DNA of 64,000 nt, from positions 186,001 to 250,000 of the forward strand of contig NZ_LRUC01000006.1 in assembly GCF_001550095.1 (NCBI RefSeq), given 5' to 3'. How positions within the stretch are numbered: position 1 is the stretch's first letter; each line of letters begins with the position of its first letter. The translations under genes were made by a program, and so were the position numbers. The notes beneath the pieces were generated by a model that was not told where the DNA came from, did no database searches, and worked only from the letters and a program-made list of their open reading frames with translations. The stretch is from Celeribacter ethanolicus (GTDB lineage: Bacteria > Pseudomonadota > Alphaproteobacteria > Rhodobacterales > Rhodobacteraceae). Shown one piece after another: positions 1-64,000 of the stretch.

Positions 1-66
1 ATTCCCGATTTCGACCGGTTGCAGATCGAGACTGGCGATGACAATGACGGTGGGCTGATGGTCTGA
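1..66 (+). CDS. C-terminal end of a gene cut by the window edge, possibly FnrL
   Basis: Only the last 21 codons and a TGA are present; the peptide ends DDNDGGLMV. It is followed 18 bases later by a strong terminator. The end reads like the tail of a Crp/Fnr-type regulator (IPDFDRL followed by an acidic, glycine-rich end). In Rhodobacteraceae the fnrL gene often sits directly beside usp and ccoNOQP, so an FnrL identity is inferred from context. The visible sequence alone is too short to prove any family. Confidence 0.45.
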   Translation: MPDFDRLQIETGDDNDGGLMV

Positions 67-83
67 TCCATCGCTTTGATTAT

Positions 84-123
84 AAAAAGAAACCCCGCAG
101 AGCGATCCGCGGGGTTTCTTTTT
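84..123. terminator. Bidirectional intrinsic terminator
   Basis: A perfect 15-bp inverted repeat (84-98 with 109-123) has a 10-base loop. Its GC core is flanked by an A run on one side and a T run on the other, so it can terminate the rightward gene ending at 66 and the leftward stress-protein gene ending at 191. Confidence 0.9.
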
Positions 124-190
124 GGGCCTGATATTCCCGATCGGCACATGAGGGAGGACTGTGCCGGTCGGAGTTGCGCCCGAAAACGTC

Positions 191-1030
191 TTAGTGCGAC
201 ATCAGAACCGGAATGTCGGCCAGTTCGAGCATGTGGCGCGTTGCGCCGCCGAGGATGGATTCGCGGAAGCGGGAATGGCCATAGGCACCCATCACCAGAA
301 TGTCGGCATCCTTGTCTTTCAACTGACGCACAAGCACGTCGGAGATGCGCGGCATGGTTTTGGCGAGCACGGAGACCTCGGCGCGCACGCCGTGACGCAC
401 GAGCATCTGGCAAAGCGAGCCGCCCGGGTCGGAACGGTCGGGGCCGTGTTGCGGCGGGTCGATGATGGTGATGTCCACCAGATCGGCCTTTTGCAGGATC
501 GGCAGGGCGGCACGCACCGCACCGAGCGCTTCGGCGCTTTCGTTCCAAGCGACGACCACACGGTCGATGTTGTCCGGGACACTGACGCCATCGGGCACGA
601 CGAGCACCGGAACGTGACCGGAGAACAGCGCGGCTTCGAGGATTTCTTCATGTTCATGACCGCGACCCTGACCGTAGGGACGAGGCAGGACGACGACATC
701 CGAGAAGCGCAGGAAATGCGCGAGCTGCGGAGTCAGACCGGCCATTTGCGCCGTGACCGGGTTGGTGAACCACGGAATTTCTTCGGCTTTGAGGTAGTCG
801 TTGACCTCTTCCTCGATTTTCTTGCTGTCGGCCTGTGCCTGTTGCAGGTTGTCCTGAAGCGCCATGGCGTTGGTGCCGGCGTAATAGAAGCCCGGCTGTG
901 TCCGGTCGAGGCCGAGGCAGATCACATCGAGATGCCCCTCTTCCTTCCGGGCGAGGGCCACCGCCGCATCCAGAGCGTGGCGGTCGGCCTCCATGTTGCA
1001 CATGATGGTTGTAATGGTTTTGAAGGGCAT
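191..1030 (-). CDS. Universal stress protein (UspA family)
   Basis: The product has 279 residues, about twice a single Usp domain, so it is read as a tandem-domain Usp. The C-terminal half keeps the nucleotide-binding signature (GAYGHSRFRESILGG, about residues 248-262) followed by the usual hydrophobic strand ending VLMSH. The ATG at 1030 is chosen because GGAGG lies at the right distance; an upstream in-frame ATG at 1111 lacks this. An FNR-type box is centred 71 bases upstream of the start, and the gene lies beside the cbb3 oxidase operon, so it is probably induced at low oxygen. Usp proteins support survival under energy stress; the specific ligand here is unknown. Confidence 0.85.
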   Translation of the reverse strand: MPFKTITTIMCNMEADRHALDAAVALARKEEGHLDVICLGLDRTQPGFYYAGTNAMALQDNLQQAQADSKKIEEEVNDYLKAEEIPWFTNPVTAQMAGLTPQLAHFLRFSDVVVLPRPYGQGRGHEHEEILEAALFSGHVPVLVVPDGVSVPDNIDRVVVAWNESAEALGAVRAALPILQKADLVDITIIDPPQHGPDRSDPGGSLCQMLVRHGVRAEVSVLAKTMPRISDVLVRQLKDKDADILVMGAYGHSRFRESILGGATRHMLELADIPVLMSH

Positions 1031-1094
1031 GTCCGCCTCCTTCGGGTGGTGTGTCTCATTGCCGAAATCATGATCCCGCAAAGGAAATCTCGCC

Positions 1095-1108
1095 TTGACG
1101 GAGATCAA
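1095..1108. promoter_or_regulatory. FNR/FnrL box upstream of usp
   Basis: TTGACGGAGATCAA matches the FNR consensus TTGAT-N4-ATCAA at nine of ten defined bases. It lies upstream of the leftward usp gene. Confidence 0.7.
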
Positions 1109-1275
1109 CAAAAAACGCGGTTTTGGCGCTCGAGTAAAGGTCTATTGGAAATATAAGTTTTCGGAATAGCTTTTTTGCGGCAAATTTGTCCATGCGAACA
1201 GGGTGCGACCGATTGGCGCGGGCATACAGATGCCTGCTGTCATTCTGGTGCACAAAAATCGTAAATGATGGTGCT

Positions 1276-1289
1276 TTGACTCAGATCAA
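1276..1289. promoter_or_regulatory. FNR/FnrL box upstream of ccoN
   Basis: TTGACTCAGATCAA matches the FNR consensus at nine of ten bases and is centred about 114 bases before the ccoN start. The usp-ccoN gap (1031-1396) therefore holds two FNR boxes facing divergent genes; no further gene was seen there. Confidence 0.75.
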
Positions 1290-1396
1290 TGATCTTCACA
1301 AAGATGTGAGACAAATCGCAAGATGTCGAACCCCGTGGGTCGAATGCGGGACGGCTATGCCCTATGGACGAGGGCGAAAGAACGAAGGGACGCAAT

Positions 1397-2992
1397 ATGT
1401 GGAACTATATCAAGCTGGCAGTGCTGGGGATCGCCGTGATCCTTTTCGGCCTTGCCGCGAACTACGGGCGCGATTTTGCCTATCAGGTGCACGCGCTCAT
1501 TTTCATGGCCGCGGCGGCCATGACCTTTATCTACACCCTGCGGGTGGCAGGCGACGTCAAACCGGCTCCGACCGGCTATCTCGACGGCGTCGTGCGCGCG
1601 GGTGTCATCGCGACGGCCATCTGGGGCGTCGTCGGCTTTCTCGCCGGGACGTTCATCGCGTTTCAGCTCGCCTTCCCGCAGTTGAACTTTGAATTCCTGC
1701 AAGGCCACGGCAACTTCGGGCGTCTGCGTCCGCTGCACACCTCTGCGGTGATCTTCGCCTTCGGCGGCAACGCCCTGATCGCATCCTCCTTCTACGTGGT
1801 TCAGCGGACCTCCGCATCGCGTCTCTGGGGCGGCAACCTCGGCTGGTTCGTGTTCTGGGGCTACAACCTGTTCATCGTGCTGGCCGCAAGCGGCTATGTG
1901 CTGGGTGTGACCCAATCCAAGGAATACGCCGAGCCGGAATGGTATATCGACCTGTGGCTGACCATCGTCTGGGTGGCCTATCTGATGGCCTTCATGGGGA
2001 CGATCTTCACCCGTAAGGAAAAGCACATCTACGTTGCGAACTGGTTCTACCTGTCCTTCATCGTGACCATCGCGATGCTGCACATCGTCAACAACCTGGC
2101 GATTCCGGTCTCCATTCTGGGCTCCCGCTCCGTGATGGTGATGTCCGGCGTGCAGGACGCCATGACGCAGTGGTGGTACGGCCACAACGCCGTGGGCTTC
2201 TTCCTGACCGCAGGCTTCCTGGGCATGATGTACTACTTCGTGCCGAAACAGGCCGAACGTCCGGTGTTCTCCTACAAGCTGTCGATCATCCACTTCTGGG
2301 CGCTGATCTTCATCTACATCTGGGCCGGTCCGCACCACCTGCACTACACCGCGCTGCCCGACTGGGCCTCGACGCTGGGCATGGTGTTCTCCGTGATCCT
2401 GTGGATGCCCTCCTGGGGTGGCATGATCAACGGTCTGATGACGCTTTCGGGCGCCTGGGACAAACTCCGCACCGACCCGGTCATCCGGATGATGGTGATC
2501 TCCGTTGGCTTCTACGGCATGTCGACCTTTGAAGGTCCGATGATGTCGATCCGCGCGGTCAACTCGCTGTCTCACTACACCGACTGGACCATCGGTCACG
2601 TGCACTCCGGTGCTCTGGGCTGGAACGGCATGATCACCTTCGGCGCGCTCTATTACCTCGTGCCGGCGCTGTGGAACCGTCAACGTCTCTACTCGCTCGG
2701 TCTCGTGTCCTGGCACTTCTGGCTCGCCACCATCGGCATCGTGCTCTACGCCGCGTCGATGTGGGTTACGGGCATCATGGAAGGCCTGATGTGGCGCGAA
2801 GTCGACAGCCAGGGTTTCCTCGTGAACGCCTTTGCCGACACCGTGGCCGCGAAACACCCGATGTATGTGGTGCGTGCGACGGGCGGGGTGCTCTACCTCA
2901 CCGGTGCGCTGATCATGTGCTACAACCTCTATATGACCGTGCGTCGTGCTCCCGTGAAAGCGGATGAGTCGGCTCTGGCTCCGGCTGAATAA
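1397..2992 (+). CDS. ccoN: cbb3-type cytochrome c oxidase subunit I
   Basis: This is the catalytic subunit, reducing oxygen at a heme b3-CuB centre in the inner membrane. The 531-residue protein is highly hydrophobic, with about 12 membrane segments. Visible metal ligands include H114 (RPLHTSAV), H263 in [11 protein letters not shown], the H313/H314 pair in GPHHLHYT, and H401 and H403 in [11 protein letters not shown]. The start at 1397 follows AAGGGA and begins MWNYIKL; a further in-frame ATG at 1364 lacks a good ribosome site. It is first in ccoNOQP, followed by ccoO after 15 bases. An FNR box upstream indicates oxygen-limited induction. Confidence 0.97.
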
Positions 2993-3007
2993 GGGAGGGT
3001 TTCAAAC

Positions 3008-3733
3008 ATGGCTCTTATCGACAAACATAAGATCATCGAAACCAACGGCACCCTGCTTCTGGTCGGTGCGCTTCTTGTGGTGACCGTCGGCGGAATCGTC
3101 GAGATCGCCCCGCTGTTCTATCTCGAAAACACCATCGAGGACGTGGAGGGCGTGCGCCCCTACTCCCCGCTGGAGTTGACGGGTCGGGAAATCTATGTGC
3201 GGGAGGGCTGCTATGTCTGCCACTCGCAGATGATCCGCCCGATGCGCGACGAGGTGGAACGTTACGGTCACTACTCGCTGGCAGCGGAATCGAAATACGA
3301 TCACCCGTTCCAGTGGGGGTCCAAGCGGACGGGGCCCGACCTCGCCCGTGTGGGCGGTCGCTACTCCGACGAGTGGCATGTCGACCACCTGACCAATCCT
3401 CAGTCCGTTGTGCCTGAATCGGTGATGCCGAAATACGGCTTCCTGGCGGACCGTTACATCGAGCCCGAGTATATCGAGGACCTGATGAAAACCCACCGCA
3501 TTGTCGGCGTGCCCTACACCGACGAGATGATCGAAGTCGCGAAAGAAGACTTCGTGAACCAAGCGGATCCGTGGAGCGACAGCGAGGGTCTCCTCGAGCG
3601 CTACCCGAATGCGCAGGTGCGGAACTTCGACGGTCAGGACGGAATCACGGAGATGGATGCGCTCATCGCTTACATGCAGATGCTGGGCACCTTGGTCGAT
3701 TTCTCGACCTTCACTCCGGATGCGTCCCGCTAA
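3008..3733 (+). CDS. ccoO: cbb3-type cytochrome c oxidase subunit II (mono-heme)
   Basis: This membrane-anchored c-type cytochrome passes electrons from CcoP towards CcoN. The 241-residue protein has one N-terminal membrane segment (about residues 13-32) and a single heme c site CYVCH at residues 68-72; the SVMP motif offers a candidate axial methionine. It starts with AAGGGAGGG upstream and sits between ccoN and ccoQ. Confidence 0.97.
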
Positions 3734-3745
3734 GGAACAGAAGAG

Positions 3746-3925
3746 ATGGATTATCACATCCTTCGCGAATTTGCCGACAGCTGGGTGTTGCTGGCCATGT
3801 TCGTGTTCTTCGTTGCCGCGGTGGTCTGGGCGTTTCGCCCGGGCTCCCGCAAGCAACATCGCGACACGGCCGACGTCATCTTCCGGCATGAAGACAAACC
3901 CGCCGAAGAGGAGGCGAGGACATGA
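3746..3925 (+). CDS. ccoQ: cbb3 oxidase small subunit CcoQ
   Basis: A 59-residue protein begins MDYHILREFADSW, has one membrane helix (about residues 13-30) and a charged tail rich in D, E and K. CcoQ stabilises the complex. It starts 12 bases after ccoO, and its TGA overlaps the ccoP ATG (ATGA), so the two are probably translationally coupled. Length and position match the family. Confidence 0.93.
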   Translation: MDYHILREFADSWVLLAMFVFFVAAVVWAFRPGSRKQHRDTADVIFRHEDKPAEEEART

Positions 3926-4800
3926 GTAAGAAAGAAGTCGAAACCACAGGACATTCCTGGGACGGGATCGAAGAGTACAACAACCCGCTCCCGCGCTGGT
4001 GGTTGATCATCTGGTATATCTGCATCATCTGGGGCATCGGCTATTCCATTGCCATGCCCGCTTGGCCGATGATCAAAGGGGCGACTGCCGGCGTGCTCGG
4101 CTGGTCCACCCGTGCGCAGGTCGCCGAGAAGATCGCCTCCTTCGAGGAGATGAACGCCGGTGTCGAGGCCGAACTGGCCGCAGCCGACGTGACCGAGGTG
4201 ATGCCGGGCTCCGATGTCTACAACTACGCCGTCAACATGGGCGCGTCCGTGTTCCGTGCCAACTGTTCGCAGTGCCACGGCTCTGGTGCTCAGGGCAACG
4301 TCGGCTATCCGACGCTTCTCGACAATGACTGGCTCTGGGGCGGCACGATCGACGAGATCGCCTACACCGTGCAGCACGGCGTTCGCAACGAAACCGACGA
4401 TGCCCGCTATTCCGAGATGCCGAAATTCGGCGTCGACGAGCTGCTCGAACCCGAGCAGATCAACCAGGTGGTCGAATTCGTGATGTCGCTGTCCGATCCG
4501 GACGGGGACGGCACCAACATCTCCGGTCATAGCTACGATGCCGCTCTGGCGTCCGAAGGTGCTGTGGTTTTCGAAGAGAACTGTGCCTCCTGCCATGGTG
4601 AAGACGGCACGGGCGACATCTATCAGGGGGCGCCGAACCTGACCGATGCGATCTGGCTCTATGGCGGCAACCGCGACACCATCCACGAAACGGTCACCTA
4701 TGCCCGTTTCGGCGTGATGCCGGCCTGGGGGCTGCGCCTGTCGCAGGCCGAGGTCAACGCGGCCGCTCTCTACGTCCACCAGTTGGGCGGCGGTCAATGA
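3922..4800 (+). CDS. ccoP: cbb3-type cytochrome c oxidase subunit III (di-heme)
   Basis: This di-heme cytochrome c is the electron entry point of the oxidase. The 292-residue protein has a membrane segment at about residues 25-48 and two heme c sites, CSQCH at 115-119 and CASCH at 221-225. It is the last structural gene of ccoNOQP and is followed by two hairpins, the second a clear terminator. Confidence 0.97.
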   Translation: MSKKEVETTGHSWDGIEEYNNPLPRWWLIIWYICIIWGIGYSIAMPAWPMIKGATAGVLGWSTRAQVAEKIASFEEMNAGVEAELAAADVTEVMPGSDVYNYAVNMGASVFRANCSQCHGSGAQGNVGYPTLLDNDWLWGGTIDEIAYTVQHGVRNETDDARYSEMPKFGVDELLEPEQINQVVEFVMSLSDPDGDGTNISGHSYDAALASEGAVVFEENCASCHGEDGTGDIYQGAPNLTDAIWLYGGNRDTIHETVTYARFGVMPAWGLRLSQAEVNAAALYVHQLGGGQ

Positions 4801-4811
4801 GCACATGAAAT

Positions 4812-4829
4812 CCGGGCGGAAACGCCCGG
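4812..4829 (+). terminator. Hairpin after ccoP without T run
   Basis: CCGGGCG and CGCCCGG pair around a GAAA tetraloop, starting 12 bases after the ccoP stop. There is no T run, so it may protect the mRNA 3' end rather than terminate. Confidence 0.55.
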
Positions 4830-4890
4830 GTTGCGGCACCGGCCCTCGATCCTGTTCGCGCGTTTCTTCAGGGTCGGTGCCCACAAACAC

Positions 4891-4920
4891 AAACCGCAGC
4901 GTCTCATGCTGCGGTTTTCT
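4891..4920 (+). terminator. Intrinsic terminator of ccoNOQP
   Basis: A perfect 10-bp stem (AAACCGCAGC with GCTGCGGTTT) with a 7-base loop is followed by a T-rich tract. It separates ccoNOQP from ccoGHIS, which has its own FNR box. Confidence 0.85.
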
Positions 4921-5006
4921 CTTAAGTTTCACGGACGAGATGTGGCAGGATGCCACAAGTCCAAGGCGTGTTTTTGATGCACCTTTTAACCGGCCGTCAC
5001 AAAAGT

Positions 5007-5020
5007 TTGATGCACATCAA
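5007..5020. promoter_or_regulatory. Perfect FNR/FnrL box upstream of ccoG
   Basis: TTGATGCACATCAA is an exact match to TTGAT-N4-ATCAA, centred about 72 bases before the ccoG ATG. It suggests that the assembly operon is separately activated under low oxygen. Confidence 0.85.
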
Positions 5021-5085
5021 GGCTGTGAAAAAGTGTCGCTCCCATTAAGGGACAAAACCGCGAACAGTCGAAAAGGCACCGCTCC

Positions 5086-6531
5086 ATGAGCTCTACCGAC
5101 AACTCTCCCGAACATAAGCTGTATTCCTCCCGAGAGCCGATCTTTCCCCGTCGCGTGAAGGGGAAATTCCGGTCGCTCAAGTGGGTCCTGATGATCGTGA
5201 TGCTGGGGATTTACTACCTTTCGCCCTGGATCCGCTGGGACCGTGGGCCGGAGTTGCCGGATCAGGCGATCCTGATCGACCTCGCGAACCGTCGTTTCTT
5301 CTTCTTCTGGATCGAGATCTGGCCGCATGAGTTCTATTTCATCGCGGGCCTTCTGATCATGGCCGGTCTCGGCCTCTTCCTGTTCACCTCCGCCGCCGGG
5401 CGGATCTGGTGCGGCTATGCCTGTCCGCAAACCGTCTGGACCGACCTTTTCATCCTCACGGAGCGCTGGATCGAGGGCGACCGCAACGCCCGCCTGCGTC
5501 TGCACCGTCAAAAGAAAATGGACCTCCGCAAGTTCCGCCTGCGGGTTGAAAAATATCTGTCCTGGATTCTGATCGGTCTGGCGACAGGCGGGGCCTGGGT
5601 GTTCTATTTCACCGATGCGCCGACGCTGCTGGTCGATCTGGTGACCGGACAGGCCCATCCGGTGGCCTATATGACCATGGCGATCCTGACCGCGACCACC
5701 GTGTTCTTCGGCGGCATCGCCCGTGAGCAGGTCTGTATCTACGCCTGTCCCTGGCCGCGGATTCAGGCCGCGATGATGGACGAGGACACGCTGACCGTCG
5801 GCTATCGTCATTGGCGCGGCGAGCCGCGCGGCAAACACCGTAAGGGCGAAGGCGCCGCCGAGCTTGGCGATTGCATCGACTGCATGGCCTGCGTGAACGT
5901 CTGCCCGATGGGGATCGACATTCGTGACGGGCAACAGCTCGAATGCATCACCTGCGCGCTCTGCATCGACGCCTGTAACGAGATGATGGACAAGATCGGC
6001 AAGCCGCGTGGCCTGATCGACTACATGGCGCTGACCGACGAACCGCGCGAGATCGCGGGCGAGACGCCGAAACCGGTGTGGAAACACATCTTCCGTCCGC
6101 GCACGATCCTTTACACCGTGCTCTGGGGCGGTGTCGGTGTCGCGCTGATCTGGGCGCTGTTTGCCCGCGCGGACATCGACATGACGGTCGCGCCGGTGCG
6201 CAACCCGACCTATGTGATGCAGTCCGACGGAGCGATCCGCAACATTTACGACCTGCGTCTGCGCAACAAGCATGGCGAAGAGCGTGAGTTCCGTGTGAGC
6301 GTCACGGGCGACGACACCCTGACGGTGACCTTGCAGGATTCCGACACGACCGCAGGCGATACGATTGCGGTGAAGGCCGACGAGATGCGTATCGTGCGCG
6401 CCTATGTCGAGGCGCCTGCCGGGTCCAAAGCCGCCACTTCCGACCGCACGGAATTCACCTTCTGGGTCGAGGATGGTATTGCCAATGAGCGGGTCTCTGT
6501 CGACTCGGTGTTCAACGGTAAGGGACAATAG
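5086..6531 (+). CDS. ccoG: Cytochrome c oxidase accessory protein CcoG (FixG/RdxA)
   Basis: This membrane iron-sulfur protein is required for cbb3 oxidase biogenesis, probably reducing copper for CcoN. The 481-residue protein has N-terminal membrane helices, CxxxC motifs at CGYACP and CIYACP, and a ferredoxin-like domain with two cysteine groups (C263, C266, C269, C273 and C287, C290, C293, C297). A further helix at about 344-362 precedes a C-terminal Ig-like FixG domain. It is first of ccoGHIS. Confidence 0.95.
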   Translation: MSSTDNSPEHKLYSSREPIFPRRVKGKFRSLKWVLMIVMLGIYYLSPWIRWDRGPELPDQAILIDLANRRFFFFWIEIWPHEFYFIAGLLIMAGLGLFLFTSAAGRIWCGYACPQTVWTDLFILTERWIEGDRNARLRLHRQKKMDLRKFRLRVEKYLSWILIGLATGGAWVFYFTDAPTLLVDLVTGQAHPVAYMTMAILTATTVFFGGIAREQVCIYACPWPRIQAAMMDEDTLTVGYRHWRGEPRGKHRKGEGAAELGDCIDCMACVNVCPMGIDIRDGQQLECITCALCIDACNEMMDKIGKPRGLIDYMALTDEPREIAGETPKPVWKHIFRPRTILYTVLWGGVGVALIWALFARADIDMTVAPVRNPTYVMQSDGAIRNIYDLRLRNKHGEEREFRVSVTGDDTLTVTLQDSDTTAGDTIAVKADEMRIVRAYVEAPAGSKAATSDRTEFTFWVEDGIANERVSVDSVFNGKGQ

Positions 6532-6534
6532 AAC

Positions 6535-6993
6535 ATGGCACGCGAAATCACGGGCAAACATGTCCTCATCGGAACGGTGTCGGCCTTTGCCGTGATCATC
6601 GGGGTCAACATCTTCATGGCCGTTCAGGCCGTGAAGACCTTCCCGGGGCTCGAGACCGCCAACTCCTATGGCGTCTCTCAGACCTTCAACCGCGACAAAC
6701 AGGCTCAGGAAGCCCTGGGCTGGACGGTCGAGGCGGTGGACGATCAGGAGCACCTGTTCGTCTTTATCCGTGACGCCGAAGGCCGGCCCGTCGAGGTCGC
6801 CGAGATCGGCGGCACTCTGGGTCGCGCCACCACCGTCGTGGACGATCAACAACCGGAGTTCAGCTTCAACGGTGAGGCCTATGTGGCGAAAACCGGAATG
6901 CTGGCGGCAGGCAACTGGAACTATCGGATGACGGCCACCGCGCTGGATGGAACGCATTTCACCCAGCGGATCGTCATCCACGTCAAACGCTAA
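6535..6993 (+). CDS. ccoH: cbb3 oxidase assembly protein CcoH (FixH)
   Basis: A 152-residue protein with one N-terminal membrane anchor (about residues 8-32) and a periplasmic beta-rich domain, typical of FixH. It starts three bases after ccoG and ends nine bases before ccoI. The family is needed for maturation of the oxidase; the exact role is not settled. Confidence 0.9.
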   Translation: MAREITGKHVLIGTVSAFAVIIGVNIFMAVQAVKTFPGLETANSYGVSQTFNRDKQAQEALGWTVEAVDDQEHLFVFIRDAEGRPVEVAEIGGTLGRATTVVDDQQPEFSFNGEAYVAKTGMLAAGNWNYRMTATALDGTHFTQRIVIHVKR

Positions 6994-7002
6994 GGCACAC
7001 CC

Positions 7003-9180
7003 ATGTCCGAGGTTCAGATCTCGGCCTGTCCGGCCTGTGTGGCCGCTCCGGCCGCCGAGGAAACGGCACACGCGCGGGACGTTCGCGACGCGCGTTTCGT
7101 GCTGTCCCTGCCCGCGATCTATTGCGCGGCCTGTATTTCGGGCGTCGAGCGCGAGCTGACCAAACAGCCGGGCGTGCGGGCTGCGCGGGTGAACCTGACG
7201 CTCAAGCGCGCGCAGGTCGAAGCGGATGAAGACGTCTCCGTCGATGCTCTGATCGGTGCGCTGACCAAGGCGGGTTACGAGGCTTATGAGCTCGACGCCA
7301 GCGCCATTTCCGCCACCGAGACCGACAAAAAAGGCCGAGCGATCCTGACTCGCATCGCGGTGTCGGGCTTTGCGGTGATGAACGTGATGCTTTTGTCCAT
7401 CGCGGTCTGGTCCGGGGCGTCTGACGTGACGCGCGATATGTTTCACTGGGTCTCCGCCGCCATCGCGCTTCCGGCCATCGCCTATGCAGCGCAGCCGTTT
7501 TTCGGTTCGGCCTGGACGGCGCTCAAGGCGAAACGGCTCAACATGGATGTGCCGATCTCGCTCGCGATTCTCCTCGCGGGCGGGATGTCTCTGTTCGAAA
7601 CCATTGAATCCGGGCAGCATGCCTATTTCGATGCTGCGCTTTCGCTGACCTTCTTCCTTCTGGCCGGGCGGTATCTCGATTATCGCACCCGCTCCGTGGC
7701 GCGCTCCGCCGCCGAAGAACTCGCCGCGCTCGAAGTGCCGCGTGTGACGCTCGTGGACGGCACGGTGATTTCGATCAAGGATCTGGCCAAAGGCGCGCTT
7801 GTCCGCGTCGTTCCGGGGGCGCGTGTGCCGGTTGACGGGATCGTAGTTGAGGGGGCCTCCGAGCTGGATCGCTCGCTTCTGACCGGGGAAAGTCTTCCGG
7901 TTGAGACGGGTGTCGACAGCATTGTTTCCGCGGGTGAGGTCAACCTGACCGGGCCGTTGATCGTGAAGGTCACCGCCGCAGGTGAAGACAGTTCTCTGCA
8001 CCGCATGGCCGATCTTGTGGCCATGGCCGAAACCTCGCGCAATAAATATACCTCGCTCGCCGACCGCGCCGCGCGGATTTATGCGCCGACGGTGCATCTT
8101 CTGTCGCTGGCGGCTTTCATCGGCTGGATGGTGGCGACCGGCGATCTGCGTCATTCGATCAATGTTGCGGTGGCGGTGCTGATCATCACCTGCCCCTGTG
8201 CGTTGGGGCTTGCCGTGCCGGCCGTGACCACCGCCGCCTCCGGGCGTCTGTTCCGGGCGGGGATGCTGATCAAATCCGCGACGGCCATCGAACGTCTGGC
8301 CGAGGTCGATACGGTGGTGTTCGACAAAACCGGCACGCTGACCGAGGGCAAGCCGGAGCTTGCGAACCTGCGCGACATTCCTCCGCATGCCCGCTCTGTC
8401 GCCATGGCTCTAGCCGCCGGGTCCGCCCATCCGCTCTCGGGCGCGCTGTTCGAGGCGACGAAAGCGGCGGACATCGCGCCCGCGCCTGTTATCGAGATTC
8501 GCGAAGTGCCGGGGCAGGGCGTCGAGGGCCGTTTGGGCGATCAGACCGTGCGCTTGGGGCGTGCCACCTGGCTTAATGCCATGGCCCTGTCGCAAACCGC
8601 GACTTATCTCAAGATCGGGGAGGAGGCGCCCATCGCTTTCACCTTCATCGATCATCTGCGCGAAGGCGCGGCCGATGCGGTTGCGGCGCTCAAACGTCAG
8701 GGCATGGATGTTGTTCTGCTCTCCGGCGATGCGCCCGCCGCCGTCGCGGACATCGCGCATCGCATCGGGATCGAGGCCTGGGATGCCGAATGCCTGCCCG
8801 AAGCCAAGGCGCTGCGCGTGGCCGAACTGACCCGCTCGGGCCGCAAGGTTTTGATGGTCGGTGACGGTCTCAACGACACCGCAGCGCTTGCCGCCGCTCA
8901 TGTGTCGATCTCGCCCGCCTCCGCTCTGGAGGCGACGCGCGTGGTGTCCGACATGGTGCTTTTGGGCAAATCGCTTGCCCCCATCGGCGAGGCGACGCGG
9001 GTGTCGGTGTCTGCCACCCGCCGGATCAAGGAAAACTTCAACATCGCGACGCTTTATAACCTCGTCGCCATTCCGGTCGCGCTTGCAGGTTATGCAACGC
9101 CCTTGGCTGCGGCCTTGGCGATGTCGGCCAGTTCGATTACCGTGTCGCTCAACGCGCTCCGTCTCAGAGGAAAATCATGA
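7003..9180 (+). CDS. ccoI: Copper-transporting P1B-type ATPase CcoI (FixI)
   Basis: This pump moves copper across the inner membrane for insertion into cbb3 oxidase. The 725-residue protein has an N-terminal CxxC (CPAC, residues 9-12), a heavy-metal domain site CAAC at 41-44, the TGES actuator motif, the CPC copper-binding motif at 397-399, the phosphorylation motif DKTGT at 441-445 and GDGLND at 620-625. Membrane helices flank these in the usual order. It lies in ccoGHIS and overlaps ccoS by four bases (ATGA). Confidence 0.96.
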   Translation: MSEVQISACPACVAAPAAEETAHARDVRDARFVLSLPAIYCAACISGVERELTKQPGVRAARVNLTLKRAQVEADEDVSVDALIGALTKAGYEAYELDASAISATETDKKGRAILTRIAVSGFAVMNVMLLSIAVWSGASDVTRDMFHWVSAAIALPAIAYAAQPFFGSAWTALKAKRLNMDVPISLAILLAGGMSLFETIESGQHAYFDAALSLTFFLLAGRYLDYRTRSVARSAAEELAALEVPRVTLVDGTVISIKDLAKGALVRVVPGARVPVDGIVVEGASELDRSLLTGESLPVETGVDSIVSAGEVNLTGPLIVKVTAAGEDSSLHRMADLVAMAETSRNKYTSLADRAARIYAPTVHLLSLAAFIGWMVATGDLRHSINVAVAVLIITCPCALGLAVPAVTTAASGRLFRAGMLIKSATAIERLAEVDTVVFDKTGTLTEGKPELANLRDIPPHARSVAMALAAGSAHPLSGALFEATKAADIAPAPVIEIREVPGQGVEGRLGDQTVRLGRATWLNAMALSQTATYLKIGEEAPIAFTFIDHLREGAADAVAALKRQGMDVVLLSGDAPAAVADIAHRIGIEAWDAECLPEAKALRVAELTRSGRKVLMVGDGLNDTAALAAAHVSISPASALEATRVVSDMVLLGKSLAPIGEATRVSVSATRRIKENFNIATLYNLVAIPVALAGYATPLAAALAMSASSITVSLNALRLRGKS

Positions 9181-9335
9181 ACGTTCTCGTCTATCTCATC
9201 CCGATCTCGATCTTCCTCGGCGGGCTTGGGCTAGCCGGGTTTTTCTGGTCGATCCGGTCGCGGCAATATGACGACCCGGACGGAGACGCGCAGCGTATCC
9301 TTACCGGTGAATATGACGACCACCCGAAGCCCTAA
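9177..9335 (+). CDS. ccoS: cbb3 oxidase maturation protein CcoS
   Basis: A 52-residue single-helix protein begins MNVLVYLIPISIFLGGLGL and has the FFWSIRSRQYDD region and acidic tail typical of CcoS, which is needed for cofactor insertion. The start overlaps the ccoI stop. Its TAA overlaps the stop of the convergent esterase gene within a CTAA, leaving no room for a terminator. Confidence 0.93.
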   Translation: MNVLVYLIPISIFLGGLGLAGFFWSIRSRQYDDPDGDAQRILTGEYDDHPKP

Positions 9336-10030
9336 TTGCCGGCACGCTCTGCCAGTTCGGCCACCTTCGGGCCCATGGCCTCGACGATGAGCGCAACCCC
9401 CGCGGCGTTGGGGTGAATGCCGTCGGGTTGCATATACTGCGTCAGAACCTGCCCCCAAGGGGCGAGATCGGTCAGCGGCTTCAGAAAGCCCTCGAAATAC
9501 AACGTGTCATAGTCTGCGGCCAAATCCGAGTAGATCCCATCGAAAGCGGCCTTGTAGTCCGCGCCGTAATTGCCCGGGGCCTGCATGCCGACGAGCAACA
9601 CGGGAATGTCTTTCGCCTTGGCGGCATCGAGAATGCCCGCAAGATTGGCACGGGTCAGATCCGGAGACAATCCGCGCAAAAGATCGTTACCGCCAAGCGT
9701 CACGATCATCGCGCCAATGTCGGGCGTCAGTGTCCAGTCCACCCGCGAAATGCCCCCTGCCGAGGTGTCGCCGGACACTCCTGCGTTGACGATGGTTGCT
9801 TCGATCTCATGGGTGTCGAGCCAGTTTTGCAATTGTGCCGTGAAGCCGTTCTGTGCCACCAACCCGTAGCCCTGTGTGAGGCTGTCTCCCAAAGCGGCGA
9901 TGCGGACAGGATCGGCGGTGGCGGCGGTGGCCCAGAGCATCACCCAAATCTTGACCAAAAGACCGAGCCGGTGCTTGCCGTTGCGCCCTGCGGCCCCATA
10001 TTTTTGCAAGAGATTTGAAAGGAAGCCCAT
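9332..10030 (-). CDS. tesA: Periplasmic SGNH-hydrolase (arylesterase / acyl-CoA thioesterase I-like)
   Basis: This protein hydrolyses acyl esters or thioesters in the periplasm. It is 232 residues from the ATG at 10030. A hydrophobic signal stretch (about residues 22-38, ending ATAAT-AD) precedes the mature domain. The four SGNH blocks are visible: GDSLTQG with nucleophile S50, NAGVSGDTSAGG, GGNDLLRG, and the PDGIHPN D-x-x-H block. The start is uncertain: the 10030 ATG lacks a good ribosome site, and an ATG at 9940 would remove part of the signal peptide. It is divergent from the ABC ATPase gene; this pairing matches the tesA-ybbA-ybbP arrangement. Confidence 0.85.
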   Translation of the reverse strand: MGFLSNLLQKYGAAGRNGKHRLGLLVKIWVMLWATAATADPVRIAALGDSLTQGYGLVAQNGFTAQLQNWLDTHEIEATIVNAGVSGDTSAGGISRVDWTLTPDIGAMIVTLGGNDLLRGLSPDLTRANLAGILDAAKAKDIPVLLVGMQAPGNYGADYKAAFDGIYSDLAADYDTLYFEGFLKPLTDLAPWGQVLTQYMQPDGIHPNAAGVALIVEAMGPKVAELAERAGN

Positions 10031-10709
10031 GGACCCGATCATTGCCACAGAGGACGCGCATTTGACACTGGATGGCAACGCGGGGCGGGTCGAGATTTTG
10101 CGTGGCATTTCATTGCAGGTCGCGCGCGGCGAAACGCTGGCACTCATCGGGCCTTCCGGATCGGGCAAATCCTCTCTCCTCATGTTGTTGGGCGGGCTCG
10201 AAATGGCCAGCGCCGGGACGATTTCCGTGCTTGGGCGCGATCTCACCGTGATGAACGAGGACGAGCTGGCGCGCTTCCGCAGGGATCATATGGGGGTGGT
10301 GTTCCAATCCTTCCACCTCATTCCCACCATGACCGCTTTGGAAAATGTCGCAATCCCCCTCGAACTGGCGGGCGTGCCCGATGCGTTCGCGCGTGCGCAG
10401 GCCGAGCTTGAGAGCGTTGGTCTTGGGGCGCGTCTCGATCATTACCCCGCGCAAATGTCCGGCGGCGAGCAACAGCGCGTGGCCCTGGCCCGCGCCTCCG
10501 CCCCACGCCCGGAGATTCTATTGGCGGACGAGCCGACCGGCAATCTCGATGGTACGACCGGCGAAGCGATCATGGAGCTGCTGATGGGGCTGCGCGACCG
10601 TCATGGTGCGACGCTTGTCATGGTGACACATTCGCCTGAACTCGCCGCGCGCTGCGACCGGGTGATCCGGTTGCGGGACGGGCAGTTGGAAACGGAGGTT
10701 CCGGCGTGA
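10029..10709 (+). CDS. ABC transporter ATP-binding protein (YbbA/LolD type)
   Basis: A 226-residue ATPase with Walker [10 protein letters not shown] (41-49), signature [14 protein letters not shown] and Walker [13 protein letters not shown]. It probably powers the FtsX-type permease encoded next. The ATG at 10029 follows AAAGGAAG. Its start overlaps the antisense start of the esterase gene by two bases, and its stop overlaps the permease GTG. YbbAP-type systems are thought to act on lipids or envelope substrates; the substrate here is unknown. Confidence 0.9.
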
Positions 10710-13240
10710 GCCTGCGCTCGGACGTCAGCATGGCCTGGACCATCGCCCTGCGCGAGTTACGCGCCGGGCTTGGCGGGTTCCGCATCCTGATCCTGTGCCT
10801 TCTGCTCGGGGTGGCCGCCATTGCGGCCGTGACTTCCGTGCGCGACAGCATTTCCAAAGGGCTTGCCCGCGAAGGGGCGGCGCTTCTGGGGGGCGATGCG
10901 GAGATGGAATTCACCTACCGGTTTGCCACGGATGATGAGCGTGCATGGATGGAAGGGCGCTCTGAGCGTCTGTCCGAGATTGCCGATTTCCGTTCCATGC
11001 TGAGCGTTGGCGAGGAACGTGCCCTGACGCAGGTGAAGGCTGTGGATGCCGCTTATCCGTTGATCGGTACAGTTGGGCTCGCGCCCGAGATGCCCTTGGC
11101 TCAGGCGCTGGCAGGAGAGGGCGATTTGCCGGGGATCGTGCTCGACCCGGTTCTGATGGAGCGGTTGGGATTGGTCCTTGGCGACGAGGTGCGAATTGGC
11201 GATCTGCCCTTTGTTGTCATGGCCGAACTGACGCGCGAACCGGATGGGGCGGGGGCCGGGTTCACCCTCGGGCCGCGCAGTATCGTGGCGCTTTTTGCCC
11301 TCCGAAACAGCACATTGCTCGCCCCCGGCACCCTGTTCGAGAGCGCCTATCGTCTTGATCTGCCAGAGGGCACTGATCTTGATGCGATGAAGGCTCGTGC
11401 CGAGGCGGAGGTGGCCGGTGGAGGGTTCCGTTGGCGCGATGCGCGCAATGGCGCACCAGGCGTGAACCGGTTTGTCGAACAACTCGGCTCCTTTCTGGTC
11501 CTTGTCGGTCTCGCGGGGCTGGCGGTGGGCGGCGTTGGCGTCTCGGCGGCGGTTCGGGCCTATCTCGACCGAAAGATCGCCGTTATCGCCACGCTCAAGA
11601 CCCTCGGCGCCACCCGGCGCACGATCTTTCTCACCTACTTGTTGCAAATCGGTGTGCTGACCGGCGGCGCGATTGTTGCGGGTGTGATCTTGGGTGGGCT
11701 GGTGCCGCTCTTTGCCATGCCGTTCATCCAGACGCTTCTGCCGGTGCCGGTTGCGCGCGGTGTGCAGATCGCCCCCCTGCTGGAGGCGGCGCTCTATGGC
11801 GTTCTTGCCAGCGCGATTTTCGTGCTCTGGCCGCTGTCGCGGGCCGAACGGATCCGCCCCGCCGCGCTCTATCGCGATGCGTTGTTCGGGCTGAAGGGCC
11901 TGCCGCGTTGGCCCTATCTGGTGACCATACTTTTGCTGCTTGCCGCCCTCATTGCGTCCGCTGCGGTGCTGTCCGACAATCGGCGGCTGGTGCTCTGGAC
12001 CTTCCTGGGACTGGCGATTGCCTTTGTGGCGCTTGTGTCGGCGGGGCGTGGGCTTGCGCGGCTGTCACGGCGGTTAACTCGTCTCAAGGCACTGCGCCGC
12101 CATCTGCCCCTGCGTCTGGCGTTTGGCTCCGTCGGTGGGCCGGGGGGAGAGGCGGTGTCCGTGGTGCTCTCGCTTGGGCTTGGTCTTACGGTGCTTTCCG
12201 CCATCGGCCAGATCGACGCCAATATGCGTGGTGCGATTGCCCGCGATCTGCCGGAACGCGCGCCGTCCTATTACGTGGTCGATATTCAGCCGGATCAGAT
12301 CGACGGTTTGACGGAACGGGTCACGACCGACCCCGGCGTGACGCGGTTCCAAAGCGCGCCGATGCTGCGTGGCCTGATCACCAAGATCAACGGTCAGGAT
12401 GCCGAGACCGTGGCCGGGCCGCACTGGGTTCTGCGCGGAGATCGTGGCGTGACCTATGCCGGGGCAAAACCGGATAATGTCAAAGTCCTGTCGGGGGCGT
12501 GGTGGTCGCCCGACGACACGGAGCCGCAGATCAGTTTCGCCGCCAAGGAAGGCGAGGAGATGGGGTTGAGCCTTGGGGATACGATCACGATCAATATTCT
12601 CGGACGTGACATCACCGGGACGATCACCTCGTTTCAGGACGTCAATTTCTCCAGCGCCGGGATGGGATTTATCCTGACCATGAACGAGGCGGCACTTGCC
12701 GGTGCACCGCACACATGGATCGCCACGATCTATGCCGATCCGGCGACGGAGGCCCCGCTGATCCGTGATCTGGCCAAGGCCTATCCGAACATCACGACCA
12801 TTCGTGTGCGCGATGCCATCGATCGGGTGGTGGCGATCCTTGAAAGCATTGCGGCGGCCACGACCCTTGGGGCGGCGGCGACCCTGATCACCGGGGCGAT
12901 TGTGTTGATCGGGGCCGCGGCGGCGGGCGAGGACCGGCGGCGGTACGAGGCGGCTGTGCTCAAGACGCTTGGCGCGTCGCGCAGGAAAATCCTGACGAGT
13001 TTTGCGCTTCGTGCTCTGATCCTCGGTGCCGGGGCGGGGATCGTGGCGCTGATCACCGGGGCGCTTGGCGCCTGGGCAGTGATCCATTTCGTGATGGAGG
13101 CGGAGTTCAACCTCTCACTTGGCGCCGCGCTCTGGATCGTTCTGGGCGGTGTGGCGATGACCTCGCTCACCTCGCTTTGGTTCTCCTGGCGCGCGATGCA
13201 AGTCCGCCCGGCGCGGGTGCTTCGGGCGTCCGAGGGATAA
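10706..13240 (+). CDS. ABC transporter permease, FtsX/MacB-like (YbbP type)
   Basis: An 844-residue protein with the double-FtsX layout: an N-terminal helix (about residues 24-44), a periplasmic domain, three helices around residues 255-390, further helices near 400-450 and 490, a second periplasmic domain, and three C-terminal helices. The start is GTG, overlapping the ATPase stop. Together with the ATPase and the divergent esterase it forms the ybbAP-tesA neighbourhood, suggesting extraction or release of a lipid-like compound from the inner membrane. Confidence 0.88.
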   Translation: MSLRSDVSMAWTIALRELRAGLGGFRILILCLLLGVAAIAAVTSVRDSISKGLAREGAALLGGDAEMEFTYRFATDDERAWMEGRSERLSEIADFRSMLSVGEERALTQVKAVDAAYPLIGTVGLAPEMPLAQALAGEGDLPGIVLDPVLMERLGLVLGDEVRIGDLPFVVMAELTREPDGAGAGFTLGPRSIVALFALRNSTLLAPGTLFESAYRLDLPEGTDLDAMKARAEAEVAGGGFRWRDARNGAPGVNRFVEQLGSFLVLVGLAGLAVGGVGVSAAVRAYLDRKIAVIATLKTLGATRRTIFLTYLLQIGVLTGGAIVAGVILGGLVPLFAMPFIQTLLPVPVARGVQIAPLLEAALYGVLASAIFVLWPLSRAERIRPAALYRDALFGLKGLPRWPYLVTILLLLAALIASAAVLSDNRRLVLWTFLGLAIAFVALVSAGRGLARLSRRLTRLKALRRHLPLRLAFGSVGGPGGEAVSVVLSLGLGLTVLSAIGQIDANMRGAIARDLPERAPSYYVVDIQPDQIDGLTERVTTDPGVTRFQSAPMLRGLITKINGQDAETVAGPHWVLRGDRGVTYAGAKPDNVKVLSGAWWSPDDTEPQISFAAKEGEEMGLSLGDTITINILGRDITGTITSFQDVNFSSAGMGFILTMNEAALAGAPHTWIATIYADPATEAPLIRDLAKAYPNITTIRVRDAIDRVVAILESIAAATTLGAAATLITGAIVLIGAAAAGEDRRRYEAAVLKTLGASRRKILTSFALRALILGAGAGIVALITGALGAWAVIHFVMEAEFNLSLGAALWIVLGGVAMTSLTSLWFSWRAMQVRPARVLRASEG

Positions 13241-13246
13241 GATCCG

Positions 13247-13363
13247 TTAAAGCGGTCCGCCAAAACCTGAGACACAGTTTTTGGCGGAGCGCAGTGCAAG
13301 ATATAAGCGTTGCACGCACCTCGCCTTTGTCTGATGTCTCAGGTAAAAGGCGTAACGCTTTAA
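13247..13363. repeat. Nested palindromic intergenic element
   Basis: Between two convergent genes lies a set of nested inverted repeats: outer TTAAAGCG (13247-13254) with CGCTTTAA (13356-13363), inner CCTGAGACA (13266-13274) with TGTCTCAGG (13335-13343), and a 10-bp hairpin TCCGCCAAAA (13256-13265) with TTTTGGCGGA (13279-13288). The right end covers the ackA stop codon. It looks like a small mobile or repetitive palindromic unit that may now serve as a terminator; other copies would be needed to confirm this. Confidence 0.55.
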
Positions 13364-14523
13364 TGCGCCGGTGCGAGGGCTTTGGCGACGGCGTCGGCAA
13401 TCACCTGTTCCTCATCGGTCGGCAGGACGAACACGGGCGTCGGTCCTTTGGCGATTTCCCTCGCGTTCTGCGCATTGGCCTCTGCATCGGGAAGGATGCC
13501 GAGAAAGCCGAGACGCTCGATGATCTGTTGGCGGATGTTGGGAGAATTTTCCCCGATGCCGCCACAGAACACAAGCGCGTCGATGCCCGACAGCGTTGCC
13601 GCCATGGCACCGATCTCGCGACGCACCCGGTAGACGAAATACTCGACTGCGTCTTTCGCGCCCTGCGCGTCGGAAGCCTCCAACACCTGCATGTCATGGC
13701 TGATACCCGACAGGCCCAGAAGCCCGGATTCGTAATAGAGCATATGGGTCAGCTCCTGTGGCGTCATGCCTTCGGTTTCCAGCAGATAGAGCAGGATGCC
13801 GGGGTCGAGATGACCGGAGCGGGTCGACATCGGGATGCCGTCGAGCGGTGAGAAGCCCATGGAGGAGGAAATCGAATGGCCGCCGTTGACCGCGCAGATC
13901 GAGGCGCCGCTGCCGAGATGGCAGATGATGATGCGCTTGCCATGCAGATCGGGGCGTTCGCGGATCAGTTGGTGCGATACGTAATCGTAGCTCAGCCCGT
14001 GAAAGCCGTAGCGTTTGATGCCCTGTTGGTAGAATTTGCGCGGAATGGCGTAAATGTCGTTTTCCCACGGGTGGTTGCGGTGAAACGCCGTGTCGAAACA
14101 GCCGATCTGCAACGCATAGGGAAAGGCGCGCTGTGCCGCCGCAACCGCAGACAGGTTGTGCGGTTGATGCAGGGGGGCGAGCGGGTTGAAGGTGGCGAGA
14201 TCGGCCATCACCTCGTCGGTCAGCTCCGTGGGCGTCGCGCGCAGCGGGCCGCCATGGACGATCCGGTGCCCGACACCGGCCACCTCCTGACCGTCGAGAA
14301 GAGGAGTGATCTTGTCGAGAATGACCTCGAGCGCGCGTCCCTGATCCGTGGCGTCAATCGGTTCCGATCCCTTCGGTCCGCCGGATTTGAACTGAAAACT
14401 CGGGGTCGACCCGATCCCTTGAACCTGTCCGCGCGCGATACATTCCGGTGTCTCTGCCGTTTTGTAGAGTGCGAATTTGACCGAGGATGAGCCGGCATTG
14501 ACCGTCAGAATACGTTGTCCCAT
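13360..14523 (-). CDS. ackA: Acetate kinase
   Basis: This enzyme interconverts acetate + ATP and acetyl phosphate + ADP. The 387-residue protein begins MGQRILTVNAGSSSVKF, the N-terminal phosphate-binding signature, and carries GHRIVHGG, GFHGLSYDYVS, CHLGSGAS and GGIGENSPNIR in family order. The ATG at 14523 overlaps the stop of the upstream phosphotransacetylase (ATGA), so the two form the Pta-AckA overflow/assimilation pair. An in-frame upstream ATG at 14625 lies inside pta and is rejected. Confidence 0.96.
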   Translation of the reverse strand: MGQRILTVNAGSSSVKFALYKTAETPECIARGQVQGIGSTPSFQFKSGGPKGSEPIDATDQGRALEVILDKITPLLDGQEVAGVGHRIVHGGPLRATPTELTDEVMADLATFNPLAPLHQPHNLSAVAAAQRAFPYALQIGCFDTAFHRNHPWENDIYAIPRKFYQQGIKRYGFHGLSYDYVSHQLIRERPDLHGKRIIICHLGSGASICAVNGGHSISSSMGFSPLDGIPMSTRSGHLDPGILLYLLETEGMTPQELTHMLYYESGLLGLSGISHDMQVLEASDAQGAKDAVEYFVYRVRREIGAMAATLSGIDALVFCGGIGENSPNIRQQIIERLGFLGILPDAEANAQNAREIAKGPTPVFVLPTDEEQVIADAVAKALAPAH

Positions 14524-15908
14524 CAGTGCTGCACCCCCACTCGTTGTGCATGGAGGGCCGCCACGGCACAGGAGGCAAGACGGGATTTGTCGCTGTCTGA
14601 CCGCGAGTTCAGCACGATCGGACAACGCGCGCCGATGACGACACCCGCAGCTTCAGAATGGGCGATGAAGGACAACTCCTTGGCCAGCATATTGCCGCTC
14701 TCCAGATTCGGAGCGACGAGGATTTCCGCCTGTCCGGCAACCGAGCTTTTGAGTCCTTTGGTCCGGGCCGCCGCGAGGCTGACGGCATTGTCCATCGCGA
14801 GCGGGCCATCGACCATGCCGCCGGTGATCTGGCCTCGGTCGGCCATTTTCGACAAGGCGGCGGCATCGAGGGTCGAGGGGATTTTCGGGTTCACGGTTTC
14901 CACCGCCGAGAGCACCCCGACCTTGGGCGTTTCGATCCTGAGACTTTGCGCAAGGTCGATGGCGTTCTGCACGATGTCGACCTTGGTCGGCAAATCGGGC
15001 GCGATGTTGATCGCCGCATCGGTCACCAGCAGGAGGTGGCTGAGGCCGGGGACGTCCATCACGAAGATATGGCTGATCCGGCGACCGGTTTTCAGCCCGC
15101 CGCTCGAGCGCAGGATCGGGCGCAAGAGGTCGTCGGTGTGCAGATGCCCCTTCATGATGGCACCGGCGCGGCCCTCATGCACCATGGTGACGGCGATTTG
15201 CGCGGCCTCCGGATGGCTGGGGCAATCCACGATCTCGACACCATCGAGCGACAAGCCGTTTTGTCCGGCCACGGATCGGATTTTCGTTTCACTGCCGATC
15301 AGAACGGGGATGATCAAACGGTGTTGTGCGGCCATCAGGGCGCCACGCAGGGAATTTTCCTCTTCCGGCGCGACGACAGCCATGCGCACGGCAGGCAGGG
15401 CTTCGGCCATTTCGAGCAACTTGTCGAAATGGCGATGGCTTTCCACGGTCAGGCCGGGGACATCATGGATGTCGAAGCTGTGCTTTTCGGTCGGGGCGAA
15501 CACCTCTGCCTCGCCCTCGACAAGCACGGTGCCGTCCGAGAGCGTGACAGAGGTTTCGAAAACCGCGCTGCCTGCCTCGGTTTTGCGGATCAGCTTGACG
15601 CGGGCGACGAGTTCGTCGCCGGCATGCGCGCGGGCGTGAAACCGGAGGTTCTGGGACTTGTAGAGCGTGCCCGGCCCGGGAAGCTTGTTGCCCAGCACGG
15701 AAGAAATCTGTGAGGCCACCCAGAAGGAGGGCGCAACGGCTTCCGGTTTGCCATCCTTGTCCCCGTCTTCATGCGGCAGATGCAGAGGGTTGAGATTGCC
15801 GGAGGCATGGGCAAAGACATAGAGGTCGTCTGCCACACAGAGGCGGCGGTTCTCGGCTTCCATCCCGACTTCGAGTTTATCGAAGGGGACATTCTCAAAT
15901 ATCGTCAC
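14523..15908 (-). CDS. pta: MaoC-like hydratase / phosphate acetyltransferase fusion
   Basis: Residues 1 to about 140 form a MaoC/hotdog domain (FAHASGNLNPLHLPHEDG). From about residue 165 the protein is a PTA/PTB acyltransferase domain with AIMKGHLHTDDLLRP, ISHIFVMDVPG and VDGPLAMDNAVS. It should convert acetyl-CoA (or another short acyl-CoA) and phosphate to acyl phosphate, feeding the coupled acetate kinase. The fusion is known in Rhodobacteraceae, although the MaoC role is unclear. The GTG at 15908 is preferred because AAGGA lies six bases upstream; a TTG at 15914 abuts that site. Confidence 0.9.
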   Translation of the reverse strand: MTIFENVPFDKLEVGMEAENRRLCVADDLYVFAHASGNLNPLHLPHEDGDKDGKPEAVAPSFWVASQISSVLGNKLPGPGTLYKSQNLRFHARAHAGDELVARVKLIRKTEAGSAVFETSVTLSDGTVLVEGEAEVFAPTEKHSFDIHDVPGLTVESHRHFDKLLEMAEALPAVRMAVVAPEEENSLRGALMAAQHRLIIPVLIGSETKIRSVAGQNGLSLDGVEIVDCPSHPEAAQIAVTMVHEGRAGAIMKGHLHTDDLLRPILRSSGGLKTGRRISHIFVMDVPGLSHLLLVTDAAINIAPDLPTKVDIVQNAIDLAQSLRIETPKVGVLSAVETVNPKIPSTLDAAALSKMADRGQITGGMVDGPLAMDNAVSLAAARTKGLKSSVAGQAEILVAPNLESGNMLAKELSFIAHSEAAGVVIGARCPIVLNSRSDSDKSRLASCAVAALHAQRVGVQH

Positions 15909-16079
15909 GTGCAATCCTTGCTGTGTCTGGGGTTTTCGATTGGCAAAACCATTTCGAAACCTCGTCTATTTCTTTCGGCTCTATCAAGCCTTTCTCTAAA
16001 TTTCATGAAGTTCTTTGAATAGGTCGCCGAATTTGCGACAGGCTGTGCACAAAGGCCCGGCATGACGCCCCTGATCGCC

Positions 16080-18863
16080 TCAGGACGCCTTGCTCAGAGT
16101 GTGGCGGTCGCCTTCGGTTTCAGACTGGGCAACGCTGTCGTTCAGCACGAATTTCGAGACGATCTGGGTGAGCATCGTGGCTTCTTGTGTCAGCGAAAGA
16201 CTGGCAGCCGTGGTTTGTTCGAACATCGCGACGTTTTGTTGGGTGGTTTGGTCCAGATTACTCACTGCGGCGTTGATCTCGGAGATGCCTGCGGATTGTT
16301 CTTCTGCGGATGTGGCGATTTCCGACATATGCTGGGAGATGGCGCTGACATCTTCGACGATGGAGCGCAACGCGTCGCCGGTCTGATCGACCAGTGAGAC
16401 GCCGCGACCGACCTGTTGCCCGGAGACGGAGATCAGGGTGTTGATTTCGCGGGCGGCTTCGGAGGAGCGTTGCGCAAGTGCACGGACTTCGGAGGCGACG
16501 ACGGCAAAGCCGCGCCCGGCCTCGCCTGCACGGGCCGCTTCGACGCCGGCGTTCAGGGCAAGAAGGTTGGTCTGGAACGCGATGTCGTCGATGACGGAGA
16601 TGATCCTGGAGATTTTATCCGAGGATTCGGAGATGGCGTCCATGGCGGAGATCGCTTCCTGTACGACCTTGCTCGCCGATTGCGCGTTGGATTTCGACCC
16701 TGTCACGGTCCGGTTGGCCAGAGCCGCGCCATCGGCAGCGGATTTGACGGACGCAGTCAGTTGGGTCAGCGCGGCGGCGGTCTCTCCCAACATCGAGGCG
16801 GCACGCTCGGTGCGGTGCGAGAGATCCTTGGCGGCATTGGAAATTTCGCCTGAATTGTCGTGGATCGTACGGGCGGTGCCGGACAGGCGCCCAATCACGG
16901 AGCGCAAGGACAGGACGGCGGCATTGTAGTCCTGTCGCAATTGTTCGTAGCTTTCGGGGAAGGCTTCGTCGAGGGTGAGGCGGACGTCGCCCTGTGACAG
17001 CCTGCGCAGGCCTTCGGCCAGTGCGCCGACGACATGGGGCTGTTCGGCATGACGAGCCTGACGCTCGGCGGCGGTTTTGGCCTCGATCGCCTGACGTTCC
17101 GCCTCGTTGCGCGCATCGCGTGCGTGGTCACGTTCGGCCTGTTCCTGTTGACGCGCGCGTTCGGCGGCCTCGCGGTCGTGGGTTTCTTTCTCCGCCTGTG
17201 CTTTGGCCTGATCTTCGCGCAGTTGACGTGCGTGGGCTTCCGTTTCCATGCGCTCCTTCCCGACGAGGTTGTTACGGAAGACGGAGAGCGCAGCAAACAG
17301 ACGGGCGATTTCACCGTAGCGACCGCCAACACGGCGTATGTCCGACATATCGCCGATGGCAAGACGCACGGTGCGGGCGGTGACGGCGGTGAGCGGGCGC
17401 ATGATGAACATGTAGGTCAGGATCGGCGCGATCAGTACGATCACAACGGCAATGACAGCGATCCCGTTCATGGTCTTCTGTGCATGTTCCGCCGTGGTCG
17501 TCAGGGTCTGGCTGGCGGTTGCGATGCCGAAGAGCGAGGCGTCCGAAATCGTGATCACCGCGTCGGAAATGCGCAGCAAACCCGAAGCAACATCCGCACT
17601 CGCGGTCAATCCGGCTCTGCGCGCTTCAAGCACCTCTGTGCGGGCGTGCAGCAGGCGGGTTTGCGGATCTGTTTCCCGTAAAACGGAGGCGACCAGCCCC
17701 TTGAAGTCCTCGGGCAGGGTTACGCTGCGGGCGCGCAATTCGGGGGTGAGCTTGTCGATTTCCGCCTGAAGGCCGAGCACGGCGCCGGTCTCGATGGAGG
17801 CCGCCCCCTGCATCGCCTTGATCAGGACGGTCTTTGCCGTGCTGTCGAGACGCGCCAGATCGGTGATGTTGCGCACATCCTTGTCGAGCAGGGTGCGGAG
17901 AACGACCTCATTCTTGCTGAGCGCGTCGGCGCTTTCCATGTCCAGGGTGAAGAGCACGTGATCCACAAGCTTGCTCGACAGGGTGTTCAACTCATTCTGT
18001 GCCTGATGCAGGAGGCGCGCGCGGATTTTCATGTCTGTAGGCGAGAGGTCGAGAAACCCGGATGGAAAAGTCAGCGCCTCGCGCAGTTCCGGCACCTTTC
18101 CCTGCACTGTATCATTGGCTGTCATATCCTTGAGCAAGGCCTCGATGCGCTCATGGGCGGCACGGGTTTGGTCCAGAACCTCGGTGCGGATACCGAAATC
18201 ATTGGTTTCCAGGAGTGTCTGGATCAGCCCGACGGAGAGGTTCAGCTCGGCCTTGAACATCAGGGCCAGTTTCAGGGCCTCGACATCGCGTTGCAGCAAT
18301 TGGCTCAGGTTGCGGTTCGTGGCGGAGGAGGCGTCGTTCCCGGCCAGTAGCAGGGCGAAGGACGCCTGGCTGATCTGTTTCTGCAACATTTCACCGAGTG
18401 CGCGCGAATCTGCGTTGAGCTGGCTCTGGGCCTTCAGGTTCCGCGCCTGGGCTTCGAGTTCGCGACGACGGGCGTCGTTGAGCGTGGCGATGTCGGCGTG
18501 CAGCGCCTGCATGTCCTCGTCGAGGCCCGGATAGGCGGTGTGATCGACCTGCCGGAGCCTCTGATTGAGCGTCGTGGCGGCGTTTTCGAGATCGGCGATG
18601 GCCCCCTCGATCTCATTCTGGGCGGTTGTGCCGGACAGCGTGCCGATGCCGGTCTTGAGGTCGGACACGGCGTTGGAGATGCCGGCGGCGATCTGAAGCG
18701 GTGGGAGCGAGTCGCTGACCAGGCGATCCGTCTCGTCCCGGATCGTGGAAATCAGGGAGCCGGAGACCAGAATGGCGGCCAGTGTCGTGCCGACAAGCGC
18801 GAAGAGTATGCCGAGGATCTTGGCCGCGACCGATCCCAGAAGATTGCCGATCCAGTTTTTCAT
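16080..18863 (-). CDS. Methyl-accepting chemotaxis protein
   Basis: A 927-residue membrane chemoreceptor. There is an N-terminal membrane segment (about residues 8-32), a large periplasmic helical sensor (about 33-464), a second membrane segment (about 465-488), a HAMP region, a charged Q/E/A/R-rich coiled coil (about 530-620) and the kinase-control hairpin containing [20 protein letters not shown]. The hairpin motif is nearly invariant and identifies the family. The gene stands alone with no che genes nearby, so it probably feeds a distant Che pathway. The ligand is unknown. The start at 18863 is preferred over 18884 because of an AGGG upstream. Confidence 0.93.
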
Positions 18864-19373
18864 ACGAAGCCCTGCCTGAGCCATTTTGGAAGATGTGAGG
18901 AAGGTGGCAGCAAGCTCCTAATATTCGGTTTAGATGTGCGTGAAAGGCGGAGGGGACCGCCTCCTGGACGGCTCCTGCCGGAAAGTATGGAATCATTCTG
19001 CCCTGTCCGGGCGATCACGCTTTTGAAATCTGCGCAGCAAAGCGACAAGAATGGCGGTATCTGTGCAAAAAGCAGGCATATTGAAGTGCCCTCCCTTATT
19101 GTCGCCTGTGCGGTTGTATACAGTCTTGTGTGCGTGTTTTGCCCGGACACACTCTGGAACGCGTCCCATGCCCACGATCATAAAAACCGTTTCTACGGGG
19201 ATACGGGGGCAGGGCGTGCGCAGAAGGCCGACTTGCCGGCTGGTCCTTTGCGCGAAGAGGAAACCATCCGACGCTGCACAGGAGGTCGTTGGCGTTTTTC
19301 ATTTAAGTCCAAGCATATGGATATGAGCGCTGTGCGCGATGCCTTGGGTCTTGCAGCATCCAACAAGGGGAAC
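18864..19373. other. Long intergenic region upstream of urtA
   Basis: About 510 bases separate the divergent chemoreceptor and urtA genes. No convincing gene was seen. It holds the promoters of both units and one possible sigma-54 element (listed separately). Confidence 0.6.
19238..19251 (+). promoter_or_regulatory. Possible sigma-54 promoter (-24/-12) for urtA
   Basis: GG at 19238-19239 and GC at 19250-19251 are ten bases apart, with TTTGC at the -12 element, as in sigma-54 promoters. The -24 side (CCGGCTGG) departs from TGGCAC. It lies about 120 bases before urtA, an operon usually under nitrogen control. The match is weak. Confidence 0.25.
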
Positions 19374-20669
19374 ATGGACGTGAAAATTCAATTCAAGAGC
19401 ACTCTGGCTTCGGCACTTTTCGCCAGCACAGCGCTGGCCACCAGCGCCTTTGCCGCCGACTGTCCGATCAAGGTCGGTGTGCTGCACTCGCTCTCGGGGA
19501 CGATGGCGATTTCGGAGACGACTCTTAAGGACACCATGCTGATGCTGGTAGACGAACAGAACAAAAAAGGAGGCCTTCTGGGCTGTGATCTGGAGGCGGT
19601 TGTCGTCGATCCGGCGTCTGACTGGCCGCTCTTTGCCGAGAAGGCGCGCGAGCTTCTGACCGTGCACAATGTCGACGTGATTTTCGGCAACTGGACCTCG
19701 GTGTCGCGCAAATCCGTGCTGCCGGTGATCGAGGAACTCAACGGTCTGCTGTTCTACCCGGTGCAGTATGAGGGCGAGGAAAGCTCGAAAAACGTGTTCT
19801 ACACGGGGGCGGCGCCGAACCAGCAGGCGATTCCGGCCACGGATTATTTCCTTGATGAGCTGGGCGTAGAAAAGTTCGCTCTGCTTGGCACCGACTACGT
19901 CTACCCGCGCACCACGAACAACATTCTCGAGTCCTACCTGAAAGCCAAGGGCATCGCGGAAGAGGATATCTTCGTCAACTACACGCCCTTCGGTCATTCC
20001 GACTGGTCCAAGATCGTCGCGGATGTCGTGGCGCTTGGCGCGGATGGCAAGAAGGTCGGTGTGATCTCGACGATCAACGGCGACGCCAACATCGGGTTCT
20101 ACAAGGAGCTTGCCGCCGCGGGTATTTCCGCCGATGACATTCCTGTCGTGGCCTTCTCCGTGGGTGAAGAAGAACTGTCCGGTCTCGACACCACCAACCT
20201 CGTCGGGCACCTCGCGGCATGGAACTATTTCATGTCCGCCGATACGCCGGAAAACGCCGCCTTCATCGACCAGTGGCATGCCTTCATCGGTGACGATGCG
20301 CGCGTGACCAACGACCCGATGGAAGCGCATTACATCGGCTTCAACATGTGGGTGAACGCGGTGACCGAAGCGGGCACCACCGATGTCGACTCCGTGCGTG
20401 AGCACATGTGGGGTCAGGAATTCCCGAACCTCACGGGCGGCACCGCCGTGATGGGGGTGAACCATCACCTCTCCAAACCGGTGCTGATCGGCGAAATTCT
20501 GGCCGACGGTCAGTTCGACATCATCTCGGAAACCGATCCGGTTCCGGGCGATGCATGGACCGATTACCTGCCGGAATCCGCCGTGCTGAAATCCGATTGG
20601 AAGGACCTCGGTTGCGGCATGTACAACACCGAGACCGAGACCTGTGTGCAGATCAAATCCAACTATTGA
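19374..20669 (+). CDS. urtA: Urea ABC transporter substrate-binding protein
   Basis: A periplasmic binding protein for urea or short-chain amides. It is 431 residues, with a signal peptide (KSTLASALFASTALATSAFA) and then the UrtA-type mature sequence CPIKVGVLHSLSGTMAISE; the blocks FGNWTSVSRKSVLPV and NGLLFYPVQYEGEESS are characteristic. The ATG at 19374 and a GTG at 19380 both fit the AAGGGG site. It heads urtABCDE and is separated from urtB by a hairpin that may raise its relative expression. Confidence 0.95.
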   Translation: MDVKIQFKSTLASALFASTALATSAFAADCPIKVGVLHSLSGTMAISETTLKDTMLMLVDEQNKKGGLLGCDLEAVVVDPASDWPLFAEKARELLTVHNVDVIFGNWTSVSRKSVLPVIEELNGLLFYPVQYEGEESSKNVFYTGAAPNQQAIPATDYFLDELGVEKFALLGTDYVYPRTTNNILESYLKAKGIAEEDIFVNYTPFGHSDWSKIVADVVALGADGKKVGVISTINGDANIGFYKELAAAGISADDIPVVAFSVGEEELSGLDTTNLVGHLAAWNYFMSADTPENAAFIDQWHAFIGDDARVTNDPMEAHYIGFNMWVNAVTEAGTTDVDSVREHMWGQEFPNLTGGTAVMGVNHHLSKPVLIGEILADGQFDIISETDPVPGDAWTDYLPESAVLKSDWKDLGCGMYNTETETCVQIKSNY

Positions 20670-20685
20670 TCCGAGCTGACAAGGG

Positions 20686-20705
20686 AGGGGCGGTGTGCCG
20701 CCCTT
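20686..20705 (+). terminator. Hairpin between urtA and urtB
   Basis: An 8-bp stem (AGGGGCGG with CCGCCCTT, one G-T pair) closes on a TGTG loop just after the urtA stop. With no real T run it is probably a partial terminator or an mRNA-stabilising stem giving more binding protein than permease. Confidence 0.5.
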
Positions 20706-20733
20706 CCATCTCCTCCCAGTTGGAAAGTTTTTC

Positions 20734-22686
20734 ATGATCCGCCGCCTTATCGCTGCGTGTCTGATCTTGCTCACCTGTGCGCTCGCGGCACAGGCACAGG
20801 AGAGGACCATTCAGGACGTGCTTCAGGAGCACCGCGCCGAGATTGAAAAATCTTCGCGCAAGACCATCGGCCCCGCTATCGACGCCATCGCCAATTCCGG
20901 CCTGTCTGCCGCGCAGACCGTGCTTGAGACTTGGCAGAACAAGGGTATGTGGCAGCGCAAGGCTGACGGGCTGTTTTTCTACGCGGCGCCAGGCGCGGGC
21001 GGAACCTACACGCTGTTCGATTTCGACAGCGGTGCCGAGGTGGGGGCGGTCGACAAGGGCGATCTCGATCAGCTCAAACCGAACTCCGGCATTCGCGCCA
21101 TGATCGGTGCTGCTTTGGTACAGTTTCAGCTCAACGATCCCAATCCGGCGCGTCGTCGCGATGCGCTTTTGGCGATTCAGCGCGATGGGGAAGAGAGCCA
21201 TCTTGCCCCGCTCCGCGCCTCCATCGAAGGCGAGACCGATCCGGCGATCAAAGCGCTGAAAGAGACCACCGAACGGCTTTTGACCATTCGTTTCGACCCG
21301 GATGAAGCGAGCCGCGTTGCGGCGATTGAAGGCTTTCGTGGTGCGCTGTCGCTGGATGCCCGAGCGGCGCTCAATCCGCTTGTCACCACAAAGATCGTTT
21401 ATGCAGAGGGTCTGCCGGACGGGGCCAATATCAAACGGGCTCTGAAACCCGGCAAAGACATTCCGGTCTCTGATGCATTTGCGCTGATGGTCGCAGCCGG
21501 GGCCGCGACGCCGCCGCCGAGTGTGGCCGAGCGCAAAGCGGCGCTTGAGGCCCATATCGTCGATGGCAAGGTCGGTGGCAGGCCTGTGGCGGACCTCAAC
21601 ACTCAAGAGTCTCGCGACAGCGCCTATGCGGCACTGGCCGAGGCGGGGCAGGCTCCGGCCTATGATGTGAATTTTTCCGAGGAAACTGTCGTCAAGGGCG
21701 CGCCGTTTGCGGAGGTCTATGACGAACCGTCCAAAGCCGTGACCGATGCGGCGGAGGCGACGCTCGGGTCGATCAACCGGGCCGTCGGGTTCAATCAATT
21801 CCTCGATCTCTCGCTCGATGGCTTGTCTCTGGCCTCGATCTATTTCCTTGCGGCCATCGGTTTGGCGATCACATTCGGGGTCATGGGCGTGATCAACATG
21901 GCCCATGGCGAGTTCATCATGATGGGCGCCTATACCGGCTATGTCGTGCAACAGATCGTGCCGGATTATACCGTGTCGATCATTCTCGCGATCCCGCTGG
22001 CCTTCGCCGTCACCTTTGCCGCCGGTGTGGCGATGGAGCGGCTGATCATCCGCTGGCTGTATAACCGGCCTCTTGAGACCCTTCTCGCGACCTTCGGCGT
22101 GTCCATCGCGCTTCAGCAGCTCGCCAAGAACATCTTTGGCACGCAGGCGCGTCCGCTGACCTCGCCCGGCTGGCTCGATGGGGCGCTGACCTTCAACGAT
22201 GTGGTGTCGATCTCTTATATCCGCATCGCGATTTTCGTTCTGGCGCTGATCTTCCTTGGCGTGTTCCTCTTCATCATGAAGAAAACGCGTCTGGGTCTCG
22301 AAACCCGCGCCGTGACGCAGAACCCGCGCATGGCGGCCTCCATGGGGATCAACCCGGACAAGGTGAACATGCTGACCTTCGGTCTCGGCTCCGGCATCGC
22401 CGGGATCGCGGGGGTGGCCATCGGGCTCTATGCGAAAGTCACCTCCGAGCTTGGCTCCGATTATATCGTCCAAAGCTTCATGACCGTGGTCGTCGGCGGT
22501 GTCGGCAACATTTGGGGCACGCTCTTGGGTGCCGGTCTGATCGGTTTCCTGCAAAAGGGGATCGAATGGTTCAACCCGTCCAATACGCTGGCGGCGCAGA
22601 CCTACATGATCATCTTCATCATCATTTTCATCCAGTTCCGGCCCAAGGGCATCATCGCCCTCAAGGGGCGTGCGGCTGGGGATTAA
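20734..22686 (+). CDS. urtB: Urea ABC transporter permease UrtB
   Basis: An inner-membrane permease of the LivH branch. The 650-residue protein has a signal-like N-terminus (MIRRLIAACLILLTCALAAQA), a long periplasmic N-terminal region of about 350 residues, then the LivH-like core with GLAITFGVMGVINMAHGEFIMMG. This long N-terminal extension is seen in many UrtB proteins. The ATG at 20734 follows GGAAAG; an upstream GTG at 20695 falls in the intercistronic hairpin. Confidence 0.94.
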   Translation: MIRRLIAACLILLTCALAAQAQERTIQDVLQEHRAEIEKSSRKTIGPAIDAIANSGLSAAQTVLETWQNKGMWQRKADGLFFYAAPGAGGTYTLFDFDSGAEVGAVDKGDLDQLKPNSGIRAMIGAALVQFQLNDPNPARRRDALLAIQRDGEESHLAPLRASIEGETDPAIKALKETTERLLTIRFDPDEASRVAAIEGFRGALSLDARAALNPLVTTKIVYAEGLPDGANIKRALKPGKDIPVSDAFALMVAAGAATPPPSVAERKAALEAHIVDGKVGGRPVADLNTQESRDSAYAALAEAGQAPAYDVNFSEETVVKGAPFAEVYDEPSKAVTDAAEATLGSINRAVGFNQFLDLSLDGLSLASIYFLAAIGLAITFGVMGVINMAHGEFIMMGAYTGYVVQQIVPDYTVSIILAIPLAFAVTFAAGVAMERLIIRWLYNRPLETLLATFGVSIALQQLAKNIFGTQARPLTSPGWLDGALTFNDVVSISYIRIAIFVLALIFLGVFLFIMKKTRLGLETRAVTQNPRMAASMGINPDKVNMLTFGLGSGIAGIAGVAIGLYAKVTSELGSDYIVQSFMTVVVGGVGNIWGTLLGAGLIGFLQKGIEWFNPSNTLAAQTYMIIFIIIFIQFRPKGIIALKGRAAGD

Positions 22687-22701
22687 GGGAGGGATTGAGC
22701 C

Positions 22702-23928
22702 ATGGATATGTTTAAGAAAAACCCCTCCCTGCCGGTCTTTGTCGCCGTTCTGGTGATTTTTACACTCGCCGTGACTTTCATGTCGGAAGCTTACGGTGCG
22801 GGGGGGATTTCCACGTCGTTCGTCAAGACCTTGGGCAAGACCTTGTGCCTTGCTCTGGTGGCCATCGCGATGGATTTGGTCTGGGGCTACACCGGCATTC
22901 TGTCTCTCGGCCACTTCGCCTTTTTCGGGCTGGGCGGCTATATGATCGGCATGTGGCTGATGTATGCGCGGACCAAGCTGATCGTGCTCGACAGTTTCGC
23001 CAATGCGCCCCTGCCGCCGACTGCGTCTGAGATTTCGGACGCCATCGGGACGCAGATTTTTGGCGTGGTCGGCTCAAGCGATTTCCCTCTGGTCTGGTAT
23101 TTCGCCCATAGTTTCTGGGCGCAGATCGCCTTGGTCGTTCTTGTGCCCGGCATCCTCGCCCTGGTCTTCGGCTGGCTCGCCTTCCGCTCGCGGGTGACCG
23201 GCGTCTACCTGTCGATCCTGACCCAGGCAATGACCCTCGCGCTCTCGCTTTACCTCTTTCAAAATGACAGCGGCTTGCGCGGCAACAACGGGCTTTCGGG
23301 CCTGCAAAACCTCCCCGGCGCGGACGGGGTATCGCAGGACTATATCTCGATCTGGTTCTTCTGGGCCTCAGCCCTCGCACTTTTGCTCACTTATCTGGTC
23401 GCGGCCTTCATCGTCTCCGGCAAATTCGGCTCCGTCATTCGCGGCATCCGCGACGACGAGGCGCGGGTGCGGTTCCTTGGCTATTCTGTCGAAGGGTTCA
23501 AACTCTTCGTCTTTACCCTCACCGCCGTGATCGCCGCCATCGGGGGCGCGCTCTATTACCCACAGGCCGGGATCATCAACCCGGCAGAAATCGCCCCCAT
23601 CGCCTCCATCTACCTCGCCGTTTGGGTCGCCATCGGCGGGCGCGGGCGCATCTATGGCGCGGTCATCGGCGCGGCCTTTGTCTCGCTCGTCTCCACCTAT
23701 TTCACCGGCGGTCAGGCCCCCGATGTGAACCTCGGATTCTACACGATCAAATGGGTCGATTGGTGGCTGGTGCTTCTGGGCTTGTCTTTTGTCCTCGTGA
23801 CGCTCTTTGCCCCCAAGGGCATCGGTGGCTTGTTCGATCTGATCTCCGGCCGCATGTCGCCCAACCGTCATGGCGTCCCCCTCGGGCCCGACAAAGGCAG
23901 TTTGCGTGAAGAGGAGGCGGAGAAATGA
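22702..23928 (+). CDS. urtC: Urea ABC transporter permease UrtC
   Basis: A 408-residue LivM-type permease pairing with UrtB. Core features include DLVWGYTGILSLGHFAFFGLGGYMIGMW and the cytoplasmic coupling stretch IRDDEARVRFLGYSVEGFKL. It begins 15 bases after urtB behind AAGGGAGGG and overlaps urtD by four bases. Confidence 0.95.
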   Translation: MDMFKKNPSLPVFVAVLVIFTLAVTFMSEAYGAGGISTSFVKTLGKTLCLALVAIAMDLVWGYTGILSLGHFAFFGLGGYMIGMWLMYARTKLIVLDSFANAPLPPTASEISDAIGTQIFGVVGSSDFPLVWYFAHSFWAQIALVVLVPGILALVFGWLAFRSRVTGVYLSILTQAMTLALSLYLFQNDSGLRGNNGLSGLQNLPGADGVSQDYISIWFFWASALALLLTYLVAAFIVSGKFGSVIRGIRDDEARVRFLGYSVEGFKLFVFTLTAVIAAIGGALYYPQAGIINPAEIAPIASIYLAVWVAIGGRGRIYGAVIGAAFVSLVSTYFTGGQAPDVNLGFYTIKWVDWWLVLLGLSFVLVTLFAPKGIGGLFDLISGRMSPNRHGVPLGPDKGSLREEEAEK

Positions 23929-24674
23929 GCGGCGCTGGCACACTTCTTGAGGTCTCCGGGATTTCGGTCACCTTCGACGGCTTCCGGGCGATCAACAACC
24001 TGTCGTTCAACATCGGCCATGCCGAGCTGCGCGCCATCATCGGGCCGAACGGGGCGGGCAAGACGACCTTCATGGACATCGTGACCGGCAAGACCAAGCC
24101 CGATGAGGGCAAGGTGTTGTGGGGAGACATGTCGCGCAACCTGATCGGCATGAACGAGGCGAAAATCGCGCGGGCGGGCATCGGGCGAAAGTTTCAACGC
24201 CCGACGGTGTTCGAGGATCAGAGCGTGTTCGAAAACCTGCTGATGGCGGTCAAAAACGACCGCAATCCGCTCAAGGTTCTGTTCTTTCGTCCGAAGTTCA
24301 AGGATTTCGCGAAGGTCGAGGAACTTGCCGCCGAGATCGGTCTCTCCGATCAGTTGGAACGCAGATCCGGCGAGCTGTCGCATGGGCAGAAGCAATGGCT
24401 GGAGATCGGCATGCTTCTGGCGCAGGATCCGAAGCTTTTGCTGGTCGATGAACCGGCGGCGGGGATGACGCTTGGTGAGCGGGAACACACCACCGATATT
24501 TTGAAAGAGGCGGCAAAAACCCGTGCTGTGGTGGTCGTAGAGCACGACATGGACTTCGTCCGGCGGCTCGATTGTAAGGTGACCGTGCTGCATGAGGGAT
24601 CGGTTTTGGCCGAAGGCTCGCTCGATCACGTGACGAAAAATCAGGACGTGATTGACGTCTATTTGGGGCGCTGA
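23925..24674 (+). CDS. urtD: Urea ABC transporter ATP-binding protein UrtD
   Basis: A 249-residue LivG-type ATPase with Walker A GPNGAGKTT, signature LSHGQKQWLEIG (a serine-histidine variant usual in UrtD) and Walker B LLLVDEPAAGM. It forms an ATPase pair with UrtE. The ATG overlaps the urtC stop. Confidence 0.95.
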   Translation: MSGAGTLLEVSGISVTFDGFRAINNLSFNIGHAELRAIIGPNGAGKTTFMDIVTGKTKPDEGKVLWGDMSRNLIGMNEAKIARAGIGRKFQRPTVFEDQSVFENLLMAVKNDRNPLKVLFFRPKFKDFAKVEELAAEIGLSDQLERRSGELSHGQKQWLEIGMLLAQDPKLLLVDEPAAGMTLGEREHTTDILKEAAKTRAVVVVEHDMDFVRRLDCKVTVLHEGSVLAEGSLDHVTKNQDVIDVYLGR

Positions 24675-24686
24675 GGAGGGAATAGC

Positions 24687-25385
24687 ATGCTCGAAGTCAA
24701 AAACCTCTCGCTCCATTACGGCGGTTCGCAAATTCTCTATGACGTCGATCTGTCGGCGCAGGCGGGCAAGGTCACTTGTGTGATGGGCACCAACGGGGTG
24801 GGCAAAACCTCCCTCATGAAAGCGATTTCCGGCACGCATCCGCGCTCCGGCGGTTCTATGAGGCTCGACGGCGAAGACGTCGGCAAATCCCCGGCGCATG
24901 AGCTGGCGCATAAGGGCGTTGCGAGCGTTCCGCAGGGGCGAATGATCTTTCCGCTTCTGACGGTGAAGGAAAATCTGGAGAGCGGATTTACCTGTCTGCC
25001 GAAATCCGAACATTTCATCCCGGATGAGATTTTCGAACTGTTCCCGATCCTCAAGGAGTTCATGCATCGTCGTGGCGGCGACCTTTCGGGTGGGCAGCAA
25101 CAGCAACTCGCCATCGCCCGTGCCCTGATCATCAAGCCAAAGCTGCTGCTCCTGGATGAGCCGACCGAGGGCATTCAGCCCAATATCATTCAACAAATCG
25201 GTCGGGTGATTGCGCTTCTGCGCGAGCGTGGCGATATGGCGATCGTGTTGGTCGAGCAGTATTTCGAATTCGCCTACGACCTCGCCGATCAGCTCGTTTT
25301 CATGGAGCGCGGGCGGGTCACATCCACCCACGAGAAATCCGAAATTTCCAAGGAGGACGCGGCCAAGGTTTTCCGTATCGCCTGA
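24687..25385 (+). CDS. urtE: Urea ABC transporter ATP-binding protein UrtE
   Basis: A 232-residue LivF-type ATPase with Walker A GTNGVGKTS, signature LSGGQQQQLAIARAL and Walker B LLLLDEPTEGIQPNI. It completes urtABCDE. No urease genes follow in this window, so the imported urea must be used by enzymes encoded elsewhere. Confidence 0.95.
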   Translation: MLEVKNLSLHYGGSQILYDVDLSAQAGKVTCVMGTNGVGKTSLMKAISGTHPRSGGSMRLDGEDVGKSPAHELAHKGVASVPQGRMIFPLLTVKENLESGFTCLPKSEHFIPDEIFELFPILKEFMHRRGGDLSGGQQQQLAIARALIIKPKLLLLDEPTEGIQPNIIQQIGRVIALLRERGDMAIVLVEQYFEFAYDLADQLVFMERGRVTSTHEKSEISKEDAAKVFRIA

Positions 25386-25468
25386 TTGTCTACCCTCTCA
25401 GATCGTTCCGAAATGCTGCGCAGCATGTTGATCATCTGCGCAATCGGACTATTTGATAAAAAGCATTG

Positions 25469-25484
25469 CCGAAACCGGTTTCGG
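25469..25484. promoter_or_regulatory. LacI-family operator palindrome
   Basis: CCGAAACCGGTTTCGG is a perfect 16-bp palindrome with the central CG step typical of LacI/GalR operators. It lies 32 bases before the GTG of the LacI-type gene and ahead of the whole downstream transport operon, so it probably serves autoregulation and operon control. Confidence 0.8.
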
Positions 25485-25516
25485 AGACGCAATGTTGCCG
25501 GGAGGAGGCGAATCAA

Positions 25517-26629
25517 GTGCGGTCAAACGGAACCATGGACCGTCGTGCGCGCGACACAGCGCGGGTGACGATATCGGATTTGTCCCGGGCCCTGAGCCTG
25601 ACCAAAGGCACTGTTTCGCGCGCGCTCAATGGTTATCCCGACATTTCGGAGGCCACCCGCAACCGGGTCATTCGCGCAGCGCAAGCTATGGGCTATCGTC
25701 CGCTCAGCCAGGCCCAGGCGATCAAGACCGGGCGGAGTTGTTCGCTTGGCTTGGTGGTCGAACTGTCGCAATACGATGCCCACCGCCCCTTCCTCGCCGA
25801 ATTTCTGGCCGGTCTGACACAGGCCGCCTCTGCCGAAGGCTGGACCCTCACCATCGCCACCTCTGAAAGCGAAACGGACACGATCCGCATCATGCGCGAT
25901 CTGGTGCGCGACCGCAAAGCCGACGGGTTCATCCTTCAGAGGGTGCTTTGGGAGGACCCTCGCATCGCCTATCTCGAACGCGAAAACGTGCCCTTTATAT
26001 GCTATGGGCGGCCCAAAAATCGTGAAAAAGTGTCTTATTTCGATGTTGTGAGCGAGGCCGCCATGGCCGATGCGATCACTTGGCTGGCCCGTCTCGGGCA
26101 TGTGCGTATCGGCTATATCGGGTCCGCGCCGGACTATGCCTATTCTCACGCCCGCCGGGATGGCTACCGCGCCGGGCTCGCCGCCGAGGGGCTGACCTAT
26201 GACGCCAGGCTGGTGGTCGAGGGCGCGCTGTCTCCCGATCATGCGGCCCAAGCGACGCGGCAGCTTTTGGCGCTTGAGACTCCGCCGACGGCGATCCTCT
26301 GTGCAACGGATACACTCGCGCGTGGGGTCTATGAGGTGGCGAACACGCTTGGCCTCAAAATCGGGTCGGAACTTTCCGTCGTCGGCTATGACGGCGCCCC
26401 CGAAGGGCAGGCCATGTGGCCGCGTCTCGCGACCTTTGCCGTCGACAACCGGCAAGCGGGCGCGCGGCTTGGCGCAATGTTCATTGCCCGGATGCAGGAC
26501 CCGGAGGCTCCCGCAACCCAAGGCGTGATCCGGGCCACATTTACACCGGGCGGTTCCACGGGACGGCCCACGCTGACGTCAGATCAACTGGCGCGGCATC
26601 TGGCCAATCTGGCCGCTGTGACTGCGTAA
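25517..26629 (+). CDS. LacI-family transcriptional regulator
   Basis: A 370-residue repressor-type regulator with an N-terminal helix-turn-helix (about residues 17-40, VTISDLSRALSLTKGTVSRA) and a periplasmic-binding-like sensor domain. The GTG at 25517 is chosen because GGGAGGAGG precedes it at eight bases; a downstream ATG at 25535 has a weaker site. A perfect operator-like palindrome lies just upstream. The carbohydrate transporter operon starts 25 bases downstream on the same strand, so this regulator probably controls it in response to the imported glycoside or a product. Confidence 0.9.
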   Translation: MRSNGTMDRRARDTARVTISDLSRALSLTKGTVSRALNGYPDISEATRNRVIRAAQAMGYRPLSQAQAIKTGRSCSLGLVVELSQYDAHRPFLAEFLAGLTQAASAEGWTLTIATSESETDTIRIMRDLVRDRKADGFILQRVLWEDPRIAYLERENVPFICYGRPKNREKVSYFDVVSEAAMADAITWLARLGHVRIGYIGSAPDYAYSHARRDGYRAGLAAEGLTYDARLVVEGALSPDHAAQATRQLLALETPPTAILCATDTLARGVYEVANTLGLKIGSELSVVGYDGAPEGQAMWPRLATFAVDNRQAGARLGAMFIARMQDPEAPATQGVIRATFTPGGSTGRPTLTSDQLARHLANLAAVTA

Positions 26630-26654
26630 TTTCCATCAACTCAGGGAGAGAGAG

Positions 26655-28004
26655 ATGATTTTCAAAAAACTGACCCTTCTGACGAGTGCCGCCACGGTGC
26701 TTGCGCTGTCGAGCATGGCGGCAGGGGCCGAGAACCTGCGCTTCTGGACCACGGAAGAACAACCGGATCGTCTGGCCAAGCAGGAGGCGATGGCAGAGGC
26801 ATTCGAAGCCAAGACCGGCAATACGGTCGAAGTGATCCCGGTCACGGAATCCGAGCTTGGCACGCGGGCGACCGCCGCATTTGCCGCCGGTGATCTGCCG
26901 GATGTGATCTATCACTCGCTGCAATATGCGCTGCCCTGGGCCGAAGCCGGCATCCTCGATATGGACGCCGCGACCGATGTGATCGAAGCGCTCGGCGCCG
27001 ACACGTTCGCCCCCGGCGCGCTCGCCATGGCCGCGATGGATGACGGTTACGCCTCCGTTCCCGCCAATGGCTGGACCCAGATGATCGTCTATCGCAAAGA
27101 CCTCTTCGATGCTGCGGGTCTTGCGGCGCCGACCTCCTATGCCGCCGTCGAAGCCGCCATCGAAAAGCTGCACAACCCGCCGGAAATGTACGGCTTTGTG
27201 GCCGCCACGAAAGTGGACGAGGCCTTCATGTCGCAGGTGCTCGAACATGTGTTCCTCGCCAATGGTGTGAGCCCGGTTGATGCCGATGGCTTTGCCCCGC
27301 TCGATGAAGCGAAGACCATCGAAGTTCTTGAGTTCTACAAGAAAATCGCCAATGCCTCGCCTCCGGGCGATCTCTATTGGGATCAGGCGCGGACGCTCTA
27401 TTTCTCCGGCAATACCGCGATGGTCTTCTGGTCGCCCTTCATCCTCGATGAGCTTGCGGGCCTCCGCGACAGCGCCCCGCCCACGATCAACGACGATCCG
27501 ACCTCGACGGAACTCGCGTCGAAAACCGGCATCGTGACGAACTTCTCCGGTCCGTCGAACCCGGATGGCGCGGCCTATGCCAATATCAACTATTTCGGCA
27601 TCACCACAGATGCCTCGACCGATGCGGCCGAGGAATTCGTCGAGTTCTCGATGGATGAGGGCTATCTCGAAACCCTGTCCATCGCACCCGAAGGCATGTT
27701 CCCGACCCGTCGCGGCACCGAGGAAGCCCCGACCTATTTCATCACCGAATGGGCGAAATTGCCGGTGGGTGTCGATCGCAAAGCGCCGCTCGGCGATCTC
27801 TATGCGCAGGATATGATCGACGAAATCGTCGGCGGTCTCGATGTGGCGCAGCGTTGGGGTGTTAAGGAAGGTCAGCTCGGTCTGGCGTCCAAGATGAACA
27901 ACTCGCAGGTGATCAACCGGATCGTGCGTCAGTTCATCGACGGCGATATCGACGCGAAAACCGCCGTTGCGGATCTGAATGCCGAGTTGAGCGCGATCGA
28001 GTAA
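26655..28004 (+). CDS. Carbohydrate ABC transporter substrate-binding protein (family 1)
   Basis: A 449-residue periplasmic binding protein. A signal peptide (about residues 1-25, ending MAAGA) precedes the mature start ENLRFWTTEEQPDR; the DLPDVIYHS and FSGNTAMVFWSP stretches match MalE/family 1 binding proteins. It has a strong ribosome site (GGGAGAGAGAG). It heads the ABC operon with a GH63-like hydrolase, so the ligand is probably a small glycoside. A hairpin separates it from the permease genes. Confidence 0.88.
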   Translation: MIFKKLTLLTSAATVLALSSMAAGAENLRFWTTEEQPDRLAKQEAMAEAFEAKTGNTVEVIPVTESELGTRATAAFAAGDLPDVIYHSLQYALPWAEAGILDMDAATDVIEALGADTFAPGALAMAAMDDGYASVPANGWTQMIVYRKDLFDAAGLAAPTSYAAVEAAIEKLHNPPEMYGFVAATKVDEAFMSQVLEHVFLANGVSPVDADGFAPLDEAKTIEVLEFYKKIANASPPGDLYWDQARTLYFSGNTAMVFWSPFILDELAGLRDSAPPTINDDPTSTELASKTGIVTNFSGPSNPDGAAYANINYFGITTDASTDAAEEFVEFSMDEGYLETLSIAPEGMFPTRRGTEEAPTYFITEWAKLPVGVDRKAPLGDLYAQDMIDEIVGGLDVAQRWGVKEGQLGLASKMNNSQVINRIVRQFIDGDIDAKTAVADLNAELSAIE

Positions 28005-28016
28005 CGCCGCTCTCTT

Positions 28017-28040
28017 GCGGGGCGGCCCGATCCGCCCCGC
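28017..28040 (+). terminator. Attenuator-type hairpin after the binding-protein gene
   Basis: GCGGGGCGG (28017-28025) and CCGCCCCGC (28032-28040) form a perfect 9-bp stem with a 6-base loop, followed by CATTTTGCTTT. It likely allows partial read-through so that binding protein exceeds permease. Confidence 0.65.
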
Positions 28041-28070
28041 CATTTTGCTTTCAAAGACAGGGAGTTCCCC

Positions 28071-29318
28071 ATGTCGGACATCGGACCGCCGCGCGGCACC
28101 GGGCCCTTGGCCCGTACCGAAGCGCGGCTTGCCTGGGGGCTTTTGACCCCGACCATTCTCGCGGTTTCTCTTGTGGTGATCCTGCCGCTTCTGGCGGTGT
28201 TCTGGATTTCCGTCAAACCGGTCTCGCTTGCCGATCTGCGCGCGCCGGAGACGGTTGTGCGCGAGGATTTGCGCGGACGCCCCGCGGCGGCGGGCGACGA
28301 AGCGACGCTGCGCTACCGGCTTCGAAATTCCTCACCGACCTCGGAAATCACCGGCGTGACGCTCACTGACACCTGGCCGGAGGGGCTGAGGCTCGCGGGC
28401 GATCTCGATCCGCGCTGTGAAATTGCCGAGGGTGAACTGTTGTGTGATCTGGGCGACTGGGAAGGCGGGTATCGCGAGACGCTCAACATTCCCGTCGTGA
28501 CCGAACAGGCGTGGTTCGATGCGGGTGCTGATGTCGAGGACACACCGGCCGAGGTCGATGGTAAAGCCTCATTCGTGCTCACCAATGGCGAGTTCACGCT
28601 GGAGAATTTCGTGTCGGTCTTTGATGGGGGCGAGTTCTGGTCCGTGCTTGGAGTGACCTTGTTTTACACCATCTTTGGCACCCTGGGCGCGATGATCATG
28701 GGACTTTTCGCCTCCATGTTGCTCAATCATTCCTTCAAAGGGCAGGGCATCTTGCGCGGGCTCTACCTGTTCCCCTATGTGGCCCCGGTGATCGCCGTGG
28801 CCTTTGCGTGGATTTTGCTGTTCGATCCGTTCTCCGGTTCCGCCAATGCGCTTTTGGTGCAGATGGGGGTGACGGATCAGGCGATCAACTTCTTTGGCGA
28901 GCGGCCCCTAGCGCTGATCATGGTGACGCTCTTTGAGATCTGGCGCTATTTCCCGCTGTCGTTCCTCTTCATCCTTGCGCGGATGCAGTCGATTCCGACG
29001 GATATGTACGAGGCCGCCGATATGGACGGGGCTTCGCCGTTCCAGCAATTCTGGTATCTCAGCCTGCCGCAGCTTCTGGGCATCCTCTCGGTGCTGTTCC
29101 TGTTGCGCTTCATCTGGACCTTCAACAAGTTCGACGACATTTTCCTTTTGACCGGCGGCAACGCGGGCACGCGGGTGTTGACGGTGAACGTCTATGAACA
29201 GGCCTTTGCGGTGTCGAATATCGGCGCGGGGGCGGCGGTGGCCGTGGTGATCTTTGCCTGTCTGCTGTTGTTCTCCGTGTTCTTCTTCAAATTCATGTCG
29301 AAGGAGGAGGGGCTATGA
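28071..29318 (+). CDS. Carbohydrate ABC transporter permease with inserted Ig-like (DUF11-like) periplasmic domain
   Basis: A 415-residue MalF-type permease. The first helix (about residues 24-46) is followed by a periplasmic loop of roughly 120 residues before the second helix (about 190). Residues 78-145 read like a DUF11/Ig-type module: a GVTLTDTWPEGLRLAG core, then C116 and C125 and the CDLGDWEGG strand. The transporter core carries the coupling motif YEAADMDGASPFQQFWYLSLP. Typical partners of this size are about 290-320 residues, so the insertion accounts for the extra length. It works with the permease encoded next. Confidence 0.88.
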   Translation: MSDIGPPRGTGPLARTEARLAWGLLTPTILAVSLVVILPLLAVFWISVKPVSLADLRAPETVVREDLRGRPAAAGDEATLRYRLRNSSPTSEITGVTLTDTWPEGLRLAGDLDPRCEIAEGELLCDLGDWEGGYRETLNIPVVTEQAWFDAGADVEDTPAEVDGKASFVLTNGEFTLENFVSVFDGGEFWSVLGVTLFYTIFGTLGAMIMGLFASMLLNHSFKGQGILRGLYLFPYVAPVIAVAFAWILLFDPFSGSANALLVQMGVTDQAINFFGERPLALIMVTLFEIWRYFPLSFLFILARMQSIPTDMYEAADMDGASPFQQFWYLSLPQLLGILSVLFLLRFIWTFNKFDDIFLLTGGNAGTRVLTVNVYEQAFAVSNIGAGAAVAVVIFACLLLFSVFFFKFMSKEEGL

Positions 29319-29330
29319 TTGGTGTGCAGC

Positions 29331-29398
29331 TTTTGGGGGCTTTGCCCCCCGCGCCTTTGGCGCTCCCCCCAGGATATTTTCAGACAAAAGAAGGGAGG
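29331..29398. repeat. Rhodobacteraceae-type intergenic hairpin repeat
   Basis: Two tandem hairpins, GGGGGC-TTT-GCCCCC (29335-29349) and GCGCC-TTT-GGCGC (29351-29363), are followed by CCCCCCAGGATATTTT and an A-rich stretch that ends in the ribosome site of the next gene. This pattern is familiar from intergenic regions of Rhodobacteraceae genomes; that recognition is from memory. Confidence 0.6.
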
Positions 29399-29403
29399 CC
29401 ATC

Positions 29404-30615
29404 ATGAAATACCTTCGTTTCGGATATGTGACCGGCCCGCTTCTTGGCGTGCTCTGGACTTTTGTCGTGGCAGTAACGGTCGCGGTGGCGATGAGTTTTG
29501 CCACGGGTGAGGCCTTTCGTCCGTCGATCATCGGCGCGCTGATGTTCGGCATTCCCACCGGATTAGCGCTTGTCTGGCGCGGCAAGGTTGTGATCGCTTC
29601 CGCAGTCCTGACCGTGGTGTATTTCGTCGCCCTTTCGCTGGGCGTTGGGCCTGTCCTGACCGGTAATGTGTCGCTGATCGCGCGCGTCGTGGCGGCGCTT
29701 TTCCTTGGGATCGGGATCGGCTGGCCGCTCGTGGTCTATCTCAGGGACCTGACCATGGGCACGCTGACGCGGCATGAGTTCGAAGATGCGGTAATCAAGG
29801 CGCTCAAGGGCTTCGGCTATGTGTTCTTCACGGCCATCGTGGTCATTCCCTTCTACGTCATGGTAATGACCAGTCTGAAAAATCAGGCCGAGCTGATGCA
29901 GAACCCGCTCGATTTCTCGATTGATCTGTCGAAAGGCTGGGGGCTGTTCCGGTCCTATGTCGAGCTGATGACGGAGTTCAATTTCGGCACTTACATGTGG
30001 ACCTCGTTCTACATCTCCGTGCTGACCGTGCTGATCACGCTCCTCTTCGCGATCCCTGGCGCCTATGCCGTGGCGCGGCTCAGATTCCGGGGGCAGGCGA
30101 CGTTTTCGCGTTCGATCCTGCTGATCTATATGGTGCCGATGATCGTTTTGGCGCTGCCGATCTACATCGCGTTTTCGATGATGGGGCTGCGCAATTCCGT
30201 AGCGGGGATCGTGATGATCTATCCGGTGACGACCATCCCCGTGGCGCTCTATATGCTGCAAGGCTATTTCCGTGGTCTGCCCGCAGAGATCGAGGAAGCT
30301 GGGTTGATGGATGGGCTCTCCCGGCTTCAGGTGATCTGGAAAATCACCCTGCCTTTGTCGCTTCCGGCGCTGGCGTCCGTGTCGCTTTACGTCTTCATGA
30401 TCGCGTGGAACGAGTTCCTTTTGGCCTTCATGCTCTTGGACGATCCGTCGAAATTTACCCTGACGCGGGGGATTGCCTCGCTCAACTCGTCGGAAATTCC
30501 GCGACAACACCTCATGGCCGGATCGGTGATTGCCACCGTGCCGATCATGGCGCTGTTCCTTGGGCTGGAGAAATTCATGACCAAGGGGCTGACGGCAGGG
30601 AGTGTGAAGGGATGA
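29404..30615 (+). CDS. Carbohydrate ABC transporter permease with extra N-terminal membrane domain
   Basis: A 403-residue MalG-type permease. The core starts near residue 135 (FFTAIVVIPFYVMVMTSLK) and carries EIEEAGLMDGLSRLQVIWKI, the ATPase-coupling motif. It is preceded by about 130 residues with four predicted membrane segments (about 8-30, 38-57, 60-80 and 88-110) that ordinary MalG-type proteins of 270-300 residues lack. The ATG at 29404 follows AAGGGAGG. It overlaps the hydrolase gene by four bases. Confidence 0.87.
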   Translation: MKYLRFGYVTGPLLGVLWTFVVAVTVAVAMSFATGEAFRPSIIGALMFGIPTGLALVWRGKVVIASAVLTVVYFVALSLGVGPVLTGNVSLIARVVAALFLGIGIGWPLVVYLRDLTMGTLTRHEFEDAVIKALKGFGYVFFTAIVVIPFYVMVMTSLKNQAELMQNPLDFSIDLSKGWGLFRSYVELMTEFNFGTYMWTSFYISVLTVLITLLFAIPGAYAVARLRFRGQATFSRSILLIYMVPMIVLALPIYIAFSMMGLRNSVAGIVMIYPVTTIPVALYMLQGYFRGLPAEIEEAGLMDGLSRLQVIWKITLPLSLPALASVSLYVFMIAWNEFLLAFMLLDDPSKFTLTRGIASLNSSEIPRQHLMAGSVIATVPIMALFLGLEKFMTKGLTAGSVKG

Positions 30616-31904
30616 CAGTTCTAAACCCACTCGACCAGGCCGCCCGAGACGTGCTCTTGGGCAATGATCGCGGCGGCTATACCATCCCGACGGTGCGGCT
30701 TTATCCGTTCCAGTGGAACTGGGACAGCATGTTCTCCGCCTGGGGCTATTCCACCTTTGACATCGCGCGGGCGTGGGCCGAGGTGGAGCTTTTGTTCGCG
30801 AGCCAATGGGCAACCGGCATGGTGCCCCATATGGTGTTCCACGAGGTCGATCCGGAGTACTTCCCCGGTCCCGAGGTTTGGGGGGCGGATCAGTCCCCGC
30901 CCACTTCCGGTATCTCGCAGCCGCCCGTGGCTGCGACGCTCATTCGCAAGATCTACGAGGCCGATCCCGAAACGGGCCTGCCGCATCTCCAATCGCTCTA
31001 TCCCAAGCTCGTTGCATGGCATGACTGGTGGATGAGGGAACGGTGCCAGGACGGGCCGGTGGCCATTGTGCATCCGTGGGAATCCGGGCGCGACAATTGC
31101 CCGGACTGGGACATCGGCATGGCGCATGTGCCGGTCGATGACAGCGATCCGTTCATCCGAAAAGCGCGGGAGAACAAGCGGCGCGATCTTGGTCTCTTGA
31201 ATGCCGATCAGCGCCCCGTCGCCTCGGACTATGACCGCTATCTTGCGATCCTCGCGTTTGGGCGGTCGGTGAACTGGGACGACGCGCAGATGATCGAGAA
31301 TGGGCCGTTCCTGATGGCCGATCCGGGGATTACATTCGTGCTTCTGCGTGCCTTCGCCGATCTGATCGAGCTGGGACGCGTTCTGGGCGAAGACACCTCC
31401 GGTCTTGTGGCGCAGGAGGCCAGGCTGCGTGACGGGGCGGATAAGCTCTGGAACCCGGAGACGGGCTGGTTCGATGCTTATGATCTGCGGAGCGGGGCTT
31501 TCGCGGGTGTGCTCGGATCGGGTGCGTTTCTTGCCTATCTCGCGGGCGTCTCCCGCCCGGCGCTCGATGCGCATTTTGCGCGAAGTTGGGACAAGGTCGC
31601 CTACGGTATCCCCTCGGCGGACCCGGAGAGCGAGAGGTTCGAACGCCGCCGCTATTGGCGCGGGCCGGTCTGGCCGGTGGTCAATTCGCTGATCGCCATG
31701 GGGCTCAAGGATATGGGCCGCAAAGAGGCCGAAGCGCGTCTGCGCGACGAGACCGCCCGGTTGATCGAGGGCGGTGGGTTCTGGGAATATTACGATCCGA
31801 TGGATGGCGCGCCCTGTGGCGGGCCGTCCTTTGGCTGGACGGCTGCCGTCTGGCTGACTTGGTGCGGTGTGAACCGTACCCCGCTTGCGGCAGGGAAGGA
31901 GTAA
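30612..31904 (+). CDS. GH63-type glycoside hydrolase, glucosyl/mannosylglycerate hydrolase-like
   Basis: A 430-residue cytoplasmic (alpha/alpha)6-barrel hydrolase with no signal peptide. Visible family blocks are FQWNWDSMFSAWGY (33-46), HPWESGRDNCPDWD (154-167), YWRGPVWPVVN (348-358) and FWEYYDP near 390-396. D161 and E392 are candidate catalytic acids by analogy with MGH/GH63 enzymes. It is coupled to the permease by ATGA overlap and precedes the ATPase, so it should cleave the imported glycoside inside the cell. Glucosylglycerate, mannosylglycerate or a related compatible solute is a reasonable but unproven substrate. Confidence 0.8.
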   Translation: MTVLNPLDQAARDVLLGNDRGGYTIPTVRLYPFQWNWDSMFSAWGYSTFDIARAWAEVELLFASQWATGMVPHMVFHEVDPEYFPGPEVWGADQSPPTSGISQPPVAATLIRKIYEADPETGLPHLQSLYPKLVAWHDWWMRERCQDGPVAIVHPWESGRDNCPDWDIGMAHVPVDDSDPFIRKARENKRRDLGLLNADQRPVASDYDRYLAILAFGRSVNWDDAQMIENGPFLMADPGITFVLLRAFADLIELGRVLGEDTSGLVAQEARLRDGADKLWNPETGWFDAYDLRSGAFAGVLGSGAFLAYLAGVSRPALDAHFARSWDKVAYGIPSADPESERFERRRYWRGPVWPVVNSLIAMGLKDMGRKEAEARLRDETARLIEGGGFWEYYDPMDGAPCGGPSFGWTAAVWLTWCGVNRTPLAAGKE

Positions 31905-31907
31905 AAC

Positions 31908-32918
31908 ATGTCTAGCATTGAGTTACAGGCCGTCGAAAAATGGTTCGGCGATGTGCAGGTGATCAAGGGCGTCGATCTCAAGATCGACGAGGGCGAATTC
32001 ATCATTTTCGTCGGCCCCTCGGGCTGTGGGAAATCGACTCTCCTCAGGATGATTGCCGGGCTCGAAGAGACCTCGCGCGGCAAGATTTTCGTCGGAGAGC
32101 GTGACGCCACCGCCGAGCCGCCGTCGAAACGCGGTCTCGCCATGGTGTTCCAGTCCTATGCGCTCTATCCGCATATGTCGGTGCGTGACAACGTAGGCTT
32201 TGCGCTTAAGGCCGCAGGCGAGCCGAAGGATGTCATCGCCAAGAAAGTCGATGAGGCGGCGCATGTGCTGAAGCTCACCGATTATCTTGATCGGCGCCCC
32301 AAAGACCTTTCCGGCGGGCAGCGTCAGCGGGTGGCCATCGGGCGTTCCATCGTGCGCGATCCGACGGCGTTCCTGTTCGATGAGCCGCTGTCGAACCTTG
32401 ATGCGGCGCTTCGGGTCGAGATGCGCTATGAGTTGGCGAAGCTGCACCGTTCGCTTCAGAGCACGATGATCTACGTGACCCACGATCAGGTGGAGGCAAT
32501 GACGCTTGCCGACCGGATTGTTGTTCTGGAAGCGGGTAAGATCGCTCAGGTCGGCTCTCCCAAGGAGCTTTATGAACGTCCCGGCAACCTCTTCGTGGCA
32601 CAGTTCATCGGCTCGCCCAAGATGAACGTCATTCCCGCCGCCGCAATGGGGCTTGGCGAGAAGGGCAAGGATCTTGGCATTCGCCCTGAACACATCACCA
32701 TCGTGCCCGCCGGGCAGGGCGATCTCGACGGTGTGGTCGATGTGGTCGAATACCTTGGGGCCGACACCTACATCATCGTCGATGCCGAAAACGGGGCCGG
32801 GCAGATGACCGTTCGCGATCTTGGAGACGCGCCGCATCAGCCGGGCGAAAAGGTCGGGCTGAAATTCGGCGAAGGGCGCACGCATCTGTTCGACGAGAAA
32901 GGTTTGGCGATCCGCTGA
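31908..32918 (+). CDS. Carbohydrate ABC transporter ATP-binding protein (MalK/UgpC type)
   Basis: A 336-residue ATPase with Walker A GPSGCGKST, signature [16 protein letters not shown], Walker B AFLFDEPLSNLDA and a C-terminal TOBE regulatory region starting near GIRPEHITIVPAG. It supplies energy for the two permeases encoded upstream. The gene follows the hydrolase by three bases behind GGAAGGAG. Confidence 0.94.
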   Translation: MSSIELQAVEKWFGDVQVIKGVDLKIDEGEFIIFVGPSGCGKSTLLRMIAGLEETSRGKIFVGERDATAEPPSKRGLAMVFQSYALYPHMSVRDNVGFALKAAGEPKDVIAKKVDEAAHVLKLTDYLDRRPKDLSGGQRQRVAIGRSIVRDPTAFLFDEPLSNLDAALRVEMRYELAKLHRSLQSTMIYVTHDQVEAMTLADRIVVLEAGKIAQVGSPKELYERPGNLFVAQFIGSPKMNVIPAAAMGLGEKGKDLGIRPEHITIVPAGQGDLDGVVDVVEYLGADTYIIVDAENGAGQMTVRDLGDAPHQPGEKVGLKFGEGRTHLFDEKGLAIR

Positions 32919-32981
32919 GCTGTCATCCTTTCGTGACGGTCGGTTCCTAAAAAGGGGCTGACCTGAACGAAGGAGAAACAC

Positions 32982-33800
32982 ATGACCCTGCCTGTGATCG
33001 GTGCTGCCCTGAATGTCGAGCACTTGCCGGGTTTCCGGGATTGGCTGTTCGAGAAAGACCGCGATCTGGAGATCCAGAGTTTTATCTGGCCGGAGATGCT
33101 GATCAAGGGCGACTGGCACGATCTCGTGGCGGAGGCCAGGAGACATCTCGATGGCTACAAGGGGCGGCTGGGTATCCACGGCCCGTTCTGGGGGCTGTCG
33201 TTCACCAATCCCGATCCGGACATTCGGGCGGTGGTCAGGACGCGTATGATGCAGGGGCTTGAGATCGCCGAAGCGCTTGGTGCGCGGTTCATGGTGATCC
33301 ATTCGCCCTATACGACCTGGGACTGGCACAATCTCGACATGCATCCTGGCGCGCGTCAGCGGGGCATTGCGATGGCGCAGGAGCTGCTTGTCGACGTGGT
33401 GAAACGCGCCGAGAATATTGGCCTGACCCTGATGCTGGAGAATATCGAAGACATCGAACCGGAGGATCGCAAGCTCCTTGCACAGAGTTTCGATTCAGAG
33501 GCGATCCGGCTGTCCGTCGATACCGGTCATGCCCATTATGCGCATGGCGCCACCGGCGCGCGTCCGGTCGATCACTTCATCCGTTCGGCGGGCGATATGC
33601 TGGGCCATGTCCATCTTCAGGACGCCGACGGGTTCGCGGACCGGCACTGGCCGATCGGCGAGGGGACGATCCGGTGGCACGAGGTGTTTCGCGCGCTGGC
33701 GGAGCAGGCGACGGAGCCGCGTCTGATCCTCGAGCTGCGCGATCCGGTTGGGATCGAGCGGTCGATGGACTGGCTGAGCCGAGAAGGTCTCGGCCAGTGA
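32982..33800 (+). CDS. Sugar phosphate isomerase/epimerase family TIM-barrel protein
   Basis: A 272-residue protein of the AP-endonuclease-2/xylose-isomerase-like fold. Metal-binding positions are suggested by HGPFWG, FMVIHSPY, LMLENIEDIEPED, LSVDTGHAHYAH, GHVHLQDADG and LILELRD, the usual His/Glu/Asp ladder. As the last gene of the glycoside operon it probably rearranges the released sugar or a derivative; the actual reaction is unknown. Confidence 0.8.
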   Translation: MTLPVIGAALNVEHLPGFRDWLFEKDRDLEIQSFIWPEMLIKGDWHDLVAEARRHLDGYKGRLGIHGPFWGLSFTNPDPDIRAVVRTRMMQGLEIAEALGARFMVIHSPYTTWDWHNLDMHPGARQRGIAMAQELLVDVVKRAENIGLTLMLENIEDIEPEDRKLLAQSFDSEAIRLSVDTGHAHYAHGATGARPVDHFIRSAGDMLGHVHLQDADGFADRHWPIGEGTIRWHEVFRALAEQATEPRLILELRDPVGIERSMDWLSREGLGQ

Positions 33801-33830
33801 CAATCCTGTGACGATCCAGCGATCATATCG

Positions 33831-35048
33831 TCATTCGGCGGGCATGGTCCTGGCGGTGAAGGCGGCGGGGTGTGTCGTGGCGCTCTGTTGTTTCGCGCTT
33901 TTCTGAATGTCGCCGAGCCAGGCCACCACGATCAGGATCAGCGCGCCCAGAGGCATGAGCACCCAACCGAGCCACTGCGAGTCTGCATAATAGCCCATGA
34001 TCACATGGTTGAAGAGCGCAAGGATCGTGCCGGTCGCAAAGACAAGAAGGCCCTGACGGCCCAGAAGCCGCAGAAAAGACAGGGCTTTCGCCCCGGTCAG
34101 CCGCGTCACCCAGGGCAGGCAGGACAGCACATAGGCCAATGCCAGCGCATGGGTCATGCGCGGCAGGGCGAGGAAGGTCTTGTCATGCGACACCATGTTG
34201 AACGGCAGGCCGGCCTTGCCCAGAACTGCCATCTGATGGTTCATGAACGGCCCGAACCCCGGCACATAACGCCATGCCAGCACGACGGCGAGCCACCCGG
34301 TCGCGAGCCAGAACAGCCAGGGTGTCTTGGCCACGAAACGCTGGCCTCGGCGCAGGAAGATGCCGGTCAGAAGGCCTACGACAAAGATGAATTGCCACGC
34401 CACAGGGTTGAAGAACCAGCCGCCCGGATTGGGGTAATTCGGCAGATTGAGCCGCCAGATGCCGGCGGCCAGCCAGAGCGCGGCAGAGAGGCCCAAAAGC
34501 AACATCGGTCGCCAAAGCCCCAGAAGGATCATCAGGGGGCCGCAAAAGAGCAGCACCGAATAGGCGGGCAGGATGTTCACATAGCCGAGCTGATGGCCGA
34601 GCAGGGGGATGCCGATCATCGCCTCGGCGGTGTTGCCAAACACCTGCCGCAGGTTGATCTTGGTCAGCAATTCGTCGACGCCGAACCATGTGGCGCCCGC
34701 GGCAAAGATCGCGATGGCCAGCGAGGTCAGCAGGATCTGCACCAGATAGAGCGTCCAGGAGCGTTTCCACATGGGCGCGACGGCCTGCCACAGGCCTTTC
34801 TCATGGCGCGCCTGAAACCGGCCGGTGTAGGCAAGTCCGGCGGCAACGCCGGACATGATGAAGAAGGCCTCCGCCGCATCGGAGAAACCGATGTTGCGCA
34901 CGGTGAGATATTCGTAGGGGTTTTCCGGTGAGTGATCGACGAAGATCATCAGGAGCGCCAGGCCGCGAAAGGCGTCGATCCGGGGATCGCGTGGGCGTTT
35001 GGCGGGTTGCGCGAGTTCGTCGGGCACCGCGATGTCATGCCGGGACAT
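33831..35048 (-). CDS. opgC: OpgC-family glucan succinyltransferase
   Basis: A 405-residue integral membrane protein with about ten membrane segments. It begins with a short cytoplasmic stretch and RIDAFRGLALLMIFVDHS, the acyltransferase-3/OpgC signature. In Rhodobacter sphaeroides OpgC succinylates osmoregulated periplasmic glucans. It overlaps opgH by 14 bases at the end of the opg operon, supporting that role. Confidence 0.9.
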   Translation of the reverse strand: MSRHDIAVPDELAQPAKRPRDPRIDAFRGLALLMIFVDHSPENPYEYLTVRNIGFSDAAEAFFIMSGVAAGLAYTGRFQARHEKGLWQAVAPMWKRSWTLYLVQILLTSLAIAIFAAGATWFGVDELLTKINLRQVFGNTAEAMIGIPLLGHQLGYVNILPAYSVLLFCGPLMILLGLWRPMLLLGLSAALWLAAGIWRLNLPNYPNPGGWFFNPVAWQFIFVVGLLTGIFLRRGQRFVAKTPWLFWLATGWLAVVLAWRYVPGFGPFMNHQMAVLGKAGLPFNMVSHDKTFLALPRMTHALALAYVLSCLPWVTRLTGAKALSFLRLLGRQGLLVFATGTILALFNHVIMGYYADSQWLGWVLMPLGALILIVVAWLGDIQKSAKQQSATTHPAAFTARTMPAE

Positions 35049-36831
35049 GTGTCACCTCCGGGGTCACGGTTTCAGCGTGCGGGTCGGCCTGCCAGCGACC
35101 AACAATCTCGCGATAGCTGCGGATCACCGGGGCGGGGCGGCGTTCCTCGGGCACGAGAAACAGTCTGTGGGTGAGTGGGCGCGAGGTCCACGCGATCAGG
35201 AACGGCGCAGCCAGCATCGGCAGGCATACGGGCTGGAGCCACAGTGTCAGATCGGGCGCCACACGGGCGACGAGGGCCAGAGCCGCGCCGCCGGTGAGCA
35301 TGATCCAGAGACCCGCGCGGAAGCCTTCGGCCAGCGTCAGGGCGCCTTCACCGCGCTGGTTGGCGGGCCAACCGCCATCGCGACCAGAGAGCACCTGCAT
35401 TACCGCCTTGGTCTGGTACATCAGCATCAGAGGGGCGATCAGCGACGAGAGGAGGATTTCGGCAATGACGGAAAATCCGGCGCGCACGGAACCACCGAAC
35501 CGCGCGGTGCGGCGTGTGCCGGAGGCCTCGTAGAGGATCGCGAATTTCGGCAGGATCAGAAGACCCATGATGCCGACGATCAGCGCGGTGATTTCCTTGG
35601 TCCGGTCATCGGGGAAGACCGGGAAGAGCATATGCGGTTCCGGGAAATAGTTCGGCACCGGGGCAAGGATCGTCGCGACCACGGAGGTGATCAGGAAGGC
35701 GGCCCAGAGCACGGAGACGAGATAGGCGAAGATGCCCTGCAGGAACACGAAGCGCGACCATGCCGCCAGACCCGGAGCGAGCAGAAGGCGGGAATGCTGC
35801 AGGTTGCCCTGACACCAGCGGCGGTCGCGCTTGGCATAGGACAGGATGTTCTCCGGCCCCTCCTCGAAGGAGCCGCCGATGCTGTGATCGACCTGAACGC
35901 GCCATCCGGCACGGGCCAGAAGTGCGGCTTCGACATAGTCGTGACTCAGGATATGCCCGCCAAAGGGCGGCGGCCCGGCCAGTTCCGGCAGGGCACAGCT
36001 CTCGGCAAAGGCTTTGAGGCGCACCATGGCGTTGTGGCCCCAGAACGGGCCGGTGTTGCCCTGAAGACGTTCGAGACCCCGGGTGAAGATCGGGCTGTGA
36101 AAGCTTGCCGCGAATTGCATGGCGCGGCCAAAGAACGACCGCGCGCCAATGATCTTCGGCAGGGTCTGGAGAAGCCCGAGCTGCGGATCGGCCTGCATCC
36201 TGGCGGCCATCTCGCGCACGGCGCGGCCCTCCATCAGGCTGTCGGCATCGAGGATCAGCGCAAAATCATAGGCGCCGCCGGAGCGACGGATGAAATCTTC
36301 GATATTGCCCGCCTTGCGGCCCCGGTTGTCGCTGCGACGACGATAGAAAATCCGGCCCTCGCCTTGGGTCTCCGCGATCAGGCGCAGGTAGGTCTGGCGT
36401 TCCAGAAGCGCGGCCTCTTCATTGCGGGTATCGGATAGAATCGCGATGTCGGCGGCGAGACCCTCGGCGCGGATCGAATGATCCATCGCGGCGATGCGGG
36501 CAAAGGTCGTCACCGGGTCTTCGTTGCAGATCGGCACCAAAACCACGAGGCGCGGAGCGGGGGATTGCAGCTCCGGTGTCGGGCGGCGTTTGAGCACGCG
36601 CGGCGCGAGACCGACGAAGGACAGGGTCGCGCCCCAGGCCAGCCAGGCGGTGGTGACGAAAATCAGAAGACCGCGTACCACGTCCCAGACATCGACGCCG
36701 TCCTGAATCGCGGCGTCGGCCAGAAGCGTGGAGGCGGTGAGCGCGGCCAGAAGTGCGAAACTCAGGGCCAGAAAGCGCAAAAGCCTGGTCCGCGGGTCGG
36801 CGGCCAGTGCCTTGCGAGGGGAAGACGACAT
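35035..36831 (-). CDS. opgH: Glucans biosynthesis glucosyltransferase H
   Basis: A 598-residue inner-membrane GT2 enzyme that polymerises UDP-glucose into the glucan backbone. Two N-terminal helices precede the catalytic domain with LVPICNEDP, LDADSLMEG (D-x-D type) and the RRWCQGN motif, then four or five C-terminal helices. It is shorter than the 847-residue E. coli protein, as expected for alphaproteobacterial OpgH. It starts 13 bases after the small opgI-like gene. Confidence 0.94.
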   Translation of the reverse strand: MSSSPRKALAADPRTRLLRFLALSFALLAALTASTLLADAAIQDGVDVWDVVRGLLIFVTTAWLAWGATLSFVGLAPRVLKRRPTPELQSPAPRLVVLVPICNEDPVTTFARIAAMDHSIRAEGLAADIAILSDTRNEEAALLERQTYLRLIAETQGEGRIFYRRRSDNRGRKAGNIEDFIRRSGGAYDFALILDADSLMEGRAVREMAARMQADPQLGLLQTLPKIIGARSFFGRAMQFAASFHSPIFTRGLERLQGNTGPFWGHNAMVRLKAFAESCALPELAGPPPFGGHILSHDYVEAALLARAGWRVQVDHSIGGSFEEGPENILSYAKRDRRWCQGNLQHSRLLLAPGLAAWSRFVFLQGIFAYLVSVLWAAFLITSVVATILAPVPNYFPEPHMLFPVFPDDRTKEITALIVGIMGLLILPKFAILYEASGTRRTARFGGSVRAGFSVIAEILLSSLIAPLMLMYQTKAVMQVLSGRDGGWPANQRGEGALTLAEGFRAGLWIMLTGGAALALVARVAPDLTLWLQPVCLPMLAAPFLIAWTSRPLTHRLFLVPEERRPAPVIRSYREIVGRWQADPHAETVTPEVTHVPA

Positions 36832-36844
36832 TGTTGTGACCCCC

Positions 36845-37033
36845 TCAGACGGGCTTTCCGGGCAGGATCAGGCGCAACAGGCGTGGCCATTCTGCGCGCA
36901 CGCGGTCGTGTTCGAGCACCTGCTGCGGCATGTCGAGCGGCGCTTCGGGGGGCATCCAGTCTTGGGACGCGTCCAGAAGAGCGTTGGTGTCCGTCGCGAA
37001 TTCGGTGTTGTTCGGAGTGTGAGTCACAATCAT
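36845..37033 (-). CDS. opgI: Small OpgI-like protein between opgG and opgH
   Basis: A 62-residue soluble peptide (MIVTHTPNNTEFATDTNALL..., ending RLILPGKPV) with no membrane segment. Its ATG overlaps the opgG stop (ATGA) and it ends 13 bases before opgH, so it is a real, translationally coupled member of the operon. R. sphaeroides has a small gene, opgI, at this place in opgGIH; identity here is by position rather than by sequence recognition. Function is unknown. Confidence 0.65.
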   Translation of the reverse strand: MIVTHTPNNTEFATDTNALLDASQDWMPPEAPLDMPQQVLEHDRVRAEWPRLLRLILPGKPV

Positions 37034-38721
37034 TCCCTCACCCATTGGTAAAGCCATGTTTCCGTCAGTGTCTGGTCATAACCCGTCAGGGTGGCTTTGA
37101 GTTCCGCCACATTTCCGGGATCGGCCTTGGCCTCGATCACCAGACGCCAGATATCGGTGTCGCTGACCTTGCTGACAATCGCCTGTTTGATTTCGCCGCG
37201 CCCGATGCTGACCTGCGGGACAAGCTCGGCATCGGCGGGCAGCGATGACAGGATGCCGCCTTCGAAGTCGATCACGAATTTGCGGGTATCACTCTTTTGC
37301 TCGACACCCGCCACACCGCCTTCGCCGACGCGGGTGCGCAGGATACGGGCGCGGTCCACGCTGCGGTCGCCCTCGGGCGCCATGCCCCAGTGCAAACGGT
37401 AAGCATATTCGAGCGCGGCCCCCTTTTCCATCTTGCCCTCGGGTACCCAGAAGGCGACGATATTGTCATTGCCTTCGAGTTTCGAGGGGATCTCCACCAG
37501 ACGCACGGTGCCCTTGCCCCAGTCACCGATCGGCTCGACCATCAAGGACGGTCGGCGTTCGTAATGCGCCTGCGCGTCGAGGTAATCGTCGAAATCGCGG
37601 CTGCGCTGCACGAGGCCGAAGGACAGCGGGTTTTCCGCACCGAGATAGGAACTCGCCAGACGCGGCGGGTTGTTCAGGGCTCGCAGGAAAGTCTCGCCGC
37701 CCCGCGTGTTGAGCACGAGATATTCGCTGTCATGCACCGAGGCGCGGAAATCGTCGAAGCCGCGCGGGTCGGCACCGCCGAAAAGATACATCGAGGTCAG
37801 CGGCGCGATGCCGATCTGGTCGGTTTTCTCGCGCAGGAACAGCCGGGCAGTGACCTCCATCTCGGTGGTCGTGCCCGGCGTGATGACAAAGCGGTAAGCG
37901 CCGGTCACGGATTTGCTGTCGAGCGCGGCATAGACCGTGATCGTATTGGCCCCCGGCACCGGGCGTTCGAGCCAGAAATCGGTGAAACGCGGAAATTCCT
38001 CGCCGCCCTGCATCGCGGTGTTGACCGCCAGACCGCGCGCCGAAAGACCATAAACATTGCCGCGGCCCAGAGCGCGGAAATAGCTCGCGCCAAGGAAGGC
38101 GATCAGCTCGTCGAAAATATCGGCACGGTTGAGCGGGTTGTGCAGACGGAACCCGGCCACTCCCGGCATCGGCGTATCTTCGGGGATCTGTTCGCTGACA
38201 TTGCCGCCATATTCGAAATCGTGCGTGTTGAAGGCCATCGGCTGGGCGCGACCGTCGACGATCTCGTAGATATGCACCGGTTCCTTGAACAGCCAGCCGA
38301 GGTGGAAGGCGTGCAGGCGGAATTCCTGCCCTTCGTCCTGCCAGCGGGCATGATCGGGGCGGAAGCGGATGCGTTGGTAGGCGTCGTAATCGAGACCGGC
38401 CAGAGCGCCTTCGATCTTCTCAGCGTCATGCCAGTTTTCGCCAGCGGCTTTGCGCATCTCTTCGGTCAGCACGTCGAAGCTGAAGGGCGGCAATTCGGGC
38501 GTTTCGGCGACCGGAGCGGGGGGCGTGTCGACCGGCTGGACCTCGGGCTGAACCTCGGGCGTTGCGTCTTGAGCGCGCAGCGCATGAGGCATCACCGCAG
38601 ACAGGGCAACAGAGCCCGCAAGCGTCGCGAGGAAGCGGCGGCGGCGCATTTCGTCAGGGGTCTTCTCGGTTGCGGCGGTGGAACCGGCAGGGATCGTCAA
38701 ACTGGCACTCCGTAAAATCAT
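37030..38721 (-). CDS. opgG: Periplasmic glucan biosynthesis protein OpgG/MdoG
   Basis: A periplasmic protein needed for glucan synthesis and branching. It is 563 residues from the ATG at 38721, or 539 from the ATG at 38649. A twin-arginine signal (MRRRRFLATLAGSVALSA...ALRAQ) is followed by a P/E-rich linker and the OpgG domain beginning PPFSFDVLTEEMRKAAG; family blocks such as YGLSARGLAVNT and FPRFTDFWLERP are present. The Tat signal is more typical of OpgD, a close paralogue. It is the first gene of opgGIHC. Confidence 0.9.
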   Translation of the reverse strand: MILRSASLTIPAGSTAATEKTPDEMRRRRFLATLAGSVALSAVMPHALRAQDATPEVQPEVQPVDTPPAPVAETPELPPFSFDVLTEEMRKAAGENWHDAEKIEGALAGLDYDAYQRIRFRPDHARWQDEGQEFRLHAFHLGWLFKEPVHIYEIVDGRAQPMAFNTHDFEYGGNVSEQIPEDTPMPGVAGFRLHNPLNRADIFDELIAFLGASYFRALGRGNVYGLSARGLAVNTAMQGGEEFPRFTDFWLERPVPGANTITVYAALDSKSVTGAYRFVITPGTTTEMEVTARLFLREKTDQIGIAPLTSMYLFGGADPRGFDDFRASVHDSEYLVLNTRGGETFLRALNNPPRLASSYLGAENPLSFGLVQRSRDFDDYLDAQAHYERRPSLMVEPIGDWGKGTVRLVEIPSKLEGNDNIVAFWVPEGKMEKGAALEYAYRLHWGMAPEGDRSVDRARILRTRVGEGGVAGVEQKSDTRKFVIDFEGGILSSLPADAELVPQVSIGRGEIKQAIVSKVSDTDIWRLVIEAKADPGNVAELKATLTGYDQTLTETWLYQWVRE

Positions 38722-38940
38722 GGTCAGGGCAGTAGATAGGGCGTGGATTTTGCTCTGCAGCAGAAAATGCCAATCTGCGGGTGTCTCTGGCGGAAAGCTG
38801 CTCAAAGCGGGCGGAATTCCTCCTATTCTCAACGCCTTTTGACCTTTTTTATCCATCGCGCAAGTGGGATTCTTCGCGCGGGGGCGGATTCCCCATAGAG
38901 TCAGCGGGAAGTGATTTCGCACTTGCAGCATAACTGTTCG

Positions 38941-38959
38941 CAAAAGTGTTACACTTTTG
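38941..38959. promoter_or_regulatory. 19-bp palindrome, candidate operator
   Basis: CAAAAGTGTTACACTTTTG is a perfect 9+1+9 inverted repeat, about 220 bases upstream of opgG. No T run follows, and the size fits a dimeric regulator site better than a terminator. The regulator is unknown. Confidence 0.45.
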
Positions 38960-39055
38960 GTGCAGGGAGATTCCAGTGTGAAAAATGCACACAACTCCCC
39001 GTTGCCGGTCCCGTCCGTGTCGCGACTCACCCCGCGGTGGGGGGCGGGCATGACA

Positions 39056-39080
39056 AAGGGGGCCGCGATGCAGCCCCCTT
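39056..39080 (-). terminator. Terminator of the leftward pxp/ABC operon
   Basis: AAGGGGGC (39056-39063) pairs with GCCCCCTT (39073-39080) around a 9-base loop, 20 bases beyond the permease stop codon. The T run is short. Confidence 0.65.
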
Positions 39081-39099
39081 GCCGTTCATATGGATGTCC

Positions 39100-40116
39100 T
39101 CAGCGGCCCTGCATGATCATCCGATACCGCATCTGGTCGAAGATCACCGCGAGGATCAACAGTCCGCCCAGAAGCACCATCTGCATGTATGAACTGATCT
39201 TGGCGAGGTTCATGCCGTTTTGCACCATAACGATGAAGAAGGCGCCCAGAACCACGTTCTGCACCCGCCCGATGCCGCCCCGAAGCGACACGCCGGCGAT
39301 GACGCAGGCGGAGATTGATTCGAGCGCCATGGTGCCGCCGAGGTTCGCCTCGCCGCTTTCGACCCGCGCGGTCAAAAGCACGCCCGCAAGCGCTGCGATC
39401 AGCGAACAGATCACATAGGCCAGCACGAGGGTTTTCCGGGTGTCGATCGCCGAAAGATGTGCCGCCTTGATATTGCCGCCGACCGCATAGAGCCGCGTGC
39501 CCAAGGGGGTGCGCGCCATCACCAGCCACATGACCGCGATGCAGATCAGTGCAATGAACACGGGGACCGGGACGCCGAACCATTTGCCAAAGCCGAACGT
39601 GTCGCCAAAGGCGAAAGGCAGGCCGGAGATCGGGATGCCGCCGGTCATGAACAGCGCAAGCCCCGCGCCGACGGAGGAGACGCCCAGCGTCATGATGAAG
39701 GGGGAGACCTCGAAATAGGCAACGCCCACGCCGTTGATCAGCCCGACGATCAGCGCCACGATGCCGCCCGCCGCGATGCCGATGGCGATGATCAAGAAGA
39801 CGGAGTCGAACACGCCCGCCGCCCATGTCATCGAGAGCGCAGAGACGACGGAGGTCAGCGCAATCGCCGTCCCGACGGAGAGATCGAATCCGCCCGAGAC
39901 CAGCACCAGCATCTGCCCCAGAGAGACCAGCACCAGATAGACGGACTGGCGTGCGACGTTGACGAGATTTTGCCCGGTCAGGAATTTGTCGGACAGGAAG
40001 GAGAACACCACAAGCGCGATGCCCAGAAAGAACGGCAAAACGCCCACGCGGATGAACAGGGTTTTGATCGGATTGGCGCGCGGTGTGACCTGCGCCGGTG
40101 CGGTTGCATCGCTCAT
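39100..40116 (-). CDS. Sugar-type ABC transporter permease (RbsC family)
   Basis: A 338-residue permease with eight or more membrane segments and the RbsC signature GGFDLSVGTAIAL plus GTRLYAVGGNIKAAHLSAI. The ATG at 40116 overlaps the ATPase stop. It completes an Rbs-type ABC system whose binding protein is TorT-like, at the end of a run of genes beginning with pxpA. The substrate is unknown. Confidence 0.9.
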   Translation of the reverse strand: MSDATAPAQVTPRANPIKTLFIRVGVLPFFLGIALVVFSFLSDKFLTGQNLVNVARQSVYLVLVSLGQMLVLVSGGFDLSVGTAIALTSVVSALSMTWAAGVFDSVFLIIAIGIAAGGIVALIVGLINGVGVAYFEVSPFIMTLGVSSVGAGLALFMTGGIPISGLPFAFGDTFGFGKWFGVPVPVFIALICIAVMWLVMARTPLGTRLYAVGGNIKAAHLSAIDTRKTLVLAYVICSLIAALAGVLLTARVESGEANLGGTMALESISACVIAGVSLRGGIGRVQNVVLGAFFIVMVQNGMNLAKISSYMQMVLLGGLLILAVIFDQMRYRMIMQGR

Positions 40117-41615
40117 TGGACGGGCTCGCTTTCGGTGAAGAAATATTTCAGGACGGTGTCTTCGCTGGCCTCTGCGCGCGGCAGCTCTGCCGAGACCTGG
40201 CCATTGGCGAAGACAAGAATGCGGTGGGACAGGTTGATCGCTTCGGGCAGGTCGGAGGAGATCACGACCACGGCTTTTCCGGCTTCGGCCAGGGCCTTGA
40301 TTTTCAGGTAAAGGGCGGCGCGGGTGCCCATATCGACGCCCACGGTGGGTTCGTCGAAAATATAGACATCGGCCTCCTGACCAAAGGCTTTGCCGAACAG
40401 AACCTTTTGCTGATTGCCGCCCGAGAGTTGCGACACGCGGCGAGCGCGATAGGCGTCGGGCAGCTCGACCCGCGTGGCGATCCCGGCTACCGTGTCGCGA
40501 ACTTTGCGCCAGTCGATCCAACCGCGTTTGACGGGCGCGCCGGAGGTCACGACATTGAGCGCAAGGTTTTCGTCGGAGGTCTTGGCGAGGTCCAAGCCTT
40601 CGTGTTTGCGGTCGGGAGAAAGGTAATAAAGGCCAGAGCGAATGATCTCGCGGGTTGGTCGCCCGGTGATGTCTTGGCTTTTGAGCGCAACCGTGCCGGA
40701 GCGCCGGGGACCAAGCCCCATCATCGCGCGGAAAAATCGGGATTTGCCACAGCCCACAAGCCCCGCAACGCCCAGAACTTCGCCCCGCCGTAGCGTTAGC
40801 GAGGAGGGTGCGACACCGGAAGTTGCGAGGTTTTGCACTTCAAGCACCACCTCGCCCGGCTCGGTCGCAATCGTTGGGTAAATCTCGGCAATCGCGCGTC
40901 CGGTCATCATCTCGACCAGCGCCGCCTCATCGGTGCCCGCCATCTCGACCGTGCCGATCTTGGCCCCGTCGCGCAGCACGGTGATGCGGTCGGCGATGCG
41001 TTTGAATTCCTGCATCCGGTGCGAGATGTAGATGATGCCGACACCCTTGGCCTTTTGCCTCTCGATGAAATGGAACAGGTGATCCACTTCGCGATCCGTG
41101 AGCGAGGCGGTCGGCTCATCGAGGATCAGAACCTTTGGCTCGCCGTGAAACGCTTTGGAGATTTCCAACATTTGTTGTTGTGCACGCGACAGCGATGAGA
41201 CCTGTGCGGTGGGGGAGATTGGAAAACCGAGCGTGTCGAAAATTTCCTGCGCGCGGCGGCGCATCTCGGCGTGGTCGATGAGCAACCCGGTGCGGGGTTC
41301 TTGTCCGAGAAACATGTTCTCGGCGACCGTCAGCGTCGGGATCAGAGAGAATTCCTGGAACACGGTGAAAACACCATGCGCCTTGGCGCGGGCCACAGAG
41401 TCGAAAGCGACCTCGCGGTTCTCAAGGTAAATCTTGCCCTCGGAGGGCGTGTTGGCGCCCGCGAGCATAGAGATCAGCGTGGACTTGCCCGCGCCGTTCT
41501 CGCCAAAGAGGACGTGGACCTCGCCCGCCATCAGGTCGAAATCGACACCGTCCAAAGCGCGCACGCCGGGGTAAGTCTTGGTCAGGTTGTGCGTGGTTAA
41601 AAGCGGAAGAGTCAT
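40113..41615 (-). CDS. Sugar-type ABC transporter ATP-binding protein (RbsA family, two ATPase domains)
   Basis: A 500-residue tandem ATPase. The N-terminal half has Walker A GENGAGKST, signature LSRAQQQMLEISKA and Walker B VLILDEPTASL. The C-terminal half has a degenerate Walker A (GLVGCGKSRFF) as usual for RbsA, signature LSGGNQQKVLFGKA and DEPTVGVDMGT. The ATG at 41615 follows AGGAGG; a further upstream in-frame ATG lies in a hairpin. Confidence 0.93.
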   Translation of the reverse strand: MTLPLLTTHNLTKTYPGVRALDGVDFDLMAGEVHVLFGENGAGKSTLISMLAGANTPSEGKIYLENREVAFDSVARAKAHGVFTVFQEFSLIPTLTVAENMFLGQEPRTGLLIDHAEMRRRAQEIFDTLGFPISPTAQVSSLSRAQQQMLEISKAFHGEPKVLILDEPTASLTDREVDHLFHFIERQKAKGVGIIYISHRMQEFKRIADRITVLRDGAKIGTVEMAGTDEAALVEMMTGRAIAEIYPTIATEPGEVVLEVQNLATSGVAPSSLTLRRGEVLGVAGLVGCGKSRFFRAMMGLGPRRSGTVALKSQDITGRPTREIIRSGLYYLSPDRKHEGLDLAKTSDENLALNVVTSGAPVKRGWIDWRKVRDTVAGIATRVELPDAYRARRVSQLSGGNQQKVLFGKAFGQEADVYIFDEPTVGVDMGTRAALYLKIKALAEAGKAVVVISSDLPEAINLSHRILVFANGQVSAELPRAEASEDTVLKYFFTESEPVQ

Positions 41616-41627
41616 GGGGCCTCCTGA

Positions 41628-41659
41628 CGGGTGAGGCAGCAGGGGATCTGCCTCACCCG
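41628..41659 (-). terminator. Strong hairpin between binding-protein and ATPase genes
   Basis: A perfect 12-bp stem (41628-41639 with 41648-41659) has an 8-base loop and no T run. It likely stabilises the upstream binding-protein message or acts as a partial terminator. Confidence 0.6.
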
Positions 41660-41696
41660 AAGTGGTCTTCACATTAAGTCGAGGATCGGTCTGTGA

Positions 41697-42761
41697 TCAC
41701 TCGACGGAGAAGACGGGACGGAAGCCTTCCGGCGGCAGGATCGCATCGCGGGACAGATCGCCGATGTTGTCGCTGTCGACGACAAAGATCTTCGGCCCGA
41801 CGTGTTGGACGTAGTCCTTGCCTTCGATGATCCGCACGGCTTGGTCCATGGCGATCCGGCCCTGAATGACCATGGAATCCGCCGGTGCTGCCGCGATCAT
41901 GCCGCGCTGGATGCCGGTGTAGACGCCAGGCGTCATGTAGAAGGCGAGAAGGCCGATCTCATCCGTCAGACCGCGCTCGCGCAACAGGCCCTGTGCGGCC
42001 TCGGCGGTCACCGCAGTGCCCGCGAGGTAGCTCACATCCGGGTCGGATTGCAGCACGTCTTCGACGAGTTTAAGCTGGGCTTCCTTGCCGGTGTCGCCGT
42101 AACGCGGCTCCAAAACCTCGACAGCGGAGCCTTTGACGGCCTCCATAAAGCCGGAGTTCGCCGCCTCGACCCAACCGGCGCCTGCCGGACCGGGGAACCA
42201 GCCGACTTTCGCCGGGTCGCTGCCTGCCGGGTGTTTTTCGGCCAGATATTTGCCGGTCTCAAAGCCCATCGTGTAGAAGGACACGAGAGATTTGGCGGAG
42301 ATGTCGGGCGAGGAGACGCCGTTGATCACATCGATCACCGGGATGCCTTTGGCGGCGGTCTCTTTGATCACGTTGTTCAAGCCATCGTAAGAAATCGCGC
42401 CGATGATCACCGCGTCGGCGCCGGCAGCCACACAATCCTCGATCTGGCTCACCTGTTTGGCGAGCTCTGTGTAGCCGCCCGCCTCGACGAGGTTCATCTT
42501 GACACCGAGGCGCTTGGCTTCCTCAGTGACGCCATAGTCCACACCCAGCCAATAGGCGTCTTTCATATGCGGGAAGGACACGCAGATGTCATAGGCTTCA
42601 TCGGCTTTTTCGAGCGGCGTGTAAGTCACGGCGCTGGCGGTCCCGTCGGTCGAGAAGGCGGGGGTCACCTCTTCGGCCTCATAGGGATACCAGTCTTCGG
42701 CAAAGCTGGGAGCGGTGGCCAGCGCGGCAAGCGCCGCACCTGTCATCAGGGCGAGTTTCAT
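41697..42761 (-). CDS. TorT-like periplasmic substrate-binding protein
   Basis: A 354-residue protein with a signal peptide (MKLALMTGAALAALATAPSFA) and then DWYPYEAEEV. The blocks FPHMKDAYWLGVDYG, LVEAGGYTELAKQVSQI, AGTAVTAEAAQG and the ending LPPEGFRPVFSVE match the E. coli TorT pattern closely. TorT is known as a TMAO sensor partner of TorS, but here the gene heads an RbsAC-type ABC operon and no TorS is nearby, so an import role is inferred. AAGGAG precedes the ATG at 42761. Confidence 0.85.
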   Translation of the reverse strand: MKLALMTGAALAALATAPSFAEDWYPYEAEEVTPAFSTDGTASAVTYTPLEKADEAYDICVSFPHMKDAYWLGVDYGVTEEAKRLGVKMNLVEAGGYTELAKQVSQIEDCVAAGADAVIIGAISYDGLNNVIKETAAKGIPVIDVINGVSSPDISAKSLVSFYTMGFETGKYLAEKHPAGSDPAKVGWFPGPAGAGWVEAANSGFMEAVKGSAVEVLEPRYGDTGKEAQLKLVEDVLQSDPDVSYLAGTAVTAEAAQGLLRERGLTDEIGLLAFYMTPGVYTGIQRGMIAAAPADSMVIQGRIAMDQAVRIIEGKDYVQHVGPKIFVVDSDNIGDLSRDAILPPEGFRPVFSVE

Positions 42762-42835
42762 GGTTCTGACTCCTTGTTGGTTCATCAGGGAAGGCGGCTT
42801 TGTGCCGCTTGTTGTTGTGGTCTGGCTTTCGAGGC

Positions 42836-42876
42836 GGGGCCGAAGCCCCATGGGTGGTTTGGGGGCCTATGCCCCC
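42836..42876. repeat. Tandem-hairpin intergenic repeat
   Basis: GGGGC-CGAA-GCCCC (42836-42849) and GGGGGC-CTAT-GCCCCC (42861-42876) lie between pxpC and the binding-protein gene. They resemble the tandem hairpins at 29.3 kb. On the leftward transcript they could act as a partial terminator between the enzyme and transporter halves of the operon. Confidence 0.55.
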
Positions 42877-42893
42877 GGGGTGACGTCGGCCCC

Positions 42894-43865
42894 TCAGGAG
42901 AGGGACTGACGAATTTCTGAAATCATGGTTTTGCGCTCGGCACGGGCGGCAAGTGCTTCGTCCATTTCGACGCGTTTGAATTTCACCGGCGTGTTGGGCT
43001 GCAACTGACCGATCAGGTCCATATCGGCAGAGATCACAGCACCGAGGGTAAAATACCCGCCGCCCGACACCGCATCGCGGTGCAACACGATGGGCTCAAG
43101 CCCGCCCGGCACTTGAATGGAGCCGTAGGAATAACAGCCATCGACGATGTTCGACGGATCGGAGCCTGCGCCGAAGGGCTGCGGACGGTCGACGAATTCC
43201 ATCGGCTGGCCGCCACGGAAGCGGTAGCCCATGCGGTCGGCCTCGGGCGCGACCACCCAATCGTCTTCAAAGAACGCCTTTTGGCTCTTTTCGGTCAGGC
43301 GGTGCCAATAAAGGCCCGTCAGAACCCGCAATTCGGCCGGAGAGCCGGGGCGGCGGCGGAGCGCGTCGGGGACCACGCGCCCCTCCGCCACCACCGACCC
43401 GTCGCCGACAGGGATCACATCGCCTGCGGCGATGGCGCGGCCTTCAAAGCCACCCAGCGCGCCAATCGGATAGGTCGACCGCGAGCCAAGTGCCGGGGGT
43501 GTGTCGATGCCACCGGAGATCGCGATATAGATGCGCGCGCCGGTTTTCAGAAAGCCGAAGGACAGCACCTGACCGGGTTTCACCGTAAAGGAGGTCCATG
43601 TTTCGCGCGGCTCACCGTCAAGGAACATGGGCATCTCTGCGCCAGTCACGGCCACGCTCATCTCGGCGCCGAATTTGATCTCCGGCCCCATGAAGACGGC
43701 TTCCAATCCCGCGGCCCCTTCGTCATTGCCAACGAGCAGGTTTGCGGCCCGAAACGCGAGGCGATCCATCGCGCCGCCTTCGGGAATACCGAGGTGGAAA
43801 TAGCCGGGGCGGCCAAGGTCCTGAATGGTCGTTGCAAGCCCGGGTTTGATGATCTCAAGCGTCAT
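42894..43865 (-). CDS. pxpC: 5-oxoprolinase subunit C / biotin-dependent carboxyltransferase family (KipA-like)
   Basis: A 323-residue protein starting MTLEIIKPGLATTIQDLGRPG, the signature of PxpC/KipA/allophanate-hydrolase-subunit-2 proteins, followed by IPEGGAMDRLAF and IYIAISGGIDTPPALGSRST. In PxpABC it takes part in ATP-dependent cleavage of 5-oxo-L-proline to glutamate. Here it is linked to a biotin carboxylase and a biotin carrier, so a carboxyltransferase role as in urea carboxylase is also possible. It overlaps pxpB by 11 bases. Confidence 0.88.
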   Translation of the reverse strand: MTLEIIKPGLATTIQDLGRPGYFHLGIPEGGAMDRLAFRAANLLVGNDEGAAGLEAVFMGPEIKFGAEMSVAVTGAEMPMFLDGEPRETWTSFTVKPGQVLSFGFLKTGARIYIAISGGIDTPPALGSRSTYPIGALGGFEGRAIAAGDVIPVGDGSVVAEGRVVPDALRRRPGSPAELRVLTGLYWHRLTEKSQKAFFEDDWVVAPEADRMGYRFRGGQPMEFVDRPQPFGAGSDPSNIVDGCYSYGSIQVPGGLEPIVLHRDAVSGGGYFTLGAVISADMDLIGQLQPNTPVKFKRVEMDEALAARAERKTMISEIRQSLS

Positions 43866-44730
43866 TGAGGGCCTCCATCAGCTTGGCGTTAAAGCCGGTC
43901 ATGTCGTCGTTGAACGCGTCGAGATCAAAAGCGACCTCGGCGATGCGCGGCGTGTAGGTGCCATCCTCGACCGCCTGCGTGATGCGGTCGTATTCGGCGC
44001 GGTCGATGGGTTTCCATTTCACGATGTCGCCGGGTTTAAAGAAGGCCATGAAGTCTTTGAGATAGCTGATCTTTTGTTCAGGGTCGTAGATCGGCATCGG
44101 GGTGATGCCGAACATCTGATAGCCGCCCGCGCCGCGCACGGAATAGATGCAGGAGAAACAGCCACCATAGCCCACCGTCAGCTTCGGCGTGTCGGTGCGG
44201 GGACGCAGGTATTTCGGCACTTCGAGCTGTTTGTCGCGCTCGACGAGTTGGTAGAGAAACGGCAGGCCGGAGACAAAGCCCACCATGGAAACGAACCACG
44301 GCTGGCTGTGATGCGCCTCGATGAAATCGGCGACCGTCTCATAGCCGTTGATCCGCGCGGCGTAATCGAGATCGCTGCCGGTCGGGTCTTGGTGGCGTTC
44401 GCGGAACCGCATCAGGGTCTCGTGGGTCCAGGGGTCTTCGTAATAGACCGGGATTTCGATGATCCGGGTGTCGAGGCGCTTTTCCTGTGCTTCGGCCTGA
44501 TGCTCAAAGGCTTTGATCTTCTCCATCATCGCATCCGGCGCGATCACGTCGGGGTCGAAACGCACTTCGAAAGAGGCATTGGCGGGCAGGATCTCGGTCA
44601 CGCCGGGGATATTCGCCTCGCGCACCATATTCGACAAAGAGAGCGCGATGAAGAAGGCGTCGAGCGACATTTCATCGTCGATCTCGACATAGATATGTTC
44701 GTCCCCGCCATATGTGTAACGCGTTTTCAT
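43855..44730 (-). CDS. pxpB: 5-oxoprolinase subunit B (KipI-like)
   Basis: A 291-residue protein of the KipI/allophanate-hydrolase-subunit-1 family, containing FVSGLPFLYQL, YGGCFSCIYSVRGAGGYQMFGITP and YDPEQKISYLKDF. It is longer than the E. coli protein (about 218), with extra N-terminal sequence and a C-terminal helix-rich tail. Its ATG overlaps the biotin carboxylase stop, and it pairs with PxpC. Confidence 0.88.
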   Translation of the reverse strand: MKTRYTYGGDEHIYVEIDDEMSLDAFFIALSLSNMVREANIPGVTEILPANASFEVRFDPDVIAPDAMMEKIKAFEHQAEAQEKRLDTRIIEIPVYYEDPWTHETLMRFRERHQDPTGSDLDYAARINGYETVADFIEAHHSQPWFVSMVGFVSGLPFLYQLVERDKQLEVPKYLRPRTDTPKLTVGYGGCFSCIYSVRGAGGYQMFGITPMPIYDPEQKISYLKDFMAFFKPGDIVKWKPIDRAEYDRITQAVEDGTYTPRIAEVAFDLDAFNDDMTGFNAKLMEALNDA

Positions 44731-46112
44731 GCGGCGTCTCCTTTGGTTGCGGACAGGTTGCCAGCCTCAAGCCAGGGCTCGAGCCATTGGGTGTGGAAGG
44801 CGCCTTTGCGCACCTCCGGGTCGGCGGCCAGGGCCATATGCAGCGGCGCGGTGGTTTTCGTGCCGCCGATCTCCATGCTTTCGAGCGCCTCCACCAGCTT
44901 GTCGATGGCGGCCTCGCGGGTCTCGGCGTGAACGATGACTTTGCCCAAAAGCGAGTCATAGAAGGGCGGGATTTGATAGCCCTCGGAGAGGAAGTGATCA
45001 AAGCGCACGCCATCGCCGGTGGGTTCCTTGAGCGTGGAGACGACACCGGGCCAGGGCATGAAGTTCAGGAACGGGTCCTCGGCGCAGAGGCGCACTTCGA
45101 TGGCATGGCCGGTCTTTTTGATCTCATCTTGCGTCATCGACAGCTTTGCACCGCCGCAAACCTTGATCATCTCGGCCACGAGATCGACGCCGGTGACCAT
45201 TTCGGTCACGGGATGTTCGACCTGAATGCGGGTGTTCATCTCGATGAAATAGAACTCATTCGCTGCTTCGTCGTAGAGATACTCAAGCGTGCCCGCGCCG
45301 CGATAGTTCACGGCTTTGGCCAGCGCCACTGCAGAGGCGCAGAGGCTCTCGCGAGTCTCGTCGTCGAGGCACATGGCCCCGGCTTCTTCCCAGACCTTTT
45401 GGCGGCGGCGTTGCAGCGAGCATTCGCGCTCATAGCAATGCACGGCCGTCTCGCCATCACCCAGGATTTGCACCTCGATATGGCGGGGCGAGAGGATTGC
45501 GCGTTCGATATAGAGGCCGCCGTCACCAAAGGCGGCTTCGGCTTCGGCCTTGGCTTGCGGGGCAAGTGTTTTCAGCTCGGCTTCGTCTTTCGCGATGCGG
45601 ATGCCGCGGCCACCGCCCCCGGCGGCGGCCTTGATCATCACCGGATAGCCGATCTTTTCGGCCACGCTCACCGCCTCAGAGACATCAATGCGCCCGTCGG
45701 AGCCGGGGACGACCGGCACGCCTGCGGCCTCGGCGGCCTGACGGGCAGCAACTTTGTCGCCCATGCGCTCGATCGTGTCGGCGGAGGGTCCGACGAAAAT
45801 CAGACCGGCCTCTTCCACGGCGCGGGCGAAGGCGGGGCTTTCGGACAAAAAGCCGTAGCCCGGATGGATCGCGTCCGCTTTGGTGGCTTTCGCGGCCTCC
45901 AGAATGGCGGGGATGTTAAGATAGCTGTCTTTCGAGGGCGCGGGGCCAACACAGACGGCCTCATCGGCAAGCTTGACGGCCAACATCTCTGTGTCCGCTT
46001 CGGAATGCGCCTGAATCGTGTGGATGCCGAGGGCTTTCGCGGCTTTCACCACGCGCACGGCGATCTCCCCACGGTTGGCGATGAACAGTCTTTCAATCGC
46101 CATGTCAGTCAA
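44727..46112 (-). CDS. Biotin carboxylase (AccC-like)
   Basis: A 461-residue ATP-grasp enzyme that carboxylates biotin using ATP and bicarbonate. It begins with FIANRGEIAVRVVKAAKALG and carries the glycine loop KAAAGGGGRGIRI, the active-site stretch FIEMNTRIQVEHPVTE and a C-terminal biotin carboxylase domain. It lies between a biotin carrier gene and pxpB with overlaps on both sides, so it is dedicated to this operon rather than to housekeeping acetyl-CoA carboxylase. Confidence 0.9.
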   Translation of the reverse strand: MTDMAIERLFIANRGEIAVRVVKAAKALGIHTIQAHSEADTEMLAVKLADEAVCVGPAPSKDSYLNIPAILEAAKATKADAIHPGYGFLSESPAFARAVEEAGLIFVGPSADTIERMGDKVAARQAAEAAGVPVVPGSDGRIDVSEAVSVAEKIGYPVMIKAAAGGGGRGIRIAKDEAELKTLAPQAKAEAEAAFGDGGLYIERAILSPRHIEVQILGDGETAVHCYERECSLQRRRQKVWEEAGAMCLDDETRESLCASAVALAKAVNYRGAGTLEYLYDEAANEFYFIEMNTRIQVEHPVTEMVTGVDLVAEMIKVCGGAKLSMTQDEIKKTGHAIEVRLCAEDPFLNFMPWPGVVSTLKEPTGDGVRFDHFLSEGYQIPPFYDSLLGKVIVHAETREAAIDKLVEALESMEIGGTKTTAPLHMALAADPEVRKGAFHTQWLEPWLEAGNLSATKGDAA

Positions 46113-46338
46113 GCTCCGCCAAAACGGCGCCTGCGGTGACGGGGGTGGCGTCGTCGACGCTGTAGCCTTTGAAGGTGCCCGCGATGTCGGCGGTCACTGC
46201 GATGAAGGTTTTCATCACTTCGATCAGGCCGATCTGATCGCCGATGGCCACCGCATCCCCCGGTGCCTTAAAGGGCGGCTCCTCGGGGGAGGGCTTGTGA
46301 TAAAAGGTGCCGGGGAGGGGGGACTGGATGTCGCTCAT
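46105..46338 (-). CDS. Minimal biotin carrier protein (BCCP-like)
   Basis: A 77-residue biotinyl domain. The usual EAMKM motif appears as EVMKT, with biotin-accepting lysine K43. It lacks the N-terminal region of housekeeping AccB (about 150 residues), so it is a free-standing carrier. It overlaps the biotin carboxylase by eight bases and follows pxpA by 29. Confidence 0.88.
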   Translation of the reverse strand: MSDIQSPLPGTFYHKPSPEEPPFKAPGDAVAIGDQIGLIEVMKTFIAVTADIAGTFKGYSVDDATPVTAGAVLAELD

Positions 46339-46367
46339 GATGTGGTTTCCCTGTTGTTTGGACCGGT

Positions 46368-47147
46368 TCAGGCGGTCTCGAGCACGGCGGAGGCCGGTGC
46401 GATGTTGATCCCGTTTCCGGTGAGAGCGGTGCGAATGGCGCGCCCGATCTCAACCGCGCCGGGGGTGTCGGAATGGAAACAGATGGACTCGAACGCGATG
46501 TCGATATCTTTGCCGGTGACGGTGGTCACCTTGCCTTCGACGCAGGCACGCAGACATTTCCGGGCGATCTCTTCGGGATCGGGCCGACCGACGCGGCGGG
46601 TGAAGACGATGGACCCGTCGTCGCCATAGTCGCGGTCGGCGTAGAATTCCCGGATCACCGGCTGGCCCAGACGTTTGGCGACCTCGTAGGTTTTCGAGGT
46701 CCCCATGCAAAAGATCAAGAGATCGCCGCTGATCGCCGCCAGACTTTCGATCATGTGGCGCGACAGGTCTTCGTTGACGGCGGCCTCCATGTAGAGCGCG
46801 CCGTGAGGTTTGACGTGCTGGAGGCGAATGCCGTGACGGCGCCCGAATTCGCGCACCGCGCCGACCTGATAGATGATGTCATTGACCAGCTCTTCGGGGG
46901 TGGTCTTGATGTAGCGGCGGCCAAAGCCCTGAAGATCGCGGTAGCCGGGATGCGCGCCAAGGCCCACGCCGTAGGTCTGCGCCAGTTTGATCACCCGATC
47001 CATGGAGTTCGGATCGCCGGCATGAAACCCGGCCGCGATATTGGCCGAGGAGATCAGAGCCATCAGCTCTTCATCGGGGGCGTCGCTCAGAACCCAATGT
47101 CCGAAGCCCTCTCCCATGTCGCAATTCAAATCGATGATCTTTCGCAT
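46368..47147 (-). CDS. pxpA: 5-oxoprolinase subunit A (LamB/YcsF family)
   Basis: A 259-residue protein beginning [16 protein letters not shown], the LamB/YcsF signature, followed by [38 protein letters not shown] and a C-terminal [14 protein letters not shown]. It is the hydrolytic subunit of PxpABC. It is the first gene of the eight-gene leftward run and faces a LysR-type gene across a 321-base gap. Confidence 0.93.
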
Positions 47148-47468
47148 GTTCGGTCCTTAATTTCTTTGGACCCATCCTCTGAAAAAAATCTTCCTGTTGT
47201 AAAATTCAAAATATTGTTTGTGCGTTATCGAAAAATCAAAATAAACTTTTTGGAAATGGATGATCTGAATATCGTCTATAACAGGTGTTTGTCGCATTTA
47301 TGGGCGGTTTCTGAACGAAATCGCCTTTGGGTAGTTTGATTTTCCAGATAATGCCTATCTTAAAAATCGAATTTTACGTTTCATCTGTGATGCGGCAGGA
47401 TGTTTCGAAATAGCTCTCCGGAAGGCTTCGGAGAATCCGAACGGGACAGCGTGAACAGGACGGGCCTC
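47148..47468. other. AT-rich divergent promoter region between pxpA and the LysR gene
   Basis: This 321-base region is clearly richer in A and T than its surroundings and has no convincing gene. It should hold both promoters and the LysR binding site. Confidence 0.65.
47346..47360. promoter_or_regulatory. Candidate LysR-type binding site
   Basis: AGATA-ATGCC-TATCT is a perfect interrupted palindrome of the size and shape of LysR-family sites, between the divergent pxpA and LysR genes. Assignment is by position. Confidence 0.4.
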
Positions 47469-48386
47469 ATGAACTTGCGTCAGCTCAAATACTTCATCGC
47501 CACAGCCGAGCTTGGTCAGGTCAGTCGTGCGGCCAGCGAACTCAGGATTTCGCAAAGCTCGATCACCACCGCCGTGCGCGAATTGGAGCAGGATCTCGAT
47601 GTGATTCTCTTCGTGCGCACAGCCCATGGCATGGAGCTGACCCCGCCGGGGCGGGAGCTTTTGGGCGCGGCGCGCGAGATCATGGAAAAGGTCGAGATGG
47701 CGCGCAATGTGGTGCAGAGCCATTCGGAGATCGAGGGCACGATCAACATCGCCGCCACTTATACGGTGATCGGGTATTTCCTGCCCTACCATCTTGACCG
47801 GCTGAACCACCGCTTTCCAAAGCTCGACATCCGGCTCAGCGAGTTGAACCGGGAGAGCATTGAGGAGGGGCTGATCACCAACCGGTTCGACATGGCGGTG
47901 CTGCTGACCTCGAACACCGCCAATCCCGAGCTTGAAACCCAGACGCTTCTCCGGTCGCAACGGCGTCTCTGGGTGCCGCAGAACCATCCGTTGCAGCTCA
48001 AGGGGCTGGCGACATTCGCGGAGATCGCGGAAGAGGATTACATCATGCTGACCGTCGACGAGGCCGCGCATACCTCGATGAAATACTGGGGGCCGACGGG
48101 GCTGTCGCCCAAGATCAAGCTGCGGACCTCCTCCACCGAGGCTGTGCGCTCCATGGTTGCCAACGGGCAGGGGGTGACGATCCTCTCGGACATGGTGCAC
48201 CGGCCCTGGTCGCTCGAGGGGCGGCGGATCGGCACGGTGACGACCGATCTGGAGATCCCGTCGATGGATGTCGGCCTCGCCTGGCACAAGGGGCAGGCGT
48301 GGAGCGAGGCGACGCGGGTGTTCTACGAGTATTTCACCGAAGTGTTCCTGGAACCGCAGATGGGTCATCAGGCACAGCGGGTCTGA
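47469..48386 (+). CDS. LysR-family transcriptional regulator
   Basis: A 305-residue regulator starting MNLRQLKYFIATAELGQVSRAASELRISQ, the winged helix-turn-helix, followed by a substrate-binding-like effector domain. The ATG at 47469 is preferred; a GTG at 47451 is possible. It is divergent from pxpA, the classic layout in which a LysR protein activates the neighbouring operon. Confidence 0.92.
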   Translation: MNLRQLKYFIATAELGQVSRAASELRISQSSITTAVRELEQDLDVILFVRTAHGMELTPPGRELLGAAREIMEKVEMARNVVQSHSEIEGTINIAATYTVIGYFLPYHLDRLNHRFPKLDIRLSELNRESIEEGLITNRFDMAVLLTSNTANPELETQTLLRSQRRLWVPQNHPLQLKGLATFAEIAEEDYIMLTVDEAAHTSMKYWGPTGLSPKIKLRTSSTEAVRSMVANGQGVTILSDMVHRPWSLEGRRIGTVTTDLEIPSMDVGLAWHKGQAWSEATRVFYEYFTEVFLEPQMGHQAQRV

Positions 48387-48404
48387 TGCGCGGGCCTGCC
48401 CCCT

Positions 48405-48917
48405 TCAGAGGTAGCTCGTCGGAATTGCCGTGGTGAATTTCAACTCTTCCATCGAGATCATCGAATTGACCTGGCTGAATTCGAGCTTCTGGATCATCTG
48501 TTTGTAAACCGCATCGTAGGAGGCCATGTCCGGCACCACGACCTTGAGGATGTAATCCACTGTGCCAGTGAGGCGATAGGCCTCCATCACCTCGGGGATC
48601 TCGTCGATCAGTTCACGAAACCTGTTGAGCCAGTCGATCTCATGGTGCGAAGTGCTGACCCCGATGAACACTGTGAGGGGTACATTGGCGCGGGTCTGAT
48701 CCACGAGGGCGACACGTTTCTTGATCACCCCCGCCTCTTCCATCCGCTTGATCCGCCGCCAGCACGGGTTGGTCGACAGGCCCACCGCCTCGGAAATCGC
48801 CTGAATCGGCGTGTCGCTGTCCTCTTGCAAAAGTGTGAGGATTTGCTGGTCGATCTCATCGAAGGTCATGCTTTCGATCGGCTTCGATCCGGTTTTGCGG
48901 GGGCGGGTCTCTGTCAT
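48405..48917 (-). CDS. Lrp/AsnC-family transcriptional regulator
   Basis: A 170-residue regulator with an N-terminal helix-turn-helix (IDQQILTLLQEDSDTPIQAISEAVGLSTNPCWRRIKRMEEAGVI pattern, residues about 22-65) and a C-terminal RAM ligand domain (GTVDYILKVVVPDM). Its ATG overlaps the stop of the VOC gene, so it is the last gene of an SDR-VOC-Lrp operon. Lrp-type proteins usually sense amino acids and act on adjacent genes, here possibly the divergent cluster starting at 50.7 kb. Confidence 0.9.
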   Translation of the reverse strand: MTETRPRKTGSKPIESMTFDEIDQQILTLLQEDSDTPIQAISEAVGLSTNPCWRRIKRMEEAGVIKKRVALVDQTRANVPLTVFIGVSTSHHEIDWLNRFRELIDEIPEVMEAYRLTGTVDYILKVVVPDMASYDAVYKQMIQKLEFSQVNSMISMEELKFTTAIPTSYL

Positions 48918-49774
48918 GCGGGAACAAACTCCAAAATTACACCTGCTGAAAATTCGGGACCAACGGCGAGGCCGTCGGTGGTCTCACACATGGCCACATT
49001 CGCATCCGTAAGGCAATGCTTTGCGGCGTCCATGTCGCGGACCTTTAGGCGCAGCGCCGTGAAGGCGCCTTTCGCGGTGCCGGTCAGGTCGAGGCCGGGA
49101 TAGAGCGCGGCCATGCGCGCCGCCGTGGCGAGGATCAGGGGGGCAGAGTTCGGGCCGGTTTCAATCACCGTCAGCCCGTCTTCGGTATGTACAGTGCCCT
49201 TGGCCCATAGGCGCGCAAAGCCTAGGGCGTCTTCTTCGGGTGTCTCGGAGATCGCAAGGATCGCGTCAATACCGCAAACGGTATTGGGGTGCTCCAGAAG
49301 CTCGGGAATCCAAACCGTTTCGCGGGTTTTGTGCTGGCACATGAAGACCATGCCAAATGGGGTCTCCTCGGGGGTAAAGTTGACGGTGGAAAAGGCGGCG
49401 ATGCCTTCGCAACCATCGGGCAGCGGCACCGGGCGCGAGAAACTTCCGAGCCCCTGCGTGGTGATGCCCAGATCGCCAAGCGCTTTTGCGGCGGCTTCGG
49501 CGTCGTCGATCCGGCAGGCGATGGCATGAAGCCCCTGTCCCATGGTGGCCAAAGTCTCCCGGCGCGAGGCGTTCAGCTCGGTCGGCGTCAGAATGCCCAA
49601 GAGTTCGAAATAGTCGTCCGGGAACATGATCGTGTAATTCGCCGTGCCCTTGGCGGCGGAATGGGTGCCGCGCGGCGACAGGGTGAAGCCAAGCGCCTGA
49701 TACTGCGCGGCGGCGCTGTCGAGATCGTCAACGAGGGCAAAGCAATGGTCGATGCCTTTGATGGGATGGGTCAT
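48914..49774 (-). CDS. VOC/glyoxalase-like protein
   Basis: A 286-residue protein starting IKGIDHCFALVDDLDSAAAQYQALGF, typical of the vicinal-oxygen-chelate fold, with a second half-module ending GVILEFVPA. Possible metal ligands include H10 and E57. Such proteins are dioxygenases, lyases or binding proteins; no substrate can be assigned. It lies between the SDR and Lrp genes. Confidence 0.75.
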   Translation of the reverse strand: MTHPIKGIDHCFALVDDLDSAAAQYQALGFTLSPRGTHSAAKGTANYTIMFPDDYFELLGILTPTELNASRRETLATMGQGLHAIACRIDDAEAAAKALGDLGITTQGLGSFSRPVPLPDGCEGIAAFSTVNFTPEETPFGMVFMCQHKTRETVWIPELLEHPNTVCGIDAILAISETPEEDALGFARLWAKGTVHTEDGLTVIETGPNSAPLILATAARMAALYPGLDLTGTAKGAFTALRLKVRDMDAAKHCLTDANVAMCETTDGLAVGPEFSAGVILEFVPA

Positions 49775-49798
49775 GTGCGTGTCCCTTTATATATGCGT

Positions 49799-50509
49799 TT
49801 AGGTGCGAACGGGGCTCAGAACGATTTCCGGCAGGCAGATGCCGGGCTGCATTTCGGCGACGAAGAGCGCGGTTTTCGCCATATCCTCCGGTTGGATCAT
49901 CGCGGCCATTTGTGCGGCATCGAAGCCGGGGCGTTTCGCCAAAAGCGGCGTCGCCACCTCGGCGGGGCAAAGGGCGGTGGAGCGGATGCCGTTCTTGCCC
50001 TCCTCGTCATTGAGGCTGAGCGAGAGATCGGATAGCGCATGTTTCGAGGCGCCATAGACCACGCCGCTGACCGGTGAATGAAACCGCCCGGCCCAGCTCG
50101 ACGTATGGATCATCACGCCGTCTTTCTGGGCGCGCATGATCGGCAGGCAGGCGGCGATCACATTGAGCGCACCGGTGATGTTCACGTCGATCACCCGATC
50201 CCAGCTCTCCCAATCGAGATCGGCCCAACTGCGTTTCGGGATGTTCAGCCCGGCATTGTTGCACAGCACATGCAGCCCGCCCGACCAGTCCGCGATCTTT
50301 TGTGCGGCCTCGACCATGCCTGCGCGGTCGGTGATGTCACCGGGCAGGACCAGAGCAGCCTCGGGATCGGGCAGGGCGGCGGCTACGGCCTCAAGGCTGT
50401 CACGCCCTCGTGCAGTCAGCGCCACGCGATACCCGGCCTCCGCAAACCCCCGTACCATGGCGGCGCCGATGCCGGACCCCGCGCCGGTGATCCATGCGGT
50501 TTTCAACAT
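49799..50509 (-). CDS. Short-chain dehydrogenase/reductase
   Basis: A 236-residue classical SDR. The cofactor motif TGAGSGIG is at 8-15, NNAG at 84-87, and the catalytic Y152-x3-K156 lies in VYGASKH. D58 in GDIT is the usual adenine-binding aspartate position. It is the first gene of the leftward operon and divergent from the peptide-type transporter. Confidence 0.9.
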   Translation of the reverse strand: MLKTAWITGAGSGIGAAMVRGFAEAGYRVALTARGRDSLEAVAAALPDPEAALVLPGDITDRAGMVEAAQKIADWSGGLHVLCNNAGLNIPKRSWADLDWESWDRVIDVNITGALNVIAACLPIMRAQKDGVMIHTSSWAGRFHSPVSGVVYGASKHALSDLSLSLNDEEGKNGIRSTALCPAEVATPLLAKRPGFDAAQMAAMIQPEDMAKTALFVAEMQPGICLPEIVLSPVRT

Positions 50510-50570
50510 ATGTTCTTTCCCAGTGTTTCTAGATTTCCAGGAATTTTAGCACCAATATTTAATCATTGTG

Positions 50571-50585
50571 TAGAATTATTTTCCA
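50571..50585. promoter_or_regulatory. Possible Lrp-type binding site
   Basis: TAGAATTATTTTCCA agrees with the Lrp consensus YAGHAWATTWTDCTR at 12 of 15 positions. It lies in the AT-rich gap between the divergent operons, one of which encodes an Lrp protein. Confidence 0.35.
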
Positions 50586-50707
50586 ATCTTATATCAAAAA
50601 TTGGTTTTTGATGTTGACGTATGCGGCAAGCTTCCGTCAGGTGAGGGGGCAAGACGACCGCAGAGGCCCGTAAACGGGCGATCAACCGACCGGGAGAACC
50701 AGACAAG

Positions 50708-52321
50708 ATGACTTTCACGATGAAACAGGCGGGCACGATGAAGCAGGCGGGGCTGGCGCTCGCCATGACCGGGGCCCTGAGTTCCGTGGCCTTTGCGGCC
50801 CATGCGGAGGAAGAGGTCCAGAAGGGCGGCACCGCCGTCATCCACATGATTTCCGAACAGCGCATCCTCAATCCGGGTCTGCGCGCCTCCACCGGGGTCT
50901 ATAATATCACCGGCAAGATCATGGAGCCGCTGATCGACAAGAGCTATGAGGGCTATGAGCCGGTGCTGGCAACCGAATGGTCCGGCTCCGACGACGGCCT
51001 GACGATCACGCTCAAATTGCGGGAAGGGGTGAGATGGCACGATGGCGTGGATTTCACCTGTGACGACGTGGCGTTTTCGGCGATGGAGCTTTGGAAAAAG
51101 CTGCTGAACTACTCCTCCGCGCTTCAGGCCAACCTTGAAAGCGTCGATTGCCCGGACCCGCACACGGCGGTGTTCAACTATTCGAAACCGATGCCGCTCG
51201 AACTCTTCGTCGCCGCCATGCCCGATCTGGGTCACCCGGTGCCGAAACATCTGTTTGAGGGCACGGATATTCTCAAGAACGAGTATAACACCGCGCCTGT
51301 CGGCACCGGCCCGTTCAAATTTGTCGAATACGAGCGCGGTCAATATGTGATGGCCGAAAAGAACGAGGACTATTGGCGCGAGGGCTATCCCTATCTCGAC
51401 CGCATCGTCTGGCGTTTCATCAAGGACAAGTCCGCCGCAGCCGCCGCCTTGGAGGCGGGTGAGGTGCAGGAATCCGGTTTCATCGGCGTCTCCATGGCCG
51501 ATGTCGAACGGTTCAGCCAGGATGACCGGTTCGAGGTCGGCACTATGGGCTATGAAAACAACGTCGCCCACTCGACCGTCGAGTTCAACCATCGCAACCC
51601 GATCCTCGCTGACCGGAAAGTGCGTCAGGCGATGTATCACGGGCTCGACATCGACTATGCGATCAAGACCATCATGCATGGCTATGCGAAACCGGGGCGC
51701 GGCCCGATCCCCAGCGCCGGTGGCATCAACTACACCGACGATGTGCCGATCTATGACTATGACCCGGAACTGGCCAAGCAGATGCTCGACGAGGCGGGGT
51801 ATCCGGTTCTGGAAGACGGCTATCGCTTCCACCTGCGCCACCGTCCGGCGCCCTGGGGTGAGTATACCCAGCTCTGGGCCGAATATTATGCGCAGGCGAT
51901 GAAAGAGATCGGCATCGACGTCGAGATTCTGACCAACGACGCGCCGGGCTTCTTGAACGGTGTCTATCGCGACCACGATTTCGACACGGCGAACGGCTGG
52001 CACCAGTTCCGCTCCGACCCGGCCGTCTCCACCATGGTGTGGCTGCGCTCCGGTCAGCCGGAAGGCACGCCCTGGACCAACCAGTTCGGCTGGAAGGATG
52101 AGGAGATGGACGCGATGATCGACGCCGCCGCCTCCGAGCTTGATGTCGAGAAACGCGCCGCGATGTATCACGAGATTCAGGCCAGAGAAATGGAAGAACT
52201 GCCGGTGATCTTCGCAATCGAACACCCGTTCATCTCGGTCACCTCCAAAAAGCTCCACAACCACCACAATACGCCGCGGTGGAACTCGTCGAGCTGGTAC
52301 GATCTCTGGCTCGAACAGTGA
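50708..52321 (+). CDS. Oligopeptide-type ABC transporter substrate-binding protein (family 5)
   Basis: A 537-residue periplasmic binding protein of the DppA/OppA family. Its signal peptide (about residues 1-37) contains a duplicated MKQAG, and EEEVQKGGTAVIHM begins the mature part. Family features include LREGVRWHDGVDFTCDDVAFS, TGPFKFVEYERGQYVMAEKN and FNHRNPILADRKVRQAMYHG. It heads an operon whose other members point to a cyclic sulfur/nitrogen amino-acid derivative rather than a simple peptide. Confidence 0.92.
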   Translation: MTFTMKQAGTMKQAGLALAMTGALSSVAFAAHAEEEVQKGGTAVIHMISEQRILNPGLRASTGVYNITGKIMEPLIDKSYEGYEPVLATEWSGSDDGLTITLKLREGVRWHDGVDFTCDDVAFSAMELWKKLLNYSSALQANLESVDCPDPHTAVFNYSKPMPLELFVAAMPDLGHPVPKHLFEGTDILKNEYNTAPVGTGPFKFVEYERGQYVMAEKNEDYWREGYPYLDRIVWRFIKDKSAAAAALEAGEVQESGFIGVSMADVERFSQDDRFEVGTMGYENNVAHSTVEFNHRNPILADRKVRQAMYHGLDIDYAIKTIMHGYAKPGRGPIPSAGGINYTDDVPIYDYDPELAKQMLDEAGYPVLEDGYRFHLRHRPAPWGEYTQLWAEYYAQAMKEIGIDVEILTNDAPGFLNGVYRDHDFDTANGWHQFRSDPAVSTMVWLRSGQPEGTPWTNQFGWKDEEMDAMIDAAASELDVEKRAAMYHEIQAREMEELPVIFAIEHPFISVTSKKLHNHHNTPRWNSSSWYDLWLEQ

Positions 52322-52331
52322 TCTGACGCCG

Positions 52332-52364
52332 GCGGGCGCGTCGTCCCTGCGCGCCCGCTCTTTT
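52332..52364 (+). terminator. Attenuator-type hairpin after the binding-protein gene
   Basis: GCGGGCGCG (52332-52340) and CGCGCCCGC (52350-52358) form a perfect 9-bp stem followed by TCTTTT. It probably reduces but does not stop transcription into the permease genes. Confidence 0.65.
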
Positions 52365-52399
52365 GACATTTGCCCATGATCCCGAAGGATCCAAAGACA

Positions 52400-53389
52400 A
52401 TGACACTGCACATGCCCCCGATCCTGACCTACGCGCTGAGGCGTCTGGTTCAGGCCATTCCCGTGGTCATCCTGATCATGATCGGCACATTTCTTTTGCT
52501 CAAACTGGCCCCCGGCGACACGGTCGATGCGCTTGTCGGCGACATGGGCGGCGCGGATGCCGCCTTCATCGCGCGGCTTCGGGCCGAATACGGTCTCGAC
52601 CAACCCATTTGGGTGCAGCTCTGGCGCTATATGGTCAAACTGGCGAGCTTCGATTTCGGCTGGTCCTTTGTCTATGAGCAACCCGTCGCGACCGTTTTGA
52701 TGGACCGGGTCGGCACCACGCTGATGCTGATGGCCGCCTCTTTGAGTATCGCCTTTACCGCGGGGATCGTTTTGGGCGCCATTGCCGCACGCCGCGCCTA
52801 TTCCGCGACCGACAACCTGATTTCCATCCTCGGCCTCGTGTTCTACGCCACACCGTCGTTCTTCCTGTCGCTGATGCTGATGCTGGTCTTCTCCGTGAAA
52901 CTCGGCTGGCTGCCCGTCGGCGGGATCAAGACCATCGCCGCCTTCTACACCGGCTGGGATCACGTCTGGGATGTGGTGCGCCACCTGATCATGCCGACCA
53001 CCGCTTTGTCTCTGATCTATCTGGCGTTTTATCTGCGCCTGATGCGGGCCTCCGTGATGGAAGTTGCCGATCTCGATTACGTCCGCACCGCCCGCGCCAA
53101 GGGCGCCCGCGAAGGCCGTCTCATGACCCACCACATCATGCGCAACGCACTCCTGCCGGTGGTCACGCTTTTGGGGCTGCAATTCTCCACCGTTCTGGGC
53201 GGTTCCATCGTGGTTGAAACCATCTTCACCCTGCCGGGACTTGGGCAGCTCGCCTACCAGTCCGTCGTCCAGCGCGACATGAACACTTTGATGGGCATCA
53301 TTTTTCTCTGTGCCATCATCGTGGTCGTCGTCAATTTCCTCACCGACCTGCTCTACGCACGTCTCGACAGCCGGATCGAACTCGCATGA
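52400..53389 (+). CDS. Oligopeptide-type ABC transporter permease (DppB family)
   Basis: A 329-residue permease with six membrane segments, the N-terminal RRLVQAIPVVILIMIGTFLLLKLAPGD pattern and coupling region YVRTARAKGAREGRLMTHHIMRNALLPV. The ATG at 52400 is chosen on the AAGGA upstream; an ATG at 52376 is possible. It overlaps the next permease by four bases. Confidence 0.93.
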   Translation: MTLHMPPILTYALRRLVQAIPVVILIMIGTFLLLKLAPGDTVDALVGDMGGADAAFIARLRAEYGLDQPIWVQLWRYMVKLASFDFGWSFVYEQPVATVLMDRVGTTLMLMAASLSIAFTAGIVLGAIAARRAYSATDNLISILGLVFYATPSFFLSLMLMLVFSVKLGWLPVGGIKTIAAFYTGWDHVWDVVRHLIMPTTALSLIYLAFYLRLMRASVMEVADLDYVRTARAKGAREGRLMTHHIMRNALLPVVTLLGLQFSTVLGGSIVVETIFTLPGLGQLAYQSVVQRDMNTLMGIIFLCAIIVVVVNFLTDLLYARLDSRIELA

Positions 53390-54261
53390 CCCTCGCCGAT
53401 ACTGAAATCGCCCCGCCCGAGCCGCCGCGCTATGTCATGTTCTGGCGCCGCTACAAACGCAACCGCGCCGCTCTGCTTGGCCTCTTCCTGTTTGCCCTTG
53501 TCGTGCTGATGGCATTGACCGCTGGCATCATTGATCCCGGCGATCCGCTCCGCCGCGCGGGCGAGCCGCTGACCCCGCCCTTCATGAACTGGGACACGCC
53601 CCTCGGTACCGATCAGCTTGGCCGTGATGTGCTCTCCGGTGTCTTCTACGGTGCCCGTATCTCGCTTTTGATTGGCGTCGTTGCCACGCTTGTCGCCATC
53701 GTGATTGGCGTCGTCATCGGCGCGCTGGCGGGTTACTTTGGCGGCTGGGTCGATGACGTGCTGATGCGCATCACCGAGGCCTTTCAAACCATCCCGAACT
53801 TTGTCCTTTTGCTGACGCTCGTCGCCATCATGGGATCGAAAATCGAATGGATCACCATCGCCATCGGCATCGTCAGTTGGACCGCGCCTGCCCGTATGGT
53901 GCGTGCCGAATTTATGTCGCTGCGGCATCGAGAATTCGTCGATGCCGCCCGCAATCTCGGCGTGTCGAACACCTCGATCATCTTTCGCGAAATCCTGCCC
54001 AACGCCATGCCGCCGATCGTGGTTTACGCCTCCGTCATCATGGCGTTGTCGATCCTGATGGAAAGCGCTCTGGCCTTTCTCGCACTGGGCGATCCGAACT
54101 ACGCGAGTTGGGGCAATATGATCGGCCAGGGCCGCGCCGTGCTGCGCTCCGCGCCTTACTGCGCCGTGATCCCCGGCATCGCGATCATTCTGACTGTGCT
54201 GTCCTTCTCGCTTCTGGGCGAGGGGCTCAACGATGCGCTCAATCCGAGGCAGAAGAAATGA
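53386..54261 (+). CDS. Oligopeptide-type ABC transporter permease (DppC family)
   Basis: A 291-residue permease with the DppC pattern: RYKRNRAALLGLFLFALVVL, GTDQLGRDVLSGVFYGARISLLIG and the coupling motif EFVDAARNLGVSNTSIIFREILPN. It overlaps both neighbours by four bases. Confidence 0.94.
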   Translation: MTLADTEIAPPEPPRYVMFWRRYKRNRAALLGLFLFALVVLMALTAGIIDPGDPLRRAGEPLTPPFMNWDTPLGTDQLGRDVLSGVFYGARISLLIGVVATLVAIVIGVVIGALAGYFGGWVDDVLMRITEAFQTIPNFVLLLTLVAIMGSKIEWITIAIGIVSWTAPARMVRAEFMSLRHREFVDAARNLGVSNTSIIFREILPNAMPPIVVYASVIMALSILMESALAFLALGDPNYASWGNMIGQGRAVLRSAPYCAVIPGIAIILTVLSFSLLGEGLNDALNPRQKK

Positions 54262-55904
54262 CCAAGACACCTCCTCCCGTCCTCGATCTGTGTAAACTGG
54301 AAATTTCCTTGCCCAAGGGCGCGGATCGCCGCTATGCCCTCGAAGGTCTCGATCTGACCATTAACGCGGGCGAGATCGTTTGTCTCGTTGGCGAAAGTGG
54401 CTCCGGCAAATCGCTTTGTGCAGGCGCCATCATGGGCCTTCTGCCGGAACCGCATGTGCGCGTCACCGGTGGTGCGATCCGGTTTATGGGCGAAGAGCTT
54501 CGCGGCAAATCGGACGCCGAGATGCGCAAACTGCGCGGCGCAGATATTTCGATGATCTTCCAGGAACCTATGACCGCGCTCAACCCGCAGAAAACCGTGG
54601 GCTGGCAGATCGACGAAGTGCTGCGTCTTCACACCAAAATGACCAAGGCGGAGCGCAAGGCCCGCGCGCTTGAGATGTTGGAGCGTGTCCACATTCCTGA
54701 GCCCGCGTCGGCCTATAACGCCTACCCGCATCAAATCTCCGGCGGCCAGCGTCAGCGGGTTATGATCGCCATGTCTTTGGTGCTTTCGCCGAAACTGATC
54801 ATCGCGGATGAACCGACCACGGCGCTCGACGTGACGACCCAGTTGCAAATCCTCAAACTCATTCGTGAGTTGCAGGAAGAAGAGGGCGCGGGGGTTCTCT
54901 TCATCACGCATGACTTTGGCGTGGTGGCGGAGATCGCCGACAAGGTGGCCGTGCTCTGTCGCGGCGAGTTGGTCGAGAGCGGCACGACGGACGCCGTGCT
55001 CAACCGCCCGCAACACCCCTATACCCGCGCGCTGATCGGGGCCGTTCCTGCGTTGACGCCGCCGCCGGTCACAGCCGCCTCTGATGCGCCTGTCGTGCTC
55101 AAGGGCACGGGGCTTAAAAAGACCTTTGCCGCGCGCGGCGGATTGCTGTCAGGCAAGCGCAAGGCGGTGACGGCGGTCAAGGATTTGACCTTTGAACTGC
55201 GTCAGGGTGAAACCCTTGGTGTGGTCGGCGAAAGTGGTTCTGGCAAGACCACCGTGTCGCGCATCGTCACACGTCTTTTGGAATGCGATCACGGCTCCGT
55301 CGAGTTGGACGGCACCGATCTTTTGGCCGCAACGCCGAAAGAATTGCGTGCCCTGCGTCAGCATATTCAGATGGTGTTTCAGGACCCGATGGCCTCGCTT
55401 AATCCGCGCAAACGCGTGGTCGATCTCATCGCGCAGGGGCCTATCGTGCATGGGGCCGATCCGAAAAAGGCCCGCGAGGATGCGAAGCGGCTTTTGGAGT
55501 TGGTCGAACTGTCCCCCGCCGCCGCGAACCGTTTCCCGCATGAGTTCTCCGGCGGTCAGCGCCAGCGCATCGGCATCGCCCGCGCGCTGGCGATGGAACC
55601 CAAGGTGATCGTTGCCGATGAACCCGTTTCCGCCCTCGATGTGTCGGTGCAGGCGCAGGTGCTCAAACTGCTCGCAGACCTGCGCGACCGGCTCAAGCTG
55701 TCCTTGCTCTTCGTCACCCATGACCTGCGCGTCGCGGCTCAGCTTTGTGACCGGATCATCGTCATGCAAAAGGGCGAAATCGTCGAACATGGGCTCACCG
55801 CCGAGGTCTTCGCCAACCCGCAGCACCCCTATACGCAAAACCTGCTCTCTTCCATTCCGGGCCGCGACTGGACACCCCCGTCGCTGCGCACGGATGCCGC
55901 CTGA
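54258..55904 (+). CDS. Fused oligopeptide-type ABC ATPase (DppD-DppF)
   Basis: A 548-residue protein joining two ATPases that are often separate. The first has GESGSGKSL (45-53), [15 protein letters not shown] and [12 protein letters not shown]. The second has GESGSGKTT (from about 324), [15 protein letters not shown] and [12 protein letters not shown]. Each half ends with the HPYT(R/Q)xL motif typical of Opp/Dpp ATPases. One gene therefore supplies both nucleotide-binding sides. Confidence 0.94.
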
Positions 55905-55910
55905 GGATTT

Positions 55911-57539
55911 ATGATGTCACTGGAATTTAAAGATATCCGCAGCGCTCTGATCGGCGAGGGGGCGGCGATGTCCGGCCCCTTTGGGCCACGTGCCCTGATC
56001 TATGCGGATTATGTTGCCTCCGGCCGTGCGCTTGGCTTTATCGAAGACGCGATCCGCACCCATGTTCTGCCTTACTATGGCAACACCCACACCGAGACCT
56101 CCTTTGTCGGGCGCCGCACCACGCAACTGCGCGAAATGGCGCGCGAGGCGGTGCGCACGGCGGTCGATGCGGACGAGAACCACGCGGTGATCTTCACCGG
56201 CTCTGGTGCGACCGGCGCGGTCGACAAGCTGGTGCGGGCCTTCGCGATGAAAGGTCTCTCTGAGGGGGTCGTTTTTGTCGGTCCCTATGAGCATCACTCC
56301 AACGATCTGCCCTGGCGTGAAAGCGGCGCGGAATTGGTGCGCATTCCTTTGAACGCGGCGGGCACGATCTGTCTTGAAGCGCTGGAGCAGGCCCTGAAAG
56401 CCCATGCCGACGCGCCGCTCAAGATCGGCGCGTTTTCCGCCGCCTCGAACGTCACCGGCGTGCGCACCGATCTGCGTTCTATTGCCAAGCTGCTCCATGC
56501 GCATGAGGCTTTCTGTATCGCCGATTTCGCCGCCGCCGCACCCTATATGCCGGTGGAACTTTCGGCAACCTCTGAGGGCGCAGGTGACCGGATCGACGCG
56601 GCTGTGATCTCGCCGCATAAATTCCCGGGCGGTCCGGGGGCTTCCGGTGTGCTGATCGCGGACCGCAGCCTGTTCGACACCGCGCGTCCGACGCTGACGG
56701 GCGGTGGCACGGTGAGCTATGTCACCTCCGAAGGCCACAGCTACATAACCGATCCCGAGCACCGCGAAGAGGGTGGTACGCCCGCCATCGTCGACAACAT
56801 CCGCGCCGGCATGGTGATGCAGCTCAAACGCGATATGGATGAGGCCCGCGTCGAAGCGCGCGAAACCGTCCTGACCCGTCGGATGGAAGACGCGCTGCGC
56901 GCCATTCCGGGGATGGAGCTTTTGGGGCCATCGAATGTGCCGCGTCTGGGGATTTTCTCCTTCAACCTGCGGGTCAAAGGCAAGCTCTTGCATCACAACT
57001 ATGTGGTGGCGCTGCTCAACGATCTCTTCGGCATTCAGGCCCGTGGCGGTTGTTCTTGTGCCGGGCCTTACGGGCACGCTCTGCTCGACATTGACCTGAC
57101 CACAAGCGCCCGTCACGAGGCCGCCGTGCAGCACGGTCATTCGATCTTCCGTCCCGGCTGGGCACGGTTTGGGGTGAACTGGTTCTTTGAGGACGAGGAT
57201 GTGGACAAGATCGCCGCGGCGATCCGCTTTGTCGCCGATCACGGTCTCGATATGCTGGCCTATTACCGATTGGACGCCGTCGAGGGCATTTGGCGCGCGA
57301 CGCCCGCGTTCGAAGACACTTGCCCCTCTGTGCTCTCCGCATTGTGGGAGGGACAGGCCGCCAGCACCGATACCGTACCTGATTTCACCACCTGTCTCGC
57401 GCAGGCTGAGGCGCTGGCCGAAACCGCCAAAACCCTGACGTGTTGCAAAGGGCCGGATCTCTCCGCCGAAGAAGAGGCGCTGCGCTGGTTCTGGCTGCCG
57501 CAGGAAGTCACCGGTTTGATCCCGGAAGGAGACGCATGA
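55911..57539 (+). CDS. Class V aminotransferase / cysteine desulfurase-like PLP enzyme
   Basis: A 542-residue PLP enzyme. It begins its fold with IYADYVASGRALG, shows TGSGATGAVDKL, H128/H129, D205 in FCIADFAAAAP, the PLP lysine K237 in SPHKFPGGPG, and a cysteine pair in RGGCSCAGP (C381, C383) at the place of the desulfurase catalytic loop. Normal desulfurases have about 400 residues; here about 90 extra C-terminal residues hold a CC pair (TLTCCKGPD). It follows the transporter by six bases and overlaps the FAD gene, so a role on the imported compound is inferred. Desulfurase, lyase or transaminase chemistry are all possible. Confidence 0.8.
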   Translation: MMSLEFKDIRSALIGEGAAMSGPFGPRALIYADYVASGRALGFIEDAIRTHVLPYYGNTHTETSFVGRRTTQLREMAREAVRTAVDADENHAVIFTGSGATGAVDKLVRAFAMKGLSEGVVFVGPYEHHSNDLPWRESGAELVRIPLNAAGTICLEALEQALKAHADAPLKIGAFSAASNVTGVRTDLRSIAKLLHAHEAFCIADFAAAAPYMPVELSATSEGAGDRIDAAVISPHKFPGGPGASGVLIADRSLFDTARPTLTGGGTVSYVTSEGHSYITDPEHREEGGTPAIVDNIRAGMVMQLKRDMDEARVEARETVLTRRMEDALRAIPGMELLGPSNVPRLGIFSFNLRVKGKLLHHNYVVALLNDLFGIQARGGCSCAGPYGHALLDIDLTTSARHEAAVQHGHSIFRPGWARFGVNWFFEDEDVDKIAAAIRFVADHGLDMLAYYRLDAVEGIWRATPAFEDTCPSVLSALWEGQAASTDTVPDFTTCLAQAEALAETAKTLTCCKGPDLSAEEEALRWFWLPQEVTGLIPEGDA

Positions 57540-58837
57540 TGTCTGTCGAGTTTCCCAAATCCCTCTGGGCCGCCACAGCGCCAGACCGTCCGCTGTCCGC
57601 GCCACTTGCAGGCGTCGAGGAAACCGATGTCGCCGTGATCGGCGCGGGGTTCACAGGCCTGTCTGCCGCCATCGAGGCCCGCAAACGCGGCCATGCGGTC
57701 ACCGTCGTCGAAGGCAAAGCCGCAGGTTGGGGCGCGTCGGGCCGCAACAACGGGCAAGTCATTCCGATCCTGACCACCGCTGAACCCGATGTCTGGGTCT
57801 CGCGCTATGGCGAGGCGGGCAAACGCATGGTGCGGCTGATCGGCAACTCGGGCGATGTGCTGTTCGATCTGGTGCGCGAATTCGACATGCAGGCGGAGGC
57901 GGAACAGAACGGCTGGTTCCAACCTGCGCATAGCCCCGGACGTGTGAAATTGTCACAAAAACGGGTCGAGGCGTGGCAGCGCTATGGCTTTCCGGCGGAG
58001 TTGAAAGACGCGCAACAATGCGCCGACATTCTCGGCACGGACTTCTGGTACGGCGGCATGTTCAACCCGACGGGCGGCCATATCAACCCGCTGGCCCTCG
58101 CGCGCGAAATGGCACGGGTGGCGGAACATCTGGGCGCGGTGATCCATGAGGACAGCCCCGTGGTGTCTTATGAGCGGATCGGCTCAGAATGGGTGATCAA
58201 GACCGCGCAGGGCACGCTCAAGGCTCGGGCACTGATCCTTGCCACCAACGCCTATACCGGCGAGCTGGCCCCGCGTCTGGCGCCCCGGATTGCGCGCTCT
58301 GTCGTGCCGGTTCTGAGTTGGCAAATGGCGACAGAGCCGGTGGGCGACAATCTGCGTCAGAAAATCCTGCCGGGCCGACAGGCGGTTTCCGATACCCGAG
58401 GGGATTTGCGGTTTTTCCGTTATGACGCGCGCAATCGGTTGATCACCGGGGGCGCCGTGATGGGGTCCTTTGACGTTGCCAACCGTGTGCGCAAGAAAGC
58501 CGCGAAAAGTCTCGCCGAGGCTTTCCCCGAGTTGGGCGTGCCAGAAATGACCCATGTCTGGTCGGGCTATATCGGCATGAACTGGGACCGCTTCCCGCGT
58601 GTTCACAAACTCGGCCCCGATGGCTGGGCCTGGGTCGGATGTAACGGGCGCGGCGTCGCGCTTGGCACCTCTTTGGGCCGGGAACTGGCCCGCGCGGCCA
58701 CAGGTCAGCCCGAAGACGAACTGGCCCTGCCGGTGACCGAGCCGCATCCTTTTCCGGTGCATGGCTTTGTGCGCCGCTTTGCCCCCACCTATCTGGCTTG
58801 GCTCAAGCGTCAGGACCACAAGGAAGTGAACCTATGA
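57536..58837 (+). CDS. FAD-dependent amino-acid oxidoreductase (DadA/DAO family)
   Basis: A 433-residue flavoprotein with the dinucleotide motif VIGAGFTGLSAAIEA (GxGxxG at 36-41), WGASGRNNGQVIP after the first Rossmann segment and ATNAYTGELAP later, as in GlyOx/DadA-like oxidases. It probably oxidises an amine or D-/imino-acid carbon. It overlaps the genes on both sides by four bases. A start at 57536 or 57539 fits GGAAGGAG. Confidence 0.88.
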   Translation: MMSVEFPKSLWAATAPDRPLSAPLAGVEETDVAVIGAGFTGLSAAIEARKRGHAVTVVEGKAAGWGASGRNNGQVIPILTTAEPDVWVSRYGEAGKRMVRLIGNSGDVLFDLVREFDMQAEAEQNGWFQPAHSPGRVKLSQKRVEAWQRYGFPAELKDAQQCADILGTDFWYGGMFNPTGGHINPLALAREMARVAEHLGAVIHEDSPVVSYERIGSEWVIKTAQGTLKARALILATNAYTGELAPRLAPRIARSVVPVLSWQMATEPVGDNLRQKILPGRQAVSDTRGDLRFFRYDARNRLITGGAVMGSFDVANRVRKKAAKSLAEAFPELGVPEMTHVWSGYIGMNWDRFPRVHKLGPDGWAWVGCNGRGVALGTSLGRELARAATGQPEDELALPVTEPHPFPVHGFVRRFAPTYLAWLKRQDHKEVNL

Positions 58838-59328
58838 CTGAAGAAAAAAAGATGGACCTGAACGATGTTCCGATCCTGCTGCGCCGCCGGATTGAGGCGA
58901 TGATCCTCAAACATGTGCTCGACGTGATCACCGAGCGGTCTGGCCGCGAAGAGGCCGAGGCCGTGATCGGGGCTGCCTGTTCCAAATCCGCAATCGAACA
59001 AGGCCAGATGCTGGCCGAAGAGCTGGGCCATGCGCCAGACCTGACGGATTTCGCCGCGATCCAGCCGAACTGGACCCGCGAGGATGCACTCAGGATCGAG
59101 ACCATCGAGATGTCCGAGGACAAGATGGATTTTAACGTGGTGAAATGCCGATACGCGGAGATGTATCAGGAGATGGGGCTGGGCGACATCGGCCATCTGT
59201 TGTCCTGCAACCGCGATGGAGATTTCTGCATCGGCTACAACCCGGAGATCGAAATGACCCGGTCTCAGACGATCATGAAAGGCGCAAGCCACTGCGATTT
59301 CCGCTACAGAATGAAGAAGGAGGCCTGA
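58834..59328 (+). CDS. L-2-amino-thiazoline-4-carboxylate hydrolase family protein
   Basis: A 164-residue protein of the ATC hydrolase family. The C-terminal block (LSCNRDGDFCIGYNPEIEMTRS, then KGASHCDFRYR) is the part recognised. Known members open the thiazoline ring of ATC to N-carbamoyl-L-cysteine in Pseudomonas. Cysteine C139 in DGDFC and the C-terminal SHCDF cysteine are conserved-looking. It overlaps the FAD oxidase gene and is followed after one base by an M20 amidohydrolase, the pair of activities of the Pseudomonas pathway. Confidence 0.82.
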   Translation: MTEEKKMDLNDVPILLRRRIEAMILKHVLDVITERSGREEAEAVIGAACSKSAIEQGQMLAEELGHAPDLTDFAAIQPNWTREDALRIETIEMSEDKMDFNVVKCRYAEMYQEMGLGDIGHLLSCNRDGDFCIGYNPEIEMTRSQTIMKGASHCDFRYRMKKEA

Positions 59329-59329
59329 G

Positions 59330-60499
59330 ATGGCTGTCGAAAATTGGGTCGCCAAACAGGTCGCCGATCTGACGGAGTTCCGCCGCGATTTGCATATGAA
59401 CCCCGAGCTTTTGTATGACGTGGAGCGCACGGCGCAGAAGGTGGCCGAGGCGCTCCGTGCCGCGGGCGTTGATGAGGTCCATGAGGGCATCGGCAAGACC
59501 GGCGTGGTCGGGGTGATCCGGGGACAAAGCAATGTGTCCGGGCGCAGCATCGGTCTGCGCGCCGATATGGATGCTCTTCCTATCATTGAGGAAACCGGCA
59601 AGCCCTACGCCTCGCAAATTCCTGGCAAGATGCACGCCTGTGGGCATGACGGTCACACGACGATGCTTTTGGGCGCGGCGCGGCATCTGGCGGAAAGCCG
59701 GGCCTTTGACGGGACTGTGGTGGTGATCTTCCAACCTGCCGAAGAGGGCGGCGCGGGCGCGCGGGCGATGATCGAAGACGGGCTGTTCACCCGCTGGCCC
59801 TGTAACGAGGTCTACGGCATGCACAACCGCCCGAACCTGCCTGTTGGGCAGTTCACCATCAATTCGGGTCCGATCATGGGCTCTGTCGATGAGGTGAAAA
59901 TTACCATCACCGGACGTGGCGGTCATGCGGCCCGGCCCGAACAGACCATCGACCCGCTGCCCATCGCGGGCGCGCTGTTGCAGGCGGTTCAGACGCTGAC
60001 GTCGCGCAATATGGACCCGATCGACAGCGCGGTGATTTCGCTCTGCACCATTCAGGCCGGAAATGCCTTCAACGTCATCCCGCAGGACGTGACCATGACC
60101 GGCACGGTGCGCACATTGCGCGAAGAGGTGCGTGACATGATCGAGGAACGCTTGACCGTCATGGTCGAGCACATCGCGGTGGCTTACGGCGCGGTGGGCA
60201 AGACCGAGTACACGCGCCACTATCCGGTGACCGTGAACCACGCGCGCGAAACCGAGTTGGCGGCGAAAGTGGCGCAGGAGGTGGCGGGCGTCGAGAATGT
60301 CCATCTCGATATGCCGCAGACGCTGGGCGGGGAGGATTTCTCCTTCATGCTCAACGAGGTGCCCGGTGCGATGATCAATGTCGGCAACGGCCCGTCGGCG
60401 GCGCTGCATCACCCGAAATACGATTTTAACGACGATGTGATCGCCTGGGGGAGTTCCTATTGGACGACCTTGGTGCGCCAACGTCTTCCGCTCGGTTGA
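59330..60499 (+). CDS. M20-family amidohydrolase (aminoacylase/carbamoylase-like)
   Basis: A 389-residue metallohydrolase. Metal-site features are D79 in GLRADMDALP, C104 and H106 in HACGHDGH, E138/E139 in PAEEGG and H165 in YGMHNRP, and a C-terminal GGEDFSFM. The family hydrolyses N-acyl, N-carbamoyl or hippurate-type amides. Placed one base after the ATC hydrolase homologue behind GAAGGAGG, it probably removes the carbamoyl or acyl group after ring opening. It is the last gene of the operon. Confidence 0.9.
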   Translation: MAVENWVAKQVADLTEFRRDLHMNPELLYDVERTAQKVAEALRAAGVDEVHEGIGKTGVVGVIRGQSNVSGRSIGLRADMDALPIIEETGKPYASQIPGKMHACGHDGHTTMLLGAARHLAESRAFDGTVVVIFQPAEEGGAGARAMIEDGLFTRWPCNEVYGMHNRPNLPVGQFTINSGPIMGSVDEVKITITGRGGHAARPEQTIDPLPIAGALLQAVQTLTSRNMDPIDSAVISLCTIQAGNAFNVIPQDVTMTGTVRTLREEVRDMIEERLTVMVEHIAVAYGAVGKTEYTRHYPVTVNHARETELAAKVAQEVAGVENVHLDMPQTLGGEDFSFMLNEVPGAMINVGNGPSAALHHPKYDFNDDVIAWGSSYWTTLVRQRLPLG

Positions 60500-60521
60500 G
60501 AGCATATCCACAAGAGCCAAG

Positions 60522-60554
60522 ACGCGCCGGGCCAGACAGGGCGGCGCGTTTTCT
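60522..60554 (+). terminator. Terminator after the M20 gene
   Basis: ACGCGCC (60522-60528) and GGCGCGT (60543-60549) pair across a 14-base loop and are followed by TTTTC. It ends the long rightward operon. Confidence 0.7.
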
Positions 60555-60625
60555 ATTGGATAAACACAATTCGATCTGGTTTCGCCACGTAGCGATAGAC
60601 TGCGTTTTAGAGATGTTAGGGGATA

Positions 60626-60676
60626 TGGTAGCGGAGGAGGGACTTGAACCCCCGACACGCGGATTATGATTCCGCC
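60626..60676 (-). other. 3' fragment of a CAU-anticodon tRNA (integration site)
   Basis: On the minus strand this holds an anticodon stem-loop with anticodon CAU (GCGGA-ATCATAA-TCCGC), a T-arm with TTCAAGT, the acceptor 3' strand CTCCGCT, a discriminator A and CCA. No D-arm and no matching acceptor 5' strand (AGCGGAG) exist to the right; unrelated sequence and an integrase gene begin there. It is therefore a duplicated tRNA-Met-like 3' end, the usual attachment core left by a tyrosine integrase. Confidence 0.8.
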
Positions 60677-60927
60677 GTAGGGCTTTTGACTTGTAAGCAG
60701 TCCTGCGCCGGGATTGAGCTGATTGAGACAAATTGAGACGTTCAAGGTGCTGATAAAAAATGTAATTTTTGCGCTTTGGCGTGCTTTCGTGGCAACAGAA
60801 GTTGTCTCAAAGAGTGTCAGGCGTTCTTAGGAAATCTAACGACATTTGCAGTCCCGCGCAGTCCCATTCTGGATTCTGCCAAGTCGCCAAAATCGTTCTT
60901 GCACCAACCAAAATGCAAGGAACGAAC
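60677..60927. other. Region between the att site and the integrase gene
   Basis: About 250 bases with no gene. It contains TTGAGAC at 60723-60729 and 60733-60739 and its inverse GTCTCAA at 60804-60810; TTGAGACAA (60723-60731) mirrors TTGTCTCAA (60802-60810). These look like arm-type sites for an integrase or excisionase. Confidence 0.5.
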
Positions 60928-62283
60928 ATGAAGAAAGAGATCACTGATCGCACTGCACGAAACGCCGAAATTCGAGCAAAGCGATATCACATCAAAGATA
61001 CGAAGGTTGAGGGCTTTACACTCCGAGTAATGCCCAGTGGAACAAAAACCATGGCTGCGATGGTTCGGAATCATCAAGGCAAGATGATAACGAAGACCAT
61101 CGGTCGATACCCAGAGATGAGTATTAAAGAAGGTCGGGAGCGGTGTCGGAAAATTGCATATGGCCTGAAATACGGCGGTGATGATTTCAAAATGCCGGTG
61201 GGTGTCGAGAAAGGTGATATTACCGAGCTCAAACAGCTCTTGGACGAAGTTCAGCCAATCTTCGCGGTAAGCAAAAAGGGTTGGCGGCCGCGTGGCGGAC
61301 CGAATTCAAAGCCGAATATGCGCAGCACAATTGAGCGCGTGTTTGCAAGTCTGCTGGACAAACCCGTTTCAGAAATTTCCGAAACTGATCTCGCAGCATG
61401 TGCAAACACCTATAAAGCGATGCGTCCGCTGACCGGAAAGACCAGTGCTAATGGTCAGGTGTCGCGGGCGATCGCCTATCTCAACCCAGTGTTTGATTGG
61501 GCCGCTGGGCGAGGACAATTTGCGGCCATTGGTGCTGGTCGGCTCCAAAAAATCGACGCTCCTAATGTTCATCTTGTGCATGATCCATCTCATGACGACC
61601 CGAGCATCAAAGGTATTCGTGAGCGTGTTCTGTCAGAGATGGAGCTGTCTAAGGTCCTTCCTTTGCTAACATATCCCGCACATACGCGATTGCGTCGAAG
61701 GAATCTCCTGCCGGAAAAGGATTTCGGTCCGATTGCAATGAAGTTCATCTTCCTGACTCTTGCGCGTGTCAGCGAAGTGTCGAACGCGCGGTGGTGCGAT
61801 GTTGATTTTAGGAGCGGTGTTTGGACACGAATGGTCAAGGCAAAGGGTGGTGCTTCGAGGCGGGATGATTTGCCGTTGTCGCGGGCGGCATTGGAGCTGT
61901 TGAAGTCATTGCCGGGCTACACATGTTCGGACCGGGAAAGCTACATTTTCCCAAACCGCAACGGCGGGAAATTGTCAAACTGGGCAAGAACGAGTGAGGC
62001 AATTTTCCAAGCCAGCGGGACCAGAAGCTGGACGCGCCACGATGTGCGTCGGACCGGATCTACCCTGCTTTTAGAGCTGGAAACTCCGATTGAGACCATT
62101 GATGCAATCTTAGCGCATTCGGACCCTCTGGCAAAAACTAAGGCAAGTGGCTCAGCGAAACATTATTTGTCGGCAGTTCGGGTTTTGAAAAGCTCTGAGG
62201 ACAAACGGGTCGTGGCGTTAACCTTATTGGCCGAAGCATACGACTACATCGTATCGGGCACTGAACAAAGAAAGTTTGCATAG
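60928..62283 (+). CDS. Tyrosine-type site-specific integrase
   Basis: A 451-residue integrase. The N-terminal arm-binding region (YHIKDTKVEGFTLRVMPSGT) is of the P4/DUF4102 type. The catalytic domain shows R280 (LARVSEVSNARW), H371-x-x-R374 in RHDVRR, H397 in LAHSDP and the nucleophile Y413 in KHYLS. The ATG at 60928 follows AAGGAACGAAC; an in-frame ATG 159 bases upstream lacks such a site. It lies beside a truncated tRNA, so it integrated this element. Base composition is visibly less GC-rich than the genes to the left. Confidence 0.95.
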   Translation: MKKEITDRTARNAEIRAKRYHIKDTKVEGFTLRVMPSGTKTMAAMVRNHQGKMITKTIGRYPEMSIKEGRERCRKIAYGLKYGGDDFKMPVGVEKGDITELKQLLDEVQPIFAVSKKGWRPRGGPNSKPNMRSTIERVFASLLDKPVSEISETDLAACANTYKAMRPLTGKTSANGQVSRAIAYLNPVFDWAAGRGQFAAIGAGRLQKIDAPNVHLVHDPSHDDPSIKGIRERVLSEMELSKVLPLLTYPAHTRLRRRNLLPEKDFGPIAMKFIFLTLARVSEVSNARWCDVDFRSGVWTRMVKAKGGASRRDDLPLSRAALELLKSLPGYTCSDRESYIFPNRNGGKLSNWARTSEAIFQASGTRSWTRHDVRRTGSTLLLELETPIETIDAILAHSDPLAKTKASGSAKHYLSAVRVLKSSEDKRVVALTLLAEAYDYIVSGTEQRKFA

Positions 62284-62288
62284 GAAAG

Positions 62289-62340
62289 CCGGACGGACGG
62301 ACGCCCCCCTTCTTAGGGGGGCGTCCGTCCGTCCGGTTCC
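62289..62340. terminator. Perfect 21-bp terminator hairpin after the integrase
   Basis: Bases 62289-62309 pair without mismatch with 62316-62336 around a 6-base TTCTTA-type loop. The stem holds a GGAC tandem repeat and a run of six C/G. Only a short TTCC follows, but the stem strength should stop or stall transcription from both sides. Confidence 0.8.
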
Positions 62341-62461
62341 TCCTTATGAAAAAATCGCAAGAATGATTTTTGCATTTCAGCATGCGGCACAAAGTTATTC
62401 GTGGGCGCCAATTGCTCCCGGCGAACAACCAAAATTTTAACCAATCAAATGAGGAAAATTA

Positions 62462-63625
62462 GTGAAAACCTCCAATAAAAACAAAACTCAAGATCCGATT
62501 GAATTGCCGATCTACAAAGGTAGCGTTGCCATCCCTGCCAACAGTTTCACGCCGAACTCATACCGACCGTATATTGTAAAAGATCTGCTTCTGGCCCGAC
62601 AAGTCAGCATGGTGGCGGGAGAGTCGAACCTTGGCAAGTCTGCGATTGTAGCCGGGCTTGCCGCTCATGTTGCGATGGGGCGCGACTTCGGCGGGATGAA
62701 AGTTGTTCGGACTGCGGTTCTCTATGTCGCTGCCGAGGACCCAGAAGGCGTTCTGGAACGCGCTTACCCGTACATGAGCGATGCACCTGACGGTGCCGCG
62801 ATCTTCTCAGTGCTTGGTGAGGTGCCGGATATGACGGACCCGCGCGAATTTAGCGCTTTTAAAGACTATGTTGAACAGTTTGTGGCGCATCATGACGTTG
62901 AACGCCTCCTCATCGTATTCGATACATTCAGCCTCAGTATCGGCGATGCCGAAGAGAACCACACGCCTTCCATGACGAAGGTTATCCGTCATGCTCATCA
63001 GCTCGCAAGGTCCACAGGAGCGCATGTTCTGTTTGTCCACCATGTTGGTATAGGCGACAAAAGCCGCGGTCGAGGAAGTTCCGCCATCACGGCGTCGGTA
63101 GATACACTACTCATGCTCGAAAAAGCACAAGATGAAACTGGTGAAGTCGTGATGCTGCATCAACGCAAGCAGCGACGAGTCCGCAAAGGAAAACCGCTCG
63201 CTTTCCGAGTAAAAGCTTTTCAGGCGGGTATAGATCAAGACGGCGATGTGTTCACTGTGCCTATGGCCGTGCCTCTCAGTGAAGATGCGACATTGGCGGT
63301 TCGCAAAACTCAGTCGACTAAGAGAAGCGAGAAGCCAAGTGCTTCGAGCGCACGCGCCGCCGAGGTCTTGGGGCTTCTAAAAAAGATGGCAGAGAAGGAT
63401 CCTCAGAAATGGCATAGTCGGCAGCGGCTCGGTGAGCTTGTGGGCGGGCCTTTTAATGAAGTGCGCAGCAACAATGACACGCTCCGCAAAGCGGTCTCCC
63501 GTGCAGTCGAAACCTTGTTGAAATCGGGAGGGATTGAGCAAGGCATATGCGGAGGATACCGCTACGTGGACCCCTTCGCTGTGATCGAAGAGAATGGGGA
63601 AGGTGAAATCCCAACGCTACATTAG
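62462..63625 (+). CDS. AAA-family ATPase, RepA-helicase-like
   Basis: A 387-residue protein starting at a GTG behind GAGGAAAATTA. It has a RecA-type core: Walker A GESNLGKS (53-60), a YVAAEDPEG strand after it, Walker B LLIVFDTFS and VLFVHHVGIGDKSRGRGSSA, as in RSF1010 RepA-like helicases. A C-terminal winged-helix-like region follows from about residue 300. Such proteins are common in mobilisable islands and phage satellites, where they support replication. No plasmid origin was recognised here. Confidence 0.8.
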   Translation: MKTSNKNKTQDPIELPIYKGSVAIPANSFTPNSYRPYIVKDLLLARQVSMVAGESNLGKSAIVAGLAAHVAMGRDFGGMKVVRTAVLYVAAEDPEGVLERAYPYMSDAPDGAAIFSVLGEVPDMTDPREFSAFKDYVEQFVAHHDVERLLIVFDTFSLSIGDAEENHTPSMTKVIRHAHQLARSTGAHVLFVHHVGIGDKSRGRGSSAITASVDTLLMLEKAQDETGEVVMLHQRKQRRVRKGKPLAFRVKAFQAGIDQDGDVFTVPMAVPLSEDATLAVRKTQSTKRSEKPSASSARAAEVLGLLKKMAEKDPQKWHSRQRLGELVGGPFNEVRSNNDTLRKAVSRAVETLLKSGGIEQGICGGYRYVDPFAVIEENGEGEIPTLH

Positions 63626-63888
63626 CTGCGGGTTTGCCCGCGAGTTCTTGGAACCCCTGTATTCCGATGCGCCTCCTGATCAGGGGGCGTTTTCCGTTTG
63701 TGCTCTTGGATGCGCTCGACAAACAGATCGACGATCTCGTTTCCTACACGGTCCAAGACATCCGGCGCGATATTTCTTAGGTTGATGTCCAACATCCGAT
63801 GCTTTCGGCAGTAGATTGCAAGCATCGTCAGCACTTGGCCGTTTTGCTTTCGCTTGTCTGCCAATATGTCCAGTTTTTTCGATTCCAT
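63622..63888 (-). CDS. Hypothetical small island protein
   Basis: An 88-residue basic protein (MESKKLDILADKRKQNGQVL..., ending GQTRS) of unknown family with a helical middle (residues about 15-60). The ATG at 63888 follows AGGAAA; an in-frame ATG at 63936 is less likely. Its stop overlaps the stop of the convergent ATPase gene, and a rightward terminator lies within its 3' coding region. Confidence 0.5.
   Translation of the reverse strand: MESKKLDILADKRKQNGQVLTMLAIYCRKHRMLDINLRNIAPDVLDRVGNEIVDLFVERIQEHKRKTPPDQEAHRNTGVPRTRGQTRS
63670..63693 (+). terminator. Terminator of the ATPase gene inside the convergent gene
   Basis: CGCCTCCT-GATC-AGGGGGCG forms an 8-bp stem with one T-G pair, followed by TTTT. 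It lies 45 bases after the rightward ATPase stop. Confidence 0.65.
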
Positions 63889-64000
63889 GGTCAGTTTCCT
63901 ATTTCCTTGCCGAAGGGAGATAGGGAAGGCGCACAACGGATAAAAACATGGTTTTTATCCACGCCACCCTCGCGGAATAGATGGCACTGTTTTCTTTTCG

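Follow-up and report, generated by a model that had tools for sequence, protein, structure and literature searches.

A candidate alphaproteobacterial operon for the uptake and dismantling of a cysteine-aldehyde adduct

Eight contiguous genes of Celeribacter ethanolicus on balance appear to encode the catabolism and salvage of a thiazolidine-4-carboxylate, a saturated five-membered ring produced when L-cysteine reacts with an aldehyde. We infer the substrate, each reaction and the order of the reactions from gene content, protein families, conservation, co-occurrence, a modelled fold and an active-site alignment. An ABC importer would take up the thiazolidine-4-carboxylate; an FAD enzyme would oxidise the ring N-C2 bond, generating a 2-thiazoline-4-carboxylate; a homologue of ATC hydrolase would add water at C2 and open the C-S bond, yielding N-acyl-L-cysteine (N-formyl cysteine in the case of a formaldehyde-derived adduct); an M20 aminoacylase would strip the acyl group to leave cysteine; and a class V PLP enzyme (PLPV), or a Cds1-like desulfhydrase in a sister clade, would take sulfur from the freed cysteine.

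The eight open reading frames, all on the + strand, fill positions 50708-60499 of the window (the whole 64-kb stretch of DNA analysed) almost without gaps: the intergenic distances, in gene order, are 78, -4, -4, 6, -4, -4 and 1, which makes four 4-base overlaps in place of the five ATGA overlaps counted in the initial annotation. The rightward operon that it described, with its gene order and families, agrees with the reading frames and with their Pfam and NCBIfam matches. All eight genes are found in the same order in six other Celeribacter genomes, at 88-99% identity. Among 195 relatives, the ATC gene is present in 15 of the 16 genomes with the FAD gene and in 10 of the 179 without it; it is also present in all eight genomes where the binding protein is close (identity of 78% or more). 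Retention of the ATC gene by kindred operons had been set beforehand as a test, and the result favours the proposal. Conservation within the genus and co-occurrence of the FAD and ATC genes establish that the eight-gene unit is not a chance array; the gene cluster occurs across many soil and sea bacteria. (In genome G174 the FAD match is interrupted by one internal stop; an ATC gene was sought there and none was detected.) A 5-oxoprolinase-type cluster adjoins the operon in Celeribacter.

The importer is encoded by the first four genes: a family 5 solute-binding protein (50708-52321; SBP_bac_5, 2.5e-81), permeases of the OppB/DppB type (52400-53389; BPD_transp_1, 4.1e-40) and the OppC/DppC type (53386-54261; BPD_transp_1, 6.5e-34, with OppC_N), and a fused ABC ATPase of the OppDF/GsiA/YejF type with two nucleotide-binding domains (54258-55904; ABC_tran, 2.6e-63, in two stretches). 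The family 5 binding protein, the two BPD_transp_1 permeases and the oligo_HPY segment of the ATPase mark it as Opp/Dpp type, which suggests a substrate bulkier than thioproline, a point against the proposal. The nearest solved sequence to the binding protein is Lmo0135 (1e-48), described as CtaP, a protein of cysteine transport (PMC10269559). Among 80 loci picked for likeness to the window's ATC protein, the importer is of the Opp type in 62 and of the Liv type in 13, with the enzyme set common to both.

The FAD protein, presumably the first enzyme to act (57536-58837; DAO, 1.3e-61), finds its best NCBIfam match in the L-pipecolate oxidase AmaA (NF050086): the alignment extends over almost the full length at 244.7 bits, far under the family cut-off of 600. 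The corresponding score against the D-amino acid dehydrogenase model is 56.6 bits, so that the FAD oxidase assignment originally made for this protein stands while its likeness to DadA gives way to AmaA. Cyclic imino-acid oxidases carry out oxidations of the proposed kind on proline and pipecolate, and the predicted role of the FAD enzyme is most likely the conversion of thiazolidine to thiazoline. Membership of the DAO family could also accommodate a thiazolidine-2-carboxylate (from cysteamine and glyoxylate), oxidised by a DAO-type enzyme and opened to N-oxalylcysteamine, and D-amino-acid oxidases do act on thiazolidine-2-carboxylate; we nevertheless consider this highly improbable, the PLP enzymes of the families found here being users of amino acids, which cysteamine is not.

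The ATC homologue, a presumed thiazoline ring hydrolase (58834-59328; PF14196, 1.4e-35), scores 123.7 bits against a Pfam gathering cut-off of 28.1 and is aligned over positions 1-145 of 145. A search of PDB sequences gives no matches up to E 1; its structural model (pLDDT 92.4) has a V4R-type fold and matches the sensor domains of MopR and PoxR (E 2.8e-05). Cysteines C105, C125 and C154 of the homologue are conserved. Other proteins known to have the V4R fold are phenol sensors, and one can therefore picture the homologue as a ligand sensor in an operon for the general use of N-acyl or peptide-bound amino acids, which an Opp-type importer would also suit. We judge that to be distinctly unlikely: PF14196 takes its name from an enzyme (Tashima 2006, cited in PMC5847659), Pfam recognises it as the sole domain of the protein, with no second domain beside it, and the homologue is steadily paired with the FAD and M20 proteins.

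The M20 protein (59330-60499) is a presumed N-acylcysteine deacylase. Its score against TIGR01891 is 350.8 bits (cut-off 153.75), compared with 32.4 bits for the N-carbamoylase-type model TIGR01879; by this sequence comparison it is of the aminoacylase type and not of the N-carbamoylase type that stands beside other ATC homologues. The motif HACGHD is retained in 67 of 67 M20 proteins. The nearest solved sequence is YxeP (5e-82), reported to be an N-acetylcysteine deacetylase (PMC9706529, PMC12757645). A hydantoin-type pathway was rejected, the M20 of the operon belonging to the wrong subfamily.

The distinction between the two M20 types bears on the likeliest competing scheme, a modified form of the ATC pathway, whose second enzyme in Pseudomonas is an M20-type amidohydrolase. 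In such a variant the imported ring would already be a 2-aminothiazoline or another thiazoline, the ATC homologue would convert it to N-carbamoyl- or N-acyl-cysteine, and M20 would free cysteine. But what would the FAD enzyme then do? It would have to be given a side task (such as acting on a D-amino acid or on some other substrate). PF14196 is named for ATC hydrolase, and in Pantoea, S. meliloti and other loci an ATC homologue is indeed paired with a carbamoylase-type M20. The FAD gene is nonetheless the most constant partner of the ATC homologue (74 of the 80 loci), yet it never accompanies a neighbouring N-carbamoylase (within 3 kb of the ATC gene, same strand): none of 114 ATC-homologue loci, and none of 83 FAD loci, has both (in L107 a carbamoylase lies approximately 8 kb away). 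FAD gene and M20 aminoacylase occur together in 72 of the 114, and all nine loci with a neighbouring carbamoylase are devoid of the FAD gene. With the operon's own M20 also in the aminoacylase class, we regard this variant as unlikely; the classical ATC pathway as such was rejected outright, there being no carbamoylase and the FAD gene being tied to the aminoacylase. Association of the FAD gene with an aminoacylase and never with a neighbouring carbamoylase fits a saturated, non-amino ring, which would require an extra oxidation. Gene content is kept though order changes: Azospirillum has the order ATC-M20-FAD with a Liv importer.

(A technical note on these counts: the 114 loci are mutually related and the 80 were picked by likeness to one ATC protein, so the counts are not independent. 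The 114 derive from 115 chosen loci by omission of L203, whose ATC match failed the threshold; L027 and L032-L042 lie outside the count, either because they belong to the genus of the window or because they duplicate loci already taken. L155, L156 and L166 have a split FAD gene or none, and were kept as found; L156 and L166 count as FAD loci among the 80 and, at less than 85% coverage, fall outside the FAD tree. L040 has its M20 match and its PLP match each broken across two reading frames, and in L042 the approximately 2.6 kb beyond the ATC gene contain no M20 match. On plasmids, 10 ATC matches were examined of 40 listed (85 records in all), 11 PLPV matches of 40 listed (216 records in all) and three FAD matches of 32 listed.)

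PLPV (55911-57539; Aminotran_5, 7.8e-50) is probably a C-S enzyme of the cysteine desulfurase type. It scores 161.2 bits against NCBIfam SufS, below the cut-off of 475.1, and is approximately 140 residues longer than that model; alignment with 8d8s and 5j8q places the SufS catalytic cysteine and PLP lysine at matching positions of PLPV, and RGGCSCAGPY and the S-x-HK lysine motif are each present in 35 of 35 PLPV proteins. (The conserved loop cysteine led to rejection of an ordinary aminotransferase.) The 80 loci divide into 33 with PLPV, 12 with a Cds1-like desulfhydrase, 35 with neither and none with both. The Cds1-like gene comes directly after M20 in each of its 12 loci. Three Cds1-like proteins (from one plasmid locus and two of the 12) score 561.7, 514.3 and 545.1 bits against NF052478, whose cut-off is 600; the Agrobacterium protein has no PDB sequence matches at E 1e-25. 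SufS and Cds1 are thus the families closest to the two alternative PLP enzymes, and for these, as for the FAD protein, the best NCBIfam equivalog scores lie below the curated cut-offs. The FAD tree (11 rows) is consistent with the Cds1 type having arisen once (one change), and the mutual exclusion of PLPV and Cds1 consequently rests on few events. Elsewhere, a gene for a Blh-like persulfide dioxygenase adjoins PLPV homologues in five of 24 fetched loci (one such protein scores 561.4 bits, cut-off 625); the other 19 have no match to this dioxygenase; an MBL-rhodanese gene lies close by in one of these. The position of the Cds1-like gene after M20, the SufS cysteine in PLPV and the persulfide dioxygenase beside PLPV homologues together point to cysteine as the product.

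The wider FAD family is not bound to sulfur: at locus L234 the FAD gene is accompanied by oxoprolinase genes, and the annotation shows no ATC gene within 7 kb of it. The company of oxoprolinases, together with the 5-oxoprolinase-type cluster next to the Celeribacter operon, speaks for a sulfur-free ring (an oxazolidine, imidazolidine, lactam or hydantoin-like amino-acid derivative), with the PLP enzymes acting on serine or diaminopropionate. Little probability attaches to this in our estimation: two unrelated PLP families occupy the same role, both match cysteine-specific models best (SufS; Cds1), and a persulfide dioxygenase homologue lies beside some PLPV homologues.

Upstream, on the - strand, an Lrp/AsnC-family regulator (48405-48917; AsnC_trans_reg, 2e-20), whose gene overlaps the next, a VOC-fold protein (48914-49774; Glyoxalase_3, 2.2e-34) and often an SDR oxidoreductase (49799-50509; adh_short, 3e-46) belong to the operon unit as conserved, divergently oriented neighbours; all three were missed when the gene set was originally drawn up. 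The Lrp gene adjoins the VOC or FAD gene in many relatives, and its product is probably the regulator of the unit; the SDR gene, an optional member, occupies the same place in many, not all, Opp-type loci. The VOC gene is found in 60 of 62 Opp-type loci and in none of 13 Liv-type loci. Its product, presumably a metalloenzyme, may serve to epimerise the adduct or to ready it in some other way, and this is the weakest part of the proposal: the model (pLDDT 95.8) has a VOC fold and matches in the PDB mainly HPPD-type dioxygenases, the first matches included, and not epimerases; PDB profile matches begin at E 0.00027; and a sequence match to methylmalonyl-CoA epimerase is weak (28.6 bits, cut-off 114.95).

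How does this compare with known systems? The Pseudomonas pathway employs L-ATC hydrolase, obtains cysteine from N-carbamoyl-L-cysteine and then degrades it with a desulfhydrase (PMC10821248). It shares with the operon a PF14196 hydrolase that converts a ring to an N-substituted cysteine; the operon adds the FAD oxidase, has an aminoacylase instead of a carbamoylase, and brings its own PLP enzyme. In Bacillus subtilis, S-(2-succino)cysteine and S-alkylcysteine salvage (yxe and related clusters) regains cysteine from a damaged adduct by means of an ABC importer, an oxidoreductase and an M20 N-acetylcysteine deacetylase, YxeP, homologous to the M20 of the operon (PMC9706529, PMC12757645). There the adduct is described as undergoing N-acetylation, after which a monooxygenase or lyase cleaves it; the operon instead pairs an FAD oxidase with a ring hydrolase and has no acetyltransferase or monooxygenase among its eight genes. 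Oxidation of thioproline to N-formylcysteine, the same chemistry as the proposed first two enzymatic steps, is cited as known in mitochondria and bacteria (PMC9814826), and in mitochondria and E. coli is ascribed to proline dehydrogenase and ProC (PMC9814826, PMC12899673); the bacterial cases are presented as side activities of proline enzymes, and the passages cited mention no dedicated operon, hydrolase or importer.

The enzymes of the operon are of known kinds, but their combination seems new and unlike either the ATC pathway of Pseudomonas or the S-alkylcysteine salvage of Bacillus; a search, mostly of literature outside subscription, yielded among the matches listed no description of a bacterial thiazolidine or ATC-plus-FAD operon. 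Import, ring opening by the ATC homologue, deacylation and sulfur release by the PLP enzyme, as initially proposed, fit the comparative evidence; that scheme left the FAD enzyme without a place and missed the aminoacylase class of M20. More tentatively, at somewhat less than even chances, one can imagine a pathway widespread in alphaproteobacteria and devoted to adducts of cysteine with aldehydes, comprising an FAD thiazolidine oxidase, a V4R-fold thiazoline hydrolase, an N-acylcysteine aminoacylase, interchangeable cysteine-breaking enzymes and two likewise interchangeable importers; the other C2 diastereomer would be dealt with by VOC where the importer is of the Opp type and by a second ATC-family protein where it is of the Liv type. 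If so, thiazolidines, usually viewed as aldehyde traps, would be an environmental source of sulfur, nitrogen and carbon; chemistry that the cited passages describe in bacteria only as side reactions of proline enzymes would have dedicated bacterial genes; and part of the PF14196 family would be assigned a job.

A minor observation concerns the downstream flank: ARAGORN reports no tRNA in the 64-kb window or in six kindred loci; the 3' half of a tRNA was recognised by eye near 60.6 kb.

The window covers positions 186001-250000 of its contig. Eight genes are read rightward at window positions 50708-60499, in the families and order proposed in the initial annotation: a family 5 binding protein, two permeases, a fused ATPase, a class V PLP enzyme (PLPV), a DAO-type FAD enzyme, an ATC_hydrolase (PF14196) family protein and an M20 amidohydrolase. 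The intergenic spacings (78, -4, -4, 6, -4, -4 and 1 bases) comprise four 4-base overlaps, one fewer than had been counted. An SDR, a VOC-fold protein and an Lrp regulator are encoded to the left, on the - strand.

What might such an operon do? We infer the following functions for the operon as a whole: 1) the ABC importer would bring in a thiazolidine-4-carboxylate; 2) the FAD enzyme would oxidise it at C2-N; 3) the ATC homologue would hydrolyse the thiazoline; 4) the M20 enzyme would remove the acyl group; 5) PLPV, or a desulfhydrase-like (Cds1-like) enzyme, would take off the sulfur. Formaldehyde, acetaldehyde and a sugar are candidate aldehydes of the adduct; the Opp-type (oligopeptide-type) importer hints at a substrate larger than thioproline. 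Conversion of thioproline to N-formylcysteine in bacteria and mitochondria is described in PMC9814826, and its oxidation by E. coli proline enzymes is indicated by titles cited there and by PMC12899673. The first two reactions are already known as chemistry; the novelty would lie in the dedicated operon and the thiazoline hydrolase. Since the parts belong to known families and no description of their combination was found among the open-access papers listed, we class this as a new form of cysteine-salvage pathway.

The main argument comes from the company that ATC homologues keep. We pooled 115 loci (the best 80 of at least 568, 11 further, 12 from plasmids and another 12) and dropped one that had no ATC match. 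FAD and aminoacylase genes were counted within 9 kb on the same strand and carbamoylase-type M20 genes within 3 kb, with gene-call thresholds (BLASTP identity and coverage) chosen for this analysis. The remaining 114 loci, which are related and were picked partly by likeness to the window, divide into 72 with FAD and aminoacylase, 11 with FAD alone, 2 with aminoacylase alone, 9 with a carbamoylase-type M20 and 20 with none of these. The FAD gene and a carbamoylase inside the 3-kb limit occur together in 0 of the 114 (Fisher p = 1.7e-10, the loci being related); at one locus, L107, a carbamoylase-like gene lies beyond the limit, some 8 kb away from ATC. In the two loci checked for family, L103 and L104, the carbamoylases score 396 and 463 bits to TIGR01879. 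That the FAD gene never shares a locus with a neighbouring carbamoylase but is found with an aminoacylase argues that FAD oxidation is part of the ring-opening route; the same split argues that ring opening yields N-acyl-cysteine and not N-carbamoyl-cysteine.

A separate test, with the FAD gene sought at E <= 1e-100 and ATC not used as a criterion, covered 195 relatives, the window's own genome included. ATC, present in 25 of the 195, accompanies the FAD gene in 15 of 16 genomes, versus 10 of 179 FAD-less ones (Fisher p = 5e-15, uncorrected for kinship), and is found in all 8 genomes whose binding protein is at least 78% identical (p = 2e-8, likewise uncorrected). In the same search ATC is absent from two further genomes whose binding protein is 45-47% identical, and from G174, a genome whose FAD match has one internal stop. 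The gene order, sought in these relatives, does recur: six further same-genus genomes (L027, L032-L036) keep all eight genes in sequence. In five others of the genus (L037-L041) the PLP, FAD, ATC and M20 genes are accompanied by an importer of the branched-chain (Liv) type, as Pfam shows for L037, in place of the Opp type; one locus of another genus (L042) has seven of the eight, M20 being absent.

The individual proteins can be placed as follows. The binding protein is closest among solved sequences to Lmo0135, which is the cysteine-transport protein CtaP according to PMC10269559; glutathione-binding GsiB is its second NCBIfam match (135.6 bits against a cut-off of 594). The VOC protein has the VOC fold in its predicted structure, with His and Glu residues conserved. 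For the FAD enzyme the closest NCBIfam model is pipecolate oxidase AmaA (244.7 bits, under cut-off), and the top match in a profile search of solved structures is 1y56_B (5.1e-20), labelled sarcosine oxidase, which we take to be a proline dehydrogenase complex. On an Agrobacterium leguminum plasmid (L234) an FAD homologue is grouped with genes for the oxoprolinases HyuA/HyuB, a VOC protein, an M81 peptidase and an ABC importer. No ATC gene is annotated there up to 7 kb away, and the set may open the ring of a different substrate by a parallel route. A PDB sequence search found no relative of ATC. Its predicted structure (pLDDT 92.4, from 38 sequences, in which C105, C125 and C154 are invariant) matches the V4R sensor domains of MopR/PoxR and Bet3 (E from 2.8e-05, TM about 0.55), in agreement with a sequence likeness already noted in PMC5847659. 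M20 is closest among solved sequences to YxeP (5e-82), presumably one protein with ScmP, to go by two papers' descriptions; the next solved matches include plant IAA-amino acid hydrolase and N-acylglutamine aminoacylase. YxeP reportedly deacetylates N-acetylcysteine, for which ScmP is reported to be selective (PMC9706529 and PMC12757645).

How variable are importer and cysteine enzyme? Scanning species genomes with the ATC alignment yielded at least 568 relatives, and the best 80 loci were annotated by BLASTP with a set of reference genes, a match at any position in the locus needing 35% identity across half of the reference. Among these best 80 of at least 568, the importer is of Opp type in 62, Liv type in 13 and neither in 5; FAD occurs in 74, M20 aminoacylase in 66 and both in 65. 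PLPV or its Liv-type counterpart is found in 33, a Cds1-like gene (directly after M20) in 12, neither in 35 and both in none. Three Cds1-like proteins, one from an Agrobacterium plasmid and two from the 12 loci, score 561.7, 514.3 and 545.1 bits to L-cysteine desulfhydrase Cds1, below the cut-off of 600. In a quick-method FAD tree of 73 rows the 11 rows of the Cds1 type form a single group with support 97, whereas loci with PLPV are intermixed with those that have neither enzyme; replacement by the Cds1 type may, on this tree, have been one event, and the PLPV/Cds1 exclusion is therefore not countable as 45 independent cases. A second, divergent ATC-family gene (L037:2882-3382, for example, at 41.2 bits to PF14196) is present in 13/13 Liv loci and 0/62 Opp loci of the 80, and VOC in 60/62 Opp loci and 0/13 Liv loci. 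An ATC locus on a Martelella plasmid (L100) has an aspartate/glutamate-racemase family gene between its Lrp gene and Liv importer, possibly an amino-acid or ring racemase.

Among solved sequences, SufS-type desulfurases come closest to PLPV itself (1.3e-32). The catalytic cysteine is aligned between them, and RGGCSCAGPY is found in 35/35 copies of PLPV. Its homologues in other settings were surveyed at 24 fetched loci (11 hand-picked plasmid matches and 13 further stretches). Directly after the homologue there is a Blh-like persulfide dioxygenase gene in 5 of the 24, all on Hyphomicrobiales plasmids; an MBL-rhodanese fusion is nearby at one Rhodococcus locus, and a TauE-type exporter is encoded at 3. 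Most of the 24 are without any of the three. The five plasmid loci (L210:5335-8277, L226, L227, L230 and L231) present a compact module of divergent Lrp regulator, PLPV homologue and dioxygenase gene, to which L227 and L231 add the TauE-type exporter; it resembles a unit for detoxifying cysteine or persulfide, and is not one that we recognise.

The operon of the window is also found on plasmids of Sagittula and Pseudosulfitobacter, one of them conjugative: in Pseudosulfitobacter (L097) a 164-kb plasmid carries it entire, flanked by relaxase and type IV secretion genes. Directly past the operon, at about 60600-63625, the 3' half of a tRNA (recognised by eye, with CAT in its anticodon loop), an integrase (60769-62283; phrog_1, 5.3e-34), a primase/helicase-like ORF and a drop in G+C to 52-54% together probably mark the edge of an integrated element. 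On the other side is a 5-oxoprolinase-type cluster (40116-47147, - strand: PxpA, biotin carboxylase, CT_C_D and CT_A_B, with a ribose-type ABC importer); three genomes of the genus (L038-L040) have it next to their Liv-type operon as well.
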